Shown here: positions 1-64,000 of the stretch, in pieces
Layout of the letters: the number at the start of each line of letters is the position of its first letter
How positions within the stretch are numbered: position 1 is the first letter of the stretch
Virus record (IMG/VR): IMGVR_UViG_3300025949_000001
Location: 51,996-115,995 of that record
Length of the DNA stretch: 64,000 nt
Reading direction: 5' to 3' (one strand)
Source: a virus
Position numbers and translations under genes: made by a program
Notes under the pieces: generated by a model
Told to the model about the DNA's origin: nothing
The model's database searches: none
What the model saw: only the letters and a program-made list of their open reading frames with translations

Positions 1-190
1 GCTGCCCGTCGCAGGCGTCGACGGCCCGCGGCAGCCGCCAGCGGGTGACGCCCCAGGGCGGCCAGTACTGCCAGCGGCGGGCGTACACGCGCCCCCAACC
101 GGCCCAGGAGTACGGGGCGCGGGTGTCGTCGAGGTTCTGGTTCGGGCGGCGCCACACGACCATGCGCGACGGAGGCTCGGGTCCGGTCAT
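1..190 (-). CDS. Hypothetical protein, C-terminus outside window
   Basis: Reading frame open from an ATG at 190 to the left edge, giving 63 residues rich in Trp, Arg, Tyr and Pro. The start overlaps the stop of the upstream phosphatase gene as ATGA, the coupling used throughout this element, which is the main support that it is real. No family is recognised. Only the N-terminal part is visible. Confidence 0.5.
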   Translation of the reverse strand, partial: MTGPEPPSRMVVWRRPNQNLDDTRAPYSWAGWGRVYARRWQYWPPWGVTRWRLPRAVDACDGQ

Positions 191-669
191 GGCCGCACCG
201 CCGCGGTACCCGCGCCCTCGACCCAGCCGGGCACGACCGTGACCGGGATTCCCTCGGACCGCCACAGCTCGACGATCGCCGGGTTGTCGTCGTACGCGTG
301 CACCGGCCGGTACTGCTGCCGGATCTTCGCCAGGATCTCGCGCTTGACCACATGGTCGGGCCGGTAGTCTCCGTTCGCCCGCATCCACATCGCATCCGAG
401 GGCACGCCGTGCAGGGCGAGCCAGAACGCAGTGGAGTTGCGGAGCCGCGCCTCGCGCGCGGTCACGACCAGCACGGCGCGGGCCGCTGCGTGTTCGGCGC
501 GGGCGGCGTCCACGACCCAGGCGTTCGGGGGGCAGTTGACGGCGTCGCGGTGGAACGCGTCGAAGTTCTTGCGGTAGCCGTTGGCGGGGCCGCCGAGTAC
601 GTGGTGCCGGATGGCGCGCACGTCGCACAGGGTGCCGTCCATGTCGAACAGGACCGCCTCGGGCAGCAT
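187..669 (-). CDS. HAD phosphatase resembling the 3'-phosphatase domain of polynucleotide kinase
   Basis: A 160-residue cytoplasmic protein with the HAD superfamily motifs in order: FDMDGT near residues 8-13 (nucleophile and acid aspartates), VTAR near 69-72, a conserved Lys in VVKREIL near 107-113, and DDNP near 126-129. Arrangement and length match the stand-alone phosphatase domains of phage T4 PseT-type enzymes, which remove 3'-phosphates or 2',3'-cyclic phosphates from nucleic acid ends. No kinase domain is present. The start overlaps the stop of the GIY-YIG gene, so it is translated from the same message as the nucleotidyltransferase and second HAD protein upstream. RNA end repair is inferred; a nucleotide phosphatase is the main alternative. 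Confidence 0.85.
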   Translation of the reverse strand: MLPEAVLFDMDGTLCDVRAIRHHVLGGPANGYRKNFDAFHRDAVNCPPNAWVVDAARAEHAAARAVLVVTAREARLRNSTAFWLALHGVPSDAMWMRANGDYRPDHVVKREILAKIRQQYRPVHAYDDNPAIVELWRSEGIPVTVVPGWVEGAGTAAVRP

Positions 670-1589
670 CAGGGCGCCGCCTTCGCGACGGTGTAGTGCT
701 CGGCGCGCACGCGGTAGACGCCTCGGGCGACTCGGACCACGAACCCATCGTTGGCGGCGTCACTGAGGAGCTGGTACGCGGCGCCGAGCGTCTTTCCGGT
801 TCGTTCGGCTAGCGACGGGGCCGTGATTGGGCCGATCCACCCGGCGAGCAACGCCCGATACTGCTTCGGCTGCGGCGTCCTGGCGCGTCGTGGCTGGCGC
901 GGTTTCAGCGCCCTTCGCTTTCGCGACGTCTCACGTGCGCAGGCGCGGCAATAGCGTTGGCCGTCGTACCATCGCGTGTTTTCCTCGGTCCACTCATGGC
1001 CGCTGCCGCACGCTGTTGCCCGAGTCAGTGACTTCGTGGCCGCGACGGAAGCCGTGCGCTTCGCTATCCACTCGGGCGACTGCTTCCTGCCGCATAGGGA
1101 GTCGCTCCGCTTTCGCAGCGTCTTCGCGCTGGGTTTCTTTCCCATGTTCGCGGCGGACAACTTCGCGCGCGTCTCGGGCGACCTGGGTTTGCCAATCTTG
1201 GCTTGAGCACTCTTACGTACAGACTCGGATGCCATTCGCCATGTGCCCCCTGAGACGCCGCCCGTGGACAAGTTGAGCAACGGCGCACCCGCGAGTCGCA
1301 GGCGTTCGATGTGCCGCCTTTCGGCGGCGTCTAGGCCGGTAGCGGGTATTGGCCCCTCGATGAGGAGGATTCCCGGCACCGCGCCGGCCTCGGCGAGCTC
1401 GGCAATCCAGCGGCATACGGGCCGGCTCGGCGAGCGGCGGTCCGCCAAATGCCCTTTCAGCCTGCGCTTCAGTGCTTGACGCGTCTGGCCGACGTACCGG
1501 ATGGTCCCATCGATGTCGCGAAGCCCGTAAATGACGCCCATGCCAGGCGTCGGCTTCGCCCGTTCCGCGTCGCAGGAATCAGCTTGCAT
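669..1589 (-). CDS. GIY-YIG homing endonuclease with NUMOD3 motifs and C-terminal winged helix
   Basis: GIY-YIG nuclease fold near the N-terminus: VIYGLRD followed by YVGQT, with conserved Arg and Glu further on. Next come NUMOD3-type DNA-binding repeats (SPETRAKLSAANMGKK), a Cys/His cluster and a winged-helix segment (LAERTGKTLGAAYQLL). The order matches free-standing phage homing enzymes such as the SegA/F-I-TevI class. I chose ATG 1589 because a GATAAT -10 element ends six bases upstream and there is no Shine-Dalgarno, which suggests a leaderless message; GTG or ATG codons further upstream would add residues without similarity. It separates the nucleotidyltransferase from the phosphatase. 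Its last 13 residues resemble the end of the neighbouring nucleotidyltransferase (see findings). Confidence 0.83.
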   Translation of the reverse strand: MQADSCDAERAKPTPGMGVIYGLRDIDGTIRYVGQTRQALKRRLKGHLADRRSPSRPVCRWIAELAEAGAVPGILLIEGPIPATGLDAAERRHIERLRLAGAPLLNLSTGGVSGGTWRMASESVRKSAQAKIGKPRSPETRAKLSAANMGKKPSAKTLRKRSDSLCGRKQSPEWIAKRTASVAATKSLTRATACGSGHEWTEENTRWYDGQRYCRACARETSRKRRALKPRQPRRARTPQPKQYRALLAGWIGPITAPSLAERTGKTLGAAYQLLSDAANDGFVVRVARGVYRVRAEHYTVAKAAP

Positions 1590-1604
1590 ACATCTATTAT
1601 CGCA
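1590..1604 (-). promoter_or_regulatory. Extended -10 promoter for the GIY-YIG gene
   Basis: On the minus strand TG-C-GATAAT occupies 1604-1596, an extended -10 element with five of six matches to TATAAT. Transcription would begin at about 1589, the A of the ATG, so the mRNA would be leaderless. No convincing -35 is seen. A private promoter is usual for homing endonuclease genes. Confidence 0.4.
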
Positions 1605-1627
1605 GGTAGCGCCGACATTCCGAAGGT

Positions 1628-2314
1628 TCATGCGGCAGCTCGCGGAGCGATATAGTGCTGCGCCCGGACCCTCTTCAACCACCCCTCAACGACACCGTAA
1701 CTCGGCTCATCGGGCAGCGCCGTCCTGGCTGCGTCGAAGGCTGCGACCGTCTCGGCAATCAGCTTCTCTGCGGCGGTCGGGTCCTTCGCGACCTGCTCGC
1801 CGAAGTCGAGGTACTGCTGCGGGTCCTCTAGGGCCACCGTCAACCTCCCCGAGGTGTAAAGCTCAAGACCTTGGCGGCTCAGGCGCAGTAGGTGGCGCGC
1901 ATGTTTGGCCGTGCGCTTGCGAGTGTCCGCGCTGAAAGACCCGTCGCCCCGGTTGAGCAGTTTCCGGCACTGGGCGACCGCGTATCCGCAGTAGGCGTCC
2001 CTCACCAGGCGGGCGCTCGGGAAGGCGCTGCGAATGCCGACCAGTTCATCGCCAAGCGCCGTCTTGATCTCGTAACTCTCAAGGAAGAGCAGTTCAAGGA
2101 CGGTCGGGTTGGACTTGAGCATCAGCCTCGCAGCTTTGGCCGCCTCGTGATACGTCACGTCGGGTTTGGTGGTGACGATGGAGTCGTTGGGCGCGGTCAG
2201 GCCCATGAACCGGGTGGTGGGCCAGGTGAACACGCCGAGCCGGTCGATGTCGGAGTCGGGTCCGGCCAGGCCGTACGCGGTGGAGCCGACGACGCCGGCC
2301 AGCAGAACGCGCAT
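1628..2314 (-). CDS. DNA polymerase beta-like nucleotidyltransferase (COG3541/YcgL-like)
   Basis: A 228-residue protein that opens with VGSTAYGLAGPDSDIDRLGVF, the GS...DxD signature of the pol-beta nucleotidyltransferase fold, in which the two aspartates bind metal and NTP. The remainder is helical, as in the COG3541 group of predicted nucleotidyltransferases found in phages and RNA-repair gene sets. ATG 2314 is preceded by GAGGAG at ideal spacing; a GTG at 2338 overlapping the upstream stop is the alternative. It lies directly after the HAD gene and before the GIY-YIG gene. Nucleotide addition to RNA ends or tRNA is inferred from family and company; no substrate can be read from the sequence. 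Confidence 0.83.
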   Translation of the reverse strand: MRVLLAGVVGSTAYGLAGPDSDIDRLGVFTWPTTRFMGLTAPNDSIVTTKPDVTYHEAAKAARLMLKSNPTVLELLFLESYEIKTALGDELVGIRSAFPSARLVRDAYCGYAVAQCRKLLNRGDGSFSADTRKRTAKHARHLLRLSRQGLELYTSGRLTVALEDPQQYLDFGEQVAKDPTAAEKLIAETVAAFDAARTALPDEPSYGVVEGWLKRVRAQHYIAPRAAA

Positions 2315-2334
2315 GTCGGACTCCTCGGCGGCCG

Positions 2335-2880
2335 TCACAGTGTGGTCTCCAGTTCGCGGATGTTGGCCGCCCACCCGGCGACCCGGTCCACGTCCTGCTG
2401 CCGGATGCCGAGGCTGATGTGCAGCAGCAGCGTCGGGATGCCGTCCTCGGTGCGCGTTTTCGCCCACTCGAAGTCGCCGGGCTCGAAGTCGTCGTCCAGC
2501 CATGCGAACGCCCGCTCGCCGACGTACGCCTCGACGGCGTCGCGCTTCCAGATTTGGCCGAACGGGAACGGTCCACGCGAGGGGAACTCGATCACCGGCA
2601 GTTGCGGCAGGCCGACCACGGGCGCCACGAGCCGGTTCGCCGAGTGCTCCCAGGTGGTGGCCCAGGCCAGGTCTACCAGGTGGGTCAGGGCGAGCAGCAT
2701 GGGTCCGTGCGCAGGGTTGAGCCAGACACGGATGGAGCGTTTGCCGCTCTGTGCCCAATGCCAGCCGTCCGCGCCGGTGCGGACATGCCGGGTGGTGTAT
2801 CCGTCGGGCCGCTGGGTGGGTTTCGCGCCGTAGGGGTTAAGCGGTCCGTCTACGTCGAGCAGGAGCAGGGGTTTGGTCAC
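2335..2880 (-). CDS. HAD-fold protein of the 'Swiss Army Knife' RNA-repair type
   Basis: A 181-residue protein starting LLLLDVDGPLNP (motif I, DxDG) with a later WLDDDF motif that supplies the second acidic pair, and a conserved segment TTWEHSANR in between. This pattern fits the HAD domain found in or beside Swiss-Army-Knife RNA repair proteins in actinobacteria. GTG 2880 follows a strong AGGAGGAC. It is the first gene of a minus-strand set with the nucleotidyltransferase (1628-2314), GIY-YIG enzyme and phosphatase. Phosphatase activity on nucleic acid termini is inferred from the family; a general HAD hydrolase cannot be excluded. Confidence 0.78.
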   Translation of the reverse strand: MTKPLLLLDVDGPLNPYGAKPTQRPDGYTTRHVRTGADGWHWAQSGKRSIRVWLNPAHGPMLLALTHLVDLAWATTWEHSANRLVAPVVGLPQLPVIEFPSRGPFPFGQIWKRDAVEAYVGERAFAWLDDDFEPGDFEWAKTRTEDGIPTLLLHISLGIRQQDVDRVAGWAANIRELETTL

Positions 2881-3052
2881 GTGTCCTCCTGGGTTCGGTT
2901 GATGGTTGCGTGTTCGCGGGTGTCGCGCGATGTGTTTCGGGCCGGCCGCGTCGGCTGCGTCTCGATCCGGTCGCGGTCCGGTCGCGCCGGCCCGTGCCGT
3001 ACGCGCCGGGCGTAGCGTGGTGGCCTGTCAGGATTCGAACAGTGGGGGGATC

Positions 3053-3511
3053 ATGCGCCGTCGTTCCGGCACGTCCGTTGTGGGTCTGCTTGTGGGTCTG
3101 GCCGTAGGTGTGGCCGGCTGCTCATCCAGCGCCCCGGCCACGCCCGCTCAGGTGCACCTGAAGGGCACACTCACCCTGTCCAGCGGCTACCTGGACAACT
3201 CGACCACGAGTTACGTGCAGACCGACGGCGACCCTTGCGCCGGGGGCGAGGGTTACAGCGACATCAGTCAGGGCGTTGCCGTGACGGTCGGCAACCAGAC
3301 GGGCGCCACCATCGGTGTGGGCGCGTTGAGCGGCGGGGTGGTGCAGGGTGCGCGGACTACCGGCACGGTGACGACGGGTACATGCGTGTTCTCGTTCGAT
3401 GTGCCGGTGCCGGGCGGGCAGTCCGAGTACACGGTGACGATCTCGCATCGGGGGACGCAGACGTACACCCTGGACCAGGTTGCGGCGGGTATCGCGCTCA
3501 CGCTCGGCTGA
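3053..3511 (+). CDS. Secreted lipoprotein
   Basis: A 152-residue product with a type II signal peptide: MRRRSG, a hydrophobic stretch, then lipobox VAGC near residues 20-23, then a Ser/Ala/Pro-rich linker. The mature part is Thr/Ser/Gly-rich, contains two cysteines that could form a disulfide, and looks all-beta. ATG 3053 is preceded by GGGGGGA. It stands alone on the plus strand, divergent from the RNA-repair-like genes and convergent with the winged-helix gene, as expected for a moron expressed from the prophage. Function is unknown; surface exclusion or immunity would be guesses. A possible -10 (TAGCGT) is at 3013-3018. Confidence 0.78.
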   Translation: MRRRSGTSVVGLLVGLAVGVAGCSSSAPATPAQVHLKGTLTLSSGYLDNSTTSYVQTDGDPCAGGEGYSDISQGVAVTVGNQTGATIGVGALSGGVVQGARTTGTVTTGTCVFSFDVPVPGGQSEYTVTISHRGTQTYTLDQVAAGIALTLG

Positions 3512-3609
3512 TCGGGCGGCGGCGCCGGACATGCGCCCGCGCTGTTCCTGCCGGGCGACCCGTCGCAGTCCTGCACGATCAGCGCGGGGTCGGACGCTCC
3601 GTAGCCGGG

Positions 3610-4746
3610 TCACGAGATGCCTTCCAGGTAGACGGACTGGTCCACGGGGTTGCGGTAGGGCTGGTATCCACCGGCGGCAAGGATGCGCTTAGCTTCCTCA
3701 CCCGCGCGGTCCGCCTCGGCGAGCGCGCGGCCGGTGGCGGTGGGGCGGGATTCTCCTACTGCGCGGGGGTGACAGTTAGGGCAGCGCCCGGGATGACTGG
3801 AGTCCCAGTCGATCATTCGGGTGGACTGCTCACACTCACCGCACCATGGCGGCCGACTACTACCAGCGCCTTCGTCTCTGCGGCGCGGTGCACCGAGGTC
3901 CTTGGCGCGGTAGATGGCGGTTCGTACGCGGTCGTTGGCGCCGGTCCAGTCGCGGTCGAGGGTGGCGATCAGGTCGGGCACCGTCCATCCGGCCGCGAGG
4001 GCCGCGGTGATGGGGGCGAGGAGTTGGGCTCGTTCGCTGCGGCCTGGTTGGCGTTGCAGGTCGAGTTTGTCGATGACGGTGTCCGCGTCGGGGTTGGGTT
4101 CTTGTTCGGCGTAGCCATCCCCCGCCGCCGCCCTAGGGCTTGCGTGGATCGCGACCGCTGGTCCGCTGGAGGTAGGAGGAGGTCTGTCTGTCTGAAAAAC
4201 GTCTGTATAAGGAAGGGGAACGGCTGAGCCGTTTTCGGTGCGACCTGCGGAAACGGTCGTTTGTGCAGGTGGGACCGGGACCGCCTGGGCCGTTTCCGGT
4301 CCCACCTGCGCGTTCGCATCATCCTGCCTGCTCGCGCCGACACCGGCTGAGCCGTTATCGGTCTGACCTGGCGTAATGAGGGTTTCCGCAGGTGGTACCG
4401 GCGACGGCTGAGCCGGTGTCGGCCCCGCCTGGGCGTTTACCGATTCAGCGTAGATTGCGATGATTGTCGTCATCCGGCCGTCGGCCGACCTGACCTGAGT
4501 GCGCACCAGGTGTCCGGCTGCGGCGAGTTCCTTGGCCGCCTCGAGGTAGGCGTCTCGGCCGCCGCCGCGCTTTCCGCTGCCGTAGTACTCAGCCACACCT
4601 GCGATGGAACTGAACTTGTTCCCGTCGATGAGCAGACGTGCGAGTAGGCCAAGTGCGGCGAGGGACAAGTCCAGGTTGCGTGCGGCCTCGTTGGGGAAGC
4701 GCTCGAAGCCGCCGCGGTTCTTCGACAGGCGGGTCACCTCGATCAC
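3610..4746 (-). CDS. Winged-helix DNA-binding protein with repeat-rich linker and zinc-binding tail
   Basis: About 378 residues. The N-terminus (RGGFERFPNEAARNLDLS...LLARLL) is a helix-turn-helix of the type found in actinobacterial mobile-element replication and partition proteins. Residues about 125-200 form a Pro/Ala/Thr-rich linker with two imperfect copies of a roughly 32-residue unit (N-A-Q-x-G-P-x-x-A-Q ... N-G-S-A). A helical domain follows, then a CGEC...CPNC pair likely to bind zinc. GTG 4746 is chosen because AGCAGGG lies eight bases upstream; TTG 4770 is the longest alternative. It diverges from the GntR gene, so the operators at 4803-4841 could control both. A replication-initiation role is possible but not shown. 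Confidence 0.62.
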   Translation of the reverse strand: MIEVTRLSKNRGGFERFPNEAARNLDLSLAALGLLARLLIDGNKFSSIAGVAEYYGSGKRGGGRDAYLEAAKELAAAGHLVRTQVRSADGRMTTIIAIYAESVNAQAGPTPAQPSPVPPAETLITPGQTDNGSAGVGASRQDDANAQVGPETAQAVPVPPAQTTVSAGRTENGSAVPLPYTDVFQTDRPPPTSSGPAVAIHASPRAAAGDGYAEQEPNPDADTVIDKLDLQRQPGRSERAQLLAPITAALAAGWTVPDLIATLDRDWTGANDRVRTAIYRAKDLGAPRRRDEGAGSSRPPWCGECEQSTRMIDWDSSHPGRCPNCHPRAVGESRPTATGRALAEADRAGEEAKRILAAGGYQPYRNPVDQSVYLEGIS

Positions 4747-4802
4747 GCGGCGCACCCTGCTAGAGCCCAATGCTGCAGATGTAGTAGGGCAAGCACTACG
4801 GT

Positions 4803-4841
4803 GACATCTTTGAAGAGGTGGTCAACTTCTTGTGAGAAGTT
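4803..4841. promoter_or_regulatory. Tandem 18-bp palindromic operators upstream of the first GntR gene
   Basis: Two sites of the same 7-4-7 design: GACATCT-TTGA-AGAGGTG at 4803-4820 (imperfect) and AACTTCT-TGTG-AGAAGTT at 4824-4841 (perfect). Their centres are 21 bp apart, two helical turns, so two dimers would bind one face. A third site of the same design lies at 5682-5699 in front of the next gene. GntR/UTRA proteins bind such short palindromes and often autoregulate; binding by the adjacent GntR protein is inferred. A TACGGT -10 candidate is at 4797-4802. Confidence 0.55.
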
Positions 4842-4856
4842 CCCGAGGGGAGACGC

Positions 4857-5600
4857 ATGTCCGATGGATCGAAGCCGACCCGGCGAGAGAAGATCGCCAA
4901 CGACCTGAGGAGTCAGATCAGGGAAGGCAAACTGCCGCCTGGGGCCGCCGTTCCGGGCGAGAACGCCATCGCGAAGGAGTACGGCGTTTCGCAGCCAACC
5001 GCGCGGGCCGCGTTGGCGATCCTCCGAGGTGAGGGGCTGATTCGCGTCGAGCGCGGCAAGGGCGCGTACGTGCGCGACTTCAAGCCGATCCTGCGTGACG
5101 CGACGACGCGCCTGTCTGTCGAGCAGTGGGGGTCTGGGCATGCCATTTGGAGTGCGGACCTCCAGTTGCGCCCGCTGTCCATCGTTTCGGTGGATGTGAC
5201 CGCGGGTGCTGCATCGCCTGACGTGGCCGCGCTGCTGGGTACAGCGCGGGTCGTCGTGCGTGACCGCGTGTATGCGGTTGACGGTCGGATCGTTCAGGCG
5301 GCGGTGTCCTATCTGCCGGCCGACCTCGTGAAGGGTTCGCCGATCGAGAGGCCCGACACTGGTCCAGGAGGTACATACGCCCGCCTGCGCGAGTTGGGGT
5401 TCGAGCCTGCGAAGTTCGTCGAGCAGGTCAGGATTCGCATGCCGCAGCCGGAGGAGCGCAAGCGACTGAAGCTGGATGTCGGCCAGCCGATCGCTGCAAT
5501 CCGCCGCACGGCGGCGACTGAGACGGGGCGCGTTGTGGAGGTCAACGACATGGTCCTGGTGGGGGAGGCATACGTGCTGCAATGGTCATTCACCTCCTGA
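4857..5600 (+). CDS. GntR-family repressor with UTRA domain (KorSA-like)
   Basis: A 247-residue regulator. Residues about 8-75 form the GntR winged helix (KIANDLRSQIREGKLPPG, then GVSQPTARAALAILRGEGLIRVERGKGAYV). Residues about 95-240 form a UTRA ligand-binding domain of the HutC subfamily. ATG 4857 follows GAGGGGAGA. In AICEs such as pSAM2 a GntR repressor (KorSA) silences excision and transfer. Here it lies between a divergent winged-helix gene and an excisionase-like gene, both preceded by matching palindromes, and is followed by an intrinsic terminator. The ligand is unknown. This is one of two such regulators in the window. Confidence 0.9.
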   Translation: MSDGSKPTRREKIANDLRSQIREGKLPPGAAVPGENAIAKEYGVSQPTARAALAILRGEGLIRVERGKGAYVRDFKPILRDATTRLSVEQWGSGHAIWSADLQLRPLSIVSVDVTAGAASPDVAALLGTARVVVRDRVYAVDGRIVQAAVSYLPADLVKGSPIERPDTGPGGTYARLRELGFEPAKFVEQVRIRMPQPEERKRLKLDVGQPIAAIRRTAATETGRVVEVNDMVLVGEAYVLQWSFTS

Positions 5601-5614
5601 TTCCCGAGTGATCG

Positions 5615-5648
5615 AGAGCCCCGGTGCCCGCCGGGGCTCTTTTGTTTT
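5615..5648 (+). terminator. Rho-independent terminator after the first GntR gene
   Basis: Perfect 10-bp stem AGAGCCCCGG / CCGGGGCTCT (5615-5624 and 5631-5640), six-base loop, then TTTGTTTT. It isolates the regulator from the operon that starts at 5715. Confidence 0.87.
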
Positions 5649-5679
5649 CTATGTACTCCATGAACTAACTAGATCCTAC

Positions 5680-5708
5680 TTGACTTCTTAACAGATGTCA
5701 CCCATGCT
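5680..5708 (+). promoter_or_regulatory. Repressor-controlled promoter of the first excisionase-like gene
   Basis: TTGACT at 5680-5685 as -35, 17-bp spacer, CATGCT at 5703-5708 as a weak -10 whose last base lies six bases before ATG 5715, so the message would be nearly leaderless. The palindrome GACTTCT-TAAC-AGATGTC at 5682-5699 overlaps the -35 and spacer and has the same 7-4-7 layout as the operators at 4803-4841. Repressor binding would block RNA polymerase. Confidence 0.5.
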
Positions 5709-5714
5709 GGGGTT

Positions 5715-5942
5715 ATGAAGCTCACTGAGAACACGGCAACTGGAGTAGCCGCTGAGGGCGACTGGCTCACCGTCGCCGAGTTCGCGGCGATCTTCCGCAT
5801 TTCAGACGGAGAGGCCTACGCGGCGATCCACCGCGGCGAGATCCCGGGCGTGATCCGGATCGGAACCCGGCGCGGCTACCGCATCCCCCGCGCCTCGGTC
5901 GCCCCGTACGCCGAAGCCCAGCGCGTCAACGCCGCCGTTTAG
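5715..5942 (+). CDS. Small excisionase-like helix-turn-helix protein
   Basis: A 75-residue protein with one MerR/AlpA-type winged helix: DWLTVAEFAAIFRISDGEAYAAIHRGEIPG followed by the wing IRIGTRRGYRIP. Length and layout match excisionases and AlpA-like activators of actinobacterial integrative elements. It is the first gene of a plus-strand series and its promoter carries the same palindrome as the GntR gene, suggesting it is the repressor's main target. No integrase is adjacent, so a transcription-factor role is equally possible. A second protein of this class is at 11501-11719 and a third at 62766-62966. Confidence 0.75.
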   Translation: MKLTENTATGVAAEGDWLTVAEFAAIFRISDGEAYAAIHRGEIPGVIRIGTRRGYRIPRASVAPYAEAQRVNAAV

Positions 5943-6039
5943 CGACCCCCGATCGCCGCCCGTGCGCCGCGCCGACCCCCCGGCGCGCGTGCGACACACC
6001 ACCGAACCGACCGGAACCGCCCGAGGAGAGAAGGCACCG

Positions 6040-6303
6040 ATGCAGATCTGGATCCTCACCAAGACCACCGACATCGACCCGACCCAGATCCTCGGCGCCT
6101 ACGACCAGCAACCCGGCACCCGCCGCTTCGCCGAGGAGGCGACCCGCATGCTCGAAGCCGCCGCACGCTCCCTGTACGGCGAGGGCGGCGAGCCGATCCC
6201 GGATCCGCTAGCCGTCTGCGGCCGGGGCGAGGACGGGTCGCTGAACCTGACCGTGCGCGACGACCTGCTCGCGCTCGAACCTATCGAGTACGTCACGGCC
6301 TGA
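6040..6303 (+). CDS. Small hypothetical protein
   Basis: 87 residues, acidic, starting MQIWILTKTTDIDPTQI. No family recognised. ATG 6040 follows GAGGAGAGAAGG at good spacing. It continues the operon that begins with the excisionase-like gene, after a 97-bp GC-rich leader with no visible gene. Confidence 0.6.
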   Translation: MQIWILTKTTDIDPTQILGAYDQQPGTRRFAEEATRMLEAAARSLYGEGGEPIPDPLAVCGRGEDGSLNLTVRDDLLALEPIEYVTA

Positions 6304-6361
6304 CCGGCCCCCGCGCGCCGCCCGCGCCGGAAACCCGAACCCGAATCGAAGGAGCATCCCC

Positions 6362-6544
6362 GTGTCCTGCACCGCGAGCAAGTTCGACCGCGACTGCGGC
6401 GGCTGCCGCCATTGCGCCGACTGCCCTCCCACCCCCGGCGAGCCCGGAATCCTGCACCTCGACCCGCAGGCAGTCGCCGACGCCAGGGTCTGGCGGCGCC
6501 ACCGGCTGCGCGAGCGGCTGATCGGCGACCGCGCCAACAACTGA
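6362..6544 (+). CDS. Small cysteine-rich protein, probable zinc binder
   Basis: 60 residues with six cysteines near the start (SCTASKFDRDCGGCRHCADC), an arrangement able to hold one metal ion. GTG 6362 is preceded by AAGGAG. Same operon direction as its neighbours. No family can be named. Confidence 0.58.
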   Translation: MSCTASKFDRDCGGCRHCADCPPTPGEPGILHLDPQAVADARVWRRHRLRERLIGDRANN

Positions 6545-6682
6545 CCGGCCAGGCCGAGCGGCACGCTCCACGGTTCGAGCCCGTGGCGGCCACGCAGCAC
6601 AGCACGACCGCCGAACAGCAAGCGGCCCGACCGCGTCGCAGGCAGCCGGGCCACACGATCCAAGCCTGGAGGGGCAAGAACC

Positions 6683-6889
6683 GTGGACACCACCGTAGCA
6701 AGCGGCACCGACAGGGCCACTGGCCGCGCCGCCAAGCGCGTGAGTCGCGCCCTGGTCGCCGTGCGCACCAGCGGTCGCAGCGAGGCTGACATCGCCGCCC
6801 TGCGCCAGGCCCTGCGCCGCAGCGGCCAGCGCGTCACCCGCCGCCAGCTCACCCACCTGCTCGACCTCGCCGCCGGGAGCGCCGCCTGA
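6683..6889 (+). CDS. Small basic hypothetical protein
   Basis: 68 residues, strongly basic (RATGRAAKRVSRALVAVR...RQALRRSGQRVTRRQL), predicted helical, so nucleic-acid binding is plausible. GTG 6683 follows GGAGGGG. Last plus-strand gene before the convergent NUDIX genes. The 138 bp upstream (6545-6682) holds no gene; a T-arm-like hairpin at 6568-6586 could not be extended to a tRNA. Confidence 0.55.
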   Translation: MDTTVASGTDRATGRAAKRVSRALVAVRTSGRSEADIAALRQALRRSGQRVTRRQLTHLLDLAAGSAA

Positions 6890-6968
6890 TGACCGCCGCC
6901 GCGAGCGTCTTGGCCCCGAGTCCGCACCTCGGGCCGGACGCTCGCGGCGGTGTGCTTTGCGCGCGGGC

Positions 6969-7406
6969 TCAGTCGCCCAGCGCGTCGTCGAGGAACTGTT
7001 GGACGGGCCCGAAGAACCCGTGCGGCACCAGCTCGGCGAGTTGGTCGCGCGGTGCCCAGGTGACCGCGTCGATCTCCTCCGGGTCGCCTACCTTGACCTG
7101 TCCGCCGACGACCTCGCACGCGACGTACGACATCTGCCGCCCGGTCGCGGGGTGCACGCGCTCCCCCAGCAGCGCCTCGGCCTTGACGTCCAGGCCGGTT
7201 TCCTCGCGTGCCTCGCGCACCGCCGCCTCCTGCGCGCTCTCCCCGTCCTCGATCGCGCCGGCCGGGAACTGCCACGACAGGCTTCCTTCAGTGACCCTGC
7301 GGCGCACCATCAGCACGCGCCCGTCTTTGACGATCACGGCGGCGGCGATCGGCGGCCTCGGGTCGCTCGCGGGCGCGGTCGTCGGCTCAGTCTGCGGCTG
7401 GGTCAC
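6969..7406 (-). CDS. NUDIX hydrolase
   Basis: 145 residues with a textbook Nudix box at about residues 50-72, G-x5-E-x7-REAREETGL, which binds magnesium and the pyrophosphate of the substrate. NUDIX enzymes hydrolyse nucleoside diphosphate derivatives; the substrate cannot be told. GTG 7406 follows GGAGG and lies 20 bp inside the end of the upstream HTH-NUDIX gene, so translation is coupled. In a phage it could clear modified nucleotides or alter signalling nucleotides; that is inference. Confidence 0.9.
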   Translation of the reverse strand: MTQPQTEPTTAPASDPRPPIAAAVIVKDGRVLMVRRRVTEGSLSWQFPAGAIEDGESAQEAAVREAREETGLDVKAEALLGERVHPATGRQMSYVACEVVGGQVKVGDPEEIDAVTWAPRDQLAELVPHGFFGPVQQFLDDALGD

Positions 7407-8055
7407 GCTCGGCCTCCAGTGCGTCGAGGATCGGCGGGTACACGGTATCGGGCGGTATGAACCGGCCCAGGCTGTCGATCGGCGCCCACGCGACATCCAG
7501 ATTCTCGAGGGTGTCGGCATTGCGGGCCTGGCCGGTCAGGTAGTCGCACAGCAGGTACTCGCACACCACGCCCGTGAGCGGGTGCACGCGGCGGCCCAGA
7601 TGCTCGCGGACGGCGGCGTGCACGCCGGTCTCGGCGAGGGTTTCGCTCACCGCGACCGCAGCCGGGTCGGCGCCGGGTTTGACCACGCCGGCCGGGAACT
7701 GCCAGCGCAGCGCGGCATTCTGCCCGGCGCGCCGGCACACCAGCAGCACGCTGCCTTCGCGGCGCACGACCGCGATGGCGACCGTGAGTGCCTGCGGGCC
7801 GGCGACGGCGTCGCCTTCGCGGGCTTCCAGCAGGTGGGTGAAGCGTTGCGTCGCGGCGGCCGGGGCTTGCTCCAGGGCGGTGTCCAGGATCTGCTGCACC
7901 TCGGCGCGCGGCACCAATGCGGGCTCGGCGTGCCAGGCGGCCACGGTGCGCACCGCGACCCCGAGGCTGTGCGCGAAGGACTCGTTGGTGTGGCGCAGTG
8001 CGGCTTGCAGCAGGCAGGCGCGTTCGCCGGTCCAGCGTTCGACCACGACCGCCAC
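7387..8055 (-). CDS. HTH domain fused to a degenerate NUDIX domain
   Basis: 222 residues from GTG 8055 (GAGGGG seven bases upstream); GTG 8082 would add nine residues. The N-terminal part (FAHSLGVAVRTVAAWHAEPALVPR) is an XRE-like helix-turn-helix. The C-terminal part has a Nudix fold with LRWQFPAG, but the box reads G-x5-A...SETLAETG: the first Glu, the Arg and one of the paired Glu residues are replaced. It is therefore probably a nucleotide-sensing regulator rather than a hydrolase, like NrtR-type proteins, though with the HTH at the other end. It overlaps the active NUDIX gene downstream. Confidence 0.78.
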   Translation of the reverse strand: MAVVVERWTGERACLLQAALRHTNESFAHSLGVAVRTVAAWHAEPALVPRAEVQQILDTALEQAPAAATQRFTHLLEAREGDAVAGPQALTVAIAVVRREGSVLLVCRRAGQNAALRWQFPAGVVKPGADPAAVAVSETLAETGVHAAVREHLGRRVHPLTGVVCEYLLCDYLTGQARNADTLENLDVAWAPIDSLGRFIPPDTVYPPILDALEAERDPAAD

Positions 8056-8193
8056 GGAACTCGCCCCTCGTCGGGACTGCACTGCCGCTGCACCGCCGCA
8101 TCCTCGATTGCGCGGCCCGCAACCAATGTACTCATTCGCGTGGAACGCAAGAATGGCCTGGGCGCGGCTGGCGATAACCTCCGAGACTCCCGG

Positions 8194-8685
8194 TCAGCTC
8201 GGCACGATCTGCGGAATGCCGCACGCCGCGTCGAACGGCCCCTGGTCCGCCACCATCCTGTCCAGGTCGCTCGTCAGCGCCGTCAGCGCCGCGTTCTGCT
8301 TATCGAGGTCGTGCGCCTGCTGGGCGCCCTGCAGCTGGATGTAGTCCGTCGAGAGGCGCTCCGCGTCCTGCGCGACGGCGACGCTGAGCGGGTCGGAGCC
8401 GCCGTTCTCGGAGAAGACCAGGGTCAGTTGCGTGTAGAACGCGCTGGCGTCCGCGGCCTGCTTGTCGTCGGGTCCGTTCGCGTCGGCGGCAAAGGTGGCC
8501 TGCATGCCGGCGACCAGTGTCCGTGCGGCGGCGCACAGGGCCGGGTTCGGGCCGGTTGGTGCGGCGGAACCGGGGGCCGGGCCGGTCGGGGAGCCGCCTG
8601 CGGATGGCCGGTTGACGCCGCTCGAGCAGCCCGCGAGCGCGATGAGCCCGGCCGTGATGGCTGCGGCTGCGGCGGTGTGGCGCAT
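8194..8685 (-). CDS. Secreted lipoprotein
   Basis: 163 residues: MRHTAAAAAITAGLIALAGC is a type II signal peptide ending in lipobox LAGC. A Gly/Ser/Pro/Thr-rich linker follows, then a helical domain with two cysteines. ATG 8685 is preceded by GGAGAGGA. The second lipoprotein in the control region; the two share no sequence. Likely displayed on the outside of the membrane; role unknown. Confidence 0.78.
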   Translation of the reverse strand: MRHTAAAAAITAGLIALAGCSSGVNRPSAGGSPTGPAPGSAAPTGPNPALCAAARTLVAGMQATFAADANGPDDKQAADASAFYTQLTLVFSENGGSDPLSVAVAQDAERLSTDYIQLQGAQQAHDLDKQNAALTALTSDLDRMVADQGPFDAACGIPQIVPS

Positions 8686-8814
8686 GTCGGTGTCCTCTCC
8701 CCCGCGCGGCCTGGTGCCGCGCACGCGCGCAGACTACGAGGTCTGCGACGCCCGGCGCGGCGCGTTGGCCGGATCGTGACCATCGCCCCCCGGGGGCGGC
8801 GCGACCTCGGGCGA

Positions 8815-8924
8815 AAGAAGGCACGAAGTGTGGGGGGAACGCTCCTTTATGGCCAGCGTGACCCACGGGGGCAGTCCCATCTCTGGAGAGATGGATATAT
8901 AGACCCAACACTTCGTGCCTTCTT
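8815..8924. repeat. 110-bp element bounded by 17-bp perfect inverted repeats
   Basis: AAGAAGGCACGAAGTGT at 8815-8831 is exactly complementary to 8908-8924. The 76-bp interior contains a second hairpin, CCATCTCT-GG-AGAGATGG (8877-8894), followed by an AT-rich stretch GATATATAGA. It sits between the lipoprotein promoter region and the stop codon of the P-loop ATPase gene, two bases from that stop. There is no T-tract on either strand. Candidates are a replication origin, a structured small RNA or a miniature transposable element. Confidence 0.8.
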
Positions 8925-8925
8925 C

Positions 8926-10221
8926 CTACCCTCCGGTAACCCGCAGGTTCCGCCGGTCGTCGCGGTTGGCTTTGCACACCTTGACGGCCAGGGCGCCGTA
9001 CTCGCCGGCGAGGCGCCACGGGCGCGGGACGCCGTGCTGCGGCTCGTCGAACTCGGACTCCTCCTCGACTGGGCACGCCGCCAGGCCGACCACCTGAAGG
9101 TCCTCGGCGGTGCGCCGCGCGACATGCTTGTGCAGTCCTGTGCGGCGGTGCAGCTCGGCCACCGTCAACTCCTCCCCCAGCGACAACTCGGCGAGCACCG
9201 CCATGCGCGGACGCGGAATCGTGTCCAGCGCGCACTGGCGGCAGATCGCAGTCGCGAACTCGTCCGGCTCCCCCAGCGCCTTCAGCGACTTGGCCAGTGC
9301 CTCCAACTGGTGAACCAGCCGAGGCGGCTCCTCGATGGTGGGCAGGCCCTCCACTTCGCGGCGTCCGTAGGGATTGCGCGGGACGTCCGCGCGGCCGTAG
9401 CACGTCACGATCGCCGCATCCTCGATGGCTTCGTACACCTCGTCCGAGAGGTCGATCGCGCGCACCAGGCCGCGAGCCTCGCGGACCAGCTCGGCGGCGT
9501 AGGCGGCGGCGTCCTTCTGCCGCTGCTTGAAGTCCACGCAGTTGCGGCGCTTGCGTGCGGCGGCGCGCTTGGACTCGCTGTCCGATTCCGGCAGGCGACA
9601 GTAGAGCCAGCGCGGGCCGAGCGCGTCGGTGTGGCTGGTGTAGTTGTCGATCGCCGGGGTGACGCCTGCGAGCAGCGTGAGTCGGCCGGTCCAGCGCAGC
9701 GGCTCCATGTTGCCCACATCGCGGCTGACGCTGCCGTCGTAGGCGCGGCGCAGCAGGGCGAACAACTGGTCTCGCCCGCCGCGATCGCTGGTCGCCAGCA
9801 CGGTGGAGAAGTCGCCGATGGTGACGAAGGAGCGCGACGCGTTGCGCGACAGGATTCCGGTCGGCCGCGGGTTCTTGCCTTTCGACCACGAGAGCAGCGC
9901 CGGACCGGTCAGGTCGTCCACGTGGTCTTGTACGACGTCGTTGAGCAGGTCGATGGCCTCGGTCTTGCCGCCGGAGGGCGCGCCGACGATCTGGCCCCAC
10001 AGCGGGTCGCCGTCCAGGGCGGAGGATACGGCGACCGCGACGGCGAATCGTATGTGGCCGTCGCCGTTACCGAGGTAGAGGTATTCGGCGGCGAGTTCGA
10101 GCAGTCGCGCGAGGTTGGGTCCGGGCGGCGGCGGGATGTGCTTGGCGATCTCCGTGTCATCCCAGCCCTGTTCGCGCAGCGCGGCGGCGTCGTCAGGGCC
10201 GGGCGCGAGGGCGTCGCTCAT
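8926..10221 (-). CDS. P-loop ATPase with C-terminal winged helix, possible replication protein
   Basis: 431 residues. Walker A GAPSGGKTE near residues 80-88, in the context DPLWGQIVGAPSGGKTEAIDLLND; acidic segments further on could supply Walker B, then a conserved LLAGVTPAID. Residues about 335-400 look like a winged helix (ELTVAELHRRTGLHKHVARRTAEDLQVVGL). The layout resembles DUF3987-like or helicase-loader proteins of actinobacterial mobile elements. It overlaps the upstream 118-residue gene by ATGA and ends beside the 110-bp inverted-repeat element, an arrangement often seen for a replication protein and its origin. Replicative helicase or primase partner is inference. Confidence 0.72.
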   Translation of the reverse strand: MSDALAPGPDDAAALREQGWDDTEIAKHIPPPPGPNLARLLELAAEYLYLGNGDGHIRFAVAVAVSSALDGDPLWGQIVGAPSGGKTEAIDLLNDVVQDHVDDLTGPALLSWSKGKNPRPTGILSRNASRSFVTIGDFSTVLATSDRGGRDQLFALLRRAYDGSVSRDVGNMEPLRWTGRLTLLAGVTPAIDNYTSHTDALGPRWLYCRLPESDSESKRAAARKRRNCVDFKQRQKDAAAYAAELVREARGLVRAIDLSDEVYEAIEDAAIVTCYGRADVPRNPYGRREVEGLPTIEEPPRLVHQLEALAKSLKALGEPDEFATAICRQCALDTIPRPRMAVLAELSLGEELTVAELHRRTGLHKHVARRTAEDLQVVGLAACPVEEESEFDEPQHGVPRPWRLAGEYGALAVKVCKANRDDRRNLRVTGG

Positions 10222-10574
10222 GCGGCACGCTCCGGCGCGTCGGCCTGCTCGGCGAAGTACTGCTCGGGCGTGAGTCGGCCGGTGAAGTCCCCTGGTCTGG
10301 GTTTGGCCCGCTCAAGTTCGCGCTCGCGCCGCCCGGCATGCGAAGGCCGGTTCGCTCCGGAGCGAACCGTAGTCGCCAGGTGCGCCCACCAGGCCGCCAT
10401 CTCCTCGTGCGCCGCAGCGTACCCGGCCTCGTACCCGTCGCCGTGTCCCGCGTCGTACGCCCACTGCTCGCGCCGCTGGACGTCGCGCAGTTCGGCGGCG
10501 AAGTTCGGCATCCACGGGCAGCGCGTCACTTCGCAGCCGCTGAGCCCAGCCGGACGTTCATCGAGGGCCGTCAC
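10218..10574 (-). CDS. Hypothetical protein between GntR and P-loop ATPase genes
   Basis: 118 residues with the segment GHGDGYEAGYAAAHEEMAAW, an aromatic-rich helix typical of small phage proteins of unknown function, and a charged C-terminus. GTG 10574 starts 22 bp after the GntR stop, and its stop overlaps the ATPase start (ATGA). No family recognised. Confidence 0.62.
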   Translation of the reverse strand: MTALDERPAGLSGCEVTRCPWMPNFAAELRDVQRREQWAYDAGHGDGYEAGYAAAHEEMAAWWAHLATTVRSGANRPSHAGRRERELERAKPRPGDFTGRLTPEQYFAEQADAPERAA

Positions 10575-10596
10575 CGGACAGCCGCCGAACTGGCCG

Positions 10597-11367
10597 CTAG
10601 TCCACCGGGACGCGGTACCTGAACTCGAAGCGGTCGCCCGCGCAGGCGAACACGGTCACCTCTACCGGACGGTCGTCCTGCGTGTAGAGGGTCCGCACCA
10701 GATCCACGACGGGAGTGCCCGGGTGCAGCCGCAGCGCCGCCGCCTCGTCGGGCGTCGGCATCCGGGCCACCAGATCCTCCACCGCATAGGCCAGTGGCAG
10801 TCCCAGTTCGCGCTTGAGGTAGGCGTGCACGCCGCCCGGCACCTCTGCGGCGGTGCGCAGCACAGGGTCCTCGGCGAACTCCTGCGGGAAGTAGCTCAGC
10901 GCCACCTGCGCCGGTTCCCCGTCGAGCGTCAGCATCACCCGGCGCAGCAGCAGCGCATCGCCTTCGCCGACCCCCAGCAGCTCGGCGACCTTCGTCGGCG
11001 CGGGTTCGAGGCGCGCCGTGGTGACCTCCTGGCCTCGCTCGAAGTCCTGCTTTTTCGCCTCGGCCTTCATCGGCGGCGTCCCCTCGGGTCGGCGCTGCGA
11101 GAGGTGTCGTGTCGATCCCTCGCGGCGCATTCGGCGCGGGTGCCGTACGAAGGTGCCTTTGCCCTGCCGGGTGACGACCAGTCCTTCGGACTCCAACTGG
11201 CCGATGGCCTGCCGCACGGTACCCAGGGCGCTGCCGGACTCTTCGATCAACTCGCCGAGGGTCGGGAGTTTGTCGCCGTCGCGCAACTCCCCGCGCGTGA
11301 TTCGCCTGCGCAGGCCGTTCGCGATCTGCGCATAGGCCGGCGTCGGGTCGCCCGGATTGACGGTCAC
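10597..11367 (-). CDS. Second GntR-family repressor with UTRA domain
   Basis: 256 residues. GntR winged helix at about 10-78 (YAQIANGLRRRITRGELRDGDKLPT, then SALGTVRQAIGQLESEGLVVTRQGKGTFV), UTRA domain at about 110-250. GTG 11367 is preceded by GGGAG. It diverges from a small HTH gene whose promoter overlaps an 18-bp palindrome (11426-11443), copying the arrangement at 4.8-5.9 kb with a different operator sequence. The downstream genes are the 118-residue protein and the P-loop ATPase, so it may autoregulate a replication operon. A TAGACT -10 candidate lies at about 11400 on this strand. Confidence 0.9.
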   Translation of the reverse strand: MTVNPGDPTPAYAQIANGLRRRITRGELRDGDKLPTLGELIEESGSALGTVRQAIGQLESEGLVVTRQGKGTFVRHPRRMRREGSTRHLSQRRPEGTPPMKAEAKKQDFERGQEVTTARLEPAPTKVAELLGVGEGDALLLRRVMLTLDGEPAQVALSYFPQEFAEDPVLRTAAEVPGGVHAYLKRELGLPLAYAVEDLVARMPTPDEAAALRLHPGTPVVDLVRTLYTQDDRPVEVTVFACAGDRFEFRYRVPVD

Positions 11368-11411
11368 AACTCAACTCCCTGTCCTCGCCTTCTTTGAGTC
11401 TAGCGACAGAG

Positions 11412-11443
11412 TTGACAGAGCCACACTTATAGAAGACTATCAG
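11412..11443 (+). promoter_or_regulatory. Promoter with overlapping palindromic operator for the second HTH gene
   Basis: TTGACA at 11412-11417, 17-bp spacer, GACTAT at 11435-11440, a good primary-sigma promoter. The palindrome CTTATAG-AAGA-CTATCAG (11426-11443, one mismatch) covers spacer and -10 and has the same 7-4-7 layout as the operators of the first GntR gene. Binding by the second GntR protein would repress this promoter; that is inferred. Confidence 0.52.
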
Positions 11444-11500
11444 AGGTAGCACACCGTGAGAATCGATGCAAACGCAGCAACGGCAGCGAGGGAGGCGTCA

Positions 11501-11719
11501 GTGAGTAGCCCCAAGGCCCCGGCCGGATTCAACGAGCCGAGCTTCTCGGTGGGGGAGTTCGCCGACGCCATCGGCGTGCACCGCGTCACGGTGCGCCGCT
11601 GGATCAACCGGGGCCTTCTGGCGCACTGGCTGACCCCGACCGGGCGTGTCCGCATCCCGCAGAGCGCAGTCGACTCGGGCGTCAAGGTCCGGGCTGCCAC
11701 CGAGACGCACGCCGCATGA
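11501..11719 (+). CDS. Second small excisionase-like HTH protein
   Basis: 72 residues from GTG 11501, chosen because GGGAGG lies just upstream; GTG 11456 would add 15 residues. HTH and wing: SVGEFADAIGVHRVTVRRWINRGLLAHWLTPTGRVRIP. It belongs to the MerR/excisionase-like class. It heads the long plus-strand operon leading to the transfer genes, so it may be an activator or excisionase under control of the second GntR protein. Its 3' end overlaps the start of a stretch containing a strong hairpin. Confidence 0.73.
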   Translation: MSSPKAPAGFNEPSFSVGEFADAIGVHRVTVRRWINRGLLAHWLTPTGRVRIPQSAVDSGVKVRAATETHAA

Positions 11720-11728
11720 ACACGAAAA

Positions 11729-11762
11729 CGGCTCGGCTGGAGGGCGAACTCCAGCCGAGCCG
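11729..11762 (+). terminator. 14-bp perfect hairpin after the second HTH gene
   Basis: CGGCTCGGCTGGAG (11729-11742) pairs perfectly with 11749-11762 around a six-base loop. There is no T-run, so it is either an actinobacterial terminator without a U-tract or a partial terminator/attenuator that lowers transcription into the genes that follow. Confidence 0.55.
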
Positions 11763-11793
11763 ACGATCCGCCACCTTGGAGGGAAACCGGATC

Positions 11794-12135
11794 ATGCAGA
11801 GCCTAACCGGAACCGACACCACCGCGCTCGCTCTGGCCGCGGCGGCCACCACCGCCTGCCAGGTGCTGCCCGGCTGCACCGTCGACCACGGCGACCCGGA
11901 GATCGGCGACGCCTTCCACTACACCCGCAACACCTGGACCGGCCCGATCGCCACCAACGTCGAGATCACCACCGACGGCGAGGTTGTCCTCGCGATCGGC
12001 AACGGCTCCGACCCCGAGCGCCTGGACGCCGACGAAACCGCCGCCCTGATCGCCGCCCTGATCGCGCACCGCGAGCGCATGAACAACCTGCGCGCCGAGA
12101 TGACCGCGACGATCACGAACCGGGGCGCGCGATGA
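11794..12135 (+). CDS. Hypothetical acidic protein
   Basis: 113 residues, starting MQSLTGTDTTALALAAAA, with the segment ADETAALIAALIAHRERMNNLRAEM forming a helix near the end. ATG 11794 follows TTGGAGGG. First of a run of genes each joined by ATGA overlaps, implying one co-translated message. No family recognised. Confidence 0.6.
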   Translation: MQSLTGTDTTALALAAAATTACQVLPGCTVDHGDPEIGDAFHYTRNTWTGPIATNVEITTDGEVVLAIGNGSDPERLDADETAALIAALIAHRERMNNLRAEMTATITNRGAR

Positions 12136-12293
12136 CCATCCACGCGGCGAACACCAACACCCACTCCTGGCGCTGCCCCGCATGCGGCACCTGCAAAGCC
12201 GGCTACCCCTCCCAGAGCGCCGCGCACCGCGCCGAAACCCGCCACGCCGACACCGCGCACCACAGCGCCGCAGCGAACGGCGGCGCGCGATGA
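12132..12293 (+). CDS. Short zinc-finger-like protein
   Basis: 53 residues with C-P-A-C-G-T-C followed by three His residues (AHRAETRHADTAHH), a C2H2-like set. Start overlaps the previous stop as ATGA. Nucleic-acid or protein binding is plausible; nothing more can be said. Confidence 0.58.
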   Translation: MTIHAANTNTHSWRCPACGTCKAGYPSQSAAHRAETRHADTAHHSAAANGGAR

Positions 12294-12610
12294 ACCCGAA
12301 CACGCACCCCGCTGCCACGCCTGCCATCGTTTCGCTGAACACCCTCGCCCGCTGGACCCCGGCCAACGCCGACGAACTGGCCCGCGTCCTGCAAGCCGTC
12401 CACAACCACAGCGAGCACACCATCATCAGCGCGCTGCTCGACGTCCTGGACAACCTCGCCACCGCGGCGTTCGGCATGCAGGGCGTCAACCCCGAGCAGG
12501 CCCGGCTGATCGCCGGACACCTCGAGCGCGCCGGCCAGGGCATCGCCGCAGCAGCGGCCGACTGGATCGACCGGGCGCGCGAAGCCACCGGAGCGGAGTG
12601 GACGCGATGA
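12290..12610 (+). CDS. Hypothetical helical protein
   Basis: 106 residues, helical, with the segment HTIISALLDVLDNLATAAFGM and a Glu/Ala-rich end. Both ends overlap neighbours as ATGA. No recognised family; cytoplasmic by composition. Confidence 0.6.
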   Translation: MNPNTHPAATPAIVSLNTLARWTPANADELARVLQAVHNHSEHTIISALLDVLDNLATAAFGMQGVNPEQARLIAGHLERAGQGIAAAAADWIDRAREATGAEWTR

Positions 12611-12813
12611 GGCGCCCCCCGATCGCACTCGCCGCCGCGCGCCTCTACCTGCGCCTGTGGCCCCTCGCCGGCGTCTGCGGGCGCTGCGGACACCGCATCA
12701 GCGCCGACACGCACTCCGTCCTCGTGCTGCGCAACTACAAGACCCTGCGCCGCGTGCTGATCCACCAGGGGCCGTGCCCGCCGCAGCCCATGCAGAAGGA
12801 GTCCGCGCGATGA
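12607..12813 (+). CDS. Small basic protein with a Cys pair
   Basis: 68 residues: a basic hydrophobic start (MRRPPIALAAARLYLRLW), then CGRCGH and a later Cys, possibly a zinc site. ATGA overlaps at both ends. No family recognised. Confidence 0.57.
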   Translation: MRRPPIALAAARLYLRLWPLAGVCGRCGHRISADTHSVLVLRNYKTLRRVLIHQGPCPPQPMQKESAR

Positions 12814-13211
12814 GGCGCCTGCTGCACGGCCTCGGCCGGTGGCGCGGCACCCACTGCGACACCTGCGGGCGGCGCATCGCCCCCAACCAGTCCGCCGTCG
12901 CCGGACCCGGCAACACCCGGCTCGTGCACTACAACCCCGACCACTGCGACAGCGCGACCCGCCGGCCGCGCGACCGCCGCCGCGCAGCCCGTGTCGCCAT
13001 GGCGGCCACCGCGATCCTCACCCTCGCCGCCATCGCCGTGCTGTTCCTCGACCACAACCGCGGCCACCACCGCCCCGAACTGGCCGCCATCGCCGCCACC
13101 GCGGTCGCGCTCAGTGCCGCGCAGATCATCGAACGGCGCCAGCACATCCGCCGCCTGGCCGACAACGACCCCGCCCTGCGCGAGATGACCCGCAAGGACA
13201 GTGAGCGATGA
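12810..13211 (+). CDS. Small membrane protein with N-terminal Cys motif
   Basis: 133 residues. N-terminal CDTCGRRI with later His and Cys (HYNPDHC) suggests a zinc ribbon. Two hydrophobic segments follow (about residues 62-80 and 90-105, VAMAATAILTLAAIAVLFL and AAIAATAVALSAAQII), then a charged tail. Its start resembles the preceding protein (MRR...G.CxxCG...I), so the two may be a duplicated pair of which one gained a membrane anchor. Such small membrane proteins accompany Spd genes in conjugative elements; that link is inference. Confidence 0.62.
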   Translation: MRRLLHGLGRWRGTHCDTCGRRIAPNQSAVAGPGNTRLVHYNPDHCDSATRRPRDRRRAARVAMAATAILTLAAIAVLFLDHNRGHHRPELAAIAATAVALSAAQIIERRQHIRRLADNDPALREMTRKDSER

Positions 13212-13891
13212 GAACCTACAAGCGCCTGATCGCGCAGACCCACGACATCAACGCCGAGTCCCCCGCGCAGGCCGACGAGATCGCCCACATCCGCGCCCGC
13301 GCCGTCGACACCATGCTGCGCGGCCTGAACATGGGCACCGCCTGGGCGCCCACCATCGCCGACGGCGCGAGCGGCGCCGACGAACTGGTGGACATCCTCG
13401 AAGGCACGCACCTGGCCGACGAAGTCGACGACAATCCGGAGCGCAACCCGCGCCCCGGCTACGTCCCGATCGAGGACACGACGATCCCCGAGCGGCTGCT
13501 CGCCTGGCGCGACGCCGCGATCCAGCAGGCGCTGCGCGATGCGATCCCCGCCGCCACCCTCGACGACCTGCGCGCCATCCGCGAAGACGCCGCCGCGTCC
13601 ATCAACGACCCCGCCAGGCGCCTGGCCGCCCTGCACCGCATCGTCGCGACCGCGTCCCGGATCGCCGACGGGCTAGACCTAAGCGGCCTCGCCGGATGGC
13701 AAGACGGGATCACCTGGTCGTGCGCGCACCACGGCGAGGCGGGCGACGACACCGAGCACTGCCCCACCTGCATCGAGATGGGCATCATCAGCGCCCCCGC
13801 CCCGACGGCCAGCTCCAACGCCGCCGCCGCCGGATGGGGCGAGCCGCTGCCCGCGCACGCGTACAGCGACAGCGACGGGGAGGCGGACTGA
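13208..13891 (+). CDS. Hypothetical protein
   Basis: 227 residues, mostly helical and acidic, with a C-terminal Cys/His group (CAHHGEAGDDTEHCPTC) that may bind zinc and then a Ser/Ala-rich tail. Start overlaps the previous stop. No family recognised; the size makes it one of the larger products of this operon. Confidence 0.63.
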   Translation: MRTYKRLIAQTHDINAESPAQADEIAHIRARAVDTMLRGLNMGTAWAPTIADGASGADELVDILEGTHLADEVDDNPERNPRPGYVPIEDTTIPERLLAWRDAAIQQALRDAIPAATLDDLRAIREDAAASINDPARRLAALHRIVATASRIADGLDLSGLAGWQDGITWSCAHHGEAGDDTEHCPTCIEMGIISAPAPTASSNAAAAGWGEPLPAHAYSDSDGEAD

Positions 13892-13892
13892 G

Positions 13893-14759
13893 ATGACCAC
13901 CACGACCGCCACCCCGCCCGAACACGGCACCACCCGCCGCTACCGGCTCGGCTGCCACTGCCAGGAATGCCGCGCCGCCGCCGCCCGCCAAGCCAAAACC
14001 CGCGTCTACGCACACCACACCGGCACCTGGCGCGACCCCTACACCGACACCGCCCGCGCCTGCGAACACCTGCGCACCCTGACCGACGCCGGCCTCACCC
14101 TCAGCGAAATCGCCCGCCTGTCCGGCGTCAACCACGACACGCTGCGCACCATCACCGGCCGCCGCCGCGGCATCGAGCGCCGCCGCATCACCCGGGTCAA
14201 CGAGCAGCGCATCCTCGCCGTACGCCTCGACCTGGACCGCCTGCCCCCGCACGCCCTAATCCCCGCCACCGCGACCCGCCGGCGCCTGCAAGCCCTCGCC
14301 GTCACCGGCTGGAGCGCCGCCGTCCTGGCCGAGCGCGCCGGGGTGCAACAGCAGGCCCTGACCCTCCTGCGCTCCGGGCGCCAGCCGCTCGTGCGCGCCG
14401 GCACCGCCCGCGCGGTACGCGACCTGTTCGAGCGGCTGGCGTGCACGGACGCGCTGGGCCTGGTGCCGGACGCGGCGAAAGCGAAGCTCGTCAAGACCCT
14501 CGCACGCCGCCGCGGCTGGGCCCCGGCTGCCGCATGGGACGAGGACACCATCGACGACCCCGCGGCCGAACCCGACCTCGGCGCCCGAACGCGCCGCCAG
14601 GACGCGATCGCGGAAGACGCCGCGTGGATCGCGCGCACCGAGGTCGCGGACCGCGACCTGATCGCCGCGCGCCTGGGCATCAGCCGCGACTACCTGGACC
14701 AGGCGCTCACCCGCGCCGCCCGCGAACCGGTCCGCGAGTTGGCGGGAGCGGCCCGATGA
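13893..14759 (+). CDS. Multi-HTH DNA-binding protein with zinc knuckle
   Basis: 288 residues. An N-terminal knuckle HGTTRRYRLGCHCQECR is typical of actinophage DNA-binding proteins. At least three helix-turn-helix segments follow: GLTLSEIARLSGVNHDTLRTI, WSAAVLAERAGVQQQALTLL and DLIAARLGISRDYLDQAL. A family of this layout is common in actinophages and integrative elements, probably as a transcription factor. It starts one base after the previous stop and its end overlaps the next start. Confidence 0.73.
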   Translation: MTTTTATPPEHGTTRRYRLGCHCQECRAAAARQAKTRVYAHHTGTWRDPYTDTARACEHLRTLTDAGLTLSEIARLSGVNHDTLRTITGRRRGIERRRITRVNEQRILAVRLDLDRLPPHALIPATATRRRLQALAVTGWSAAVLAERAGVQQQALTLLRSGRQPLVRAGTARAVRDLFERLACTDALGLVPDAAKAKLVKTLARRRGWAPAAAWDEDTIDDPAAEPDLGARTRRQDAIAEDAAWIARTEVADRDLIAARLGISRDYLDQALTRAAREPVRELAGAAR

Positions 14760-15109
14760 GCGGCATCGAAACCGGCCCGAGCCCCGCCGACATCGTCAAC
14801 CGCGCCGCCGACGCGCTCGAGGCCGCAGGCAAGCCGCTGCTCGCACAAGCCGTAAGACTGCTCGCCGAACGCGCCGAGGACCTGGCCGTGGACGCCGAGC
14901 AGCTGCACGCCGCGCTCGCTGACGCGACGGAAGCAGCAGAAACCTGGGCCGCCGTCCACGCGCAGACCGAAGAGACGGCGGAAACCCGGGCCCGCATGTA
15001 CCGGCTCGCCGCAGAGGACACCGCCCACTACCGCGAGACCCTCCAGCGCATCGCCAAGGCCACGAGTCTCGAGGACGCGCGGCGGATCGCGAACGGGGCG
15101 CTGTCATGA
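14756..15109 (+). CDS. Small coiled-coil protein
   Basis: 117 residues, almost entirely heptad-like helix from residue 15 on (AADALEAAGKPLLAQAVRLL, then a long Ala/Glu run). Overlaps both neighbours (ATGA). No family recognised. Confidence 0.62.
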   Translation: MSGIETGPSPADIVNRAADALEAAGKPLLAQAVRLLAERAEDLAVDAEQLHAALADATEAAETWAAVHAQTEETAETRARMYRLAAEDTAHYRETLQRIAKATSLEDARRIANGALS

Positions 15110-15309
15110 CCAGCCACCCGATCACCGCCGCACCGACCGTCACCAGCGGCTGCTGCGTGGCCTGTCAGGCAGGCCAAACGCGTGCCGCGTGCGACACCAG
15201 CCTGCCCGTCGTGCAGCGCGCCAGCATCACCGCGATCGCCCGACGCGCCCCGAACCCCGACATCCCCGGCTACCTGGCCGAGGCGGTCCCGGCATACCCG
15301 TCCATCTAA
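15106..15309 (+). CDS. Small cysteine-containing protein
   Basis: 67 residues with CCVACQAGQTRAAC near residues 16-29, a possible metal site. Start overlaps the previous stop. No family recognised. Confidence 0.55.
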   Translation: MTSHPITAAPTVTSGCCVACQAGQTRAACDTSLPVVQRASITAIARRAPNPDIPGYLAEAVPAYPSI

Positions 15310-15319
15310 GGAAACGATC

Positions 15320-15562
15320 ATGACCGCGTACACCGACCGCCTCCTTGACGAGAACGACGACCTGACCCCGGACCCCGCGCTCGTGCGGCGCGTCGCAGCA
15401 CGTGTCAAGGCGCACCTCGGCCACCGCCGCACCGGCAAGGTCATGTTCGACGACATCGTGGCCGCCATCCTCGCGGACCCCCAGCTCACGGCCGAGGTCG
15501 CCCGGCTCGACGACGGCGCGCGAGAACTGCTGCTTGACGACGTCCAGACCGAGATCGGCTGA
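15320..15562 (+). CDS. Small acidic protein
   Basis: 80 residues, acidic and helical, containing FDDIVAAILADPQLTAEVARL. ATG 15320 follows AAGGAAA. No family recognised. Confidence 0.6.
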   Translation: MTAYTDRLLDENDDLTPDPALVRRVAARVKAHLGHRRTGKVMFDDIVAAILADPQLTAEVARLDDGARELLLDDVQTEIG

Positions 15563-15567
15563 GCGTG

Positions 15568-15771
15568 ATGAACCGCAGGCAAACTCGGCCGCTGTGGCGC
15601 CGCTACCTCAACAGCCTCATCGACACTCGGCGCCGCCACGCCAACTCTGCCCAGAGCGCGCACGCCGGCCCGCAGGAGTGCCTCGACGACCACCGGTCCT
15701 TGCCGCTGTGGCGCCGCGTCCTAGTCGGGCTGCTCGGCGTCCGACTCGAGCGCGAACACCGCCGGTCCTGA
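15568..15771 (+). CDS. Small basic protein with internal duplication
   Basis: 67 residues made of two related halves, RPLWRRYLNSLIDTRRRHAN and LPLWRRVLVGLLGVRLEREH, each an amphipathic basic helix. A GTG three bases upstream is an alternative start. Possibly membrane-surface or nucleic-acid binding. Confidence 0.52.
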   Translation: MNRRQTRPLWRRYLNSLIDTRRRHANSAQSAHAGPQECLDDHRSLPLWRRVLVGLLGVRLEREHRRS

Positions 15772-15816
15772 CCGTCCACCGTGGCCGACCCGAACCCGAC
15801 ACCAAAGGAGCCATCC

Positions 15817-15954
15817 ATGCCCGACCAGGAAGTCACCGTCATCACCGGCAACGGCGCCCAGACCAGCGGCCCCATGCCCCAGCGCGACGCCGAGATCGTC
15901 AAGGCACTCGCCGAGATCAGCGGCAACATCGGGAACAGCAAACCCGCCAAGTAG
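15817..15954 (+). CDS. Short hypothetical protein
   Basis: 45 residues beginning MPDQEVTVITGNGAQTSGPM and ending in Lys. ATG 15817 is preceded by AAAGGAG. Codon use matches the operon. No family. Confidence 0.5.
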   Translation: MPDQEVTVITGNGAQTSGPMPQRDAEIVKALAEISGNIGNSKPAK

Positions 15955-16009
15955 CCGACCAGCCAGCCGCAGGCGACCAGCCCGGACCAGCAACCCCGAA
16001 AGGAACACG

Positions 16010-16180
16010 ATGCCCCGCAACACCAGCCGCCGCACCACCACCCCGGCCGACGCCCCGAACCCCACCCCCGAGAACGACCTCTACGACGACACCGACACCG
16101 ACGAAACCCAGGCCGCCACCGCGCGCGGCGGCCGGACCGTCATCAGCGCCGCCGCCCTCTTCGGGCGCAAGACCAAGTAG
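16010..16180 (+). CDS. Short hypothetical protein
   Basis: 56 residues: Arg/Thr/Pro-rich start, an Asp/Thr-rich middle (YDDTDTDETQ) and a basic end AALFGRKTK. ATG 16010 follows AAAGGAA. Like the previous gene it is tiny and precedes a membrane-protein gene, an arrangement seen near Spd genes of Streptomyces plasmids. Confidence 0.5.
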   Translation: MPRNTSRRTTTPADAPNPTPENDLYDDTDTDETQAATARGGRTVISAAALFGRKTK

Positions 16181-16253
16181 CCCACCAGGCGCCCGGCCGA
16201 CCACCACCGGCCGGGCCGACCATCCAACGACACCGCCGAAGGAGGCGAGACCG

Positions 16254-16544
16254 ATGCTCGCGATCACGCTCACACTGCTGGTTCTGGGCGCGCTGCTCGC
16301 CGCCTTCGGCACCGCCGGGTTCGCATTGAACTGGACGGCACCCGACCACGACAGCCTCCGGTACACCCAGGGCATCGCCAAGGCCGGGCGCCGGCTGTCC
16401 GCCGCCGGCCTGACGCTGTACGCCCTGCATTACGGCGCGAGCGGCCCGGCGCTGATTGCGCTGCTACTGGCCGCCGCGCTCGCACTCGCGACCTACCTCA
16501 CTCGAACAACGAGCACCTTATTGGCGGACGGTGGTGGCCGGTGA
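16254..16544 (+). CDS. Small integral membrane protein, 3' end replaced by a TnpB insertion
   Basis: 96 residues with hydrophobic segments at about 4-26, 48-60 and 67-84, resembling small spread (Spd-type) membrane proteins next to transfer genes. ATG 16254 has AAGGAGG. The last 14 codons lie inside the TnpB element: joining 16254-16501 to 17749-17791 restores an uninterrupted frame, also of 96 residues, whose TGA overlaps the GTG of the gene at 17788 as elsewhere in this operon. The present C-terminus (TRTTSTLLADGGGR) is therefore element-encoded. Membrane segments are intact, so it may still work. Confidence 0.65.
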   Translation: MLAITLTLLVLGALLAAFGTAGFALNWTAPDHDSLRYTQGIAKAGRRLSAAGLTLYALHYGASGPALIALLLAAALALATYLTRTTSTLLADGGGR

Positions 16545-17748
16545 AGCAAGCAAAGAGGTTCCGGCTCTACCCGACGCCCACGCAGGAGCAGACCCTGCTC
16601 ACGCACTGCGCGCACGCCCGGTATGTGTGGAACCTGGCGATCGAGCAGCACTCCTGGTGGACGCCTCGGCGCGGACCTGCGCCGACGTTTGCGGCGCAGT
16701 GCCGCCAACTGACCGAGGCCCGCGCCGAGTTCGAATGGCTGCGCGAAGGCTCAGTAAACGTCCAGCAGCAGGCGCTGCGCGACTTCGACCAGGCTATGCG
16801 GCACTTTTTCAACCGTACCCACGGACGCCCCAGCTTCCGGAGTAAGCACCGCAACGAGGGGTTCCGCATCACCGACAGATGTGACGTGCAGAAACTCAAC
16901 AGGCGCTGGGCGCAGGTGAGGATTCCCAAGATCGGATGGGTGCGCTTCCGGCTGTCCACGGCGCTCCTGCCGGACGCGAAGTCCTACCGGGTGACCTGCC
17001 GCAACGGTCGGTGGCACGTGGCGTTCGCGGTCATTCCCGACCCGATCGAGCCGCCCGGTACCGGAGAACTGGTCGGGATCGACCGGGGCGTAACGATAAC
17101 CGCCGCACTCTCGGACGGGCGCACCTTGAACTGCCCTCAGTCGAGCGTCAAAGAACAAGCCCGCGTTCGCAAGCATCAGCGTCGCGCAGCCCGCGCGCCG
17201 AAGGGCAGCGACGAGAAGGGCGCCGAGTACGCGCAAGTCGCCAAACTGAAGGCGCGCGAGGCGGACCGGCGCAAGGACTGGGTGGAGAAGACCAGCACGG
17301 ATCTTGCGCGGCGTTTTGACCTGATCCGGTTCGAGAAGCTGAACATTCGGAACATGACCGCCTCGGCACGGGGAACCATCGAAGCGCCCGGCCGCAACGT
17401 CAGGCAGAAGTCCGGCCTGAACCGGGCGATCCTCGCCCAGGGCTGGGGGCAGCTTCGACTGCGCACCGGGCAAAAGGCGCCCGGCCGGGTTGAGGATGTC
17501 CCGGCGCCGTACACCTCGCTGCGATGCAGCGCCTGCGGGTGGATCGAGAAGGACTCGCGCAAGAGCCAAGCCGAGTTCGTCTGCGTGTCCTGCGGGTTCG
17601 CGTGCAACGCAGATGTGAATGCAGCAGTGAACGTCGCGGCGGGGCACGCCGCAGGGATGACGCCGTGCCAGCGGCCGAGCATCCGTGGACCTCGGCCCGT
17701 ACGGGCCGGAATCCTGCCTAGAGCGCAGGAGGGTGCCAACTACCTGAC
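16502..17748 (+). mobile_element. TnpB-only IS200/IS605-type insertion, 1,247 bp
   Basis: Boundaries come from the reading frame of the interrupted membrane gene: left flank ends CCTCAC (16501), right flank resumes at 17749. The right end carries the usual hairpin CCTGC-CTAGAGC-GCAGG (17713-17729) followed by AGGGTGCCAAC, as in other IS605-group right ends. No TnpA transposase is present, so the element depends on one in trans. Because ACCTNAC occurs at both junctions, the cut points could shift by a few bases. Confidence 0.73.
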
Positions 17749-17791
17749 CGCCACCACCAACACCATCGTCCCGAGCGGAGCCACGCCGTGA
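16541..17791 (+). CDS. tnpB: TnpB RNA-guided nuclease, IS605 group
   Basis: 416 residues. RuvC-like catalytic residues are present: Asp in VGIDRGV (about 180), Glu in IRFEKLNIRNM (about 264), Asp in CNADVNAAVN (about 357). A four-Cys zinc finger CSAC...CVSC lies at about 328-350. The N-terminus (KRFRLYPTPTQEQTLL...ARYVWNLAIEQ) is the usual TnpB REC-side start. TnpB uses an omega-RNA from the element's right end to cut the empty donor site and so keep the element. GTG 16541 overlaps the membrane gene stop, and the protein's last 14 residues come from host DNA beyond the right end. All catalytic residues are intact, so it should be active. Confidence 0.92.
   Translation: MKQAKRFRLYPTPTQEQTLLTHCAHARYVWNLAIEQHSWWTPRRGPAPTFAAQCRQLTEARAEFEWLREGSVNVQQQALRDFDQAMRHFFNRTHGRPSFRSKHRNEGFRITDRCDVQKLNRRWAQVRIPKIGWVRFRLSTALLPDAKSYRVTCRNGRWHVAFAVIPDPIEPPGTGELVGIDRGVTITAALSDGRTLNCPQSSVKEQARVRKHQRRAARAPKGSDEKGAEYAQVAKLKAREADRRKDWVEKTSTDLARRFDLIRFEKLNIRNMTASARGTIEAPGRNVRQKSGLNRAILAQGWGQLRLRTGQKAPGRVEDVPAPYTSLRCSACGWIEKDSRKSQAEFVCVSCGFACNADVNAAVNVAAGHAAGMTPCQRPSIRGPRPVRAGILPRAQEGANYLTATTNTIVPSGATP
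17640..17748 (+). ncRNA. Predicted omega-RNA scaffold of the TnpB element
   Basis: The 3' part of tnpB and the right end contain GGCCCGTACGGGCC (17694-17707) and the CCTGC/GCAGG hairpin (17713-17729), ending GGGTGCCAAC. In IS605-group elements this region is processed into the guide RNA, with the guide taken from flanking DNA, here starting near 17749. The 5' limit is a guess. Confidence 0.42.
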
Positions 17792-18414
17792 ACCTCATCC
17801 CCAACCGCTGGCGCCGCGACCCGCGCCGGGCAGCCAAGAACATCTACTTCGCCATCGAAGAAAACCCCCGCACCGAGGCCGCCCGCGACACCCTGCGCCA
17901 CAGCAGCGACCCCGCGCAGCGCTACCACGCCCTCGACTTCCTCGCCGAGCGCGAACTGAGCCTCTACCGCACCCACGACGGCGCGTTCGGCCACCAGCCC
18001 TGGGCTGACGACATCGCCGGGGACGCCGCGACCGGTCTCGCCTACGGCGTGATGGCCCTGCGGCTGCTGCGCGCCCTCGAATGGGGCCGCACGGCCCAGC
18101 GGTCCTGGCGCTCCCACTGGCAGCCGATCGCCTGGGGCCGCGTCGACCTCACCGCTGCCGAGCAGGCGCTCGCCGACGCGTGCGGCCCGCTGCTCGACCT
18201 GCTGTCCAACGAGGACCCGACCGAGATCGCGGTGCTGTACACGCGCCTGTGGATCGCCGCCTACCCGATCATCGGCGGCCAAGCGGCCGAATGGATCGCG
18301 GTGCTCGGCAACGACTGGCAGTGCCGCGCCGCCGGGGTGCAGGACGGCCCCGACACCATCCTCACGATCCCGGACGCCCGCTACAGCCCGGACGCCACCC
18401 CCAACCCCGCATAG
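17788..18414 (+). CDS. Hypothetical protein
   Basis: 208 residues, helical, with a basic start (NLIPNRWRRDPRRAAKNIYF) and hydrophobic patches such as GVMALRLLRALEW and LYTRLWIAAYPIIGG. No family recognised. GTG 17788 overlaps the TGA that ends TnpB, and by reconstruction also ended the original membrane gene, so the coupling survived the insertion. Confidence 0.63.
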   Translation: MNLIPNRWRRDPRRAAKNIYFAIEENPRTEAARDTLRHSSDPAQRYHALDFLAERELSLYRTHDGAFGHQPWADDIAGDAATGLAYGVMALRLLRALEWGRTAQRSWRSHWQPIAWGRVDLTAAEQALADACGPLLDLLSNEDPTEIAVLYTRLWIAAYPIIGGQAAEWIAVLGNDWQCRAAGVQDGPDTILTIPDARYSPDATPNPA

Positions 18415-18424
18415 GAGTCCAGCC

Positions 18425-18613
18425 ATGGCCAAGCCCAAGTACGTGATCACCGCGACCGACAAGGACGGCAAGTCCCTCAGCGCCGTCGACCGCGCGCTCG
18501 GCGTCGTCGGAGGCGCCACCGTCTACAGCGACGACGACCTCGCCAAGCGCCTCGCCGACCTGCCGACCCACCCCGACGTCACCGTCACGATCCGCAACGC
18601 CAACGACTGCTGA
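18425..18613 (+). CDS. Small hypothetical protein
   Basis: 62 residues (MAKPKYVITATDKDGKSLSA...), predicted mixed alpha/beta with VTVTIRNAND at the end. AGGAG precedes ATG 18425. Last gene before a 198-bp non-coding stretch with a large hairpin. Confidence 0.57.
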   Translation: MAKPKYVITATDKDGKSLSAVDRALGVVGGATVYSDDDLAKRLADLPTHPDVTVTIRNANDC

Positions 18614-18682
18614 CCCGAAGACTCCCCGCGCGCGTCCAGGCGCGGCGCGGGAAACCTGCCACCGCGCTAACGGCGGCAGAGC

Positions 18683-18729
18683 GCCCGGCCCCGAATCGTG
18701 AACCCCTCCACATCGATTCGGGGCCGGGC
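18683..18729. promoter_or_regulatory. 16-bp perfect hairpin upstream of the transfer genes
   Basis: GCCCGGCCCCGAATCG (18683-18698) is exactly complementary to 18714-18729, with a 15-base loop. It sits in the gap 18614-18811 before the DUF2637 gene and is followed by an A-rich stretch (about 18730-18770). No T-run. It may be a terminator for the upstream operon or a structural site connected with transfer or replication. Confidence 0.58.
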
Positions 18730-18811
18730 AACCACCACATTCAGAAACAACACCAGAAACAAACCGAACCCTGATTCACCGCCACGGAAAACGTCCGGAG
18801 AGGAGCGTACT

Positions 18812-19828
18812 GTGGATATCAACAATGCAGCGTCGGACCAGTGCGCTAACACCGATCCGACGCCGACTAACACGAGCCGCTATCCAGGAGCGACCAGCGT
18901 GCCTACGGCAGAGAATAACCGCGCGCCCAAGGGCAAGCGAACCCGCCACGACGACGCGCCCACCCCCGACGCGCCCGGCGACGTCATGGCCGTCCTACGG
19001 CACGGCGGAACCGCCGCCCTCGCCTGCGCCGCAGCCAGCTCCGCCGTCTCCCTGTACTGGCTCGCGATCCTCGTCGGCTGGCCCGCCGCCCTCGCCTGGC
19101 TGCTGCCGGCGAGCCTCGACGTGTACGCCGGCACCAGCCTCTACGTCGGGTACCGCCTACCGGTGCGCCACCCGGCCGCAAGGACTGCGCGGCGCAACGC
19201 CCGCTTCGCGCTGTCCCTCTCAGTCGCCTGCAACGCGATCTATCACGCGCTCGTCCTGTTCGGCACTGCGTGGCCGACCTGGGTCCACGACTCGCTCCTC
19301 GTCGCGGTTTCAGCGCTCCCGCCGATCGTGGTGGAACGCCTGCTGCACCTGCGTTCCAAGGTCGACACTGGAACCCCCGCAGCGGGTTTCGGGACCGTTC
19401 CAGCGCCGCGCGCTGAAATCCCGCAGCAGGTTCCACGCGAACGTCCCGCAACTGCGGCCCTCCGTCCCACTGGAACCCCCGCAGCGGTACCGCCGCCAGT
19501 TGCGCGACCCCAGGTTCCGGTTCCAGCCGCGCCGGCGGCACAGGTCCCGCAACCCGCGACCGCGGGTGTGGACGGAACCGAACTACCGGCTCTCGGGGAG
19601 CGCCGCGACCTGGTCGCCGCACAGCTGGAGACCGTGAAGGAACTCGTGCGCGAGCACGGCCCGGAGGTCACCCTCTCCACGATCATGGCGCGCACCGGGT
19701 GCAGCAAGTCCACCGCAAGCCGCCGCCGGGCCGACGCCATCGACGCGTTGAAAACCGAGGCGCGAGCGCACCGGGAGCCCGGCGCAGAACCGGCCGACGA
19801 ACCCGAACGAGACGGCGAGGTCGCCTGA
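18812..19828 (+). CDS. DUF2637-type membrane protein with C-terminal HTH
   Basis: 338 residues. Hydrophobic segments at about 60-120 and 135-175 (ALACAAASSAVSLYWLAILV; SLSVACNAIYHALVLFG) with the SLDVYAG stretch characteristic of DUF2637 proteins. A Pro-rich linker (about 185-260) follows, then a C-terminal HTH (VTLSTIMARTGCSKSTASRRRA). Such proteins lie next to the FtsK/TraB gene in Streptomyces and other AICEs. GTG 18812 follows GAGAGGAG. The linker's codons contain the repeated word CTGGAACC described in the findings. Its stop overlaps the translocase start. A role in transfer or spread at the membrane is inferred. Confidence 0.8.
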   Translation: MDINNAASDQCANTDPTPTNTSRYPGATSVPTAENNRAPKGKRTRHDDAPTPDAPGDVMAVLRHGGTAALACAAASSAVSLYWLAILVGWPAALAWLLPASLDVYAGTSLYVGYRLPVRHPAARTARRNARFALSLSVACNAIYHALVLFGTAWPTWVHDSLLVAVSALPPIVVERLLHLRSKVDTGTPAAGFGTVPAPRAEIPQQVPRERPATAALRPTGTPAAVPPPVARPQVPVPAAPAAQVPQPATAGVDGTELPALGERRDLVAAQLETVKELVREHGPEVTLSTIMARTGCSKSTASRRRADAIDALKTEARAHREPGAEPADEPERDGEVA

Positions 19829-20581
19829 TGCGCGCCAAGCGACGCCACGCCACGAACGAGGAAAACGAGACGCAATCGGCATTCTCCGCCGAACCCGGCA
19901 CCGCTCTCGCGCTGCGTGGCGTGGCGCAGCCCGCGCTCGCCGCACACGCACCGCAGGTCAACCCGTACGCGCCGATCTACGGCACCGGGAACCTCGCCAC
20001 GAACGGCGGCTACCCGTCCGTGGCGTACAACCCCTACCCCGGCCTGCCCGAGCACGTCGCCGACCAGCTCACCCCGGGCCTCGCGGACCGCACCGGATGG
20101 GCCCTGTTCCAGTGGATGCAGGACCGCCACCTGCTGCCCGGAATCGGCGTGCTGGCCGGCGTCGCCTGCGGCTGGGGGGCTGCGGCGACCGAACCGATGC
20201 ACCCCTGGTTCGGGTCCGTCGCCCTCGGCATGGGCGCCCTGGGCGGCGTCACCTACGCCGGGATCCACGTCATCCGCTCGATCAACGGAGACGACGACGC
20301 GGAGCCCGTCCCGGTAGGAGTGCACATCATCGGTCTCGGCGGGATAGCGCTGACCGCGTTCGGCGTCGCCTGCATCACGGGACTGTCGTTCCTCTCCGCC
20401 GGTGTCACGCTGGTTCCACTGGCGGCCGGGTACTACGCCTGGTTCCAGAACCGCAACAGCCGCCTGGAAGGGCAGCGGCGTTTCATCGTGGACTACACCG
20501 CCGCGTCCACCCCGGCGCTGGTACCCATGCCTGGAACCGCGATGGCACCCCCCGCCGCGATCCCTGGAACCGTGGTGTCCC
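19332..20581. repeat. Cluster of CTGGAACC/GGTTCCAG words (candidate clt-type site)
   Basis: TGGAACC or its complement occurs at 19369, 19429, 19471, 19519, 20412, 20441, 20532 and 20575; six of these are the full 8-mer CTGGAACC, and near matches lie at 19332, 19353, 19397, 19513 and 19575. A 20-bp perfect direct repeat (19366-19385, 19468-19487) includes two copies. TraB-type translocases of Streptomyces elements bind tandem 8-bp words at clt, close to or within transfer genes. Assignment to this TraB is inference. Confidence 0.55.
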
Positions 20582-22152
20582 ACGAAGAGGCGATGGTGCG
20601 CCGCGCCTTCGAAGGCATGAACATCGCGCTGCAGGACGTGTACGGGTTCGAGCGCATCGACGCCGACTCGTTCGCCCTCACCGTCGTGTTCGCCCCGGCC
20701 TCCAACGTCTCGCCCGAGTCGGTGATCGCCCGCAAGGACGTCCTGGCCAGTTCGCTCGGCGCCCGGCAGCTGATCGCGCTGACGACGCAGCGCGGGCACG
20801 AACTGCGCCTGACGATCCGCTACGGGGAGATCGACCCGCTGGCCGAGACCGTGCCCTTCCCCGGCCCGGTCGCCACCTCGATCACCGAGCCGATCCCGAT
20901 CGGGGTGTCCGCTGACGGATCGGCCTCCGAGATCACCCTGCTCGGCGTGCACACCCTCGTGGGCGGTGCGACGGGCGGCGGGAAATCCGTCATCGTCAAA
21001 ATTCTGATCACCTCGATCGCGGCGATGAGCGACGCGGTGCTGTGGCTTATCGATTTGAAGCCCGGCCGTATCGAGCTCGGTATTTTCGAACCCGTCGCCG
21101 ATCGTTCCGCACGTTCTTTGGCAGACGCCGCGATGATGTTCGAGGCGCTTATCGCCGCGGCGAAAGCCCGCGGGGAGTATCTCGCGTCGCTGCGCGATGA
21201 GACCGGGCAGCCGGTGGAGAAGTGGGACCCCACCGTCCACGGCCCGGTGATCGTCGTGGTCGTGGACGAGCTGGCGGAGTTGGTGCGCCAGGGCAAGAAG
21301 GTGCGCAAGGGCGAGTACGGCGACCGCATCATGGAAGCGATCAAGTGGGTGGTGTCGAACTTCGAGACCGCCGCGCAGGTCTACCGGGCGCTCGGCATCC
21401 AACTGGTGATCGCGACCCAGTCCCCGTCCTCGGCGATCACCTCGGGAGACGGCAAGGACGCGATCGACCAGTTCCAGAACCTGCTGTGCGTGCGCACCGC
21501 GAAGGTGTCGCAGACCAACATCGTGCTCGGGCAGGGCGCGCACGGCGACGGGTTCCGCGCCAACACCGACCTGTACGTCTCGGGCATGTACTACATGAAG
21601 ACCCCGCAGCTGTCGGTGCCGATCAAGCACAAGGCGTACTGGAGCGAGAACGAGGAGATCGTCGGCTACATCAACCAGTACGCCGACACCCGGCCGCCGC
21701 TGGACGAGCGCACCGGCGAGGCGGTGGCCGCGGTGCTCGGCACGATCGGCGCGACCCCCCGCACCGGGCCGGGCGGCGGGGGTAGCCGGACGGTGCCGAT
21801 CCGGGACGCGGCCGAGGCGGCGGCGCGCCCGAACCTGCGCAGCGTGCCGAGCGGCGACCGCGACGGCTACGACGGGCCGCGCTACCCGGACCGCCGGCCG
21901 GTCGAGCCCAAGAAGCAGCCGCTATGGAATCTGCTGGACTCGCCGCAATTCCGCGCTAGCGGCGCGACGGTCGGCGAACTTGCGGCGGCTGCCGCGCGGG
22001 CGGGCCACGACGCGTCGTCGCTGGCGTGGGTGCGCGACCGCTGCAAGGAGTGGCGCGAGGCCGACTATGTCGTGTTCGAGAAAGAAGGCCAGGACTACCG
22101 GTACTGGCGCGACGACTACACGCTGGCGGCTCAATTCAAGCGGGAGGCATGA
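19828..22152 (+). CDS. TraB/FtsK-like double-stranded DNA translocase
   Basis: 774 residues. A cytoplasmic start, membrane segments at about 100-130 and 135-210, then a FtsK/SpoIIIE motor: Walker A GGATGGGKS at about 379-387, Walker B VIVVVVDELAEL at about 472-483, and IATQSPSS further on as sensor motif. A C-terminal winged-helix-like part (GATVGELAAAAARAGHDASSL) corresponds to the gamma domain that reads 8-bp DNA words. This is the only protein AICEs such as pSAM2 need to move double-stranded DNA between mycelial cells. ATG 19828 overlaps the DUF2637 stop (TGATG). A packaging or segregation role in a phage is an alternative, but the neighbours are of AICE type. Confidence 0.9.
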   Translation: MRAKRRHATNEENETQSAFSAEPGTALALRGVAQPALAAHAPQVNPYAPIYGTGNLATNGGYPSVAYNPYPGLPEHVADQLTPGLADRTGWALFQWMQDRHLLPGIGVLAGVACGWGAAATEPMHPWFGSVALGMGALGGVTYAGIHVIRSINGDDDAEPVPVGVHIIGLGGIALTAFGVACITGLSFLSAGVTLVPLAAGYYAWFQNRNSRLEGQRRFIVDYTAASTPALVPMPGTAMAPPAAIPGTVVSHEEAMVRRAFEGMNIALQDVYGFERIDADSFALTVVFAPASNVSPESVIARKDVLASSLGARQLIALTTQRGHELRLTIRYGEIDPLAETVPFPGPVATSITEPIPIGVSADGSASEITLLGVHTLVGGATGGGKSVIVKILITSIAAMSDAVLWLIDLKPGRIELGIFEPVADRSARSLADAAMMFEALIAAAKARGEYLASLRDETGQPVEKWDPTVHGPVIVVVVDELAELVRQGKKVRKGEYGDRIMEAIKWVVSNFETAAQVYRALGIQLVIATQSPSSAITSGDGKDAIDQFQNLLCVRTAKVSQTNIVLGQGAHGDGFRANTDLYVSGMYYMKTPQLSVPIKHKAYWSENEEIVGYINQYADTRPPLDERTGEAVAAVLGTIGATPRTGPGGGGSRTVPIRDAAEAAARPNLRSVPSGDRDGYDGPRYPDRRPVEPKKQPLWNLLDSPQFRASGATVGELAAAAARAGHDASSLAWVRDRCKEWREADYVVFEKEGQDYRYWRDDYTLAAQFKREA

Positions 22153-22153
22153 G

Positions 22154-22357
22154 ATGGAACCCGGGACGTTCGTCGTCGGCTGCACGGCTGAGGGCGAGCC
22201 GGTGACGGCCGAGACGTATCGCCTTCCCGATCGGGTGATCGGCGTCTGGATCGATGAACTGGCCGAGTCGGCCCGGACGCCGAGGCTGGACGCGCCGTCG
22301 GCCGCGGCGCTGTGGGCGGCGATGCGCGCGAGCGGGCCGACCGCCCGGGGCGCGTGA
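22154..22357 (+). CDS. Small hypothetical protein after the translocase
   Basis: 67 residues, acidic, with RVIGVWIDELAESARTPRLD. Starts two bases after the translocase stop with GGGAGG upstream; its end overlaps the next start (TGATG). No family recognised. Confidence 0.52.
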   Translation: MEPGTFVVGCTAEGEPVTAETYRLPDRVIGVWIDELAESARTPRLDAPSAAALWAAMRASGPTARGA

Positions 22358-23580
22358 TGGCCCGCCGCCAACGCCGCAGGGCCCGGCTGCGCGGCTGGAT
22401 GCCGAACCGGGTCGCCGCCCGATTCATCTCCGGCGGCAAGCACCAGACGTTCACCTCGATCGCGAAATCGCCGTTCCGCGTAAAGACGATCACGAACAAG
22501 AACAACCGGCGCCAGCAGTACCAGGCCGCGCGCCGACGCGAAGCCCGCGCCCTCGCAGCCGCCAAGCGCAAGGCAGTCCGGGATGCCGCCGCGCAGAAGA
22601 AGGCCTACGCGCGCCGCGCCGCCGAACTGAAGAAACTCGCGCCGAAGCCGCCGCGCAAGCCGCGCCCGAAGTCCCCGCCGATCGCCGTCGACCCGCGCAC
22701 CGGCCAGCCGATCACCTGGCCGCAGGCGCAGAAAGCGCTGCGGGAAGCACAGGAGCGCGCCGAACGCCTCGCCGCAGGGCTGCCCGGCGATGCGCCCGTC
22801 AAGGCGCCGCGCAAGACGGCGGCGAAGAAGACCGCTGCGGCGCGCCCTGCAAACCGCTCCCCGGCCGCGCGCCGCAGCGGGACCGCCCGGCCCAGGAAGC
22901 CCTCGAAGCCCCGCAAGGCGACCGCCATCCCGGCGCCGCCCACTTCGCCCGGCAAGACGCTCACCGGCGTGTACTGGGCGCTGACCTGCGCATGCCAAGG
23001 CACCGGCCGCATCGTCCAATACGCCGACGACGGCACCCCGAACGGCTCGATCTCCTGCCCCACGCACGGACGCAAAGCGCGCGGCGGACGCAAACTCACC
23101 TCCCGGCGCGCGATCAAAGAAGCCGGGCTGCCTGGCCTCGGCTCCTGGCTCGAGGGCAAGACGCGCCGCGGGCGGGGCAACCTCGACAAGAAACAGGAGC
23201 GCGCCCGCGACCGGGCCAAGGCGATACAGAGGCACGCCGGCCCGACCACGCAATGCGGCGCCTGCGACGAGGGCATCGTCAACCGCGGGTTGACCGACCA
23301 GCTGCGCGATGCGTACATCGGCGACCTGATCGCGAAACTCGAAGCGCAGGAAAAGCGGATCCCCCCGAGTCGGACACTGAACGCGGCGGCGCGCAAGGCG
23401 TACCCGTACGACCACTGCCGCCGGTGTGCAGGGCTCGGCCGCGCCCCGAAGGCGGCCGACGGCGACTGGTACGAGAGCGCGGGCCTGAAGGAGAAGCACC
23501 GGTTGACACCGCGCGAGAAAGCCGCCGGGCAGATCGACCCGGCGCTGCGTATCCGCAACTCCCGCACCCGGCGCGGCTGA
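22357..23580 (+). CDS. Large basic protein with DnaJ-type CxxCxGxG-like motifs
   Basis: 407 residues, strongly Lys/Arg/Ala-rich, especially residues 1-190, so likely binds nucleic acid. Three cysteine groups, CACQGTG, CGACDEG and CRRCAGLG, resemble the zinc modules of DnaJ and of actinobacterial mobile-element transfer proteins. Its position immediately after the translocase suggests a transfer accessory or DNA-binding role. No enzymatic motif is seen. Confidence 0.63.
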   Translation: MARRQRRRARLRGWMPNRVAARFISGGKHQTFTSIAKSPFRVKTITNKNNRRQQYQAARRREARALAAAKRKAVRDAAAQKKAYARRAAELKKLAPKPPRKPRPKSPPIAVDPRTGQPITWPQAQKALREAQERAERLAAGLPGDAPVKAPRKTAAKKTAAARPANRSPAARRSGTARPRKPSKPRKATAIPAPPTSPGKTLTGVYWALTCACQGTGRIVQYADDGTPNGSISCPTHGRKARGGRKLTSRRAIKEAGLPGLGSWLEGKTRRGRGNLDKKQERARDRAKAIQRHAGPTTQCGACDEGIVNRGLTDQLRDAYIGDLIAKLEAQEKRIPPSRTLNAAARKAYPYDHCRRCAGLGRAPKAADGDWYESAGLKEKHRLTPREKAAGQIDPALRIRNSRTRRG

Positions 23581-23660
23581 GCGCTCGGCGCTGCGGCACT
23601 GCTCGCGTTCGGGCGCTGACTGCGATACTGGCCGCAGCCACCCCGCGACCGAGGAGAACC

Positions 23661-23816
23661 GTGGACACGACCACCGCCGAGACCGCCACGCGCACCGAAC
23701 TGGTCGGCAACGTGCGCGACCTGCGACACGTCCCGCTGCGGCAGATCGCCGCGCAAGCCGCCGCGAGGGCAGGCAACACAGCCGGGCGCGCCGGGGAGTT
23801 CAACTCGTCAATCTGA
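23661..23816 (+). CDS. Short hypothetical protein
   Basis: 51 residues (MDTTTAETATRTELVGNVRD ... GEFNSSI). GTG 23661 has GAGGAG, and a TGC-GATACT extended -10 lies at 23626-23634, so it may have its own promoter. No family can be assigned. Confidence 0.5.
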   Translation: MDTTTAETATRTELVGNVRDLRHVPLRQIAAQAAARAGNTAGRAGEFNSSI

Positions 23817-23845
23817 CGGCGCGACGGGCAGCACCCGCGCGACCA

Positions 23846-23868
23846 AGCCCCGTTCATCCGGCGGGGCT
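23846..23868 (+). terminator. Weak hairpin terminator
   Basis: AGCCCCG (23846-23852) pairs with CGGGGCT (23862-23868), nine-base loop, no strong T-run. It follows the 51-residue gene and precedes 170 bp of apparently non-coding DNA. Confidence 0.4.
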
Positions 23869-24042
23869 CCCGCTTATGTGTGGCAGGCGTGCCTCACGAC
23901 CCCGTGTCCGGCCGCGTCCGATCCGTGTTGCGCGGCAGATTCCCACCCGCCACACTCGGCGCAGAAACAATCACGCCCGCCCCAATGACCAGTGAGGACG
24001 GGCTGCGCGTCCGTTCGAATGCTTGGCGGCTACGCTCACCAT

Positions 24043-24483
24043 ATGGACTTTCGCATCAGGGACTTCATTGCTGCGCGGCTGGACGAGCGGGAGACGGCGG
24101 CGAAGCGCGCCATCGAAGCGTCCGGCGGCGAGATCTGGCGCGCATCGGACGGCGGACTGTACCCCGAAGACAATCCCTCGCAGCACCCGGGGGCGTTCCT
24201 GGCGGACTACTACGGCTTCACCGACCCCGACTACGGCGATCACATCGCGCTTCATGATCCCACGTGGACGCTGCGGGACATCACGGCGAAGCGGCAGATC
24301 CTCGGCGCATACGATCGCGCTACCGCCCGCTTTGACGAAGCCCTCAGCAGTCCGCCCGACATCGACGCCGACGCTAGCGCCTTCAGCGCGCGGTCTCACA
24401 TGGATCTGGTGTTGCGGCTGCTGGCCGCGATCGATGCGGATCACTCGGACTTCAACCCGACATGGAAGCTGGACGTGTCATGA
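24043..24483 (+). CDS. DUF6221-like protein
   Basis: 146 residues with the pattern DFIAARLDERETAAKRAIEA at the start, a middle DPxYGDHIALHDP and RQILGAYDRA, and an end HMDLVLRLLAAID. This matches the actinobacterial and actinophage family DUF6221, of unknown function. A TACGCT -10 ends six bases before ATG 24043, suggesting a leaderless message. It heads a short plus-strand group of ATGA-coupled genes. Confidence 0.65.
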   Translation: MDFRIRDFIAARLDERETAAKRAIEASGGEIWRASDGGLYPEDNPSQHPGAFLADYYGFTDPDYGDHIALHDPTWTLRDITAKRQILGAYDRATARFDEALSSPPDIDADASAFSARSHMDLVLRLLAAIDADHSDFNPTWKLDVS

Positions 24484-24851
24484 CAGGCGAGCTCGGACCG
24501 CTGGTGGTCCGCAAGTTCTCGATCCCGCTGAGCGTTTCCGCTGCCGACCTGGCCGACGCGCAGGAGATGCGCGAGCACGAACGCCGCTTGGCCGGCATGT
24601 CGCCCGAGGAGCGTGCCGAGCGTCAGGCGCGACAGGACGCCGAACGGGCGGTCGCGCTCGCCTCCGCAGTCGCCGACTGGCGGGTTGTGCGCGATCGGCT
24701 TGCCGGGAACGGGCCGGCGCTCGCCGCGTTGAAGATCCATCGCCCGGCCGATAGCGGTTCTTTCGCAGGCGTCGTGTGTGCGCAGCGCGAGCGCAGCGAT
24801 GATCCAGACGAGTGGCCGTGCGAGACGTTCACCGCGATCAAGGAGGCGTGA
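24480..24851 (+). CDS. Hypothetical protein
   Basis: 123 residues with a highly charged helix (AQEMREHERRLAGMSPEERAE) in the first half. Start overlaps the DUF6221-like stop (ATGA). No family recognised. Confidence 0.6.
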   Translation: MTGELGPLVVRKFSIPLSVSAADLADAQEMREHERRLAGMSPEERAERQARQDAERAVALASAVADWRVVRDRLAGNGPALAALKIHRPADSGSFAGVVCAQRERSDDPDEWPCETFTAIKEA

Positions 24852-24853
24852 CC

Positions 24854-25084
24854 GTGGAGCTGCCGAAGGAGATCCGCGTCGAGTCCGACCGGACCGGTGC
24901 CCCGCGCGTCACGATCGACGGGCAACCGCTGCTCTGGTACACGGCGGGGATCGTCGTGCCGCCGCCTTCGCGCGACCAGATGCCGACGGTCGTGCTCACG
25001 ATCCCGGCGGAGAAGGTCGTCATGGTCAACGAGATGCAGCCGCCCGCGACCGGCTTGCCTGAGGGGAGTTCACAAAGCGCATGA
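24854..25084 (+). CDS. Small hypothetical protein
   Basis: 76 residues, beta-rich (RVTIDGQPLLWYTAGIVV), typical of small phage proteins with an EIRVESD...VTIDG opening. GTG 24854 is chosen because AAGGAGG lies seven bases upstream. Confidence 0.57.
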   Translation: MELPKEIRVESDRTGAPRVTIDGQPLLWYTAGIVVPPPSRDQMPTVVLTIPAEKVVMVNEMQPPATGLPEGSSQSA

Positions 25085-25206
25085 TGGGCGGCGGAAATCG
25101 GTCTCGGCCGCCCCGTGTTCGGGCGAGTGCACCTATCGCATTACGGCTTGTGGGCCCAGTGTTGCTCGCTTTTATGTTGCTCGCGGTGCTGCGCTTCGGG
25201 CGATAA
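25081..25206 (+). CDS. Tiny single-span membrane protein
   Basis: 41 residues: basic start (GGGNRSRPPRVRAS) and one hydrophobic segment (IALRLVGPVLLAFMLLAVL). ATG 25081 overlaps the previous TGA as ATGA, and a hairpin begins two bases after its TAA. Small size leaves some doubt. Confidence 0.45.
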   Translation: MMGGGNRSRPPRVRASAPIALRLVGPVLLAFMLLAVLRFGR

Positions 25207-25207
25207 G

Positions 25208-25228
25208 CGGGATGCAGTCTGCATCCCG
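25208..25228 (+). terminator. Hairpin after the tiny membrane gene
   Basis: CGGGATGCA (25208-25216) pairs perfectly with TGCATCCCG (25220-25228), three-base loop, followed by ATTTC. Likely ends the 24.0-25.2 kb group. The rest of the gap to 25413 belongs, at least partly, to the IS607 left end and shows no gene. Confidence 0.45.
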
Positions 25229-25413
25229 GATTTCATGCGACGGCGAATAGGTCAAGCCCCGGCTAGTCCGGGTACTGCGTCGCTTCCCATGGCTGCGGCT
25301 TCGGCCGGAACGAGATCACATCCTGGCCGTCGCCCGTGTGGGTCCATTCGGAGCGGGCACCTGCCCCGCTGAATCTCAGTAAGTCTCAGTCCTTCTAGGC
25401 GTATACTGGGCGA

Positions 25414-25983
25414 GTGAAGCTTTCGGAGTGGGCGCGCCGCGAAGGCGTGCACTACCAGACCGCGTGGGAGTGGGCGAAGAACGGGCGCATGCCCGTGCCC
25501 GCCTACCAGACCCCGTCCGGGACATGGATGGTGCGCACCGAACCCGACGCGCCCACCGGGCGCGTCGTCGCCTACGCCCGCGTCTCCAGCGCCGACCAGA
25601 AGCCCGATCTCGAGCGCCAGGCCGGGCGCGTGGTGACGGGCGCGACCGCCCGAGGTCTCGCCGTCGCCGAAGTCGTCACCGAGATCGGTTCCGGACTGAA
25701 CGGCGAGCGCCGCAAACTGCACCGGATCCTCGCCGACCCCACCGCCGCAGTGATCGTGGTCGAGCACCGCGACCGGCTCGCGCGCTTCGGTGTCGAGCAT
25801 CTCGATGCCGCCCTGCAAGCGAACGGCCGCCGCATCGTCGTCCTCGAACACGACGAGACCAGCGACGACCTCGTACGGGACGTGGCCGAGGTACTCACCT
25901 CGATGTGCGCCCGGCTGTACGGGCGCCGCTCCGCCAGGAACCGGGCCGCGCGCGGCATCGCCGCCGCGACGGGCGAGCGCTGA
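25414..25983 (+). CDS. tnpA: IS607 transposase TnpA (serine recombinase)
   Basis: 189 residues. The MerR-like N-terminal HTH (KLSEWARREGVHYQTAWEWA) binds DNA; the resolvase domain follows with YARVSSADQ (catalytic Ser about residue 57), LERQ, and EHRDRLARFG with conserved Arg residues. It makes double-strand staggered cuts through a phosphoserine link and excises or inserts the element as a circle. A TATACT -10 at 25402-25407 ends six bases before GTG 25414, indicating a leaderless message. Confidence 0.92.
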   Translation: MKLSEWARREGVHYQTAWEWAKNGRMPVPAYQTPSGTWMVRTEPDAPTGRVVAYARVSSADQKPDLERQAGRVVTGATARGLAVAEVVTEIGSGLNGERRKLHRILADPTAAVIVVEHRDRLARFGVEHLDAALQANGRRIVVLEHDETSDDLVRDVAEVLTSMCARLYGRRSARNRAARGIAAATGER

Positions 25984-25986
25984 TCC

Positions 25987-27366
25987 ATGGCCGTGCAGGC
26001 CTACCGGTTCGCCCTCGACCCGACGCCGGCCCAGGCGCGCAACCTCGCGCGGCATGCCGGCGCGGCGCGGGTCGCGTTCAACTGGGGACTCTCGGCGGTC
26101 AGGGCGAACTTGTCCCAGCGTGAGGCCGAACGCTTCTACGGCATCGACGGCGACGACCTTACCCCGGCGCTTGGCTGGTCGATGTATGCGCTGCGCAAGG
26201 CCTGGAACCAAGCCAAGGGCGACATAGCTCCATGGTGGTCGGAATGCTCGAAAGAGGCGTACGCCAGCGGGCTGGAGCAACTCGCCCGCGCGTTGAAGAA
26301 CTGGTCCGACTCCAAACGCGGCAAGCGCGCCGGCCGACCGGTCGGGTTCCCGCGGTTCAAGGCGAAGCGTCGCGCTGCGCCGTCGGTGAGATTCACTACC
26401 GGGACAATCCGCGTCGAAGCCGACCGCATGCACGTGACGCTGCCGGTGCTGGGCCGGATCAAGACGCACGAGTCCACGCGCAAATTGGAGCGCAGGGTCG
26501 CGAACGGCACCGCGCGGATCCTGTCCGCGACCGTGCGCCTTGAGGCGGCCCGCTGGTTCGTCGCGTTCACCGTCGAAATCCGGCGACCCGAGAAGTCCCC
26601 GCGCCGACCGGACGCGGTAGTCGGCGTCGACCTGGGAATCAAGACGCTGGCCGTCCTGTCCGAGGGCGAGCCGGTCGGGAACTCGCGGTACTACGATGCG
26701 GCGCGCCGGAAGTTGGCCCGCACCTCGCGCACCGTTTCGCGCCGCCAAGGACCGGACCGGCGCACCGGGCAGGCCCCTTCTAGCCGGTGGGTGCGGGCGA
26801 ACGCCGCGCGCAACAGAGTCCACCGCCGGGTTGGAAACCTGCGCCGCGACGGGATCCACAAACTCACCACCGCGCTGGCCCGCGAGTACGGCACGGTCGT
26901 GGTCGAGGACCTGAACGTCGCCGGGATGGTCCGCAACCGGCGGCTCGCACGCGCGATCTCCGACGCCGGGTTCGGCGAGATTCGCCGCCAGTTGGCGTAT
27001 AAGGCGGCGTGGAACGGCGGCCGGCTCGCCGTGGCGGACCGCTGGTTTCCCAGTTCCAAGACGTGCTCGGGCTGCGGGGCAGTGAAACCCAAACTGTCCC
27101 TGGCCGAGCGCACCTACACCTGCATCGAATGCGGACTGGTCTTGGATCGGGACCTGAACGCGGCGCTCAACCTCAAGCAGTTGGTTGAGCGCACCGTCGC
27201 CGGGAGTGGCCCGGAGACGTTAAACGGACGTGGAGCCGACCGTAAGACCAGCGTGCTGGCAGGTGGCCGTGAAGCGTCTACCCCGCACCCGGCTCTCGCC
27301 GGGGTAAGACGGGGACTCTTGCCGGGCAACCGGCAAGTCCTAGGCAGGCATTCGCTGAAACTCTAG
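25987..27366 (+). CDS. tnpB: TnpB RNA-guided nuclease of the IS607 element
   Basis: 459 residues. Catalytic Asp in VGVDLGI (about 215), Glu in VVVEDLNVAGM (about 306), Asp in LDRDLNAALN (about 389), and the zinc finger CSGCG...CIECG before it; all intact. The C-terminal 55 residues after the last catalytic Asp are Gly/Arg-rich and their DNA folds into hairpins such as CTTGCCGGGCAACCGGCAAG (about 27317-27336), as expected where the omega-RNA overlaps the gene. It is only distantly like the TnpB at 16.5 kb. ATG 25987 starts four bases after tnpA. Confidence 0.93.
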   Translation: MAVQAYRFALDPTPAQARNLARHAGAARVAFNWGLSAVRANLSQREAERFYGIDGDDLTPALGWSMYALRKAWNQAKGDIAPWWSECSKEAYASGLEQLARALKNWSDSKRGKRAGRPVGFPRFKAKRRAAPSVRFTTGTIRVEADRMHVTLPVLGRIKTHESTRKLERRVANGTARILSATVRLEAARWFVAFTVEIRRPEKSPRRPDAVVGVDLGIKTLAVLSEGEPVGNSRYYDAARRKLARTSRTVSRRQGPDRRTGQAPSSRWVRANAARNRVHRRVGNLRRDGIHKLTTALAREYGTVVVEDLNVAGMVRNRRLARAISDAGFGEIRRQLAYKAAWNGGRLAVADRWFPSSKTCSGCGAVKPKLSLAERTYTCIECGLVLDRDLNAALNLKQLVERTVAGSGPETLNGRGADRKTSVLAGGREASTPHPALAGVRRGLLPGNRQVLGRHSLKL

Positions 27367-27732
27367 GAACGGTCGCGCTCCCAGTCCTCGCCGAACACCA
27401 GCTCGTGGCTCGGCACGCCAAGCTGGCTCACTAGGAACAGCACCTGCGTCGGGGCCTCACGCGGCGTCTCGTCGGGCTCGACCTTGAACAGCGCGTCGAT
27501 CGGCCCTTCCGGGAAGGCCACCGAGCAGCGTGCGGGCGGCATGGTCGCCCCGTCGCGCAACCTGATGTCTACGGATCGCGAGAGGTTGGCGTCGGTCTGC
27601 TGCGCGAGCAAGCCGAGGGCTGTTTCCAGTGGCGAGCGCAGCACCATCTCGACGCGCGTGCTGTCGATCAACGCGGTGGGGGCCGGGCCAGGCGACCGTC
27701 AGGAGCATCTCGCGGGACGGGGTGAGGGGCAT
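27363..27732 (-). pseudogene. Hypothetical gene with a +1 frameshift in a C-run
   Basis: ATG 27732 opens MPLTPSREMLLTVAWPGP, then the frame breaks at GGCCCCCACC (about 27677-27686). The +1 frame continues TALIDSTRVEMVLRSPLETALGLL for a further 100 residues to TAG 27363, but has no ordinary start of its own, only TTG 27671. Removing one C gives a smooth product of 122 residues. Either a real mutation, a sequencing error in the C5 run, or programmed slippage. No family recognised. The stop overlaps the end of the IS607 tnpB. Confidence 0.5.
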
Positions 27733-27753
27733 GGCTCAAGTGTCTCGCACGAC

Positions 27754-27919
27754 TGGTAGGCCGAGGGACTCGAACCCTCATCTCCCGAACGCGGACCAGG
27801 CCGCTCAGCCCCGGGCTCTAGAAACCCATCGCGCCCACGCGTCCGCGGGGAAACGCTGCGGCGTCGGAATCGCCGCTCGCCGCGACTGTCGGGTGTTCTG
27901 CCCGCTGAACTATCGGCCC
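27754..27919 (-). tRNA. tRNA-like gene split at the anticodon loop by about 93 nt
   Basis: The 5' half (27919-27889) reads acceptor GGGCCGA, TA, D-arm GTTC-AGCGGGCA-GAAC, A, then CCCGA. The 3' half (27788-27754) reads TCGGG, AGAT, T-arm GAGGG-TTCGAGT-CCCTC, GGCCT-A-CCA. CCCGA and TCGGG pair as an anticodon stem, but 100 nt instead of seven lie between. The acceptor pairs for five of seven positions, two bases short of normal. The insert holds two more 7-base-loop hairpins (ATTCCGA, TTCTAGA). A decayed tRNA, an interrupted one, or an attachment-site remnant are all possible; the amino acid cannot be assigned. Confidence 0.35.
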
Positions 27920-27962
27920 ATGACCGGCGTCGCACCTACTACGAGGATAGCCCGGCAAAGCG

Positions 27963-27993
27963 AAACGCCCCCAGCTCGAAAGCCGAGGGCGTT
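27963..27993 (-). terminator. Rho-independent terminator of the 28-32 kb operon
   Basis: On the minus strand AACGCCCTCGGC (27993-27982) pairs with GCTGGGGGCGTT (27975-27964) through twelve base pairs including G-T pairs, loop TTTCGA, then TCGCTTT. It would end transcription from the minus-strand genes 32058 to 28212. Between it and 28212 a further hairpin (28052-28068, GGGGGC/GCCCCC) and a tRNA-like T-arm are found. Confidence 0.75.
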
Positions 27994-28085
27994 CGCCGGG
28001 TCTGCCGTCGTCCGCTTCACTGCTGCGGCACCGGACAGGACCCTCGCGGGCGGGGGCAGATCGCCCCCTCAATCGGTAGTCTCGC

Positions 28086-28199
28086 GGCGCGCCCGTCGGA
28101 GTCGAACCGACCCCTGACCCTTACCCCTGGGCCGTAGCCCTCAGGATTCCGGCTTGCGGGCCGGTCGAGTCAGATGCCACCCGTACACTTCCAGGCGCG
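28086..28199 (-). other. T-arm-bearing structured RNA, possible degenerate tRNA
   Basis: Minus strand: GTCGG-TTCGACT-CCGAC is a canonical T-arm, followed by GGGCGCG that pairs with CGCGCCT at 28199-28193. The segment also contains CCGGC-CCGCAA-GCCGG and GGGC-TACG-GCCC hairpins, but no seven-base anticodon loop with T33 and no normal D-arm. It is therefore not called as a tRNA. It lies 12 bp beyond the last gene of the operon, upstream of the terminator. Confidence 0.28.
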
Positions 28200-28211
28200 C
28201 CTACGGCCAGG

Positions 28212-28403
28212 TTACTCTTCCCATCCCGCCTGACATAGGCAAACGAGTTTGATCTCGTACCGTTCACGGCTGGTGGTCACGGTGTCGTTGTAGACCTCGA
28301 CATCGCAGGCACCCCAGCTGTGTTCTTCGCGTTCGTGGTCGCAGATGCACGTGCCCTGGAAGGTGGGGAACTCCTCCCAGCCGTCTTCGTCGTCCGCGCT
28401 CAC
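28212..28403 (-). CDS. Small Cys/Glu-rich protein
   Basis: 63 residues with TCICDHEREEHSWGACD and a later CLC, a possible metal site. GTG 28403 overlaps the stop of the upstream gene (GTGA). Last gene of the minus-strand operon. Confidence 0.52.
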   Translation of the reverse strand: MSADDEDGWEEFPTFQGTCICDHEREEHSWGACDVEVYNDTVTTSRERYEIKLVCLCQAGWEE

Positions 28404-28789
28404 AGCGTCTTCGGCTTCAGGTCCGCGACGTCCTCCACGTACGTGCCGCCGCCGTTTCCCGTGGCCGCCTTGCCATCGGGCAGGTAGTTCAGGAAATAGT
28501 CCAACCGGCCGCCGACCACCACCAGGTCGTAGCGCTGCAGCTTGCCCGTGAACCCCTCGCGGGCGCAGCCCCAGGCGCGCAGCAGCATGAACCGGTCGAT
28601 AGGCGCGGTGAACTGCGCGGTCTGGCCGCACCGCGAGCAGGTGGCGTCGGTGAGAGTGAACTCCGGCGCGGCAGGATGGGGGTGGGCGCCGGTAGTCTGC
28701 CAGTCGTGGCGCTCGCGGTCGTTTTTGATCCGCGTCGGGGTGGCCGGTTTGGCGTCCCGTGGTTCGGCTGCTCGCCGTCGCCAGTTCAT
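28400..28789 (-). CDS. Zinc-ribbon-like hypothetical protein
   Basis: 129 residues. A basic start, then TCSRCGQTAQF with a second Cys at WGCARE, then a beta-rich end RYDLVVVGGRLDYFLNYL. ATG 28789 begins one base after the upstream stop. No recognised family; the RCGxxAxFxA pattern is common in small actinophage proteins. Confidence 0.6.
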   Translation of the reverse strand: MNWRRRAAEPRDAKPATPTRIKNDRERHDWQTTGAHPHPAAPEFTLTDATCSRCGQTAQFTAPIDRFMLLRAWGCAREGFTGKLQRYDLVVVGGRLDYFLNYLPDGKAATGNGGGTYVEDVADLKPKTL

Positions 28790-28790
28790 A

Positions 28791-29174
28791 TCAAGCCTCG
28801 ATCTGTCGTCGGACGACTTCGCCGGGAACCGGTTCGCGAGACTTCGCTCCACGCACGAGCCAGACCCGCTCGCGCGGCTCGGCGCCTGGTCGACGGAAGT
28901 CGCCGCCCTCCCACGCGGAGACGATATCGATGTCGTGCTCCAGAATCCCCGAGAGCGCTTCGGCGACGCGCGGCATGTCCAACTCATCGCTGATGCCGTC
29001 GAGGTCTTTGCTAAACAGAGCGACCGCCCGCACCTGATCGTCGGGCGTGCGCCGCAACGGCATGACGACCGAGAAGAAATCGCCGTCCACCCGCCGCGCG
29101 GCGTCGATGAATGCCTCGACGCGGTCGGGATCGTCGTAGAGGAATGACGTGACGTGCACGTGCCGGTAGCTCAC
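28791..29174 (-). CDS. Hypothetical protein
   Basis: 127 residues, alpha/beta, with RHVHVTSFLYDDPDRVEAFIDAA and a later FSVVMPLRRTPDD; compact and acidic. GTG 29174 has GGAGG. Operon member between two other unknowns. No family recognised. Confidence 0.6.
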   Translation of the reverse strand: MSYRHVHVTSFLYDDPDRVEAFIDAARRVDGDFFSVVMPLRRTPDDQVRAVALFSKDLDGISDELDMPRVAEALSGILEHDIDIVSAWEGGDFRRPGAEPRERVWLVRGAKSREPVPGEVVRRQIEA

Positions 29175-29175
29175 G

Positions 29176-29406
29176 TCAGCCTCCGATCGCGTGCTGGTCG
29201 CGCACAACCTCGCCATCTATCACGGTGGGCTTGGGTGTCGCCTTGATCCGATAGGCGAGGGATGGCGTGTCCTGCCAAATCATCATCTCGGTGCCCTCGA
29301 AATCCGTGATCTCCTCGGCTGTGATCATCACTTCGCCGCCGAGACGCGAGACGAGTATCCCGATCAGCCAGTTGCGCAGTTCGACGGCATCCGTTGGTCC
29401 GCTCAT
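29176..29406 (-). CDS. Small hypothetical protein
   Basis: 76 residues with AVELRNWLIGILVSRLGGEVMITAEEI, a helix-strand pattern, then WQDTPSLAYRIKA. ATG 29406 overlaps the upstream stop as ATGA. No family. Confidence 0.55.
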   Translation of the reverse strand: MSGPTDAVELRNWLIGILVSRLGGEVMITAEEITDFEGTEMMIWQDTPSLAYRIKATPKPTVIDGEVVRDQHAIGG

Positions 29407-29621
29407 TGGCTCCCCGTTCCCGGGCGCTGGATCGTGAAATGCGTAGGCACCGTGAACGATTCGCCGGCGCCGCATCGGGAGCAAGTCCCAGCGAAGGTGA
29501 TGAAGTCGGGCTCGCGGGACACTCCCGGCGTGAACAGCGTCGGCCCGATGGAGTGGTGACGCCAGGAATGGCCGATAACGCAGCAGACCAGCCGCCGCCA
29601 GCGGGTACTTTTCCGATTCAA
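29403..29621 (-). CDS. Small zinc-ribbon protein with TTG start
   Basis: 72 residues with CCVIGHSWRHH, CSRCG and HFTI; the Cys/His positions could hold one zinc. TTG 29621 overlaps the upstream TGA (TTGA), the only in-frame start that fits the operon's coupling pattern. Confidence 0.52.
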   Translation of the reverse strand: MNRKSTRWRRLVCCVIGHSWRHHSIGPTLFTPGVSREPDFITFAGTCSRCGAGESFTVPTHFTIQRPGTGSQ

Positions 29622-30025
29622 GGCGCCCCCGCCTCAGTCATCTGCTCCTCGACCGGTCCGGCTGGCGCTGGCCCGTTGTCCTCGGTGAGCATCTTCAGGA
29701 CCGTGGCCCGCGAGTAGACCGGGGCGGCGGTTCGGGCGATCTCGTTGCGCCCGACACCGTCCCGATCGGCGGCGGCGAGCGCGGCACGCAGCACGTCACG
29801 AGATGCAACGAATCGCTCGACGGCATCGTGCAGTGTGACCGACTCCAGGTCGATGTCGGCGGCGAGCACGAGGATCGGGTGGTCCGGGAACTGGGTGCCC
29901 ATCTGTTCGCCGATGCGCTCGATCTCGCCGTAATCCATGTCGGGCGGCACGCGCAGCAGGATCGTGTCGCCGGGATCGAGTGCGAGCCGGGACGCCTCGG
30001 CGAAACGGACCTCGACCTCAGCCAC
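29618..30025 (-). CDS. Two-domain hypothetical protein with C-terminal HTH
   Basis: 135 residues. Residues 1-60 contain LALDPGDTILLRVPPDMDYG and FPDHPILVLAADI, a small alpha/beta domain frequent in actinophage and actinobacterial unknowns. Residues 80-115 resemble an HTH (DGVGRNEIARTAAPVYSRATVLKML). It starts VAEV as does the product at 30841-31200, and overlaps the upstream gene by eight bases. Confidence 0.62.
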   Translation of the reverse strand: MAEVEVRFAEASRLALDPGDTILLRVPPDMDYGEIERIGEQMGTQFPDHPILVLAADIDLESVTLHDAVERFVASRDVLRAALAAADRDGVGRNEIARTAAPVYSRATVLKMLTEDNGPAPAGPVEEQMTEAGAP

Positions 30026-30848
30026 GGTGTGTGACGCCTTCCCCGGCCGGCGGCAACCCGAGAGACGCGAGTAGTTGATCCCGCACGCGCCGCACGCCAT
30101 CCGGGCCCGTGTGAGCCTGGCACAGCGCCCGCAGCGGCCCTGCGCGGAAGTACTCGACCCACTCGGTCTGCCACCCGCAACGCCGACACTTGCCGTAGAG
30201 GCGCTCGTTGAACTCGTCCTCGGCGATCCCGCCATAGCAGTCCGGCCGGCCGCCGCTGCCCGCGGCCACGAGCCGGATCGGCTGCTTGAAGCGTTCCCGC
30301 CGCGCGTCCTGCCCGAGCGCATGCCGGTAGGCGGCGCGCACCAGCCAGGAACGCCGGTCCAATGCGACGCGTTCGGTTCGCCACCCGCAGGCGCAGACCG
30401 CTTCGAGGTCGGCGACACAGGAGGCGTACGGGTCGGTGACGGTGATCGCGCAGTCCTTGGTCGCGTCGCCGTATTCGAGAAGTGAGACCCTCGCCATGCG
30501 GTCGAGGGCTGTGTGCGGGACGTATTCCCAGGGGATGACGCCTTGTTCGGCGAGCCCGGTCGGGACGTGCTCGAGCAGGTTCCGCTCGCCCCGGTGCGCG
30601 CTCTCGCTCCAGCCGATCCGGACGGGCCGCAGCAGGCCTAGCTGATCCGTGTAGGTGATGGTGCGCAGCTGGTAGTACACGACATCATCGGTGACCGTGA
30701 CTGCCTTCTCTGGGTCGAACGCGGCGATGCTGAACGGCTGGGGTATGACGATCGCGTAGGAGTACTTGCACTCTTGCGGGATCGCGCGGGAGTGCCCAGC
30801 CATGGGGCCGTCGATCAGGATCGTGTCGCTGTTGACCGGCTCAGTCAT
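30018..30848 (-). CDS. Hypothetical protein with C-terminal zinc ribbon
   Basis: 276 residues, the largest product of this operon. The N-terminal half is beta-rich (ILIDGPMAGHSRAIPQECKY); the second half has CACGWRTERVALDRRSWLVRAAYRHAL and CRRCGWQTEWVEYF, two CxCGW/CxxCGW groups that could form a split zinc site. A GHS near residue 18 with later Asp and His is reminiscent of hydrolases but no full motif is present. Overlaps both neighbours. Confidence 0.63.
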   Translation of the reverse strand: MTEPVNSDTILIDGPMAGHSRAIPQECKYSYAIVIPQPFSIAAFDPEKAVTVTDDVVYYQLRTITYTDQLGLLRPVRIGWSESAHRGERNLLEHVPTGLAEQGVIPWEYVPHTALDRMARVSLLEYGDATKDCAITVTDPYASCVADLEAVCACGWRTERVALDRRSWLVRAAYRHALGQDARRERFKQPIRLVAAGSGGRPDCYGGIAEDEFNERLYGKCRRCGWQTEWVEYFRAGPLRALCQAHTGPDGVRRVRDQLLASLGLPPAGEGVTHRG

Positions 30849-31200
30849 CGGTGAGACACTCCCATCCCGCCGCGCGCAGCAGTTCGGCCGGATTGCCCCG
30901 CGCGGAGTTCCATGGCAGCCACATCAGCCGCCCGTCATCGCCCACCGGATCGGCGCGGGTGGCTGAGTCGAAGATCATCTGGACAACCTCGACCGCGACC
31001 GCGCCGTCCGGGCGCCACCAGCGACGTTTCACCGGCACGAGCGGGCCGTCATGTTCACCCCACAGTTGCACGTCGTCGCCGACGCCTGGTAGGTGCGCGG
31101 TGTCGATGGCGCGCTGCCACCAGGTGTCGTTGAGCGGCGCACCACCGACGCGTACGCCGGAGTGGTCGAGAACGCGCAGGCGCAGGATGACCTCAGCCAC
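30841..31200 (-). CDS. Hypothetical protein
   Basis: 119 residues: VAEVILRLRVLDHSGVRVGG, then DGPLVPVKRRWWRPDG and a C-terminal LLRAAGWE. Predicted mostly beta. GTG 31200 overlaps the upstream stop. Shares only its opening VAEV with the product at 29618-30025. No family recognised. Confidence 0.6.
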   Translation of the reverse strand: MAEVILRLRVLDHSGVRVGGAPLNDTWWQRAIDTAHLPGVGDDVQLWGEHDGPLVPVKRRWWRPDGAVAVEVVQMIFDSATRADPVGDDGRLMWLPWNSARGNPAELLRAAGWECLTDD

Positions 31201-31546
31201 GGTACGTGATCCTCCCACCGTCGATGGTCGCGTCACCGATGGCCCCGAACTCGCGGGCGCACCAGGGCTGCTCGCGTCGGCGCGCCGCAGCCTCGTCGAG
31301 CAGCCGCTCCATTGCCTGCACCGAGGTGAGCCACGGGCCGCGCTGTTCGTGGCGCTGCTCACACCCGTCGCCGTGTTCGTGGATCTCGTAGCGGCCCGCT
31401 GCGGCCGTGGAACACGGGTGGCAGCAGTAGGCGACGCCGGTTTTCACCTGCCGGAAGCAGTCGGGCTTGTCGCACTTGTGCAGGCCGCTGTACGCGCCGT
31501 CTTCGGTGAGCATGGCCACGTACCTATCTGACTGGGTACCGTTCAT
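31193..31546 (-). CDS. Small Cys/His-rich protein
   Basis: 117 residues with HKCDKPDCFRQVKTGVAYCC...C and HEHGDGCEQRHEQRG, enough ligands for one or two zinc ions, and a helical end. ATG 31546 overlaps the upstream stop (ATGA); an internal ATG at 31507 is a shorter option. Confidence 0.6.
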   Translation of the reverse strand: MNGTQSDRYVAMLTEDGAYSGLHKCDKPDCFRQVKTGVAYCCHPCSTAAAGRYEIHEHGDGCEQRHEQRGPWLTSVQAMERLLDEAAARRREQPWCAREFGAIGDATIDGGRITYRG

Positions 31547-32058
31547 AGCCGCTTGACCCACTGGCGGCCATTGGCCTCCCAGGCTGCAGTGAACTGGTGC
31601 ACGTCCGGGGGTGCGTCGCCGCGGCGTTGCGCCGCCTGACAGAACTCCATGAACGCAACCGCGAGACGCGTCTCGTCATCGACTTCAACTGGCTCTTGCG
31701 TCCGGCTGCGGAACCTGGGATCGGCCGGTGCAGCGAACACGATGCGGGTCGCTCCGCCGTGCCCGTTGATCGCGGCCACGTCCTCGATGCTGTTCCAATT
31801 CACCGTCGAGGGCCGCTGCCCGCGCCAGCGGACCGTGACGGTGCCGTCCGGCCACAGCACGCCGTCGGCGACTCGGCCTGTGCCGGAAATCCCGGACACA
31901 TCAGTGTCGCGTTCGAGGGCGAACAGTCGCGGCGCGGGGATTTCGGGCCACGCGCTGTAGAGCAGGTCGTACGCCTCGAACCCGTCCTTGGCTTTGCCTG
32001 CGGCGTCCCAGCGTTCCTGTGGGGTGGGCTGCGTCATGTCGTCCATCGTGACACTCAT
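31543..32058 (-). CDS. Hypothetical protein, first of the 28-32 kb operon
   Basis: 171 residues, acidic, with GVLWPDGTVTVRWRGQRPSTVNWNSIEDV (a beta-hairpin-rich part common in actinobacterial unknowns) and a helical end. The 58-bp gap to the divergent gene at 32117 must hold both promoters; no convincing -35/-10 pair is seen. Confidence 0.62.
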   Translation of the reverse strand: MSVTMDDMTQPTPQERWDAAGKAKDGFEAYDLLYSAWPEIPAPRLFALERDTDVSGISGTGRVADGVLWPDGTVTVRWRGQRPSTVNWNSIEDVAAINGHGGATRIVFAAPADPRFRSRTQEPVEVDDETRLAVAFMEFCQAAQRRGDAPPDVHQFTAAWEANGRQWVKRL

Positions 32059-32116
32059 TCGCCCCGCCCACCGCGCGGTACCGTGATCCCATCAACCGCC
32101 CAGCCCGGGAGCAGTC

Positions 32117-32710
32117 ATGCCGCGCGCCGCCGACACGAAAACCGACCCCGCTGCGGCGAAGACCGCCCAGGCCAAGTGCGACATGGCCGCCGTCACCCAC
32201 GCCGAGGCCGTCCTGCGCCTACCCGGAACTCCGTACGTCGTGCTCTCCTTCGACGGCCCCGTCGAGCCCGAGCGACTCGCCCAAGCCGCCGACCGGCTCG
32301 CGCGCCGCGACAAGGTGCCCGTCATCCTCGGCGGCGACGGCCTCAGGGTCAGCGAAATGATCGAGGAAGACGCGCTCGAGACCGTCGAGAAGACCCAAGA
32401 GCGGCAAGCGCAATGGGGTGAAGCCTTCGGCGCCGCACTCCAGGCGGTCGACACCTTCACCGCCGATGAACAGGCCGAACGCGCCGACGAGGACGGGGGC
32501 GTTGACGAAGACGAACCCGAACCGCAGCCCGCCGAGATCATCCTCGCGTACCTGCGCGAACACGGACCCGGCTCACCACAGGACATCGCCGCCGCCACCG
32601 GCCTGCCGCGGCGCACCACCACCGTGGAACTGGTGCGCATGACCAACGCGGGCACCGTGCACAAAAACGGACTGGCCTACGCCGTCAGTGCAGCCTCAGC
32701 AGAAGCGTGA
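32117..32710 (+). CDS. Hypothetical protein with C-terminal winged helix
   Basis: 197 residues. N-terminal part alpha/beta (VLRLPGTPYVVLSFDGPVEPERLAQ), an acidic linker (ERADEDGGVDEDEPEPQ), then a winged helix (IILAYLREHGPGSPQDIAAATGLPRRTTTVELVRMTNAGTVHK). Likely DNA-binding. ATG 32117 has GGGAGC. Its end overlaps, tail to tail, the coiled-coil membrane gene by 26 bp. Confidence 0.63.
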   Translation: MPRAADTKTDPAAAKTAQAKCDMAAVTHAEAVLRLPGTPYVVLSFDGPVEPERLAQAADRLARRDKVPVILGGDGLRVSEMIEEDALETVEKTQERQAQWGEAFGAALQAVDTFTADEQAERADEDGGVDEDEPEPQPAEIILAYLREHGPGSPQDIAAATGLPRRTTTVELVRMTNAGTVHKNGLAYAVSAASAEA

Positions 32711-33179
32711 CGATCACACCCAGCGTCGCGACCGCGCCCACCAGAATCACCCACCCCGCGTTCAACCCGCTGCTACGCCCCTGGCTCGTATCCATCCGGG
32801 TCGTCAGCGCCGCGAGCTGAGTCGCGACCACCTCCACCCGATCCGACACCGCCTTGATCTGCAGCAGGCCTTCGACCTTCGTCATAAACGTCAGAACCTG
32901 ATCGTTCAACTGCCCCCGGAACTCGTTCACCGCCGCGAACCTCTCGCCCGACGCGACCTCCGCCTTCGCCACGGCCTTCTCCTGCGCCGCCAACGCCGCG
33001 GCGATCGCCTCCTTCTGCGCGGCGAACGCGGCGCTCACCGCGATCTGCTGGTCCGCGAAACGCTGCCCCGTCAGTTTCTCCGCCGCCGCCAGGGAGATCG
33101 CGGCGACGTTCGCGGCGTGCTGGATCGCGGCGTCGGTGTAGACGCGCAGGATGTCGATCTCGCGCTGCGGCTGAGGCAT
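32685..33179 (-). CDS. Coiled-coil protein with C-terminal membrane anchor
   Basis: 164 residues: long Ala/Glu/Lys-rich coiled coil (about 10-125) and a single C-terminal hydrophobic segment NAGWVILVGAVATLGVIVTLLLRL. Same plan as the protein at 34801-35139. In phage lysis regions such proteins are often holin or spanin-like accessory factors, which is plausible here next to the lysis cassette. Confidence 0.63.
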   Translation of the reverse strand: MPQPQREIDILRVYTDAAIQHAANVAAISLAAAEKLTGQRFADQQIAVSAAFAAQKEAIAAALAAQEKAVAKAEVASGERFAAVNEFRGQLNDQVLTFMTKVEGLLQIKAVSDRVEVVATQLAALTTRMDTSQGRSSGLNAGWVILVGAVATLGVIVTLLLRLH

Positions 33180-33193
33180 GGCGCTCCCTGCGT

Positions 33194-33403
33194 CTAGGGC
33201 GTGCGGCGCGGCAGCGGCACGAGCTGCAGCGGCCACAGTGCGGAGCGCGGCGCGGGGGCGGGGGATGGTGCGCTGGGGCGGTTGTAGCCGTGGGCGTCGA
33301 GACGGCGGGCGGATTCACGAGTCCCCGCATGGCGGTGAGCGTGACGGGGGTGACGGAGCTTACCTGTCTTGAGCAGCACGAACGGCACCTCGGCACGCGC
33401 CAA
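33194..33403 (-). CDS. Possible small basic protein
   Basis: 69 residues from TTG 33403 (or GTG 33388), His/Arg/Pro-rich, no family and no clear ribosome site. It fills most of the 262-bp gap before the HNH gene; it could be spurious. Confidence 0.28.
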   Translation of the reverse strand: MARAEVPFVLLKTGKLRHPRHAHRHAGTRESARRLDAHGYNRPSAPSPAPAPRSALWPLQLVPLPRRTP

Positions 33404-33441
33404 CCGGATAGAATGGAGCCTACTGGACTGAAGGGGTCTGA

Positions 33442-33936
33442 ATGGCTGCTATAGGGGGCGCTTACACGCCCATCAGCACCGAACGGCGCTTCGCCCTCAA
33501 GGTGGACAAGACGGGCGAAGGTGGCTGTTGGAACTGGACAGGGAAGATCAATGAGGGCGGATACGGGATCTTCACGATCAAGCACCACACCTTGCGCGCC
33601 CATCGAATCGCCTGGGAGTGGCATCATGCACTGCCGATTCCCGAGGGGCAGATCATCCGCCACATGTGCGATAACAGGCGCTGCGTGAACCCGTCCCACC
33701 TGGTTGCCGGGACGTATTCCGACAACAACGCCGACGCCGTGCGTCGGCAGCGCGCCGCGACGCTGGTTGGCGAGAAGGTGCCGTCGGCCAAACTGACCGT
33801 AGACAAAGTGCAGTGGGCTCGCCAGCAGTTCGATTCTGGGACGATGAGCAAGACGGCAATCGCCCGTGAACTCGATGTCGCACCAACGACGATCGATGCC
33901 GTCGTGTTGCGCAAGAGTTGGAAGCACGTCAAATAA
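33442..33936 (+). CDS. HNH homing endonuclease with C-terminal HTH
   Basis: 164 residues. [43 protein letters not shown] supply the HNH_3 motif (His-Asn-His with structural Cys pair). A C-terminal HTH ([19 protein letters not shown]) would give site specificity. Codon use is less GC-rich than the neighbours. It stands alone on the plus strand among minus-strand lysis genes, with its own TAGAAT -10 at 33409-33414 and GGGG before ATG 33442. Free-standing enzymes of this type spread their own gene between related phages. Confidence 0.86.
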
Positions 33937-33940
33937 CACG

Positions 33941-34798
33941 TCACATGCCTCGCCGATAGAACGGCACCCCGAACAGCAAGTCAACCCATCGTTTAGGAGT
34001 GGGCTTCGGGGTGCCGTTCTTCACCATTGGAGCCGACGCTGTCGCCGAGGATGCCGCAGGAACGCTCGGGGCAAGCGGGGAAGTCCCGGCCGATGGTATC
34101 GCTGATGACGTTAGTGTCTGCGATGGGGAAGCGGAGGCTGACGCAGATGCCGTGGATGTCGGCGGGCAGGTGTAATGAGGCGCCGGCGTCCCGTTGTCGG
34201 GTACGCACTCATACGTCACACCATTAACCTCGAAGGCCCAGCCCGCGGGGGGGCTGCCGGGGGCGCCATCTACACCTGGATTCCCCTGTTTTCCGTCTTG
34301 TCCATTTTCTCCCGGGCTACCGGGTGGACCGCTGGGCGCGGGGTGCGCGGCCATGTACGCGGCCACCGAAGCGTCGATCTGCGCCGCCGTCGCATCTCTG
34401 CCCGGCGCGGGCGGGTGCGCCGACAGATAACTCGCGACATCGGCCTCGACCTGCGCGGCGGAAACCCTCCCGGTTGGCGGGTTCGCGGCCAGGTACCCGT
34501 CGACCGCGAGCTGCACCTGCGCGTCCGACGGCCCCGGACCCCGAACACCCTGAGGGCCCGCGACACCCGAGACCACGGCTGCCGGCGGCGGCACGTTCGG
34601 CGTGGCGCCCAGCGAGATGATCTGCGCCCTGGCGGAAGCAACCGCCGCGGCGAGACCCTCCACCGCCGCGCCCTGCGCGTCGATCTTGCGGCCGTCCGCT
34701 TTCTGCCCCAGCAGCAGGAACACCACCAGGCCGAGGCCCAGCACGCCGCACAGCAGCCACGCGACGGGCCACCAGCGCGGCGAGAACCGGCCCTGCAT
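33941..34798 (-). CDS. Membrane protein with collagen-like Gly-X-Y region
   Basis: 285 residues. N-terminal membrane span (WWPVAWLLCGVLGLGLVVFLLL), a coiled-coil segment, repeated helices DAQVQLAVDGYLAANP / AAQVEADVASYLSAHP / AAQIDASVAAYMAAHP, then a short collagen-like run GPPGSPGENGQDGKQGNPGVDG and a Ser/Thr/Pro-rich tail. Proteins of this plan sit in actinophage lysis regions. A trimeric membrane-anchored stalk is suggested. The 3' end contains a 16-bp inverted repeat (33958-34020). Confidence 0.75.
   Translation of the reverse strand: MQGRFSPRWWPVAWLLCGVLGLGLVVFLLLGQKADGRKIDAQGAAVEGLAAAVASARAQIISLGATPNVPPPAAVVSGVAGPQGVRGPGPSDAQVQLAVDGYLAANPPTGRVSAAQVEADVASYLSAHPPAPGRDATAAQIDASVAAYMAAHPAPSGPPGSPGENGQDGKQGNPGVDGAPGSPPAGWAFEVNGVTYECVPDNGTPAPHYTCPPTSTASASASASPSQTLTSSAIPSAGTSPLAPSVPAASSATASAPMVKNGTPKPTPKRWVDLLFGVPFYRRGM
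33958..34020. repeat. 16-bp perfect inverted repeat inside a gene 3' end
   Basis: AGAACGGCACCCCGAA (33958-33973) is exactly complementary to 34005-34020, 31-base spacer. It is within the last codons of the collagen-like gene and 22 bp past the HNH stop, so it could end both convergent transcripts. The plus-strand side is followed by TTCACC only. Confidence 0.8.
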
Positions 34799-34800
34799 CG

Positions 34801-35139
34801 TCAATGACCTCCCTGATGGACGGCGGTGTACCAGGCGGCGGCGAGCACCGCCAGGATGCTCGCGATCCCCAGCACCCGCTGCCAGGTGATCTCGGAGCGC
34901 TGGCTGACGGACTTCTTCACGTCCGCGAGCGCCGCCATGACGATCTGGTGGCGTTCCTCGCAGTGCGCGTCCACCTCCGCGATGTCTTTCGCCAGGTGGC
35001 TGTTCTCCCGCGTCCACGAGTCGACGGACACGGTGGACTGGGCGAGGGTGTTCACGCGGGTGTCGATCGCGGACTGGTCTCTGCGCACGTCCTCGAATTT
35101 GCCGAGGATCTCGCGGTTGGTAAGGGGTTCGTCGGCCAT
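34801..35139 (-). CDS. Small protein with C-terminal membrane segment (lysis accessory candidate)
   Basis: 112 residues: charged helical part (REILGKFEDVRRDQSAIDTRV...) and one C-terminal span (VLGIASILAVLAAAWYTAVH). Resembles the coiled-coil/one-span proteins that accompany holins in actinophages (DUF2746-like layout). ATG 35139 has AGAAGGG. Two bases separate it from the collagen-like gene. Confidence 0.65.
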   Translation of the reverse strand: MADEPLTNREILGKFEDVRRDQSAIDTRVNTLAQSTVSVDSWTRENSHLAKDIAEVDAHCEERHQIVMAALADVKKSVSQRSEITWQRVLGIASILAVLAAAWYTAVHQGGH

Positions 35140-35189
35140 GGTGCGGCCCTTCTGGTCGACCGGGGTCTGGGGCCGACGTGCGCGGGGTG

Positions 35190-35486
35190 TTACGTGTCGG
35201 TGCGGGCGGGCGCGGCGAGCGCGTCCTCGTGCTCGTTCACGACGCGCCGCACGACGGGCACGGGCATCGTCTTTTGCAACTGCCGGTACGCGGATTCGGT
35301 GACGCCGGCCAGCAGCGACCACAGGCCGGACCAGCCGGTGATGTGCCCGCCGGTGGCCAGCAGCTGCGCGCCGAGGGTGTACGCGAACACGCGCCCCAGG
35401 CGCCAGGCCTGCGCGGGCCAGTGGTGGTGCGCGGCTTCGAGCGCCAGGTCCGCGCGCAGCGAACGGAACACCGAGCCGACCGTCAC
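35190..35486 (-). CDS. Probable holin or holin-associated protein
   Basis: 98 residues with hydrophobic segments LGRVFAYTLGAQLLATGG and WSGLWSLLAGVTESAY and a charged tail, starting right behind the endolysin gene (GTG 35486 overlaps its TGA). Position and size suit an actinophage holin, which would let the endolysin reach the wall. The sequence does not match a named holin family. Confidence 0.55.
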   Translation of the reverse strand: MTVGSVFRSLRADLALEAAHHHWPAQAWRLGRVFAYTLGAQLLATGGHITGWSGLWSLLAGVTESAYRQLQKTMPVPVVRRVVNEHEDALAAPARTDT

Positions 35487-36298
35487 GCCAGCACGTCCGC
35501 CCCGACGATCCCGGAGCCGGACTCCAGCAGCAGGGAGACCTTGTTGATCTGCGGCGGCAGCGGGATCTTCAAGGCTCCGGCGACGCGGCCCGCCGGGTGC
35601 GTGGCGACTGCCCATCCGGTTTTGATGTCGAACAGCGCGACACGCACCACGGCGTCGGCGAAGTCGCTGGCGAGCAGCAGTGTTGCGGTCTGCATGGTGA
35701 CCGCGCCGGGGTTGGTGAACACCACGGGCTTGTTGGGCTGCAGGTCGACGTGCATGTCGTTCTCCCGGTGGGCTGTGGCGGTGTGGGTCGGGGTGGATTT
35801 GGCTGCGACGATCTGGGTCGCGCGGTTCACGATCGCCTGGCGCTGGGTCAGGATCGGCGCCCCGGGGCAGTCGTAGTGGCCGCCGCCCGCCGCGCCCAGC
35901 AGTCCGTGCCCGATGACGCCCTCGCCGCGCGGGTCGTCGGTGACTTGCAGCTTGGTGCCGTGCACGCCATGGACCCAGGCGAGGATCTGCGCGGCGTTCT
36001 CTATCTGTGAGGCGGTCAGGCTGTCGCCTGAGTGGCCTTCGTTCTCGATCGAGATGCCCACCCCGTTGTAGGCGGCTTCGGCCCACGCCACTTGGCTGGT
36101 GTCGACCCACTGGTCGGGTTTGCCGGTTTTGGGGTTGCCGAAGTGCGCTGAGACCTGCGCGGCGGGGTTGTGGATCCAGGCGTCGCTGCCCGCCTCGCTG
36201 CCGTCCTGGATGTGGATGACGAAGAGGCGGTACTCGGTCATGGCGCCGCCCACGTTGGGTACGGGTCCGCGCCAAGTGGCGCCGGGGTATCTGCTCAT
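35483..36298 (-). CDS. Endolysin: N-acetylmuramoyl-L-alanine amidase
   Basis: 271 residues. Amidase_2/PGRP domain at about 10-165: FVIHIQDG with the zinc His, a middle GVGISIENEGHSG, and GHGLLGAAGGGHYDCPG with the second His and the Cys/Asp zinc ligands. It cleaves the bond between muramic acid and the stem peptide. The C-terminal 90 residues are beta-rich and probably bind the cell wall. ATG 36298 gives the start SRYPGATWRG, typical for actinophage amidases. No signal peptide, so release depends on a holin. Confidence 0.9.
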   Translation of the reverse strand: MSRYPGATWRGPVPNVGGAMTEYRLFVIHIQDGSEAGSDAWIHNPAAQVSAHFGNPKTGKPDQWVDTSQVAWAEAAYNGVGISIENEGHSGDSLTASQIENAAQILAWVHGVHGTKLQVTDDPRGEGVIGHGLLGAAGGGHYDCPGAPILTQRQAIVNRATQIVAAKSTPTHTATAHRENDMHVDLQPNKPVVFTNPGAVTMQTATLLLASDFADAVVRVALFDIKTGWAVATHPAGRVAGALKIPLPPQINKVSLLLESGSGIVGADVLA

Positions 36299-36368
36299 GC
36301 GGGTCGGCCTGCTTTCTACGCGAAGGGCCACCACCGGATGTCGGCAGTGGCCCGTTTGCGCTCGGTCG

Positions 36369-36599
36369 TTAGCCGCGCGCTTGGCTGGTCGTGGTTGGCG
36401 TTCCCCGCGTGATGTGGTGGATTACCCCGGACTGCACCTTGAGCCCCCAGCCGCCAGATACGTCCCAGAAGTAGGTCCAGCCGTCGATTTCCTCCGTGCC
36501 GGTCGCTGTGACCACTTCGGGGGTCTTGTCGGTAGTGAATGTGACCTCGTACCGGAATTCCTCGGCACGACCGCCTTTGACGTTCAGGCTGTCACGCAT
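36369..36599 (-). CDS. Small hypothetical protein
   Basis: 76 residues, beta-rich (EEFRYEVTFTTDKTPEVVTATGTEEIDGWTYFWD) with a Trp-rich end. ATG 36599 follows AAGGCGG; ATG 36626 is an alternative. No family recognised. Confidence 0.52.
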   Translation of the reverse strand: MRDSLNVKGGRAEEFRYEVTFTTDKTPEVVTATGTEEIDGWTYFWDVSGGWGLKVQSGVIHHITRGTPTTTSQARG

Positions 36600-36609
36600 G
36601 CTGGCCGCC

Positions 36610-36780
36610 TTACGTAATCGCGACATGGGAGACACTGAGCGCGAACGCCAGGGCGAACGCGGTGAGGCCGGCCGCGACGAACACGGCCCAGTACGTCTGG
36701 TGCGCTCGGGGCGTCTGGAGCGCTGCGGCCACGAACGCGACGGCGAACAACACGACGGCGGCCCACGCGGCGATCTTCAT
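36610..36780 (-). CDS. Small two-span membrane protein, holin candidate
   Basis: 56 residues made of two hydrophobic helices (about 4-21 and 31-52) joined by QTPRAHQTYW, no charge in the spans: a class-II-holin-like layout. ATG 36780 lies two bases after the upstream stop; stop TAA at 36612-36610. It lies two genes before the endolysin, so it competes with the 35190-35486 product for the holin role. Confidence 0.55.
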   Translation of the reverse strand: MKIAAWAAVVLFAVAFVAAALQTPRAHQTYWAVFVAAGLTAFALAFALSVSHVAIT

Positions 36781-36781
36781 G

Positions 36782-37264
36782 TCAGGCGGCGGGCGTGTTC
36801 GGGGCCGCGGAGTCGCTCAGTGCGACCGACGCCGGGGTGTTGTCCACGATCGTGACCGTGTCCTCGGCCGCGATGCCGTTGCTGGTGGTCACCGTCACGG
36901 TCACGTCCCCGGCCGGCGCGTTCTCCAGGGTCGCCCACAGCGGGTTGGACGGGTCGGCGGTGACGGTGCCTGCGCTCGCGGACCACGTCACCTCGTCGGT
37001 GATCTGTACCTGCTCGGCGTTCTCGACGACGGCGGCGAAGTAGACGGGGACGCTGAGTGGGTAGCTGCTCATGGGCGGGCCTTCCGGGTATGTGCTGGCG
37101 GTCAGGGTGATGTGCGTCGGTTCGCTGCCGCACCGGTGCTCGCAGCAGCGGTCCCGGATCTTGTGTTCGAGGCGCTCGAAGTGGCGGCGCAGTTCGGTTT
37201 GCACATCCCCGGCCAGGTCGAGCAATGCGCGGATCTTGGCGAGCTCCCGCCGGACCGCGCTCAC
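36782..37264 (-). CDS. Protein with coiled-coil start and bacterial Ig-like domain
   Basis: 160 residues: helical N-terminus (ELAKIRALLDLAGDVQTELR), CCEHRC, then a beta-sandwich with PVYFAAVVENAEQVQITDEVTWSAS and DVTVTVTTSNGIAAEDTVTIVD, the look of a Big-type Ig domain. GTG 37264 overlaps the upstream stop. Ig-like domains on phage proteins usually bind carbohydrate. An internal ATG at 37072 with GGAAGG could start the Ig part alone. Confidence 0.6.
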   Translation of the reverse strand: MSAVRRELAKIRALLDLAGDVQTELRRHFERLEHKIRDRCCEHRCGSEPTHITLTASTYPEGPPMSSYPLSVPVYFAAVVENAEQVQITDEVTWSASAGTVTADPSNPLWATLENAPAGDVTVTVTTSNGIAAEDTVTIVDNTPASVALSDSAAPNTPAA

Positions 37265-37521
37265 TTCGCGGGCGCTGCCGGGGCGCTGCCGGTGGCGCCG
37301 GAGACGATCGCGCCCGCATCGCGCCCGGCTTCGGTCAGCAGCGCCTTGCCGTCGGCGACCGCCTCGGAGCCCAGCTTCTCGGCGTCGGCGATGGCCTGTG
37401 TCTTGATCTGGTCCAGTTTGCCCGCGACGGTTTGGGCCTGCGCCGTGACGTTGGGATCGGTGTGCGTGAGCAGCTTCTCGATCTCGGCGATGGCCTCGTC
37501 CACGAGGGTCTTGAGCGACAT
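37261..37521 (-). CDS. Small coiled-coil protein
   Basis: 86 residues, helical with Ala/Lys/Glu heptads (EAIAEIEKLLTHTDPNVTAQ). ATG 37521 has GGGAG. First gene of the lysis cassette, divergent from 37599. No family recognised. Confidence 0.6.
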   Translation of the reverse strand: MSLKTLVDEAIAEIEKLLTHTDPNVTAQAQTVAGKLDQIKTQAIADAEKLGSEAVADGKALLTEAGRDAGAIVSGATGSAPAAPAK

Positions 37522-37598
37522 GCGCACTCCCGATTAGTGAGGCGTTGTGACTATGTACGGATGGTACCTTAAGCGGTGGTCACGGCAGAGGGGTACGC

Positions 37599-38072
37599 AT
37601 GATCATCATTGCCTGGACGGGCACACCCGCCGAAGCGCCCGACCTGCGCCACATCCAAGGCGAGATCATGCGCGCCTGCCTCTCCCGGCCCGACCTCACC
37701 CTCTACGCGCCCGGGTTCCCCGTGAACGCCTCCGACCCTCTGTGGCGCCTCGGCGACCGGCTCGTGACCGATACCGCGCCCCGCCGCATCGACGTGCACC
37801 TCTTCCCCCTCGCCGCCGACGTGCGCGACGAACAGCCGCTGATCGACCGGACACTCGCCGCGATGGCCGCGCGCCAGGCGATCATCGCCACCGACCGCGA
37901 CCCGCTGCGCAGGCTGCTGTGGCCCAACCGCAACGGAATCCTGATCCCCGGCGAGCGGCTGCACGACTGGAACCGGGCAATCCTGCGCCTAGCCCGCGAA
38001 GCCGACGAGCGTGCGCGCATGGGCCGCAACGCCGGCAACACGGCCCGCGCGATCGAGAAGGCCGACGCCTAA
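37599..38072 (+). CDS. Hypothetical protein, weakly glycosyltransferase-like
   Basis: 157 residues, alpha/beta, starting IIIAWTGTPAEAPDLRHIQG and ending WNRAILRLAREADERARMGRNAGNTARA. The end resembles the last helices of GT-B glycosyltransferases (W..AI..L..D...R..MG..A), but no nucleotide-sugar motif is visible. First gene of the 37.6-41.6 kb plus-strand operon; AGAGGGG precedes it. Treat the resemblance as weak. Confidence 0.58.
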   Translation: MIIIAWTGTPAEAPDLRHIQGEIMRACLSRPDLTLYAPGFPVNASDPLWRLGDRLVTDTAPRRIDVHLFPLAADVRDEQPLIDRTLAAMAARQAIIATDRDPLRRLLWPNRNGILIPGERLHDWNRAILRLAREADERARMGRNAGNTARAIEKADA

Positions 38073-38434
38073 TGGCGGGCGAGGCGCCGGTGCAGGCGGA
38101 CGCGCGGCGCGTGATCGACTGGTACCGCGAGCGGCTGGCGGCTGAACAACACAATCTGGCTTTTGCAACCTGCGCGCTCGCAGCCGAACAGGAACAGGTA
38201 GCCGGGCTGCGCGGAGACCTGGCTGAGATGCGCGTCGCACTCAACGAGCTACAGGACGCCGTGAGCAGGGCGTCCAGCGAGGCGCACTGGCTGCGGCCGG
38301 AGCACCCAGACTTCCCCGCGTGGGTGTCGCAGCATTGGGACGAGATCCAGGACGCGCGCCTGGCGCACATGGTCGAGCAGGCACATCCGGTAGCGGCGGT
38401 CGCGGCGCGCCCCGTGGTCCGGGAGCAGCCGTGA
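38072..38434 (+). CDS. Coiled-coil hypothetical protein
   Basis: 120 residues with a long heptad helix (AAEQEQVAGLRGDLAEMRVALNELQ) and SSEAHWLRPEHPDFPAWV. Start overlaps the upstream TAA (TAATG). No family recognised. Confidence 0.6.
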   Translation: MAGEAPVQADARRVIDWYRERLAAEQHNLAFATCALAAEQEQVAGLRGDLAEMRVALNELQDAVSRASSEAHWLRPEHPDFPAWVSQHWDEIQDARLAHMVEQAHPVAAVAARPVVREQP

Positions 38435-38751
38435 GCACGCCCGGCCGCGCCGAGCCGCCGAACACCTGGCCGGGCAACGAGACCGTGTTCGCCATCGGCT
38501 CCGACGAGTACGCCGACTGGGAGACCGAGCGCGGCACCGGCCGACGCATCGGCCTGCACACCTGGCACTGGGACTCGCAGCGCGGGCAGTGGTGCGGCGG
38601 CTGGCTCGGGTTCACCAACGTCGAAGGTCATCTGCCGCGCAGCAAGCACGAGCTGGTCAGCGAGGATCCGCTGACGATTTCGCCGTCGCTGCTGTGCCCG
38701 ACCTGCCAGCATCACGGATTCATTCGAGAGGGACGATGGGTGGCGGTATGA
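38431..38751 (+). CDS. DUF6527-like protein
   Basis: 106 residues with GGWLGFTNVEGHLPRSKHEL and LTISPSLLCPTCQHHGFIREG. The pattern L-T-I-S-P-S-L-x-C-x-x-C-x-x-H-G-x-I-R-x-G-R-W fits DUF6527 as I remember it; this is recall, not a search. The Cys/His set suggests one zinc. GTG 38431 overlaps the upstream stop. Confidence 0.6.
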   Translation: MSTPGRAEPPNTWPGNETVFAIGSDEYADWETERGTGRRIGLHTWHWDSQRGQWCGGWLGFTNVEGHLPRSKHELVSEDPLTISPSLLCPTCQHHGFIREGRWVAV

Positions 38752-39200
38752 GCGAGGCCGAGGCCGTGCAGCACGAGCCGCCGCCGATGAGCCAGCAGGC
38801 ACCGTTCCCCCGCATCCTCGCGAGTCTCGTCGAGCGCCTGACGTACCGCAAAGGCTGGCTGTTCAGGCTGGCCGACATCGACCGGGGCCAGGGCAGCACC
38901 GGGCTGACGCTGATCATCACGACGCTGGGCGTGAACAGCTACCACCCGGAGCAGACCGGCTACCGCGTCAACCACTACATGATCGTCCCGGCCGCCGCGT
39001 ACGACGAACGCTCGTGGCGCCGCTGGCTGCTCGAGCAGGTGTCCCTGGTGGAACTACACGAAACGATGGAGTTCTTCCAGATCGACGACGACAAGCCCTT
39101 TGCCCCGTCCCACGGTTTCGGCCAGAACCCCTACCTCGCGCGGGAGCTGGGCACCGAGCAGGACCGGCGCATGTCCTTCCGTAACGAGGTCAACGAGTGA
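38748..39200 (+). CDS. Hypothetical phage protein
   Basis: 150 residues. NSYHPEQTGYRVNHYMIVPAA and LHETMEFFQIDDDKPFAP...HGFGQNPY form a pattern often seen in small actinophage proteins of unknown role; HETMEFF with later His and Asp might bind metal. ATG 38748 overlaps the upstream stop. Confidence 0.6.
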   Translation: MSEAEAVQHEPPPMSQQAPFPRILASLVERLTYRKGWLFRLADIDRGQGSTGLTLIITTLGVNSYHPEQTGYRVNHYMIVPAAAYDERSWRRWLLEQVSLVELHETMEFFQIDDDKPFAPSHGFGQNPYLARELGTEQDRRMSFRNEVNE

Positions 39201-39505
39201 GCCGACAACCGGCCGAGAGACCCACGCGCAGGCAACTGCTTGACCTTCCGCACGGCGAATCGATCAGGTGCGGCGAGATGAGCGCCTACCGTGCGCCGGT
39301 CGACCCGGGCGTCCGCAGGAAGCAGATCGACCCGCGCGAGGTGCACTTCTCCAAGCACTACCTCGAAGGCAAGCTCACCTGCACCATGGCGGACGAAATG
39401 ATCGAAGACGTGCTCCCCGATCCGTGGGCGCTCATCGAGCAGCGCCTGGACGCCGCCGCGCGCGACCGGAACGCCCACTACCGCGACGGGAGCCGCGTGC
39501 GATGA
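39197..39505 (+). CDS. Hypothetical protein
   Basis: 102 residues, basic start (RQPAERPTRRQLLDLPHGES), acidic middle. GTG 39197 overlaps the upstream TGA. No family recognised. Confidence 0.56.
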   Translation: MSRQPAERPTRRQLLDLPHGESIRCGEMSAYRAPVDPGVRRKQIDPREVHFSKHYLEGKLTCTMADEMIEDVLPDPWALIEQRLDAAARDRNAHYRDGSRVR

Positions 39506-40155
39506 CCACAGCCCGCGACCGCAACAACCACTACGTGCCCGACGGGCTGTCGCACGGCGGCAGGAACATCACGACGCTCGGCACGGGAGACGAACCCCTC
39601 CCACTGCGCCTCGGCCTCGCCGACGAACTGAATCGTGAACGCAACTGGTGGTGGGCGGATACCAGCGGAGACGGCGCGCACTGGTCCCGCTTCGACGGCC
39701 ATCATCACCAGGTGGACATCGGGTACCGGACCTGGAACCGGCGCGAGGTCAATGAGTGGAAGGGCCGCGACGAGATCCGCAAGGACGGCCGGTGGACGAT
39801 CGCGATCAACCGGGAGCAGGTGTGGGAGGGCTTCTGCCACGACGTGCTCGAAGATCTGCTGACGATCCGGCGCACCGTGCAGCGACTGCTCGATCATGAC
39901 GCGATCAACTGGAACGACGGACAGCGCGCCGCCGAACAACTACTCGGGCGCAAGGTCTGGTATGAGCGCACGGCGGCCGTCGTGTCGAGCGTTTCCGTGC
40001 TGGATCAGGGCTGCGTGATGCTCAAACCGGAGGGCGTCGAGGCCTTCCCGTGCCTGCAGTCGCAACTCAACGACGCCGACCCGGACCTTGACGAGAACGA
40101 CGAGCTCAAGGTGGAGTTGTTGAGCCGCAGCGTCTGGTGGTGGCGCGAGCGGTGA
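39502..40155 (+). CDS. Hypothetical protein
   Basis: 217 residues, Trp-rich, with RFDGHHHQVDIGYRTWNRREV (three successive His) and a helical second half. Possibly a metal-binding or nucleic-acid-binding protein. ATGA overlap with the upstream gene, GTGA with the next. No family recognised. Confidence 0.6.
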   Translation: MTTARDRNNHYVPDGLSHGGRNITTLGTGDEPLPLRLGLADELNRERNWWWADTSGDGAHWSRFDGHHHQVDIGYRTWNRREVNEWKGRDEIRKDGRWTIAINREQVWEGFCHDVLEDLLTIRRTVQRLLDHDAINWNDGQRAAEQLLGRKVWYERTAAVVSSVSVLDQGCVMLKPEGVEAFPCLQSQLNDADPDLDENDELKVELLSRSVWWWRER

Positions 40156-40457
40156 GCGAGAACACCGATCAGCCGGTCGAACGCGTCGGGCCCTGGGCAT
40201 TGACGCCCGAGCAGGCGCTCCCAGTGCCGCCGCTCACGGGCTATCCGCTGCCGGACGAGGCGTACACCGACGATCCGTCGCACATCGCGTGCCTGCTGCC
40301 CCCGGTCACATCGCATGCGGGCGCGCCGCTGCGACTGCTGCCGCTCGGTACGCGCTGGCGGTGCGGGGACTGCGGCACGGTACACGTGGTCGTCATGACG
40401 AGCCGTGGCCGCGACTGGAAGATCGAGTGCGCGCCGGGCGTCCGAGTAGGCCGCTGA
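40152..40457 (+). CDS. Small protein with rubredoxin-like Cys knuckle
   Basis: 101 residues; a Pro-rich first half and TRWRCGDCGTVHVVV with a later Cys, a half zinc ribbon. GTG 40152 overlaps the upstream stop. No family recognised. Confidence 0.55.
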   Translation: MSENTDQPVERVGPWALTPEQALPVPPLTGYPLPDEAYTDDPSHIACLLPPVTSHAGAPLRLLPLGTRWRCGDCGTVHVVVMTSRGRDWKIECAPGVRVGR

Positions 40458-40459
40458 CG

Positions 40460-40702
40460 GTGGACAATTTAGCCGTGCTCGACCTTCCCGCGCCCACGGC
40501 GCACGCCTGCGGCTACCGTCCGCCGCGCCTGGGGGACCTGCTGCATGTGAGTCTCGACGACGGGGATGTGCACTCGGCGATGGTGCAATCCGTGTCCGAC
40601 GACGGCGATTCGCTGATCGTGCGCGGCCCGGCCGAACCGCTGCGACGCAAGGATCTGATTATGGTCATCCGGCGTGTCGGCGGCACAACAACCGAGGAAT
40701 AG
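40460..40702 (+). CDS. Small beta-rich protein ending RRVGGTTTEE
   Basis: 80 residues, predicted SH3-like beta barrel (RLGDLLHVSLDDGDVHSAMV...DSLIVRG). A Gly-Gly followed by five residues at the C-terminus is unusual given the JAMM peptidase two genes later (see findings), but the fold does not look ubiquitin-like. GTG 40460 is two bases after the upstream stop. Confidence 0.55.
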   Translation: MDNLAVLDLPAPTAHACGYRPPRLGDLLHVSLDDGDVHSAMVQSVSDDGDSLIVRGPAEPLRRKDLIMVIRRVGGTTTEE

Positions 40703-41170
40703 ATGCCCATGACCGCCTACGTCATCACCGATCTGCGCCGCGAACTGGAGAAAACCCGCATCGCCCTCGTGGCCGCGCGAACCCACCTCGCCGCGCACGC
40801 CGAAGCCAACGCCGCACTGCACATGGCCGCAACCGTCATGTACTCGCCGCTGCACGCCCACGTCACCGCCGCCATCGCGGGCGCCGAACAGGCACTGGAA
40901 CGCACCGCGCAGGCGCCGGAGCAGGCGCAGCGCGACGCCGCTCTGGTCGCGGTGCTCGCCGATCTGGACCGGTGCGCGCACGGGCGCCACGAGGGCGACG
41001 TATGCGCGGACTGCGGCGGCCCGTCGAGGGGCAACGACCACCTGCGGCCCGGAACGGTGATCGGCTACGACATCGGCGGCAGGCCGGTCGTGATGCCGGA
41101 CCGCGAGCACAAGCACGACCCGCAGGCGTGGCGCGCGGACGAGCGGGCGAAGCGTGCTGATCCTCAGTAG
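40703..41170 (+). CDS. Coiled-coil protein with zinc ribbon
   Basis: 155 residues: helix TDLRRELEKTRIALVAARTHL and a second heptad region, then CAHGRHEGDVCADCGG, a C-H-C-C zinc site, and a charged tail. It starts directly after the upstream stop, and its end overlaps the JAMM gene by 17 bp. Confidence 0.6.
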   Translation: MPMTAYVITDLRRELEKTRIALVAARTHLAAHAEANAALHMAATVMYSPLHAHVTAAIAGAEQALERTAQAPEQAQRDAALVAVLADLDRCAHGRHEGDVCADCGGPSRGNDHLRPGTVIGYDIGGRPVVMPDREHKHDPQAWRADERAKRADPQ

Positions 41171-41639
41171 CTCTCTGGTTGGCGAGATGATCGCGCATGC
41201 CCGCGAGCAGCACCCGGTCGAGGCCTGCGGCATCATCGCCGGACCGGCGGGCGGCGACCGACCGACGCGGCTGCTGCGCATGCGCAACGCCCTGGAGTCG
41301 GCCACCGCGTTCCAGTTCGACCCCACCGAGCAGATGGCCGCCTACCGGCAGATGGACGCGCGCGGCGAAGACCCGATCGTCATCTACCACTCGCACACCG
41401 CCAGCCCGCCGTACCCGTCCGGCACCGACACCCGCCTCGCGGCGGACCGCGACGCCTACTACGCGATCATCTCCACCGCCGACCCCGAACGGACCGAAGT
41501 GACCTTCTGGCGCCTAACCGGCCCGAACGCGTTCCCGTGGAGCCAAGACGATGTCATGGTCGATGATCCGCTACAGCACTGGCAGTGGCCAAGCGTCTCG
41601 GCGTACCTGGCATCCAGCCAGGCCCCGAGCGGCGCGTAG
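41154..41639 (+). CDS. JAMM/MPN-domain metallopeptidase
   Basis: 161 residues. Glu in EACGIIAG (about 24), then HSHTASPPYPSGTD: H-S-H-x7-S-x2-D, the complete JAMM zinc site, about residues 82-95. Stand-alone bacterial JAMM enzymes remove C-terminal extensions from ubiquitin-like sulfur carriers or act in phage tail assembly (lambda K family). Here it ends a plus-strand operon and is convergent with the tail-tip genes, so a tail role is possible, but it lacks the NlpC/P60 partner of lambda K. GTG 41154. Confidence 0.82.
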   Translation: MLILSSSLVGEMIAHAREQHPVEACGIIAGPAGGDRPTRLLRMRNALESATAFQFDPTEQMAAYRQMDARGEDPIVIYHSHTASPPYPSGTDTRLAADRDAYYAIISTADPERTEVTFWRLTGPNAFPWSQDDVMVDDPLQHWQWPSVSAYLASSQAPSGA

Positions 41640-41648
41640 CGGCTCCGG

Positions 41649-42476
41649 CTAGCCGAACACGAGGAACCAGCCGGCCACCGCGCTGCTCGCATACGCCGCG
41701 CCCCCGTTGTCCCAGTACGTGCTGAACCCGGCCGACGACAGCGACGACGCCGACTTGCACACCACCCCCGCCGGGCCCGTGCCCCCGTTGCGGCACACCA
41801 GCACCCCCGACGGGGTGAACCCCAGCGCCAGGCCGGACACCGCGAGATTGCCCGACCCGTCCGTCGTGCCCGAGAACGCGCCCATCCGCACGAACTTCGC
41901 CGCCGAACCCGACGCCGGGACCACGTCGTTCTGCAGCGCCGAACCCGTCACCAGCGCACCCCCGGACACCGCCGACCCGGACGCGGGCTGCTGCGCCGTC
42001 ACCCCCCACTGATCCCACACCAGGTTCGTCAGCGCCGCCGTCCCCACGTTCTGCGCCCAGCCCAGCGACCCGCGGGCCGCATTCGCCCCCGTTCCCCCGC
42101 CGTCCAGCAGCACCGACGCCGCCGACAGCTGCGCATCCGCCGACGAACGCGGCCCGGCCAGCACCATCTCCTCGAACGGCTGATTCGCCCCCGCAGTCAC
42201 CTCGCGGCTGTAGAGCTGCGGCGCGGACGCGCTCGACCCCTGCCCGTCGCTGAAAATCATCGCGGGGCTCGACGTGCCCGGGGAGGGCAGCGACGGATTC
42301 GGCGCGAGCGCGAGCGTGCCGTTCGCGCCCGTGACCGTCACCGACGGGAACGCCGCAGCGCCGCCGCTGCCCGTCCCGAGCGTGTTGGTGCGCTGCTCGA
42401 GCACCGTGATGCGCTCGCGCAGGTCCCGGATCGTCTTGGCCAGCTGCTGCTCCAGCGGCGTCGGATACCGGGTCAC
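41649..42476 (-). CDS. Tail fibre or tail-tip protein
   Basis: 275 residues. N-terminal coiled coil (TPLEQQLAKTIRDLRERITVLEQRT) for trimerisation, then a Gly/Ser/Ala/Thr-rich beta region ending STYWDNGGAAYASSAVAGWFLVFG, typical for short actinophage tail fibres. Last gene of the late operon. GTG 42476 overlaps the upstream stop. The receptor cannot be inferred. Confidence 0.66.
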   Translation of the reverse strand: MTRYPTPLEQQLAKTIRDLRERITVLEQRTNTLGTGSGGAAAFPSVTVTGANGTLALAPNPSLPSPGTSSPAMIFSDGQGSSASAPQLYSREVTAGANQPFEEMVLAGPRSSADAQLSAASVLLDGGGTGANAARGSLGWAQNVGTAALTNLVWDQWGVTAQQPASGSAVSGGALVTGSALQNDVVPASGSAAKFVRMGAFSGTTDGSGNLAVSGLALGFTPSGVLVCRNGGTGPAGVVCKSASSLSSAGFSTYWDNGGAAYASSAVAGWFLVFG

Positions 42477-43606
42477 GCCGCCACATCCCCCACCGTCAGC
42501 GTGATCTTCCCGTCCTGGCCCTGGTCCGGGGGCGTGACCTGCCAGCCGATGATCCGCACCAGCGCCTGCAAGCCCGGGGAGCCGTCCGCCCTGGCCGGGT
42601 GCCGCTCGCTGGTCGCCGCCAGCGCCGCCTGATCCCCCAAACCCAGCGCCTTGATCGCCGGGGCGGAGGGCGCGGAGGCGTCGATCACGATCGGCGGCAC
42701 GCACGGGCTGTGCCCCGTCACCCCCAGATGTCCGTCCGCGTAGGCGTCGATCTGCGCCTGCGACATGATCGCCGCCCCGTTGTACTGCACCGCGCTCTCC
42801 AACAGCGGATATCCCGCCGCCAGGTCCGCCTCGTCCACGCCGTGGCCCGCGCCATACCCGGAGGTCCATGTCCCCGCGCCGGACGTCGGCGCGGTGGCGA
42901 TCACGAAGTTCGCGCCTTGGCTCCCCATCCGCGGCCAGCCGTAGTCCACCAGATTCCCCGGGTACTGCAGGCGCAGCCCCGTGTTCTGGTACGGCTGCCC
43001 CAGGCTCGCCCCCACGCGCGCGACGATCGCCAGGCCCCCGGATCCGTCGAGCACCGGTTCGAACGTCGCCTCGAAATCCCCCGCGGTCTCCAAGTCGCTC
43101 AATGCGCCCGCCACGTCCTTCAAATCCCCGGCAGCATAGGAGGTGGTCAGCGTCGCACCGATCTGGGTGTCCTGCGGCGAGAGGCCGGCGACCGCCGCCT
43201 GCGGGCCCTTGAGCACCGGGTCGGTGGCGTAGCGAAGCAGCGCGCGCCACACGTCGCAGTAGTCCAGGTTCCGGTACGAGAGGTTGTCGCGGATGCGGCG
43301 GCGCGCGAACAGCGATTCGAGGGTCTTGGCCTGGATCTGGTACTGCTTGGGCAGGATCGAGGCGGTCGGCTCGTCCCACAGCACCCCCACCCACACCGGG
43401 TAGCCGTCCTCAAGCACCCACAGCAGCGTGCGCCGCGTCTCCAACGCCGGCAGCAGCCTCGCGGTGGCCGCAGTCAGGTCCATATACCCGGCCAGCGGCG
43501 TCTCCTGCCCGATCTGCCGCGCGAAGCCCTGCACGTGCAGCGGCAGTTCGTCCGCGAGCAGCCGCCCGGTGACCACGTCGGTGCTGACATACCGGTATTC
43601 GGTCAC
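42473..43606 (-). CDS. Minor tail protein, tail-tip hub (Gp37-like)
   Basis: 377 residues starting TEYRYVSTDVVTGRLLADELPL, the standard opening of the Siphovirus ReqiPepy6 Gp37-like hub family in actinophages, with a duplicated beta domain (VWVGVLWDEPTAS; ILPKQYQIQAKTLESLFARR). It forms the baseplate hub at the end of the tail tube. Position after the distal tail protein and another tail-tip protein agrees. Confidence 0.75.
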   Translation of the reverse strand: MTEYRYVSTDVVTGRLLADELPLHVQGFARQIGQETPLAGYMDLTAATARLLPALETRRTLLWVLEDGYPVWVGVLWDEPTASILPKQYQIQAKTLESLFARRRIRDNLSYRNLDYCDVWRALLRYATDPVLKGPQAAVAGLSPQDTQIGATLTTSYAAGDLKDVAGALSDLETAGDFEATFEPVLDGSGGLAIVARVGASLGQPYQNTGLRLQYPGNLVDYGWPRMGSQGANFVIATAPTSGAGTWTSGYGAGHGVDEADLAAGYPLLESAVQYNGAAIMSQAQIDAYADGHLGVTGHSPCVPPIVIDASAPSAPAIKALGLGDQAALAATSERHPARADGSPGLQALVRIIGWQVTPPDQGQDGKITLTVGDVAA

Positions 43607-43613
43607 GTTCGGC

Positions 43614-44684
43614 TCACAGCGGCGCCGGCTCGGCGATCAGGTCGATCGGCTGGCCGGAGTCGGCGTACATCTCGAAAGATTTGGCGGCGGAGAAGTTCAG
43701 CATGTACAGCGCGTAGGTGTGCGTGCCCGCCGGGGGTGTCTCCACGGCCTCGATCGCGTGCCCGTCCATGTTCACGTTCGCGCTCTGCGCCCGGAACTGC
43801 AGCAGCGACTTGATCTGCGTGGAGTCGCGCCACAGCAGCATCATCACCTCGTCGCCCACGCTCGCGCTCAGCGCGGCGATGTACGGCCACGACGCGTTCA
43901 CCTTCACCTGCGTCGCGCCGTCGACGGTCACGGTCACGCTCGCCACCAGTTGCTTGACCGTGTTCGACGTGCACGTGACCGGGCTGGTGACTTTCGCGGA
44001 CACCGCGGCGAACGGGGCGACCTGCGGCGGCACGGTGCCGCCGGAGCCGTTCAGGCGCCGCAGCCGGTGCGTTGAGTCGTCGTGCAGGTACTGGCTCTCG
44101 GGCCCGGAGCCCGGGTATTGCGCGGGGGATGCGCAGCGCAGGATCCCGCCGAGGGCGGCGGTGAACAGCCGCTGGTCGGTGATGTTGCCGCCGGTGATGG
44201 ATGTGGCCCCGGCGTTGACCTGGATCGTGGCCAGCAGCAGCGAGTTGCCCGGCAGCGCCGGCGCGGCAGGGCTCGAGGCGGGGGTGCCGGCCTGGATCTG
44301 CACAACGAACGTGGAGGTGTTGTTGCCGTTGTCCACGACCGTGAGGCACACGTTGTCGATGCGGGGGCTGGACGGGTCGGCCGCGGTGACGGTCAGGGTG
44401 GTGACGGTGTCCAGGACCAGCGCCCACAGCCCGGAGTCCAGCGCCGCGCTGCCCTGCACGAACGCGACACCGTTGTTGACGGTGATGTTCATGCCGCTGG
44501 AGGCCGAAACCAGCAGCGGTGAGCCGACGCCCGGCCGCACGCCGGGGCGTGCGGCGATGCCGGTGGTGCCGGAGGAACCGGCCGACGCCAGCAGCCCGCC
44601 GACGGTGGCGAGGCGGGCGTCCTGGCTGGCGAAGGTGACGCCGTCGAGCCACGGCGGCTGGCGCAGGGTCGCGGACGTGGCCAT
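43614..44684 (-). CDS. Minor tail protein
   Basis: 356 residues. First part LRQPPWLDGVTFASQDARL... with VNNGVAFVQGS, DNVCLTVVDNGNNTSTFVVQI and an AAPALPGNSLLLATI segment is the pattern of actinophage tail-tip proteins that carry lectin-like domains; the C-terminal third is all-beta and may bind the host surface. Late operon member. Confidence 0.66.
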   Translation of the reverse strand: MATSATLRQPPWLDGVTFASQDARLATVGGLLASAGSSGTTGIAARPGVRPGVGSPLLVSASSGMNITVNNGVAFVQGSAALDSGLWALVLDTVTTLTVTAADPSSPRIDNVCLTVVDNGNNTSTFVVQIQAGTPASSPAAPALPGNSLLLATIQVNAGATSITGGNITDQRLFTAALGGILRCASPAQYPGSGPESQYLHDDSTHRLRRLNGSGGTVPPQVAPFAAVSAKVTSPVTCTSNTVKQLVASVTVTVDGATQVKVNASWPYIAALSASVGDEVMMLLWRDSTQIKSLLQFRAQSANVNMDGHAIEAVETPPAGTHTYALYMLNFSAAKSFEMYADSGQPIDLIAEPAPL

Positions 44685-44715
44685 CAGTACTCTCCGGTGA
44701 TCGGGTAAGTGGTCA

Positions 44716-45969
44716 TCAGATGTAGGCGTCCCTCCATTGCACGGTCATGCCGGAGCCGGAGGACGCGATGCCGCCGAGGCGGACCGTGAAGGCGCCGGGG
44801 GGCAGCACCCACCAGGCGGAGGAGATGTCGGCGGGTTGCAGCGCCCCGTTGAGAGTGGCCTGGCGCTGGTCGAAGTCGACGATCAGCTGCTGCCCTGCGG
44901 CGAGGGCCACACCGGTGAACGAGACAACTTGGCCGGTGTCGAGCAGGGTGAGCGAGGGGTTCTGGATGGGGCCGTTGATCTGCACGACGGGGCGGGTTTC
45001 GAAGTTGCCGCCGTTGGTGGCGCCGACTACGGCGGGCAGCCCGTTGGCGGGCATCGCGACGGGCGGGGTCAGCGGCGGGGTGACGCCATTGAGGGTGACG
45101 GCGGCCTGCACGGTGGCCGATTGCAGGGCGGCGGCGTAGCGGCGCGGGTCGGGGGCGACCAGGCCGATGGTGAAGACGACCTCCCCGAGGTTGGGGTAGG
45201 TCTCGGCGATCGGCCCGGAGCGGCGCACCAGGGATTGTTTGGGCACGGGTTCGTCGAAGACGTAGGTGGCCATGTCTCCGGCCGCGCCGCCGACGACGAC
45301 GGCGCGCTGCAGTTTCGCCCGCGCCGCGTCGCGCAAAGCCTGGGTGGGTGCGGTGGCGTGGCAGGTCAGGGTGTAGAGGGCGGGAGCGTAGAACTGGGGG
45401 ACGGCGTAGCCGCCGTGGTCACTGGAGCGCTGCACGACCTGCCCGGAGGTGCCCGCGCCGCCCACCCCGGCCAGCGAGTCGCGCACCCATGCGACCCCGG
45501 CGGTGCCCGGGTCGGTGTCGATCGCGCCGAACTGGATCACGGTGCCGTCCGGGGCGGTGATGGAGTCACGCCAGGGCCCGACGTCCACGGGCGCCGCCGC
45601 GGCGCGGCCGAGCCCGTAGGCGCCGGTGACATCGAAGTTCTCGGTGGCGCCGATCAGGTCGCCGCCAAAAGTGATCGCCCAGTTGGCGACGTACACCCCG
45701 GAGTCGATGGCGTAGGGCACGGGCCAGTCGAGCTGGTAGATCCCGGTGGTGACCCGCCACACCTGCCCCGCAGTGGCGGCGGGGGCGCCCTGGTAGGTGA
45801 ACGGCCCGCCGCCGGCCACGTCGTGGCTGGAGTCCCCGGGCGCGGATGTGGCGGAGCCGTAGGTGATGTCGGCCTGGACGGCGGCCGGGTCGGTCAGGAT
45901 CCCGGTGTCGTCGTTGTAGAACCACAGTTGCAGGCTGGCGGTGGCTCCGGCGCGGTAGGCGTTGGTCAT
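44716..45969 (-). CDS. Distal tail / minor tail protein
   Basis: 417 residues directly after the tape measure gene (ATGA overlap), where the distal tail (Dit) protein lies. An N-terminal extension (residues 1-140) resembles the Ig-like modules that also start the 53.5-kb connector protein (LQLWFYNDDTGILTD...). The rest contains ALYTLTCHATAPTQALRDAARAKLQRA and a C-terminal jelly-roll-like region ending MTVQWRDAYI. It caps the tail tube. Confidence 0.7.
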   Translation of the reverse strand: MTNAYRAGATASLQLWFYNDDTGILTDPAAVQADITYGSATSAPGDSSHDVAGGGPFTYQGAPAATAGQVWRVTTGIYQLDWPVPYAIDSGVYVANWAITFGGDLIGATENFDVTGAYGLGRAAAAPVDVGPWRDSITAPDGTVIQFGAIDTDPGTAGVAWVRDSLAGVGGAGTSGQVVQRSSDHGGYAVPQFYAPALYTLTCHATAPTQALRDAARAKLQRAVVVGGAAGDMATYVFDEPVPKQSLVRRSGPIAETYPNLGEVVFTIGLVAPDPRRYAAALQSATVQAAVTLNGVTPPLTPPVAMPANGLPAVVGATNGGNFETRPVVQINGPIQNPSLTLLDTGQVVSFTGVALAAGQQLIVDFDQRQATLNGALQPADISSAWWVLPPGAFTVRLGGIASSGSGMTVQWRDAYI

Positions 45970-48950
45970 GACAGGGCCGCCGCGAGTTGCCGCATCATCT
46001 GCGCCTGCTGTTCGGGTCCGGGGGCTTGCGGGCCGTAGTAGTTGAACGCGACCTGCGGCCCGGCTGCGGCGGCCTGCGGCCGCGATTGCATGGCGGTGGT
46101 CTGGCCGTGGGTCAGGACATAGCCGTCCTGGCCGGACAGGAATGTCTCTTCGCCGTGTTCTCCGACCGGCGTCAAAGTGCCCGCCGTGACCGGTCCGCCG
46201 CCCGCGCGCCCGGCGCCGAGCGCCTTGCCGCCGCCGGTCAGATCGACGCCCCCGCCCGGCATGTTGTGCGTGACCGCGTAAACCTGGACCGTGCCGTACG
46301 AGCTGTTGATGTCGTTGAGCAGATGCTTGACCGCCTGCTGCGCGGAACCGGTGTTGGCGTTGACGTTGATCGGGATGTTCTTGGGCAGCTGATACAACTC
46401 GTCTGCGAGTTCGCGCACTTTTTTCTTGTTCAGCCCGGCCTTGTCGGCCGCGTCGATGAACGCGTTCTTCTCCGCGAGCAGCTTCCCGTTCGCGTCGCTG
46501 TACGCGGCGGAGGCGCCCTTCGTGGACACCTCGCTCTGGTACAGCGCGATCGCGGCCTTCTGCGCGGAGGACGCGATACCCGCGAACACCTGGACATTGC
46601 GCGCGCCCTTGACGTTCGTGTCATCGAGGCTCGCGCCGTTGGCGTTGACGGCGGCGCTGACGCCGTCCAGCGCGATGGTGAACGATGCCTGGGAGGTGAG
46701 CAGGCTGCTCTCGGTGTCGTTCATCGCCTGCAATACCGACCCGTACGCCGAACCGCCGGACGCGGCCAGTTGGTAGGAGGCGACGGACGCGGCGAGCTGC
46801 TGGTTCAGTTGGCTCTGGCCGTCGCCCAGGTTCAGCGCCGCGACCGTGTTGTCGCCGGTGCTCTGCGCTTTCTCCGTGAGCTTCTGATACTCGGCGTCCA
46901 GCGTGGCGTTGAAAATGCTCGTAGTGTTGTTCAGCGCCGCCGTCGCGGCGTCCAAAGCGGTCTGCTTGTTGATCGCGTCCGCGACCTGCTGCGTTTGCGC
47001 CTTGACCGAGTTGAGCAGCTGCTGCGTCGAGTCCGTCAGGGTGTTCGACGCTTCGGCGCCCTGCGCGAGGCGCACGCTGCCGGTCGACATCGCCTGGTTC
47101 AGCTGGTTCTGGCCCCCGACCATCTGCACGCTGGAGCCGTACAGGGTGTTGACGGCCACCGCGGTCTGCTGATTCGCCTGGCCCAGTTGCGTCTGCCCGG
47201 TCAGCGACGCCAAGGTTGCCACCTGCTGCTGGCGTGAGACCTCGTTGGACTGGCTGGTGATCGCGGCCAGTTGCGACATGGCGGACTTGTTGCCGGTGGC
47301 GGCCTCGGTGAGCAGCGAGAGCGAAACCCCGGCGTTCTTGGCCTCGTCGGCGAGACCGGACGTCTGCGCCTGCTGCGCGACGAACGCGGAGGTGGACTGC
47401 CCGATCTTTCCGGCGTCCTGCGCGACAGCGGCGGCCAGATCGCCCTGGCTCAGCGTGATGGCCTTGGTGGCGTCGTCCGCGTTGAACAATGCGGCGGCCA
47501 GCCCGGAGGCCAGGCCGATACCGGCGCCGATGGCGATGCCCCACGGGCCGCCGACCACGCCGGCCATTTTCGCGAGCGTCCCGGACGCCCCGGACGCAGC
47601 ACCCTGCATCTTGCCCAGCAGTCCGCCGGACTCCTCCGCCTTGTCCGCCAGTTTCGAAAGGCCTTCGGCTCCCGACAGGAGTCCGCTTTGGATTTTCGGG
47701 TCCAATTTCAACGCGCTGACTGCGCCGAGGACTCCGCCGACGACCGCAGGCGAAGAAACGCCCCGCATGGCGTCGTCCAGCCCGTTGATCACATGGGTGA
47801 GGCCGATCAGCGGCACGGAGGTGGCCGTGCCCGCTGCCCCGATCACCGACCCGACTGTGTGGATCGTGTTGCCCACGGCGTTGAGAGTCGCCTCAAGCGC
47901 GCTTCCCTGAGCGTTGGCGTTGTTCACGACCCCGGTGAAGAATCCGCCGACGTCCGCGCCGAGCACGGGCAGCGACTTGGAGAAGTCGGTGACGATCACT
48001 TGGCTGGTGGAGAGCGCCTTGGACATCCCGGGCAGCAGGCCGCCGACGAATCCGGTTAGGCCCGTGGTGACGGTGGCGATGTCGGGTTCGGCGGCAGAGA
48101 ACAGTTCCTTGAAGTCGGGCCTTAGTTCCCGCACCTGCTTGTCGACTGCGAGCAGATCGGCATGCAACTCAGCCGTCGCCGGCGCAGCGGCCTGTTCGAT
48201 CGAGGTGGCGGCATCGTGGCCGACCTGCGCCATGTCGGCGGCGATGACCTTGTTCTGCTTGAGGACTAGTGCGGTCACGCCGACCATGGCGGTGCCCAGG
48301 CCGGCGGCCAGCAGCGAGCCGCCGATTGCGCCCGCTCCGGCGAGTGCGGCGATGATCAGCGGGGACATGCCCTGACCGGCGTCTTTGGCCGCCTTCTCGC
48401 CCTTGCCCTTGATCTCCTCATCGAGATCGTCCAGGCCTGGGGCGACTCCCTTGCCGATCTCGTCGCCAATGCCCTTGCCGATCTCGTCGCCGACGGTCTG
48501 GCCGGCGGAGATGAACCGGCCGCGCGAGTCGCGCAGGCGCGTGGTGACGGCGGTGGCGGCCTCGTCGGCGACTTTGCTGCCGCTTTCGCGCACGGCCGGG
48601 ATCGCGCCCTGGATGCCCGCGTCGATCCCCTTGCCGGCCTCGGTGCCGACCTTGCCGCCGAGGCCTTTGCCGATGCGTTCAGCCTCGTCCATGATCGGCG
48701 CCTCGGCGTCGGCGACCCCGCGGACGATCCCGTCCCCGACGCTTTTGCCGATGTCGGCCGCGTCGCGCTCCAATACCGGCTTGGCGTCCAGCAGCCCCTT
48801 GGACAGGCCCGAGGCCATCCGGGGGGAGGATCCCGCGCTCGCGCCCTCGACCGCTGCGGCGATCTTCGCCTTCCAGTCGGCCTCGTCGATGTTCGCTTTG
48901 ACGTCCATCCACGCCGAACCGGCTTTGAACCCTTCAGGCACCCCTGTCAC
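45966..48950 (-). CDS. Tail tape measure protein
   Basis: 994 residues, the longest gene here. Long amphipathic helices, a Gly-rich region of repeats (IGKGLGGKVGTEAGKGIDAG), hydrophobic spans around residues 200-230 and 465-500, and a C-terminal segment HNMPGGGVDLTGGGKALGAG...EHGEETFLSGQDGYVLTHGQT common to actinophage tape measures. Its length sets the tail length. It overlaps the end of the frameshifted chaperone gene. Confidence 0.92.
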   Translation of the reverse strand: MTGVPEGFKAGSAWMDVKANIDEADWKAKIAAAVEGASAGSSPRMASGLSKGLLDAKPVLERDAADIGKSVGDGIVRGVADAEAPIMDEAERIGKGLGGKVGTEAGKGIDAGIQGAIPAVRESGSKVADEAATAVTTRLRDSRGRFISAGQTVGDEIGKGIGDEIGKGVAPGLDDLDEEIKGKGEKAAKDAGQGMSPLIIAALAGAGAIGGSLLAAGLGTAMVGVTALVLKQNKVIAADMAQVGHDAATSIEQAAAPATAELHADLLAVDKQVRELRPDFKELFSAAEPDIATVTTGLTGFVGGLLPGMSKALSTSQVIVTDFSKSLPVLGADVGGFFTGVVNNANAQGSALEATLNAVGNTIHTVGSVIGAAGTATSVPLIGLTHVINGLDDAMRGVSSPAVVGGVLGAVSALKLDPKIQSGLLSGAEGLSKLADKAEESGGLLGKMQGAASGASGTLAKMAGVVGGPWGIAIGAGIGLASGLAAALFNADDATKAITLSQGDLAAAVAQDAGKIGQSTSAFVAQQAQTSGLADEAKNAGVSLSLLTEAATGNKSAMSQLAAITSQSNEVSRQQQVATLASLTGQTQLGQANQQTAVAVNTLYGSSVQMVGGQNQLNQAMSTGSVRLAQGAEASNTLTDSTQQLLNSVKAQTQQVADAINKQTALDAATAALNNTTSIFNATLDAEYQKLTEKAQSTGDNTVAALNLGDGQSQLNQQLAASVASYQLAASGGSAYGSVLQAMNDTESSLLTSQASFTIALDGVSAAVNANGASLDDTNVKGARNVQVFAGIASSAQKAAIALYQSEVSTKGASAAYSDANGKLLAEKNAFIDAADKAGLNKKKVRELADELYQLPKNIPINVNANTGSAQQAVKHLLNDINSSYGTVQVYAVTHNMPGGGVDLTGGGKALGAGRAGGGPVTAGTLTPVGEHGEETFLSGQDGYVLTHGQTTAMQSRPQAAAAGPQVAFNYYGPQAPGPEQQAQMMRQLAAALS

Positions 48951-49586
48951 CTCCTCCCATCCTGGTCGCGGCCTGGATCACCAGGGCCGGGTTGGCGCCC
49001 ACCCAGTCGTCGAAACTCATCTCCGCAGCCGCCTGTCCGCGTCCCTGCGCCGCCGGGCCGTCCTGCTGCGCGCGTGCCCGCGCGGCCGCGAGGGCGACCG
49101 CGCCGCCGTACACCTCCAGCCGGTAGGCCAGCGCGAAGAACTCCGGGCCCGACAGGTCGCTGCCCTCGATCGGGCGCACCCGGTGGAAGCGGCTGAAGTC
49201 GCTGGCCACATCCCGCCAGTAGGCCAGGACCCAGGCGACTTGCGCGGCGCGCTGCTCGATCAGGCTTTTGGGTCCTCCGGTCCGCCCAGCAGGGCGTCGC
49301 GCAGTGCGGCGCCGATGTCGGGCATGTGGTCGCGGGTGAGCGCCGGGTCCTCCTCGAGCCGCGTGTACTGCTCGCTTCCGAGCAGCTTCATCAGCGCCCA
49401 CGTCAGGGCGTGGTCGGAGCTGGAGGCGTAGAGCAGCCGCAGGTAGGTCAGCCCCCAGCCGACGGGGATGTGCGCGGGGAAGGTGTAGATCGTGTCGGCG
49501 ACCTTGAACCCCGGCACCCGGTCTTCGGCCGGGCCGCCCGCCTCGTCGCCCGTCGCGGGCGCGGCGTTCGCTTTCGTAGTGGTCAT
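48934..49586 (-). CDS. Tail assembly chaperone, long form by -1 frameshift (gpGT-like)
   Basis: Two frames joined by slippage at CCCAAAA (49272-49266): the first 107 residues of the short chaperone, then 110 residues in the -1 frame (SLIEQRAAQVAWVLAYW ... TRMGGGDRGA) with no ribosome site or plausible start of its own. Siphophages produce both forms in a fixed ratio to load the tape measure. Position immediately before the tape measure gene supports the call. Total 217 residues. Confidence 0.77.
49260..49586 (-). CDS. Tail assembly chaperone, short form (gpG-like)
   Basis: 108 residues, starting TTTKANAAPATGDEAG, with FKVADTIYTFPAHIPVGWGLTYLRLLY and a helical end. ATG 49586. Its last codons contain the slippery heptamer, so a fraction of ribosomes produces the long form. 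Lies between major tail protein and tape measure, as in nearly all siphophages. Confidence 0.8.
   Translation of the reverse strand: MTTTKANAAPATGDEAGGPAEDRVPGFKVADTIYTFPAHIPVGWGLTYLRLLYASSSDHALTWALMKLLGSEQYTRLEEDPALTRDHMPDIGAALRDALLGGPEDPKA
49266..49272 (-). promoter_or_regulatory. Programmed -1 ribosomal frameshift site CCCAAAA
   Basis: On the minus strand the codons C-CCA-AAA fit the X-XXY-YYZ rule; after slippage tRNAs re-pair on CCC-AAA and the ribosome enters the frame of the long chaperone. The zero-frame stop comes two codons later (GCC TGA). Confidence 0.75.
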
Positions 49587-49591
49587 GGGCG

Positions 49592-50167
49592 TCACGCGGT
49601 CTGGTCGATGTTGGCCCACGCGGGGATCGAGTCGGACACCTCGTAGAGGGTCCACGTCGCCGCGAGCGTGGAGATCTTCCCGTCCTGCACGAACGCCTTC
49701 TGCACCTTCGGCTTCGACAAGGCCTTACGGCCGATCAGGCGGCGGCGGAACCCGCCCGGCGCCCAGCCGTCCAGCAGCACCGCCCCGTACTGCGGCACCG
49801 GGGGCAGGCCGCCGACCTGCGCCTCCTGCTTCGCCCACCCGGTGCCGGATGTCGAGGTGACCAGGTTGTTCATGATGATCGCGTAGTTCGCGAGCGTGGC
49901 CTCGGCCATCGCGACGGTGATCGTGGTCATCGCGGTGCCCGCGACATACCGCGCGCCGATCGGGCGCAGCCGCTGATCGACGATCAGATCGGTGGACGGC
50001 AGGTCGTCCTCCCACACGAACCCGCCGCTGGTGTCGCCGACGTCCGTCCACACGGCAGGGTCGGGCGCGGTGTAGGGGGACATGGATGAGTCGGCGGGTT
50101 CGAGCGCGCCGAACGCGCCGTAGTAGAACTTGCCGACGCCGGACACGACGTTATTCGGGTTGCCCAT
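49592..50167 (-). CDS. Major tail tube protein
   Basis: 191 residues: GNPNNVVSGVGKFYYGAFGALEP at the start, ...WTDVGDTSGGFVWEDD..., then a beta-rich body ending KISTLAATWTLYEVSDSIPAW. Start and order match actinophage major tail proteins; the gene precedes the chaperones. It polymerises into the tail tube. Confidence 0.78.
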   Translation of the reverse strand: MGNPNNVVSGVGKFYYGAFGALEPADSSMSPYTAPDPAVWTDVGDTSGGFVWEDDLPSTDLIVDQRLRPIGARYVAGTAMTTITVAMAEATLANYAIIMNNLVTSTSGTGWAKQEAQVGGLPPVPQYGAVLLDGWAPGGFRRRLIGRKALSKPKVQKAFVQDGKISTLAATWTLYEVSDSIPAWANIDQTA

Positions 50168-50233
50168 GGCGGTGTTGCTCCGTTTCGTTCCCGTCTACCG
50201 GGGACTCGTGGGTGGTGCGGGGTGTTGCTGCGG

Positions 50234-50432
50234 CTAGCGCTTCCTGGCGCCTTTACGGACCGGGAGGGCGCGGTAGCCGGTCTTCTTGCCTCGGGTGGCG
50301 ACGATCTGCTCAGCCCATTTTTTGGCGAAGGGCTTCTTTGTTGCATATAGAAAGCGGTTGTCGCCACTGTGCCTTGGAATGCATCGGTCCAGGGGACTTG
50401 CGCTTCCCGCTGGACTTCTTTGTGGAGGCCAT
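50234..50432 (-). pseudogene. Small basic connector-region gene with internal frameshift
   Basis: ATG 50432 has GAGGAGGTGATC upstream and reads MASTKKSSGKRKSPGPMHSK-AQWR, then runs out of frame to a stop at 50310. The +1 frame, entered near 50350, reads RFLYATKKPFAKKWAEQ...GYRALPVRKGARKR to TAG 50234. Together they form a small basic protein of a type common beside phage capsid and tail genes. About seven extra bases (CGACAAC) between TGG and CGC would explain the break. Programmed slippage cannot be excluded. Confidence 0.6.
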
Positions 50433-50437
50433 CGTGG

Positions 50438-51040
50438 TTAGATCACCTCCTCGAGATAGGTTTTCGCGGAATCCCACCAGTCGGGGCGTTCCACATAATG
50501 CAAGACCATGTTGCAGACGCGGCATAATGCTCCCCGCACCTGACCGGTTTTGTGATCGTGATCAACGCAGGTCGCTTTTTGCGTCCGACAGATCCAGCAG
50601 AGGCCGTCATGCCGGGCGGCCAGCCCGTCCCATTCCTTCTCGGACAAGCCGTATCGACGCAACCTGGCCCGCGCTGACTTGCTGGGCGTGCATTCGAAAC
50701 AGATCCTCTGTCTACTGCTCGTCGGTTCGTAGGCCTGACCGCACTTTGAGCAAGTCGCAGTCGAAGGTCGTCCACCCGAGGGGTTCTTCACCAGGGCGCG
50801 CACCTGGACCATGTCGCGGACCGACACGGCACATTTTTTCGAGCACCGAGATTGTGTACGCCAGTTACGCGTGCGGAAAGAAGAACCACAGCCAGGGCAT
50901 ACCATCGCTGGATGGCGGCATTCAAATGAGCAGAATTTTTGGCGGTTGCTCGACGGCTGGAAAAGGTCGCCACACGTGATGCACGGGCGCTTCTCGCTAC
51001 TAACATTCATAACTTCAGGGATATCTTCTTCTGCTATCAC
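50438..51040 (-). CDS. Homing endonuclease of the endonuclease VII family
   Basis: 200 residues. Three zinc-finger-like Cys groups (CITCG...CSFEC, CPGCG...CSKKC, CSKCG...CFEC) precede an endonuclease VII domain: YGLSEKEWDGLAARHDGLCWIC, CVDHDHKTGQVRGALCRVCN, with catalytic Asp/His in DHDH. Codon use is clearly less GC-rich than the surrounding tail genes, a mark of recent arrival. GTG 51040 has AGGAGG. Its final codons GAG GAG GTG ATC supply the ribosome binding site of the next gene, so it is inserted just ahead of that start. Confidence 0.86.
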   Translation of the reverse strand: MIAEEDIPEVMNVSSEKRPCITCGDLFQPSSNRQKFCSFECRHPAMVCPGCGSSFRTRNWRTQSRCSKKCAVSVRDMVQVRALVKNPSGGRPSTATCSKCGQAYEPTSSRQRICFECTPSKSARARLRRYGLSEKEWDGLAARHDGLCWICRTQKATCVDHDHKTGQVRGALCRVCNMVLHYVERPDWWDSAKTYLEEVI

Positions 51041-51086
51041 TGCAGTGCCTCCTCTCGCGATATCGAATTCACGAAGATATAGCCGC

Positions 51087-51440
51087 CTACGACACCCCCG
51101 GCATGCGAAACAGGGCGACCGAGACGCCCGTGTTCGCCGAGAAATCCAACTCGACCGTGTTCGAACTCGGCTGGTTGTAGTCCGAGGGGTAAGGCCCGAA
51201 CTTCACCGGCGCGGGCGTGGTAGCCACGACGACCGTCGTCGGTGAAGTCACGGACTGCCCTTGGACGAGGCGCCCGATCTTCTCGGTGACCGTGGTCGTG
51301 GTGCCGGTGGTGACGACCTCGATCCACTCGCGGCCGGTGTTCTGGAACGTCAGGCCGCTGTTGCTGCCGAGCGAGGTGTAGGTGGGCACGAGTCCCGCCG
51401 GGGTGGGGACCTGCGCGGCGAGGTTGGTGAGCAGGGTCAT
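51087..51440 (-). CDS. Small virion-region protein
   Basis: 117 residues, beta-rich: TYTSLGSNSGLTFQNTGREWIEVVTTGTTTTVT, FGPYPSDYNQPSSNTVELDFS. Likely a head-tail or decoration protein by position between connector genes and the major tail protein. ATG 51440 overlaps the upstream TAA. No named family. Confidence 0.57.
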   Translation of the reverse strand: MTLLTNLAAQVPTPAGLVPTYTSLGSNSGLTFQNTGREWIEVVTTGTTTTVTEKIGRLVQGQSVTSPTTVVVATTPAPVKFGPYPSDYNQPSSNTVELDFSANTGVSVALFRMPGVS

Positions 51441-51649
51441 TACTTGCTGCCTTTCTTGGCCCACTTGCGGGCGTTTTGGGCGAACACGGCGCGGCGGCGC
51501 GTGGCCGGGTTTTTGGACTTGGCCAGGGCGGCGAGCTTCGCGGCGGGGATCGGCCGGCCCTTCTTCGCCCCGGCGGCGGCGCGCAGCTTGCCCGCATTCG
51601 AGGCCTTGATCTTGATGGGCGACTTGCCGCCGCCCGACTTCATCGCCAC
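51440..51649 (-). CDS. Small lysine-rich protein
   Basis: 69 residues, very basic (KSGGGKSPIKIKASNAGKLRAAAGAKKGR...KWAKKGSK). Possibly packaged with DNA or structural. ATG 51643 is an alternative start. Confidence 0.55.
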   Translation of the reverse strand: MAMKSGGGKSPIKIKASNAGKLRAAAGAKKGRPIPAAKLAALAKSKNPATRRRAVFAQNARKWAKKGSK

Positions 51650-51662
51650 GCGCGCCTCCCGC

Positions 51663-52133
51663 TCATGAATAGGTCGCCTCGATTTCGGTCCACAGCAGTT
51701 GCAGGTCGAAACCCACGTGCGCCCAGTCCGCCGGGTCCCCGTACATGCGCCGCGGCTCCGTCACCAGCCGCGCCGAGGCGACCCGCGCCGGGAAGTAGGT
51801 CACCGGCCCCGCAGTGATCTCCAGGTCGCGTACGGCGCGGTCGCGCTGGAACGTCTCGGCGCGGATGTGCTCGGCCAGGCGGTGTGCGACCCCCCACGGC
51901 GGCTTGTTCGAGTTGGCCACGGTCGCGTAGCAGTCGATCTGCACCACGGGCGCCTTCGCCGGGACGTCGAGCATCGTGCCGCCCACACCGCCGGTGACCA
52001 CCACGAACCCATCCGCCGACCACGCGGACGGGTCGGGCAGCGCGGTGGCGCACATGTCGGCGGACAGCCCGGGGATCGACGCGAGCCACGCGAGGACCAC
52101 CAAGTCGGTGTTGGGGCGGTTCGGCAGGCTCAT
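51663..52133 (-). CDS. Probable tail terminator / head-tail connector protein
   Basis: 156 residues: LVVLAWLASIPGLSADMCATALPD, then VVQIDCYATVANSNKPPWGVAHRLAEHI and YFPARVASARLVTEPRRMYGDPADWAHVGFDLQLLW. The last pattern (ARxxTEPRRxPGDxAxWAHVGFDLQL) is characteristic of actinophage tail terminator/connector proteins. Start overlaps the upstream gene (ATGA). Confidence 0.64.
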   Translation of the reverse strand: MSLPNRPNTDLVVLAWLASIPGLSADMCATALPDPSAWSADGFVVVTGGVGGTMLDVPAKAPVVQIDCYATVANSNKPPWGVAHRLAEHIRAETFQRDRAVRDLEITAGPVTYFPARVASARLVTEPRRMYGDPADWAHVGFDLQLLWTEIEATYS

Positions 52134-52465
52134 CCGGAGCGCTCCTGGTAGACCGCTGGGCGCATGAACGGCTGCGCTGGCACCCACGTCTGGTGCGCCG
52201 GATGCCCGTTGATCTCAGCAGGGGTCCAGTGCCCGAACTCGACCCAGCGGGGATAGTCCGCCGAGTTCTCGATGATCAGGTCGTGGCCGCCCTCGCCGCC
52301 CAGGCGCGGTGGCTCACAGTGCTCCAGCAGGTTCCCCGTATCCACCGGGCAGTAGCGCCGCTCGTCCTCAACGATCGCCGGGCCAAGCTTCCCCAGGAAC
52401 ACCCGGTCGGTGCCCGCGTACACGCCCTCGCGCCAGTCCGGTTCCATCTCGATGCGCACGCTCAT
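52130..52465 (-). CDS. Head-tail joining protein, HK97 gp10-like
   Basis: 111 residues: VEDERRYCPVDTGNLLEHCEPPR is the P-x-D-T-G-x-L motif of the HK97 gp10 family, and NSADYPRWVEFGHWTPAEI the conserved Y-x-x-x-V-E-x-G segment. These small proteins join head and tail. ATG 52465. Confidence 0.68.
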   Translation of the reverse strand: MSVRIEMEPDWREGVYAGTDRVFLGKLGPAIVEDERRYCPVDTGNLLEHCEPPRLGGEGGHDLIIENSADYPRWVEFGHWTPAEINGHPAHQTWVPAQPFMRPAVYQERSG

Positions 52466-52803
52466 TTGGTCACGCTCGTCACACGCTGCAGGACTGCCGT
52501 CAGGTCCGGGGTCAGACCGGGCGCGTTGGGCTGTGTCAGCTGCGTGACCGAGTACACGTAGCCGGTTTCCTCGTCGAGGATCTGGTCGCTGGAGAGCAGG
52601 TCCGTGGTCGAGGGCAGCGTCAGGTCGATGCGGCGCACGGTGCGCCGCTGCTGGGTCGCGGCGTCCCACGTCGTCGCGTTCGACTCGACCAGCGCCGCGA
52701 TGATCCCCGTCTTGTACGGGGTCTGCGTGTCGATCAGGTCGCCGGCGTCGTTGTAGTCGGTGCCGCGCAGGATCGTGACTTTCGTCGTCGCCAGTGCGTA
52801 CAC
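52462..52803 (-). CDS. Head closure protein (probable)
   Basis: 113 residues, beta-rich (KVTILRGTDYNDAGDLIDTQTPYKTGIIAALVE), order and size of a head-tail stopper. GTG 52803; stop overlaps the next gene. Confidence 0.6.
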   Translation of the reverse strand: MYALATTKVTILRGTDYNDAGDLIDTQTPYKTGIIAALVESNATTWDAATQQRRTVRRIDLTLPSTTDLLSSDQILDEETGYVYSVTQLTQPNAPGLTPDLTAVLQRVTSVTK

Positions 52804-52804
52804 G

Positions 52805-53566
52805 TCAGCCCCCGTACGTTCCGACGGGGAACCACGGGAACGCCAGGTCGTTCGCGGACGAGTCCGCGTTCGGGTTGAGCAGGCCGCCGAAGGAGTCCTG
52901 GAACGGGGACTGCACGTGCAAGCTGCGCCCGCGCATCCACGAGACCTTCGACAGCGCCTTCGCGGCCAGCGGCGCGATGCGCAGCGAGTCGTCCTTCAGC
53001 GCCACCGCCCGGCTGCCCATCGTGATCGCCGCCAGGTCGATGCGCTGGAACAGGTCCGGCTGCGCCGTCAGCCACGCCGCCTGGAACGCCACTGTGAGCT
53101 TGAGCCAATACTGGTCGCGGGTGCCGGTCCTGGGCTGCGCGTCGTAGGTGCGGCCGGCGAAGATGTCCACGAGCGCCTGCGCCTGCATCAGCTGCGCCGT
53201 CGTGACCGTCAGCCCCGTGTAGGTAGCGACGTCGTCGAGGGTGGCCCACGAGCCGAGCGGGGAGACGTTGGGGTTCGCGGCCAGGACTTCGAAGTCCTCG
53301 TCGCTGAACGCCGGAGAGCCGTCCACGTCGGTGCCGGTCCAGATCGCGGCGTAGTCCCCGGGGCTCTGATCGGAAGGCGCCTGCCAGGTGTAGGTGTACA
53401 CGCCCGTACCCGGGTGGCCCACGCCGGTGGGGGTGGGGGACAGCACGATGTGGCCGCCGGAGTCCACCAGCCCGAACGCGATCGAGGCGAGGTCGGTGAG
53501 CATGGTGCCGGTCTCGTCGTACCAGAGCGACGAGAACACGCCCGGCCGGCCCTGTGTCACGTCCAT
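52805..53566 (-). CDS. Head-tail adaptor with N-terminal Ig-like module
   Basis: 253 residues. Residues 1-100 (PGVFSSLWYDETGTMLTDLASIAF...GVYTYTWQAPSDQSPGDYAAIW) form an Ig-like module also found at the start of the distal tail protein. Residues 105-253 (WATLDDVATYTGLTVTTAQLMQAQALVDIFAG ... RAVALKDDSLRIAPLAAKALSKV) form the helical adaptor typical of head-tail connector complex proteins. A surface module on a connector is unusual. Confidence 0.68.
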   Translation of the reverse strand: MDVTQGRPGVFSSLWYDETGTMLTDLASIAFGLVDSGGHIVLSPTPTGVGHPGTGVYTYTWQAPSDQSPGDYAAIWTGTDVDGSPAFSDEDFEVLAANPNVSPLGSWATLDDVATYTGLTVTTAQLMQAQALVDIFAGRTYDAQPRTGTRDQYWLKLTVAFQAAWLTAQPDLFQRIDLAAITMGSRAVALKDDSLRIAPLAAKALSKVSWMRGRSLHVQSPFQDSFGGLLNPNADSSANDLAFPWFPVGTYGG

Positions 53567-53567
53567 G

Positions 53568-55322
53568 TCACGCCGCCTTCGCGACGGCGCCGCCGAGCAG
53601 CGAGATCGTGTTGCTCGCAGACGCCGTGCCCCACGTGAACCCGACCGCGAGCGCGCTGCTGGCGCTGGTGGTGACGGCTGTAGGCGCGGTCGGGGTGCCT
53701 GCGTACGGGCTGGCCGCTCCCGTGGAGGTGTTGGTGACCAGCAGCAGATCCAGTTCGGCGGTGACCGAGGTCGAGGACCGGAACGTGATCCTGGCTCGGT
53801 ATTTGAACGTGGCATTGGTGACACCGGACGGGGCGGTGATCGCGGGGATGGAGGCGATGAGGGTTCCGGCGGTGCCGCCCCAGTACACGGCGAACGTCAT
53901 CGCCGGCGTTCCGCTGGTCGAGTACACGCCGTAGCCTTCAACCTCGTACACGCTGCCGACCTGCGGGTCGCTCGCGGGCACGGTGCCGGTTTGCAGCGTC
54001 GACAGCGCGGCCGTGTTGGCGATCGTCGTGGTCGAGGTGACCGCGGCGGCGGGCCGCAGGCTCGGGATGTTGTTCAAGCCAGGCAGCGTGCCGCCGAACT
54101 GGGTGCCGGTGCTGGCCGGGCAGTTCTTCACCGAGTAGCGGCCCGTCGCGGACGCGTCGAACGTCACGTGCGCCGTGGTCGGCGCGGTGCCGTACACGCC
54201 GACGATGTCTTCGAGCACGATCGTGGAGCCGCCGACTGCGTGTGCGAGCACCCCGCTGACGACGTTCGCCGAGCCGCCGTTGCCGATCGCCACGTCCCGC
54301 AGGCTGTGGTTGCCGCCGAACAGGGAGATCAACGTCTGCGGGGTGGAGAACCCGGCGGCGAAACCGCCGGCGTACACGTACAGGTGCTCGCCGAAGAAGT
54401 TCTTCGTGGTGTTGTCGGTGCTGATGTACGGGCCGCCGGCCATCGTGTCGCCCTCGAACTTGCAGTCCGTGACGTACAGCCCGTTGCCGTTCGCGGAGTT
54501 GCCCGGGCCTTGGCTGAACCAGAGCGCGCCGGTGCCGAACGCCTCGAACCGGCAGTTGCGGAAGTGGATCTGGTTGCTGGTGCCCGCGGAGTTGCCGAAC
54601 CCGCTGGCGGCGGCGCTGTTGCGGATCCACACGTTCGGCTGCGTCGTGGACCCGGCGGTGCCGGTGCAGGAGACGATCGCGCAGTCCTCGAAGCGGGAGT
54701 CCCAGAACTCCGCCGAGTCGAGGACCAGGTCCGCGTTGCTGATGATCACAACGTCGCGGAACAGCAGGTTGTCCGCGTAGTAGCACTGGAAAACCAGGCC
54801 GGTTTTCCCGTTCCCGTTGATCCCGAGCGCTTCGATCGCGGAGAAACGGCAGTGCGTGGCCCCGCTCAGGTCGGTGGACGGGCCCGACATCGAGATCAGG
54901 GTGCCGTTGGCTGCTTTCTTCAGGATCGTGGCGTTGCGTCCGGCGCCGCGCATGCGCACGTTCGAGGGCATGCTCAGCGCGACTGCGGGGCTGCCGGTGG
55001 GGGTGAGCACGCACGTTCCTGCAGGGATTTCCACGGTGCCGCCGCCGAATGTGCTCAGCGCGTTGAGCGCGGCCTGCACGGCGGACGTGTCGTCGGTGAC
55101 GCCGTCGACCTTCGCGCCGTATGCCGAGTTCTTCACGTTTAGTGTCGCCGCGCCGGTGTAGTCCCATTTCCCGTTGCCGGATGCGTCGCTGGACCAGACT
55201 TTCCCTGTAGCGGCGTCCGCGGCCACGGTCATCGCGGGGGTGCCGGTGAGGGTGAGGGTGCCGGTGAGGGTGCCGCCGGCGAGCGGGAGTTTGTCGGCCG
55301 AGCCGTATGCGGTGGCTGCCAT
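53568..55322 (-). CDS. Tail spike with right-handed beta-helix (possible depolymerase)
   Basis: 584 residues. The start LPLAGGTLTGTLTLTGTPAMTV is shared with the neighbouring fibre. Then YGAKVDGVTDDTSAVQAALNAL, the classic opening of pectate-lyase-like beta-helix spikes, followed by many short beta-strand turns (RNATILKK, FRDVVIISNADLVLDSAEFW) and a C-terminal beta-sandwich (residues about 420-580). It probably binds and may degrade a surface polysaccharide. It lies between capsid and connector genes, not at the tail-tip end. Confidence 0.72.
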   Translation of the reverse strand: MAATAYGSADKLPLAGGTLTGTLTLTGTPAMTVAADAATGKVWSSDASGNGKWDYTGAATLNVKNSAYGAKVDGVTDDTSAVQAALNALSTFGGGTVEIPAGTCVLTPTGSPAVALSMPSNVRMRGAGRNATILKKAANGTLISMSGPSTDLSGATHCRFSAIEALGINGNGKTGLVFQCYYADNLLFRDVVIISNADLVLDSAEFWDSRFEDCAIVSCTGTAGSTTQPNVWIRNSAAASGFGNSAGTSNQIHFRNCRFEAFGTGALWFSQGPGNSANGNGLYVTDCKFEGDTMAGGPYISTDNTTKNFFGEHLYVYAGGFAAGFSTPQTLISLFGGNHSLRDVAIGNGGSANVVSGVLAHAVGGSTIVLEDIVGVYGTAPTTAHVTFDASATGRYSVKNCPASTGTQFGGTLPGLNNIPSLRPAAAVTSTTTIANTAALSTLQTGTVPASDPQVGSVYEVEGYGVYSTSGTPAMTFAVYWGGTAGTLIASIPAITAPSGVTNATFKYRARITFRSSTSVTAELDLLLVTNTSTGAASPYAGTPTAPTAVTTSASSALAVGFTWGTASASNTISLLGGAVAKAA

Positions 55323-55326
55323 CGGG

Positions 55327-56595
55327 TCACCGCCCGTACATGATGAAGTAGCCGCTGTTGGGCGTGTACGACGACGGCGTGAAACTAGGGGGCACAGACA
55401 ACTGGCTGCCTTTGAAGAGGGCGGTGTAGTGGCCGTTGACCACCGGGAAGTTCGCGGTCCCGGTGGTGCCGGTGGCGGCGAAGTGGGGCGAGGTGCCGGA
55501 GAAGTGCGTCAGGAAGCCGAGGTAGTAGCCCGTGCCCGCCGTGACCGTGTGCGAGCCGCCCATGGCTCCCTCCGCCATCCCCGCGGAGGAGAACGCGGCC
55601 GTCATATCGCCGGTCTGGTCGATCAGAACCCCGGCCTCGGTGTACAGCAGGAGAGCGTTCACCCCGGAGCCGACCGCGCCCGCCGCCGTGACCCAGATAC
55701 CCAGGGTGGAGATCGACCTAGTTTTCGGCGGCGTGCACAGGCACAGGACCAGGTCCCCCGCCGTCTGCTGGTAGGTGACCCCGCTCTCGGTGAACCTCGC
55801 GGTGAGCAGCGCGACGCCGAGCATGTCGCACCAGTCGGACGCGACAGCGCCGGTGATCCGCGAGTCGTCGCCGGCCGCAACGGTCCCGGCGGTGGCGCCG
55901 ACGGAGAGGAACGCCGCGCCGCCGAGGGAACTGGTGGCGGCGGCGCCGATCGCCGCCGGCGACAGCGGGTCGGTGCCGCCCGTGGCGTGCGTGGACGCGT
56001 GCGCGGTGGGCGTACGAGCGTTCGTGGTCGTCGCATCGGTGGATGACAGCGCGACGCCCGCGCCGGCTCCGACCGCGCCCACCGTGGGCACTTGGCCGAG
56101 TGCGGCGCCGTCGGTCGGCGCGGTGCCGTCGGCGACGCCCGTGAGCTTGTGGTTGCCCAGTGCGAGCGCCCCGGTCAGCGTGCCGCCGGCCAGTGGCAGG
56201 TAGGTGCTGGCGGCGTTCGCCCCGGCGGCGCTGATGGCCGCTGCCTGGGCTGCCGCTGCCGCGCCCGCCGCGTCGAACGCGGACGTGTTGGCGGTAGCCG
56301 CCGTACCCAGGCCGAGTTGCGTGCGTGCGCCGGGCGCGTCGGCGGCGTTCGTGCCGCCCTGGGCGAGCGGCAACGGCGCGGCCAGGTGGGTGCTGATGAC
56401 GATCGGCGCGCTGTTAGTGCCCCCGAGGTCGGCGGCGATCTGCACGCCCCCGCCGCCGCCCGCGTGCGCGAGCACGAACTGCCGGGTGGCCGCCTCAAGG
56501 TCGAGCAGCGGGTCGCGTTCGAGGATCAGCGGGCCCGTCAGCGTGCCGCCGGACTTGTCCAACTTGCCGGACGCGCTCAGGGAGATGGACACCAC
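55327..56595 (-). CDS. Tail fibre protein
   Basis: 422 residues with two copies of a fibre-attachment motif (DKSGGTLTGPLILERDP and LPLAGGTLTGALALGNHKL), a collagen-free Ala/Gly-rich shaft, STHATGGTDPLSPAAIGA, and a C-terminal beta domain ending SYTPNSGYFIMYG that resembles head domains of actinophage fibres. It shares the motif with the spike downstream, so both may dock to the same site. Confidence 0.68.
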   Translation of the reverse strand: MVSISLSASGKLDKSGGTLTGPLILERDPLLDLEAATRQFVLAHAGGGGGVQIAADLGGTNSAPIVISTHLAAPLPLAQGGTNAADAPGARTQLGLGTAATANTSAFDAAGAAAAAQAAAISAAGANAASTYLPLAGGTLTGALALGNHKLTGVADGTAPTDGAALGQVPTVGAVGAGAGVALSSTDATTTNARTPTAHASTHATGGTDPLSPAAIGAAATSSLGGAAFLSVGATAGTVAAGDDSRITGAVASDWCDMLGVALLTARFTESGVTYQQTAGDLVLCLCTPPKTRSISTLGIWVTAAGAVGSGVNALLLYTEAGVLIDQTGDMTAAFSSAGMAEGAMGGSHTVTAGTGYYLGFLTHFSGTSPHFAATGTTGTANFPVVNGHYTALFKGSQLSVPPSFTPSSYTPNSGYFIMYGR

Positions 56596-56637
56596 GGGCC
56601 GTTCACCTCCTCGCGCCGGGCCGGATGAATGGGTGGG

Positions 56638-57087
56638 TCAGTCGCCGTTTCGGTCCGTCGACTGCTCAGGGGCGGCGGGGGTCGAGGCGCGCGGTTCGAC
56701 GGGCACGGCGAAGCTGAGCGCGGATTTGTCGCCGTCCGCCGCGCCGTACACGAACCGCGCTGGGCCGGTCGGGGCGTAGCCCTGTTCGCGTGCCGCGCGT
56801 GCGACGGCGTCGGGCAACGCCGCGGTCTGCGAATGCTCGGCCAGTTCGTCGGCGCTAAGCAGGTGCAGGTCGGAGAGCCCGAGGTTGAACTGCTTGACGA
56901 ACACGTTTCGTTCGGCGTCGTAGCCCTCTGCGGGCGCGTCCTCGTCCGTCGCCTCGGCGTTCGCCTCCGGCTCGTCCGTCTCCGGCTCTTGCTCCGGCCC
57001 GCCCTGCTTGAGGTCGGCCAGGCGCGCCGACAACGCCGCCACCGGGTTCGGCTCCTGCCGGGCGTCCTGCTCGTCCTGCTCGCTCAC
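56638..57087 (-). CDS. Hypothetical acidic protein
   Basis: 149 residues: acidic first half (PEQEPETDEPEANAEATDEDA), then a short folded part (NVFVKQFNLGLSDLHLLSADELAEH). No family recognised. Between fibre and capsid genes, downstream of a terminator-like hairpin. Confidence 0.53.
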   Translation of the reverse strand: MSEQDEQDARQEPNPVAALSARLADLKQGGPEQEPETDEPEANAEATDEDAPAEGYDAERNVFVKQFNLGLSDLHLLSADELAEHSQTAALPDAVARAAREQGYAPTGPARFVYGAADGDKSALSFAVPVEPRASTPAAPEQSTDRNGD

Positions 57088-57112
57088 CGCGCGCTTCCCT
57101 TCATGCCGCGAA

Positions 57113-57145
57113 ACCCGGGCGGCCGTCCCCTTGAACCGCCCGGGT
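57113..57145 (-). terminator. Hairpin terminator or attenuator behind the capsid genes
   Basis: ACCCGGGCGG (57113-57122) pairs perfectly with 57136-57145 around 13 bases; on the minus strand TTTCGC follows. It would lower transcription of the fibre and tail genes relative to capsid protein. Confidence 0.58.
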
Positions 57146-57156
57146 GATCAGGTGCC

Positions 57157-57612
57157 TTACGCAGGCTTAACCAGGTGGTTCCAGTTCGTGCCGTCCGAGT
57201 ACCAGGCGCTGGAGGAGTGCGCGGTGGTGGTCGTGGCCGCGACGGGAGTGCCCTGCGCAGTGCCGTCGATGGTGCCGCCGCCCGTCGGGGTGACGATCGA
57301 GAGCAGGTTGCCGGTGGTCGAGGAGCCGTTCTCGTCCGCGACGAGGATGACCGTGCCCGCCGGGACGCTGTTCGCGGCGGGGATCGTGACCACGACGCCG
57401 CCGGAGCGGATCGCCGCGTTGCTGAAGATCACGCTGGTGTTCGCTGGCGCGGTCGCCGTAGCCGCCGCGGCGACGCCGAAGCGCCCGCCCGCGCCGCCGA
57501 TCGCGAGCCCGTACTGGGCGACGAACTGCCCGGTGGCGGCGACGTAGTCGTCGACGTTGCCGAACTGGTCCTTGATCTCGCTGCGGTCGCCCGCGCCGCC
57601 TGCTGTAGGCAT
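57157..57612 (-). CDS. Small beta-rich protein after capsid, decoration-protein candidate
   Basis: 151 residues, Thr/Ala/Gly-rich and all-beta (VIFSNAAIRSGGVVVTIPAANSVPAGTVILVADENGSS), ending WYSDGTNWNHLVK. Next gene after the major capsid gene, where head decoration proteins or fibre-like head proteins often lie. ATG 57612 has AAAGGAC. Confidence 0.58.
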   Translation of the reverse strand: MPTAGGAGDRSEIKDQFGNVDDYVAATGQFVAQYGLAIGGAGGRFGVAAAATATAPANTSVIFSNAAIRSGGVVVTIPAANSVPAGTVILVADENGSSTTGNLLSIVTPTGGGTIDGTAQGTPVAATTTTAHSSSAWYSDGTNWNHLVKPA

Positions 57613-57648
57613 GGCCGTTGTCCTTTCGGTGCTCTGCCGGGTGCCGGA

Positions 57649-58674
57649 TCAGCGGCTGGTGTCGACGAGGATGGAGAACGCCTGCTCGACGGCCGGCGCG
57701 AACGCACGCCGGGCGCGGCCCTTGAGCACGGCCTCGTCGGTCAGGGAGATGTTCGGGGGGATGACCTGGAACTCGGGCGTACCCGCCGGGTTCGTCGGAT
57801 TTGTCGTCCTCTTGCCGAGCAACATGTACAGCGGGTTGCAGAACACCATCAGCGGGTGGCCGGTCGGCTTCGCCGTCGGTGTCGCGTTCAGCCGCGCACC
57901 GAGCGACCAGCGCACCGGGTAGCCGAAGATCATCGCCGGGGTGCGGCCCTGCCCTCCGCCCGGGAAACCGCCGCTGGACTCCTGGAAGATCGGCCGCTGC
58001 TGGCCGTCGAGCACTCCGCGCAGCGACTGCTTGAAGTCCGGGTGCGCGATGGCGATCGTCTCGCCCTCGTCGAAGTAGTCTCCGGCCTCGTACAGGCCCA
58101 GCGACGTGTTGTACTCCGCGTAGGACGGGGCTGCGGCCGAGGTGGTGATGTTCGCGTTCGCCGTGTAGCTGGTGTTCGTGTCGTTCTGCGTCAGCAGGTA
58201 GTACAGGCTGTCGAACGCCATGCCCGTGGTGGCCCTGGCCGCGGTCACCCCGAAGCAGGAGTTGTCCAGCTTCTTCGCGTACGCAGTGCCCCAGGCGTTC
58301 TGCTTGCTGTTGATGATGTTCGCCAGCGAGTCGTTCAAGTCCTCTTCCGCGAGGCGGTAGGCCCTCGTGAACTTCTGCGCGGTCAAGGTCACCTGGTCGT
58401 TGGCGTTGGTGTCCTCGTTGTACGAACCGCCCTTGGCCGTGTGGTCGATGTCCGACCCGGTGTCGCGCGGTGTGCTGCGGCTGTTGGTGCTCATCAGCAC
58501 CTCTTGCGCGTACGCCTCGACGACCGAGGTCTGCTTGACCTTCTGGATCACGTCGGCGGCGTACTCGACCGGGACCCACGCGTCGAAGTTGTCCGTCGCG
58601 CCGCCCATGATCAACGTGATGGGCTGGCCGTTGCTGCGGTAGCCCAGCACTGCGCCGGGCGTGGGGATGCGCAT
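57649..58674 (-). CDS. Major capsid protein, HK97 fold
   Basis: 341 residues. WVPVEYAADVIQKVKQTSVVEAYAQ and FTRAYRLAEEDLNDSLANI fit the N-arm and spine helix of actinophage HK97-fold capsid proteins; GETIAIAHPDFKQSLRGVL and MVFCNPLYMLLGKRT the P- and A-domain strands. The first 26 residues contain LGYRSNGQPITLIMGGA, also found in the scaffold protein's N-terminus. No N-terminal delta domain, in agreement with a separate scaffold gene upstream. Confidence 0.9.
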   Translation of the reverse strand: MRIPTPGAVLGYRSNGQPITLIMGGATDNFDAWVPVEYAADVIQKVKQTSVVEAYAQEVLMSTNSRSTPRDTGSDIDHTAKGGSYNEDTNANDQVTLTAQKFTRAYRLAEEDLNDSLANIINSKQNAWGTAYAKKLDNSCFGVTAARATTGMAFDSLYYLLTQNDTNTSYTANANITTSAAAPSYAEYNTSLGLYEAGDYFDEGETIAIAHPDFKQSLRGVLDGQQRPIFQESSGGFPGGGQGRTPAMIFGYPVRWSLGARLNATPTAKPTGHPLMVFCNPLYMLLGKRTTNPTNPAGTPEFQVIPPNISLTDEAVLKGRARRAFAPAVEQAFSILVDTSR

Positions 58675-58950
58675 CAGGGATCGCTTTCCGCGGTGCCCCG
58701 ATGTGGTCAGGGGCGTGGGCCGCTACAGGAATACCGGCGCGCAGCGAGTGAAGGCGCGGGAGTGTCCCGGCCTGCTGGCCTTGCGTCTGGGTTTGCTGTG
58801 CGGCGCTGCCGCGAAACGTGCGATGCCCACTGGGCTGAAACGTGCTACGTGCTTGCCGGGAACCGGCGCGGAGCGACCGCGCGATTCCAGCGCTGGCACC
58901 AGTTTGCGCCTCGCAGCCTGCGCGTGGCAAGCCGCGAGGCGCATATCAAC
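58675..58950 (-). other. 276-bp intergenic region between scaffold and capsid genes
   Basis: No gene is convincing here. It contains a 10-bp inverted repeat TGCGCCTCGC (58905-58914 / 58934-58943) beginning just after the scaffold stop, and two imperfect copies of ACCGGCGCGSAGCGA (near 58733 and 58862). A processing hairpin or a booster promoter for capsid protein would fit the position. No clear -10/-35 is visible. Confidence 0.35.
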
Positions 58951-59805
58951 TCACTCCTCGCTCTTGCCGAGCAGCCGATTCGCCAGGATCTCGGCCGTAG
59001 TCGGAGCCTTCGGTGCTTCACCGCCGCGCCCCGCCGCGCCCCTTCCCGCTACCGCCGGGGCCGCGCGCAGCACCCGCGCACCCGCCGCAGTCCCGTTGGG
59101 CGGTGCGACGGCAGGCGCTACCGCGGCGGCCGGCTGGGCGAACAGTTGCGGCACGGTCTCCTTCAGTTCGGCGATCTGCTCGTCCAGTCCGGCGATCTCC
59201 CCCGCGCCGCGCCGCTCCAGCGCGTCCAAGTCGATCAGCCGCACGGCTTTGGCGACTGCGCTCTTCGGGACGCCCGCCTCGGCCAGCGCCGCGCGGGCGC
59301 CGAGCAGTAGCCCGTCCCTGCGGGTCTCCTCCAACTGGGCCGACAGTTCGGCGAGGCGCGTGTCGGCTTCGGACGGCTCGGCCGCCTCGACGGCCTTCTT
59401 CGCCGCCGGCTTGGGACCTGGCTTTCCAGTGGAGCTGTCGCTGAGCGCTTCGAGCAGCTTGCGGGATTTGACGCGCTCTGCCGCGGCTTCCCGTGAATGA
59501 CGCTGCACCTTCTCGCGCCACTCCTCCCGTTCGGCCTCGATCGCCGCGTCCCGTTCGGCGCGCTCCTTCTGGGCCGCGTTGTACTTCTCGATGACATCCT
59601 TGAAGTTCTTCTCCGAGAACTCGAGCTCATCGTCACTGTCGGCCGGATCCGGCTCGCCAGCGCCTGTACCGCCGGGCGCAGGATCTGCGGGCGCCGCCGC
59701 AGGATCGGCCGCGGGCGCCGGGTCTTCCGCACCGCCGCCGATCAGGAGCACCGGGCGCCCGTCCGCCCGGTAGCCCAGCGCGGCCCTGTCCAGCACATCA
59801 ATCAT
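58951..59805 (-). CDS. Capsid scaffolding protein
   Basis: 284 residues. After a short N-terminus with LGYRADGRPVLLIGGGA, the body is Pro/Ala/Asp-rich, then a long charged coiled coil (about 60-205, NFKDVIEKYNAAQKERAERD ... RLAELSAQLEETRR), and a flexible tail. This is the standard plan of phage scaffolds, located between MuF and capsid genes. It guides procapsid assembly and is then lost. Confidence 0.82.
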   Translation of the reverse strand: MIDVLDRAALGYRADGRPVLLIGGGAEDPAPAADPAAAPADPAPGGTGAGEPDPADSDDELEFSEKNFKDVIEKYNAAQKERAERDAAIEAEREEWREKVQRHSREAAAERVKSRKLLEALSDSSTGKPGPKPAAKKAVEAAEPSEADTRLAELSAQLEETRRDGLLLGARAALAEAGVPKSAVAKAVRLIDLDALERRGAGEIAGLDEQIAELKETVPQLFAQPAAAVAPAVAPPNGTAAGARVLRAAPAVAGRGAAGRGGEAPKAPTTAEILANRLLGKSEE

Positions 59806-59818
59806 GGGGGACTTCTCT

Positions 59819-60859
59819 CTATCTCGAACCGGTTGTGATCGTTGTGTGCGTGCGGAATTGCCCTGCCGCGATCCGCCGCCGGGCCCGCTGCTCGACGCTC
59901 TTCGGCAAACCCGCGCCGCCGCGACGGGCGAGCAGGGCTTGCGCCGCGCGCTGCCGTGCGGCCTGCGACTCGGACGGCAGCGCGATCCCGAGCACGACCG
60001 AACGGCGCGCCTCGCGCTGCAGCACGTTCGTCAGCGAATCGAGACCGAGGCCGGACACGCGCGGATCGCTGCGGCGCACCAGGCGCCCGCGACACCGGCA
60101 GTGGTTGTGGACCAGCAGCGTGACGCCCTCGCGGTCACCGGGCGCCAGCCACGGGCCGAGGATCAGCGGCTTGAACACGAAATCCGGCGGATCCGCGATC
60201 GCGCCCTGCAGGGACGTGCATCTAAGGCACGCCGAGCGTTCGCCTTGCAGGATCTGCGACCATCCGTCGGCGAGGGCCACCTGGTTCATGCCGGAGCGGG
60301 CCGCGTCGTGCACGAGCCCGGACGCGGCCTGGTCGGTGTGCGTCACGGCGCGGCTGGCGAGTGCGAACGCTTTGACCACATCGCCTCGGTCGCGCGCCAC
60401 CGAGATCAGCGCGTTCGCGTCGGCCAGGAAACCCTGCTGCCTGCTGCGCGCCGCGGCCAGTTGCCCGAGCATCCGGGCGTCGAGGATCAACTCGCCGCGA
60501 CCCAGAGGGGCGGCCCCGGACTCGATCACGGCCTGGTGTGCGCCGAGCCGCAGCGCGTCCTCCAGCTGCGGCACGATCCGCCCAGGGTCCGGCAGCGACG
60601 CGCCCACCCGGTCGATCTCGGCCGCGAACCATTCCCGGAACTCCACCAGCGCCCGGATCGACCCGGTCGCGGCCTTGGCGGTGAACCGGGCCAGGGCGAG
60701 CGCGAGCAACGCTTTCAACAACTCGTGCGCGCGGCCGGTCAGCGCCGCCGCAGCAGTGCCGGCGAGCGCCGCGACCTGGTCGGCGTGCTCCCAGGACTGC
60801 TGCGTCTGCGCCGAGAGCGGCTGCTGCTGCGCCGGGGTGTCGAGAGCGGCTGCGGTCAC
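59819..60859 (-). CDS. Minor head protein, MuF/phage morphogenesis family
   Basis: 346 residues. Helical first 180 residues; then VALADGWSQILQGERSACLRCTSL and LLVHNHCRCRGRLV, the Cys/His pattern of the MuF C-terminal domain. Starts four bases inside the portal gene's end (ATGA). MuF proteins sit inside the head at the portal. Confidence 0.87.
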   Translation of the reverse strand: MTAAALDTPAQQQPLSAQTQQSWEHADQVAALAGTAAAALTGRAHELLKALLALALARFTAKAATGSIRALVEFREWFAAEIDRVGASLPDPGRIVPQLEDALRLGAHQAVIESGAAPLGRGELILDARMLGQLAAARSRQQGFLADANALISVARDRGDVVKAFALASRAVTHTDQAASGLVHDAARSGMNQVALADGWSQILQGERSACLRCTSLQGAIADPPDFVFKPLILGPWLAPGDREGVTLLVHNHCRCRGRLVRRSDPRVSGLGLDSLTNVLQREARRSVVLGIALPSESQAARQRAAQALLARRGGAGLPKSVEQRARRRIAAGQFRTHTTITTGSR

Positions 60860-62490
60860 GGCTCGCCGCCGTCGCCCGCGGTCTCCACGCCGTCATCGCT
60901 GGCGATCGAGCCCTCATCGCCATCCGGTTCGATCGCGGAACGGTCGCGCTTACCGAATGACGCGGGCCCGGCCGGTGCGAACTCCAGCATCTGCGCAAGC
61001 AGCGCCTGCACATCCGCCTTGTCGAACACCCCGAGTTCCATCGCGACAGCCCAACCCTGCGCCGCCTGCCCGATCGCGTTGAGGGTCTCGATCTGCTGCG
61101 CGAGGGTCTGCGCGCCCTCCTCCAGCCACTCGTCGACCTGCTCCTCGCTGTAGCCCGCTTCGAGCAGCAGTTGTTTCGCGGGGACGCCGAGCTTGTTCTT
61201 GATGTCGGCGGTCTGCCAGGTCTGCATGTCCGAGACGGACGAGCAGGGGTTCCAGTGCACGGAGATCTGCGGGTCGCCGATGTTCATCGCCACGTAGATC
61301 GCGAAGTCGATAGCGTCGCGCCACGCCCCGCCGAACAGCAACTGGCGGGTTTCGCACTTCTCCACGAACGGCGCCTCCATCGTCCTCAACGACTCGCCCG
61401 AGGGGGTCTGGCCGATCGTGTCGAAATAGTGCGCGGGCGTGGTGGTGATCTGCGCCATGGCCTTGACGTAAAACGTCATCGGCGCGATGAACACGCTCGG
61501 GTCCGAGGGCGCGAACTCGCCCAAACCCTTGATGCCGGACAGCAGCCACAGCGACCCGGCCTCGCTGCGCAGTTGCGCGCGACCGTCGTCGGCGTTCGTC
61601 GTAGCGCCGGTGTCGATCGAGTACGCGGTCTCGTCCTCGTCGCCGACCGCGAAATCGTTGCTGGTGGTGCCCTCTTCGAGTAGCGCATAGCGCTGCGGCA
61701 GGGCGTGGTAGTCGATCCCGGCGGCGTGGCCCATCGCCAGCTTGTGCACCAGGTTCTGCGGGCCGTAGGCGTTGAGGTGCTCCGGCTGCCCGTACTGGAA
61801 GTCCGTGCGCAAATGGAAGACCGGGACCTGCCCGAACGGGTTCTCCAGCGGCCACTGCCCGTCGTCGGCCGAGTCGTGGAACCGTTGCCAGTCGCCGCGC
61901 AGCGAGCCTTTCTTGCCGGGCGTCGTGGCGTACTTCTCGATCCGGTCCGCGTAGTACAGGATCGCCTTCTTCACCGGGCCGTCGGTCCAGCGTTTGATCG
62001 CGTACCGCTTCTCGATCTCGTTCTCGGCGTCGTATATCAGCCGCATCACGCGCGGGTTGTTCAGGTACACCCGCACCCCGGACGGCAGCGTCTCATCCGG
62101 CCACACCAGCAGATAGCTGTCCCCGAATTCGCAGGCCCGCCGGAAAGACAGGATCTCGAACAGGTCGAGTTGGTTGTCCTTCCAGATCTGCGCGATCCGC
62201 TCCTGCACGCCCTCGACGGGCGAGGTGATCGCGTTGATGCGCAGCCTGCTGACGACTGCGTCCACGGGGGTCTTGGCGAAGTTCAACCGGAAGTCCACAC
62301 CGGTCCTGGCCAGTGCGGCGCGCAAGCGGGGGGAGGCGAACACTTCCGGGAACGAGCCCTCGTAGTAGACCTGCGCCTTCCTGTAGGCGCGGTCCGCTTT
62401 GTCCATGGCCCGCAGACCCTCGTCGAGGTCGTCGACGGTCTGGTCCGGGTCGGCGCTGCCCAGCGCTGGGGGCCATCCCGTGACCGTCAT
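60856..62490 (-). CDS. Portal protein
   Basis: 544 residues, SPP1-type portal family: RLNFAKTPVDAVVSRLRI, FRRACEFGDSYLLVWPDE, VYLNNPRVMRLIYDAENEIEKRYAIKRW, and a helical stem region PAHYFDTIGQTPSGESLRTMEAPFVEKCE. ATG 62490 is preceded by GGAGATCC. Twelve copies form the channel through which DNA is packaged. It precedes MuF and follows TerL, the canonical order. Confidence 0.93.
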   Translation of the reverse strand: MTVTGWPPALGSADPDQTVDDLDEGLRAMDKADRAYRKAQVYYEGSFPEVFASPRLRAALARTGVDFRLNFAKTPVDAVVSRLRINAITSPVEGVQERIAQIWKDNQLDLFEILSFRRACEFGDSYLLVWPDETLPSGVRVYLNNPRVMRLIYDAENEIEKRYAIKRWTDGPVKKAILYYADRIEKYATTPGKKGSLRGDWQRFHDSADDGQWPLENPFGQVPVFHLRTDFQYGQPEHLNAYGPQNLVHKLAMGHAAGIDYHALPQRYALLEEGTTSNDFAVGDEDETAYSIDTGATTNADDGRAQLRSEAGSLWLLSGIKGLGEFAPSDPSVFIAPMTFYVKAMAQITTTPAHYFDTIGQTPSGESLRTMEAPFVEKCETRQLLFGGAWRDAIDFAIYVAMNIGDPQISVHWNPCSSVSDMQTWQTADIKNKLGVPAKQLLLEAGYSEEQVDEWLEEGAQTLAQQIETLNAIGQAAQGWAVAMELGVFDKADVQALLAQMLEFAPAGPASFGKRDRSAIEPDGDEGSIASDDGVETAGDGGEP

Positions 62491-62553
62491 TGGATCTCCA
62501 ACCGCTGGGCCGTCGCCTGGGCATCGCGGGACGCCAACTGCTGAGGCCTCCTC

Positions 62554-62682
62554 ACTATCCAGTGATGATAGTAAGGGTTTGCCTGCCCCAGGCGTAGCTG
62601 CGTTGACTACGCCGACCAGCGGAAACGCGACAGGGACGCCGTCAATGGCGTCACATGTGTCCACGAGGTGCCATACGGACAC
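62554..62682. promoter_or_regulatory. Control region between terminase and portal genes
   Basis: Two inverted repeats: ACTATC-7-GATAGT (62554-62572) and GTGTCC-14-GGACAC (62657-62682). The region separates the minus-strand portal operon from the plus-strand HTH gene, so promoters for both are expected; none scores clearly by eye. The repeats could be operators of the HTH protein. Confidence 0.3.
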
Positions 62683-62765
62683 TTGCCCATGGCGCGCCAT
62701 CCGGCCGGAACGTGGCCCTCCGTGCGCTTTGACGCCGCATGACGTCTCGCGGGAACCTCGCGACC

Positions 62766-62966
62766 ATGGACCGTGAGGATGTCGCCCCCGAAACCCCCGA
62801 GCTGCTCACGGCCAAGGAGTTCGGGCGTAGGGCGCGCGTCAGCAAGCGCACCGTGATCCGCTGGCGCAACGCCGGCGTCGGGCCCACACCGATCAGGATC
62901 GGCCCGCGCGCGATCCGCTACCGGGCGAGCGAGGTGGCCGAGTTCCTCGGCCTGCGCGCCGATTAA
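62766..62966 (+). CDS. Small HTH protein encoded opposite the late operon
   Basis: 66 residues from ATG 62766 (ATG 62739 adds nine): LLTAKEFGRRARVSKRTVIRWRNAGVGPTPIRIGPRAIRYRASEVAEFL, a complete MerR/AlpA-type winged helix. The third excisionase-like protein in the window. It lies on the plus strand between TerL and portal genes, where host-derived or lysogeny-associated HTH genes may occur; it could regulate the late operon. Confidence 0.72.
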   Translation: MDREDVAPETPELLTAKEFGRRARVSKRTVIRWRNAGVGPTPIRIGPRAIRYRASEVAEFLGLRAD

Positions 62967-62996
62967 TCGCTCGCTGGCGGCCTGCGCGCCACGCGA

Positions 62997-64000
62997 TCAG
63001 GCGTAGCCGACCGACGTGCCGCCCCCGCGCTTGCGCTGCGCCGGACGGTCCAGGAACCACTCCACCCCCGTGCCCACCGTGTCCACCAGGTCGTCGTGCG
63101 CGCCGCGCGGGAACACCACCATGTTCTGCTCCAACGCGCGCAGCGGGCGCTCATGGAAGCACCGGCCGCCGCGCTGATACTTGTCCAGCAGCCTGGCCGC
63201 CCTCACTTCCTTGTGCTCGGAATGCCACACCGTCTCGATCGGCAGCCCCAGGTCCCCCAGCAGCGCCAGCCACACCTCGCCGCCCTGATTACTCTCGATC
63301 ACCAGGCCGCGGATCTGCGGATACTGCGCCACCACACGCACCACGAGTTGACGCAGCGCCTGCCCCGGCTGCACCCGCACCGCCCATGCGTCGCGCACCG
63401 CGCACCGCCGCGTCACCGCCGAGAACCCGATCACCGCGAGCGCGGTGAAGTCGGAAGTCTTCTTCGTGGTGACCGCCGGGTCGATCGCGAGCAACTGGTG
63501 GGTGATGGACGCGATTGTCTGCGCCTGCAACTCGGCGCTGACCCGGTTCGTGCCGAAATCCTCCGGCGTCCAATACGTACCCGCCGCGCCCAAGGGGTCG
63601 TTGGCGAAGTTCTTCAGGTAGTCCCGCGTGTTCTCGATCTCTTCGAGGAACGCGAGCGGCCACTTCGCTGGCCAGATCGAGCGGCGACCGGTATCGCCCG
63701 AGTGTTCGTCGAACCATTCGACGATCGGCGCGTAGTAGTGCACGCGGACCGCCTGCTCCCGGATCCACGCCGAATCCGGGGTTTCCTCCGCGTCCGGATA
63801 GCGTTCCGACTCCACGAGTTGGTGGATGATCGAGCCGGGCATCACGACCGTGCCGACCAGCACCACGCGCGCCCGCAGGTTCAGCGGCAGGATCGCGTCG
63901 ATGATCGAACGCAGCCGCTTGCCCACCTGCTCGGTGGAGTAGTTCGACTCGTCCGGCTCCACATCGTCAAGTAAGAGCATCGTCGGCCTTTGATCTTTCA
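62997..64000 (-). CDS. Terminase large subunit (N-terminus outside window)
   Basis: The frame is open to the right edge, giving at least 334 residues. Walker B and catalytic carboxylate in MLLLDDVEPDE near the visible start, coupling region RVVLVGTVVMPGSIIHQLVES, then the RuvC-like nuclease: LLAIDPAVTTKKTSDFTALAVIG (first Asp), LVIESNQGG (Glu), and DDLVDTVGTGV (last Asp). TerL cuts concatemeric DNA and pumps it through the portal. The Walker A part lies outside. Confidence 0.94.
   Translation of the reverse strand, partial: KDQRPTMLLLDDVEPDESNYSTEQVGKRLRSIIDAILPLNLRARVVLVGTVVMPGSIIHQLVESERYPDAEETPDSAWIREQAVRVHYYAPIVEWFDEHSGDTGRRSIWPAKWPLAFLEEIENTRDYLKNFANDPLGAAGTYWTPEDFGTNRVSAELQAQTIASITHQLLAIDPAVTTKKTSDFTALAVIGFSAVTRRCAVRDAWAVRVQPGQALRQLVVRVVAQYPQIRGLVIESNQGGEVWLALLGDLGLPIETVWHSEHKEVRAARLLDKYQRGGRCFHERPLRALEQNMVVFPRGAHDDLVDTVGTGVEWFLDRPAQRKRGGGTSVGYA

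Follow-up and report, generated by a model that had tools for sequence, protein, structure and literature searches.

Two adjacent genes of a tailed phage, encoding a membrane protein and a TraB/FtsK-type DNA translocase, carry arrays of a short repeated word within their coding sequences. Selection acts on this word at the DNA level, the arrays occupy the same two positions in five lineages, the word itself turns over between lineages, and a constant inverted repeat (C) lies between the arrays. Besides coding for protein, the array stretches, termed V1 and V2, most likely serve as a docking site that flags the phage DNA to the translocase. Our favored reading, held with about even confidence, is that the gene pair carries a composite, coding-embedded site of the clt/sps type, which would load a membrane translocation complex onto the phage DNA. 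We favor it because the words are enriched, after control for codons, at the same two places in all five lineages, and because C shows the strongest synonymous constraint and predicted the fifth relative from DNA alone.

The analyzed DNA, hereafter the window, is a stretch of 64,000 nt from the IMG/VR record IMGVR_UViG_3300025949_000001 (G000; 116 kb in total). Since the window contains genes for a portal protein, a major head protein and a terminase, the element is, by its gene content, a tailed phage, and its interpretation as a plain conjugative plasmid or ICE is not supported. An integrase gene is present elsewhere in the record. Four IMG/VR contigs harbor the same gene pair, namely G001 (L009), G002 (L016), G003 (L027), and G004 (L036), giving a sample of five lineages that includes no isolate and in which the four relatives are metagenomic fragments. 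A search for the translocase in 84,980 bacterial genomes found nothing, and the plasmid and phage collections yielded only distant ATPases and nothing resembling the upstream protein of G002. Among named elements, Streptomyces phages and 130-kb Streptomyces plasmids encode the ATPases nearest to this one, but lack the architecture described here. Two OrfB/TnpB-like genes (IS605, Cas12f-like) flank the module in the window at 16541-17791 and 25987-27366 (+), the second being preceded by a probable serine-resolvase-like gene (25414-25983). A perfect, terminator-like 16-nt inverted repeat (18683-18729) is located between the module and the preceding gene, and a 24-bp tandem repeat (48448-48504) lies inside a long gene, possibly a tape measure gene (45966-48908).

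Table 1. Features of the translocase module and phage structural genes, in window coordinates.
Feature	Position	Strand	Evidence or remark
Upstream gene: membrane protein, linker, C-terminal HTH	18812..19828	+	Weak Pfam matches
V1, variable-word array in upstream-gene linker	19348..19608	.	Interval holds other words in G001-G004
V1 copies of CTGGAACC	19368, 19470; 19519	+; -
V1 copies of TGGAACC and TGGAAC	19429; 19353, 19397	-	TGGAACC at 19429, TGGAAC at the other two
Direct repeat CACTGGAACCCCCGCAGCGG (20 bp), copies 1 and 2	19366..19385, 19468..19487	+	Repeat search
C-terminal HTH region of upstream protein, candidate V-word reader	19601..19760	+	Weak Pfam match
TraB/FtsK-type DNA translocase, 774 aa	19828..22152	+	PF01580 E 6.6e-12; PDB; PHROG FtsK/SpoIIIE
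C element, left arm CGCCACGCCACG	19843..19854	+	Inverted repeat; constant in five lineages
C element, right arm CGTGGCGTGGCG	19915..19926	-	Inverted repeat; constant in five lineages
Outlying CGCCACG of C	19995..20001	+	All five lineages have it at +164 to +173
Outlying CGTGGCG of C	20019..20025	-	Offset +191; relatives, +206 to +227
V2, array of variable words within traB, after the membrane segment and before the ATPase	20403..20593	.	Word map
V2 copies of CTGGAACC	20441; 20531, 20564	-; +
V2 copy of TGGAACC	20412	-
All eight TGGAACC/GGTTCCA words of V1 and V2	19369, 19471, 20532, 20565; 19429, 19519, 20412, 20441	+; -
C-terminal winged helix of TraB, candidate C reader	21883..22149	+	AlphaFold model, Foldseek
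Downstream basic, Cys-rich conserved gene of module	22357..23580	+	Follows TraB in relatives
Phage major head protein	57649..58674	-	PHROG 10, E 4e-16
Phage portal protein	60856..62490	-	PHROG 104, E 4e-61
Phage terminase large subunit (part)	62997..63962	-	PHROG 38, E 6e-35

The stop of the upstream gene overlaps the start of traB. The upstream protein has two Pfam matches, both below the curated cut-offs: HTH_IclR (E 0.0011) and DUF2637 (PF10935; E 0.0012, residues 68-174, 19.2 bits against a cut-off of 22.8); its homologs in G001 and G002 gave no match to DUF2637. The C-terminal domain of the G002 homolog was modeled as three helices (pLDDT 90), and a fold search of the PDB with this model gave no significant match. 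TraB contains an FtsK/SpoIIIE ATPase domain, and its PDB matches include the DNA translocase coupling protein 6o1w and FtsK 2iut. The C-terminus of TraB is predicted by AlphaFold to form a winged helix (pLDDT 88, H-H-H-E-E-H), whose best Foldseek matches are winged-helix regulators at a weak E-value above 0.001. The gene following traB has an equal position and a related N-terminus in G001, G002, and G003, and showed no family match.

The original prediction had described eight TGGAACC words in the gene pair, six of them in the full form CTGGAACC, and a recount over 19369-20571 agrees. Its estimate of about six more words elsewhere was too low, as the whole window contains 17 copies of TGGAACC and 11 of CTGGAACC, with 9 and 5 of these, respectively, outside the cluster. 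As had been stated, the word is mostly spelled with rare codons (GTT 4.0%, CCA 3.7%, and GGA 8.1% in the rest of the phage), and the reported 20-bp direct repeat CACTGGAACCCCCGCAGCGG is real, with one CTGGAACC in each copy. For the 64 kb, the expected number of CTGGAACC copies is 1.83, and none of 100 dinucleotide shuffles reached the observed 11. Within the two genes, six copies were observed against a mean of 1.22, and this count was reached in none of 3000 synonymous-codon permutations, placing the word above a codon-shuffled null as had been anticipated. The copy at 20441 falls in the conserved protein motif YYAWFQN, which is common to the relatives through protein conservation, so that about five copies of CTGGAACC are informative. 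When the permutation was corrected for all k-mers over the two whole genes, the window alone was not significant, and the claim therefore leans on the relatives.

The word had been expected to recur in homologous elements. CTGGAACC was not enriched in any of the four relatives, and its single copies near traB were accounted for by the YYAWFQN motif; instead, every lineage has a word of its own. These words occupy the same two intervals in the window and in the relatives: V1, at about -480 to -220 from the traB start, and V2, at about +575 to +765, just past the membrane segment of TraB. The dominant words in V1/V2 are CGGCA[GC]CGAA and CTGCCGCC in G001, CGGCA[AG]CGGG in G002, GGGCGGAA with TGCCGGGC in G003, and TGCCGCCC in G004. 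V1/V2 hold nine of the ten word copies in the G002 record, seven of eight in G003, and six of nine in G001. The words of the relatives have a TGCCG core in common, which leaves the word of the window phage as the odd one; this core is GC-rich and could be partly convergent in origin.

Under the whole-gene permutation corrected over all k-mers, G001 and G002 passed (0 of 250 each), as did G003 at k = 8 (3 of 250). In V1+V2 only, the top 8-mer was beaten in 0 of 1000 codon permutations in the window phage, G001, G002, and G003 each, in a test that is not fully independent, as the bounds of V1/V2 were taken from the G001-G003 maps with the window data already known. G004, discovered after these bounds had been fixed, provides an out-of-sample case and likewise gave 0 of 1000. 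With the phage codon usage as the null, any 8-mer reached six copies in V1+V2 of the window in 7 of 1000 permutations. Per lineage (n = 5), the word count exceeded the best 8-mer count in at least 993 of 1000 codon shuffles of V1+V2. Codon-controlled enrichment in five lineages, with varied frames and strands, supports selection on the DNA word and not on the protein. That the words lack a function and arose from codon or linker composition or from duplication of short repeats is very improbable and already largely refuted. Such an origin would fit the repetitive Pro/Ala-rich linkers, the presence of one 20-bp duplication, and the result of the corrected test on the window alone. However, the codon nulls preserve the protein, the words occur in several reading frames and on both strands, V2 codes for conserved, non-repetitive protein sequence, and the arrays keep their position across the five lineages although the word differs, with C constant at synonymous sites.

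The constant inverted repeat at 19843-19926 had escaped the original prediction and is a better candidate for the target of a shared TraB. This element lies between V1 and V2 at the start of traB, with CGCCACG words spanning 19843-20025. In a codon alignment of the five traB genes, the two intervals of strongest synonymous conservation were 19831-19857, where 58 of 59 codon pairs are identical against 30.6 expected, and 19891-19926, with 55 of 61 against 25.8 expected. A DNA-only search with the C pattern recovered G001-G003, which were already known, along with seven further contigs. Among these seven, G004 encodes the same gene pair and constitutes the fifth lineage; the other six encode no translocase and were taken as chance matches. 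The occurrence of lineage-specific words in the same intervals, together with the constancy of C at synonymous positions, indicates that these are DNA sites.

We compared the protein domains of the five lineages in order to assign readers to the two elements. The lineages are mosaic, in that different domains pair different phages. The upstream membrane segment is 43% identical between the window phage and G002, and 76% between G001 and G003. The TraB ATPase of the window phage is closest to that of G002 (69%), which nevertheless has a different word, and G001 and G004 share 85%. The winged helices of TraB are 48-64% identical across all five lineages and do not set the window phage apart. Only the upstream C-terminal HTH isolates it, at 9-27% identity compared to 44-67% among G001-G003; the HTH of G004 is, by eye, of the same class as the latter. 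Because the word changes where the upstream HTH changes while the TraB winged helices are about equidistant, the window phage being an outlier only in the HTH and in its word, the comparison favors the HTH of the upstream membrane protein as the reader of V. This is one contrast, of the window phage against four relatives, and not proof. The constant repeat C is possibly read by TraB.

The original prediction had taken CTGGAACC as the TRS of a clt site, bound by the winged helix of the 19828-22152 product, with TraB and the word diverging together. We now consider this unlikely, although it has precedents. The TraB of pSVH1 is reported to recognize 8-bp repeats with alpha3, a helix of its winged-helix domain (Vogelmann 2011, cited in PMC3583192), and clt words vary among Streptomyces plasmids (TGACACC, CCGCACA[C/G][C/G]). 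In addition, the TraB of the window is modeled with a winged helix, and the putative recognition helix varies between lineages. The assignment is weakened by the roughly equal similarity of the winged helices, given that the word appears to follow the upstream HTH, and a constant element at traB suits a shared reader better. What remains supported is that the arrays are part of a TraB/FtsK translocase module, a setting known for repeated motifs of 7-9 bp (clt/TRS); the constancy of the word in relatives and TraB as its best reader are not supported.

In the favored reading of a composite site, the constant inverted repeat at the traB start would be flanked by the lineage-specific arrays V1 and V2, and a complex of both encoded proteins would load there onto the extrachromosomal DNA of the phage itself. 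The upstream protein would read V with its C-terminal HTH and tether the DNA to the membrane, and TraB would pump the DNA, possibly through C. The purpose might be spread between cells or segregation in a lysogenic, plasmid-like state. We infer these reader assignments and the transfer or segregation role from sequence comparison and from precedents: SpdA2 binds sps sites within its own gene (PMC4170104), TraA of pWTY27 binds a clt that overlaps the traA gene (PMC3583192), and repeats of 8-bp motifs at clt are recognized by translocases of the TraB type (PMC3583192, PMC4170104).

Alternatively, the site might be a centromere, to which the membrane HTH protein would bind through V, anchoring and partitioning a plasmid prophage without active transfer by TraB. 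A ParABS partition system was set aside, as G000, G001, and G003 gave no PF13614 or PF02195 match in records that may be incomplete, and this lack of detected ParA/ParB speaks both for the centromere and for the favored composite site. The sps/SpdA2 precedent affects segregational stability (PMC4170104), and spdB2 stabilizes SLP2 (cited in PMC4170104). Nevertheless, traB itself contains V2 and C, and all five lineages have them together with this gene; this points to involvement of the translocase, and we regard the centromere as improbable. Guide sequences of the KOPS/SRS type, which are genome-wide and strand-polarized for FtsK/SpoIIIE, were rejected, since the words are local and on both strands.

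The arrays could also be origin iterons for plasmid-mode replication, an explanation we rate as quite improbable. In lambda O, the linker of the initiator gene contains the sites, and the present layout is similar in that a DNA-binding protein is encoded by a gene with repeated sites in its linker. However, the membrane protein is not an initiator, V is not AT-rich, and separate lambda-O-like iterons are found in putative initiator genes of the same phages. A lytic origin of the lambda O type was set aside likewise, as the products of the array genes are a translocase and a membrane protein and the O-like iterons are elsewhere. One putative initiator gene (G000:C1:21551-22420; L019 3551-4420), upstream of the window, carries GAAGCAA iterons in its linker, with six copies, whereas no 7-mer exceeded five under the codon null. 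In G001, an ORF with an N-terminal HTH (G001:C1:52333-53307, minus strand; L023) has a dense CTGAGCCGTG array in its linker and is likely the equivalent origin.

As a wider and doubtful extension, these phages may represent a tailed-phage family with a self-contained conjugation-like module, whose docking site, embedded in coding sequence, would pair a constant motor core with a fast-changing address word recognized by an exchangeable membrane-adaptor HTH, each lineage thereby moving its own DNA only. If the composite site is real, a family of tailed phages employs a double-stranded DNA translocase of the plasmid type together with an addressing system of its own, the border between phages and conjugative plasmids is blurred, and the module offers a test case for the evolution of motor specificity. 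Synonymous constraint combined with word turnover would then also provide a computable route to such hidden sites.

Among known systems, the Gilgamesh-type Streptomyces phages and 130-kb plasmids encode a related ATPase (about 30% identity) beside a small membrane or hypothetical gene, but without the upstream HTH protein, the C element, or coding arrays; some have intergenic repeats nearby. In a Gilgamesh-type phage and 130-kb Streptomyces plasmids, short lineage-specific repeats TCTATCAA, ATCCTTTC, GATGGGATG, and CATCTCAACTC occur near the FtsK-like gene, outside or between genes (L012 8019-8791, L013 7944-8549, L010 10349-10405, L011 9501-9563), and are possibly analogous sites. The Streptomyces plasmids CP108533, NZ_CP107821, NZ_CP070374, NZ_CP108441, and NZ_CP122459 (130-133 kb) may be phage-plasmids; their FtsK-like proteins are relatives of the one encoded by phage Gilgamesh (129 kb). 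The upstream protein is comparable to SpdB2 of pSVH1, an integral membrane protein with TraB as an interaction partner and with DNA binding that is reported to be non-specific, whereas the protein described here has a predicted C-terminal HTH and adjacent repeated words. SpdA2/sps of pIJ101 likewise has sites within the coding region of a transfer-region accessory gene, bound by its own product, and V1 similarly lies in the gene of its candidate reader. In contrast to sps, a conserved 12-bp palindrome, the V words of the five lineages are non-palindromic and turn over. A further parallel is TraB/clt (TRS) of Streptomyces plasmids, e.g., pSVH1, pIJ101, pJV1, and pWTY27, which combines an FtsK/SpoIIIE-type translocase bearing a C-terminal winged helix with repeated 7-9 bp motifs and inverted repeats beside or overlapping tra, the word varying between elements; a repeated short motif clustered at tra is present here as well. 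The system described here differs in being borne by a tailed phage, in a site that is wholly coding, extends over two genes and about 1.2 kb, and has variable and constant parts, and in a word that appears to follow the membrane HTH protein rather than TraB.
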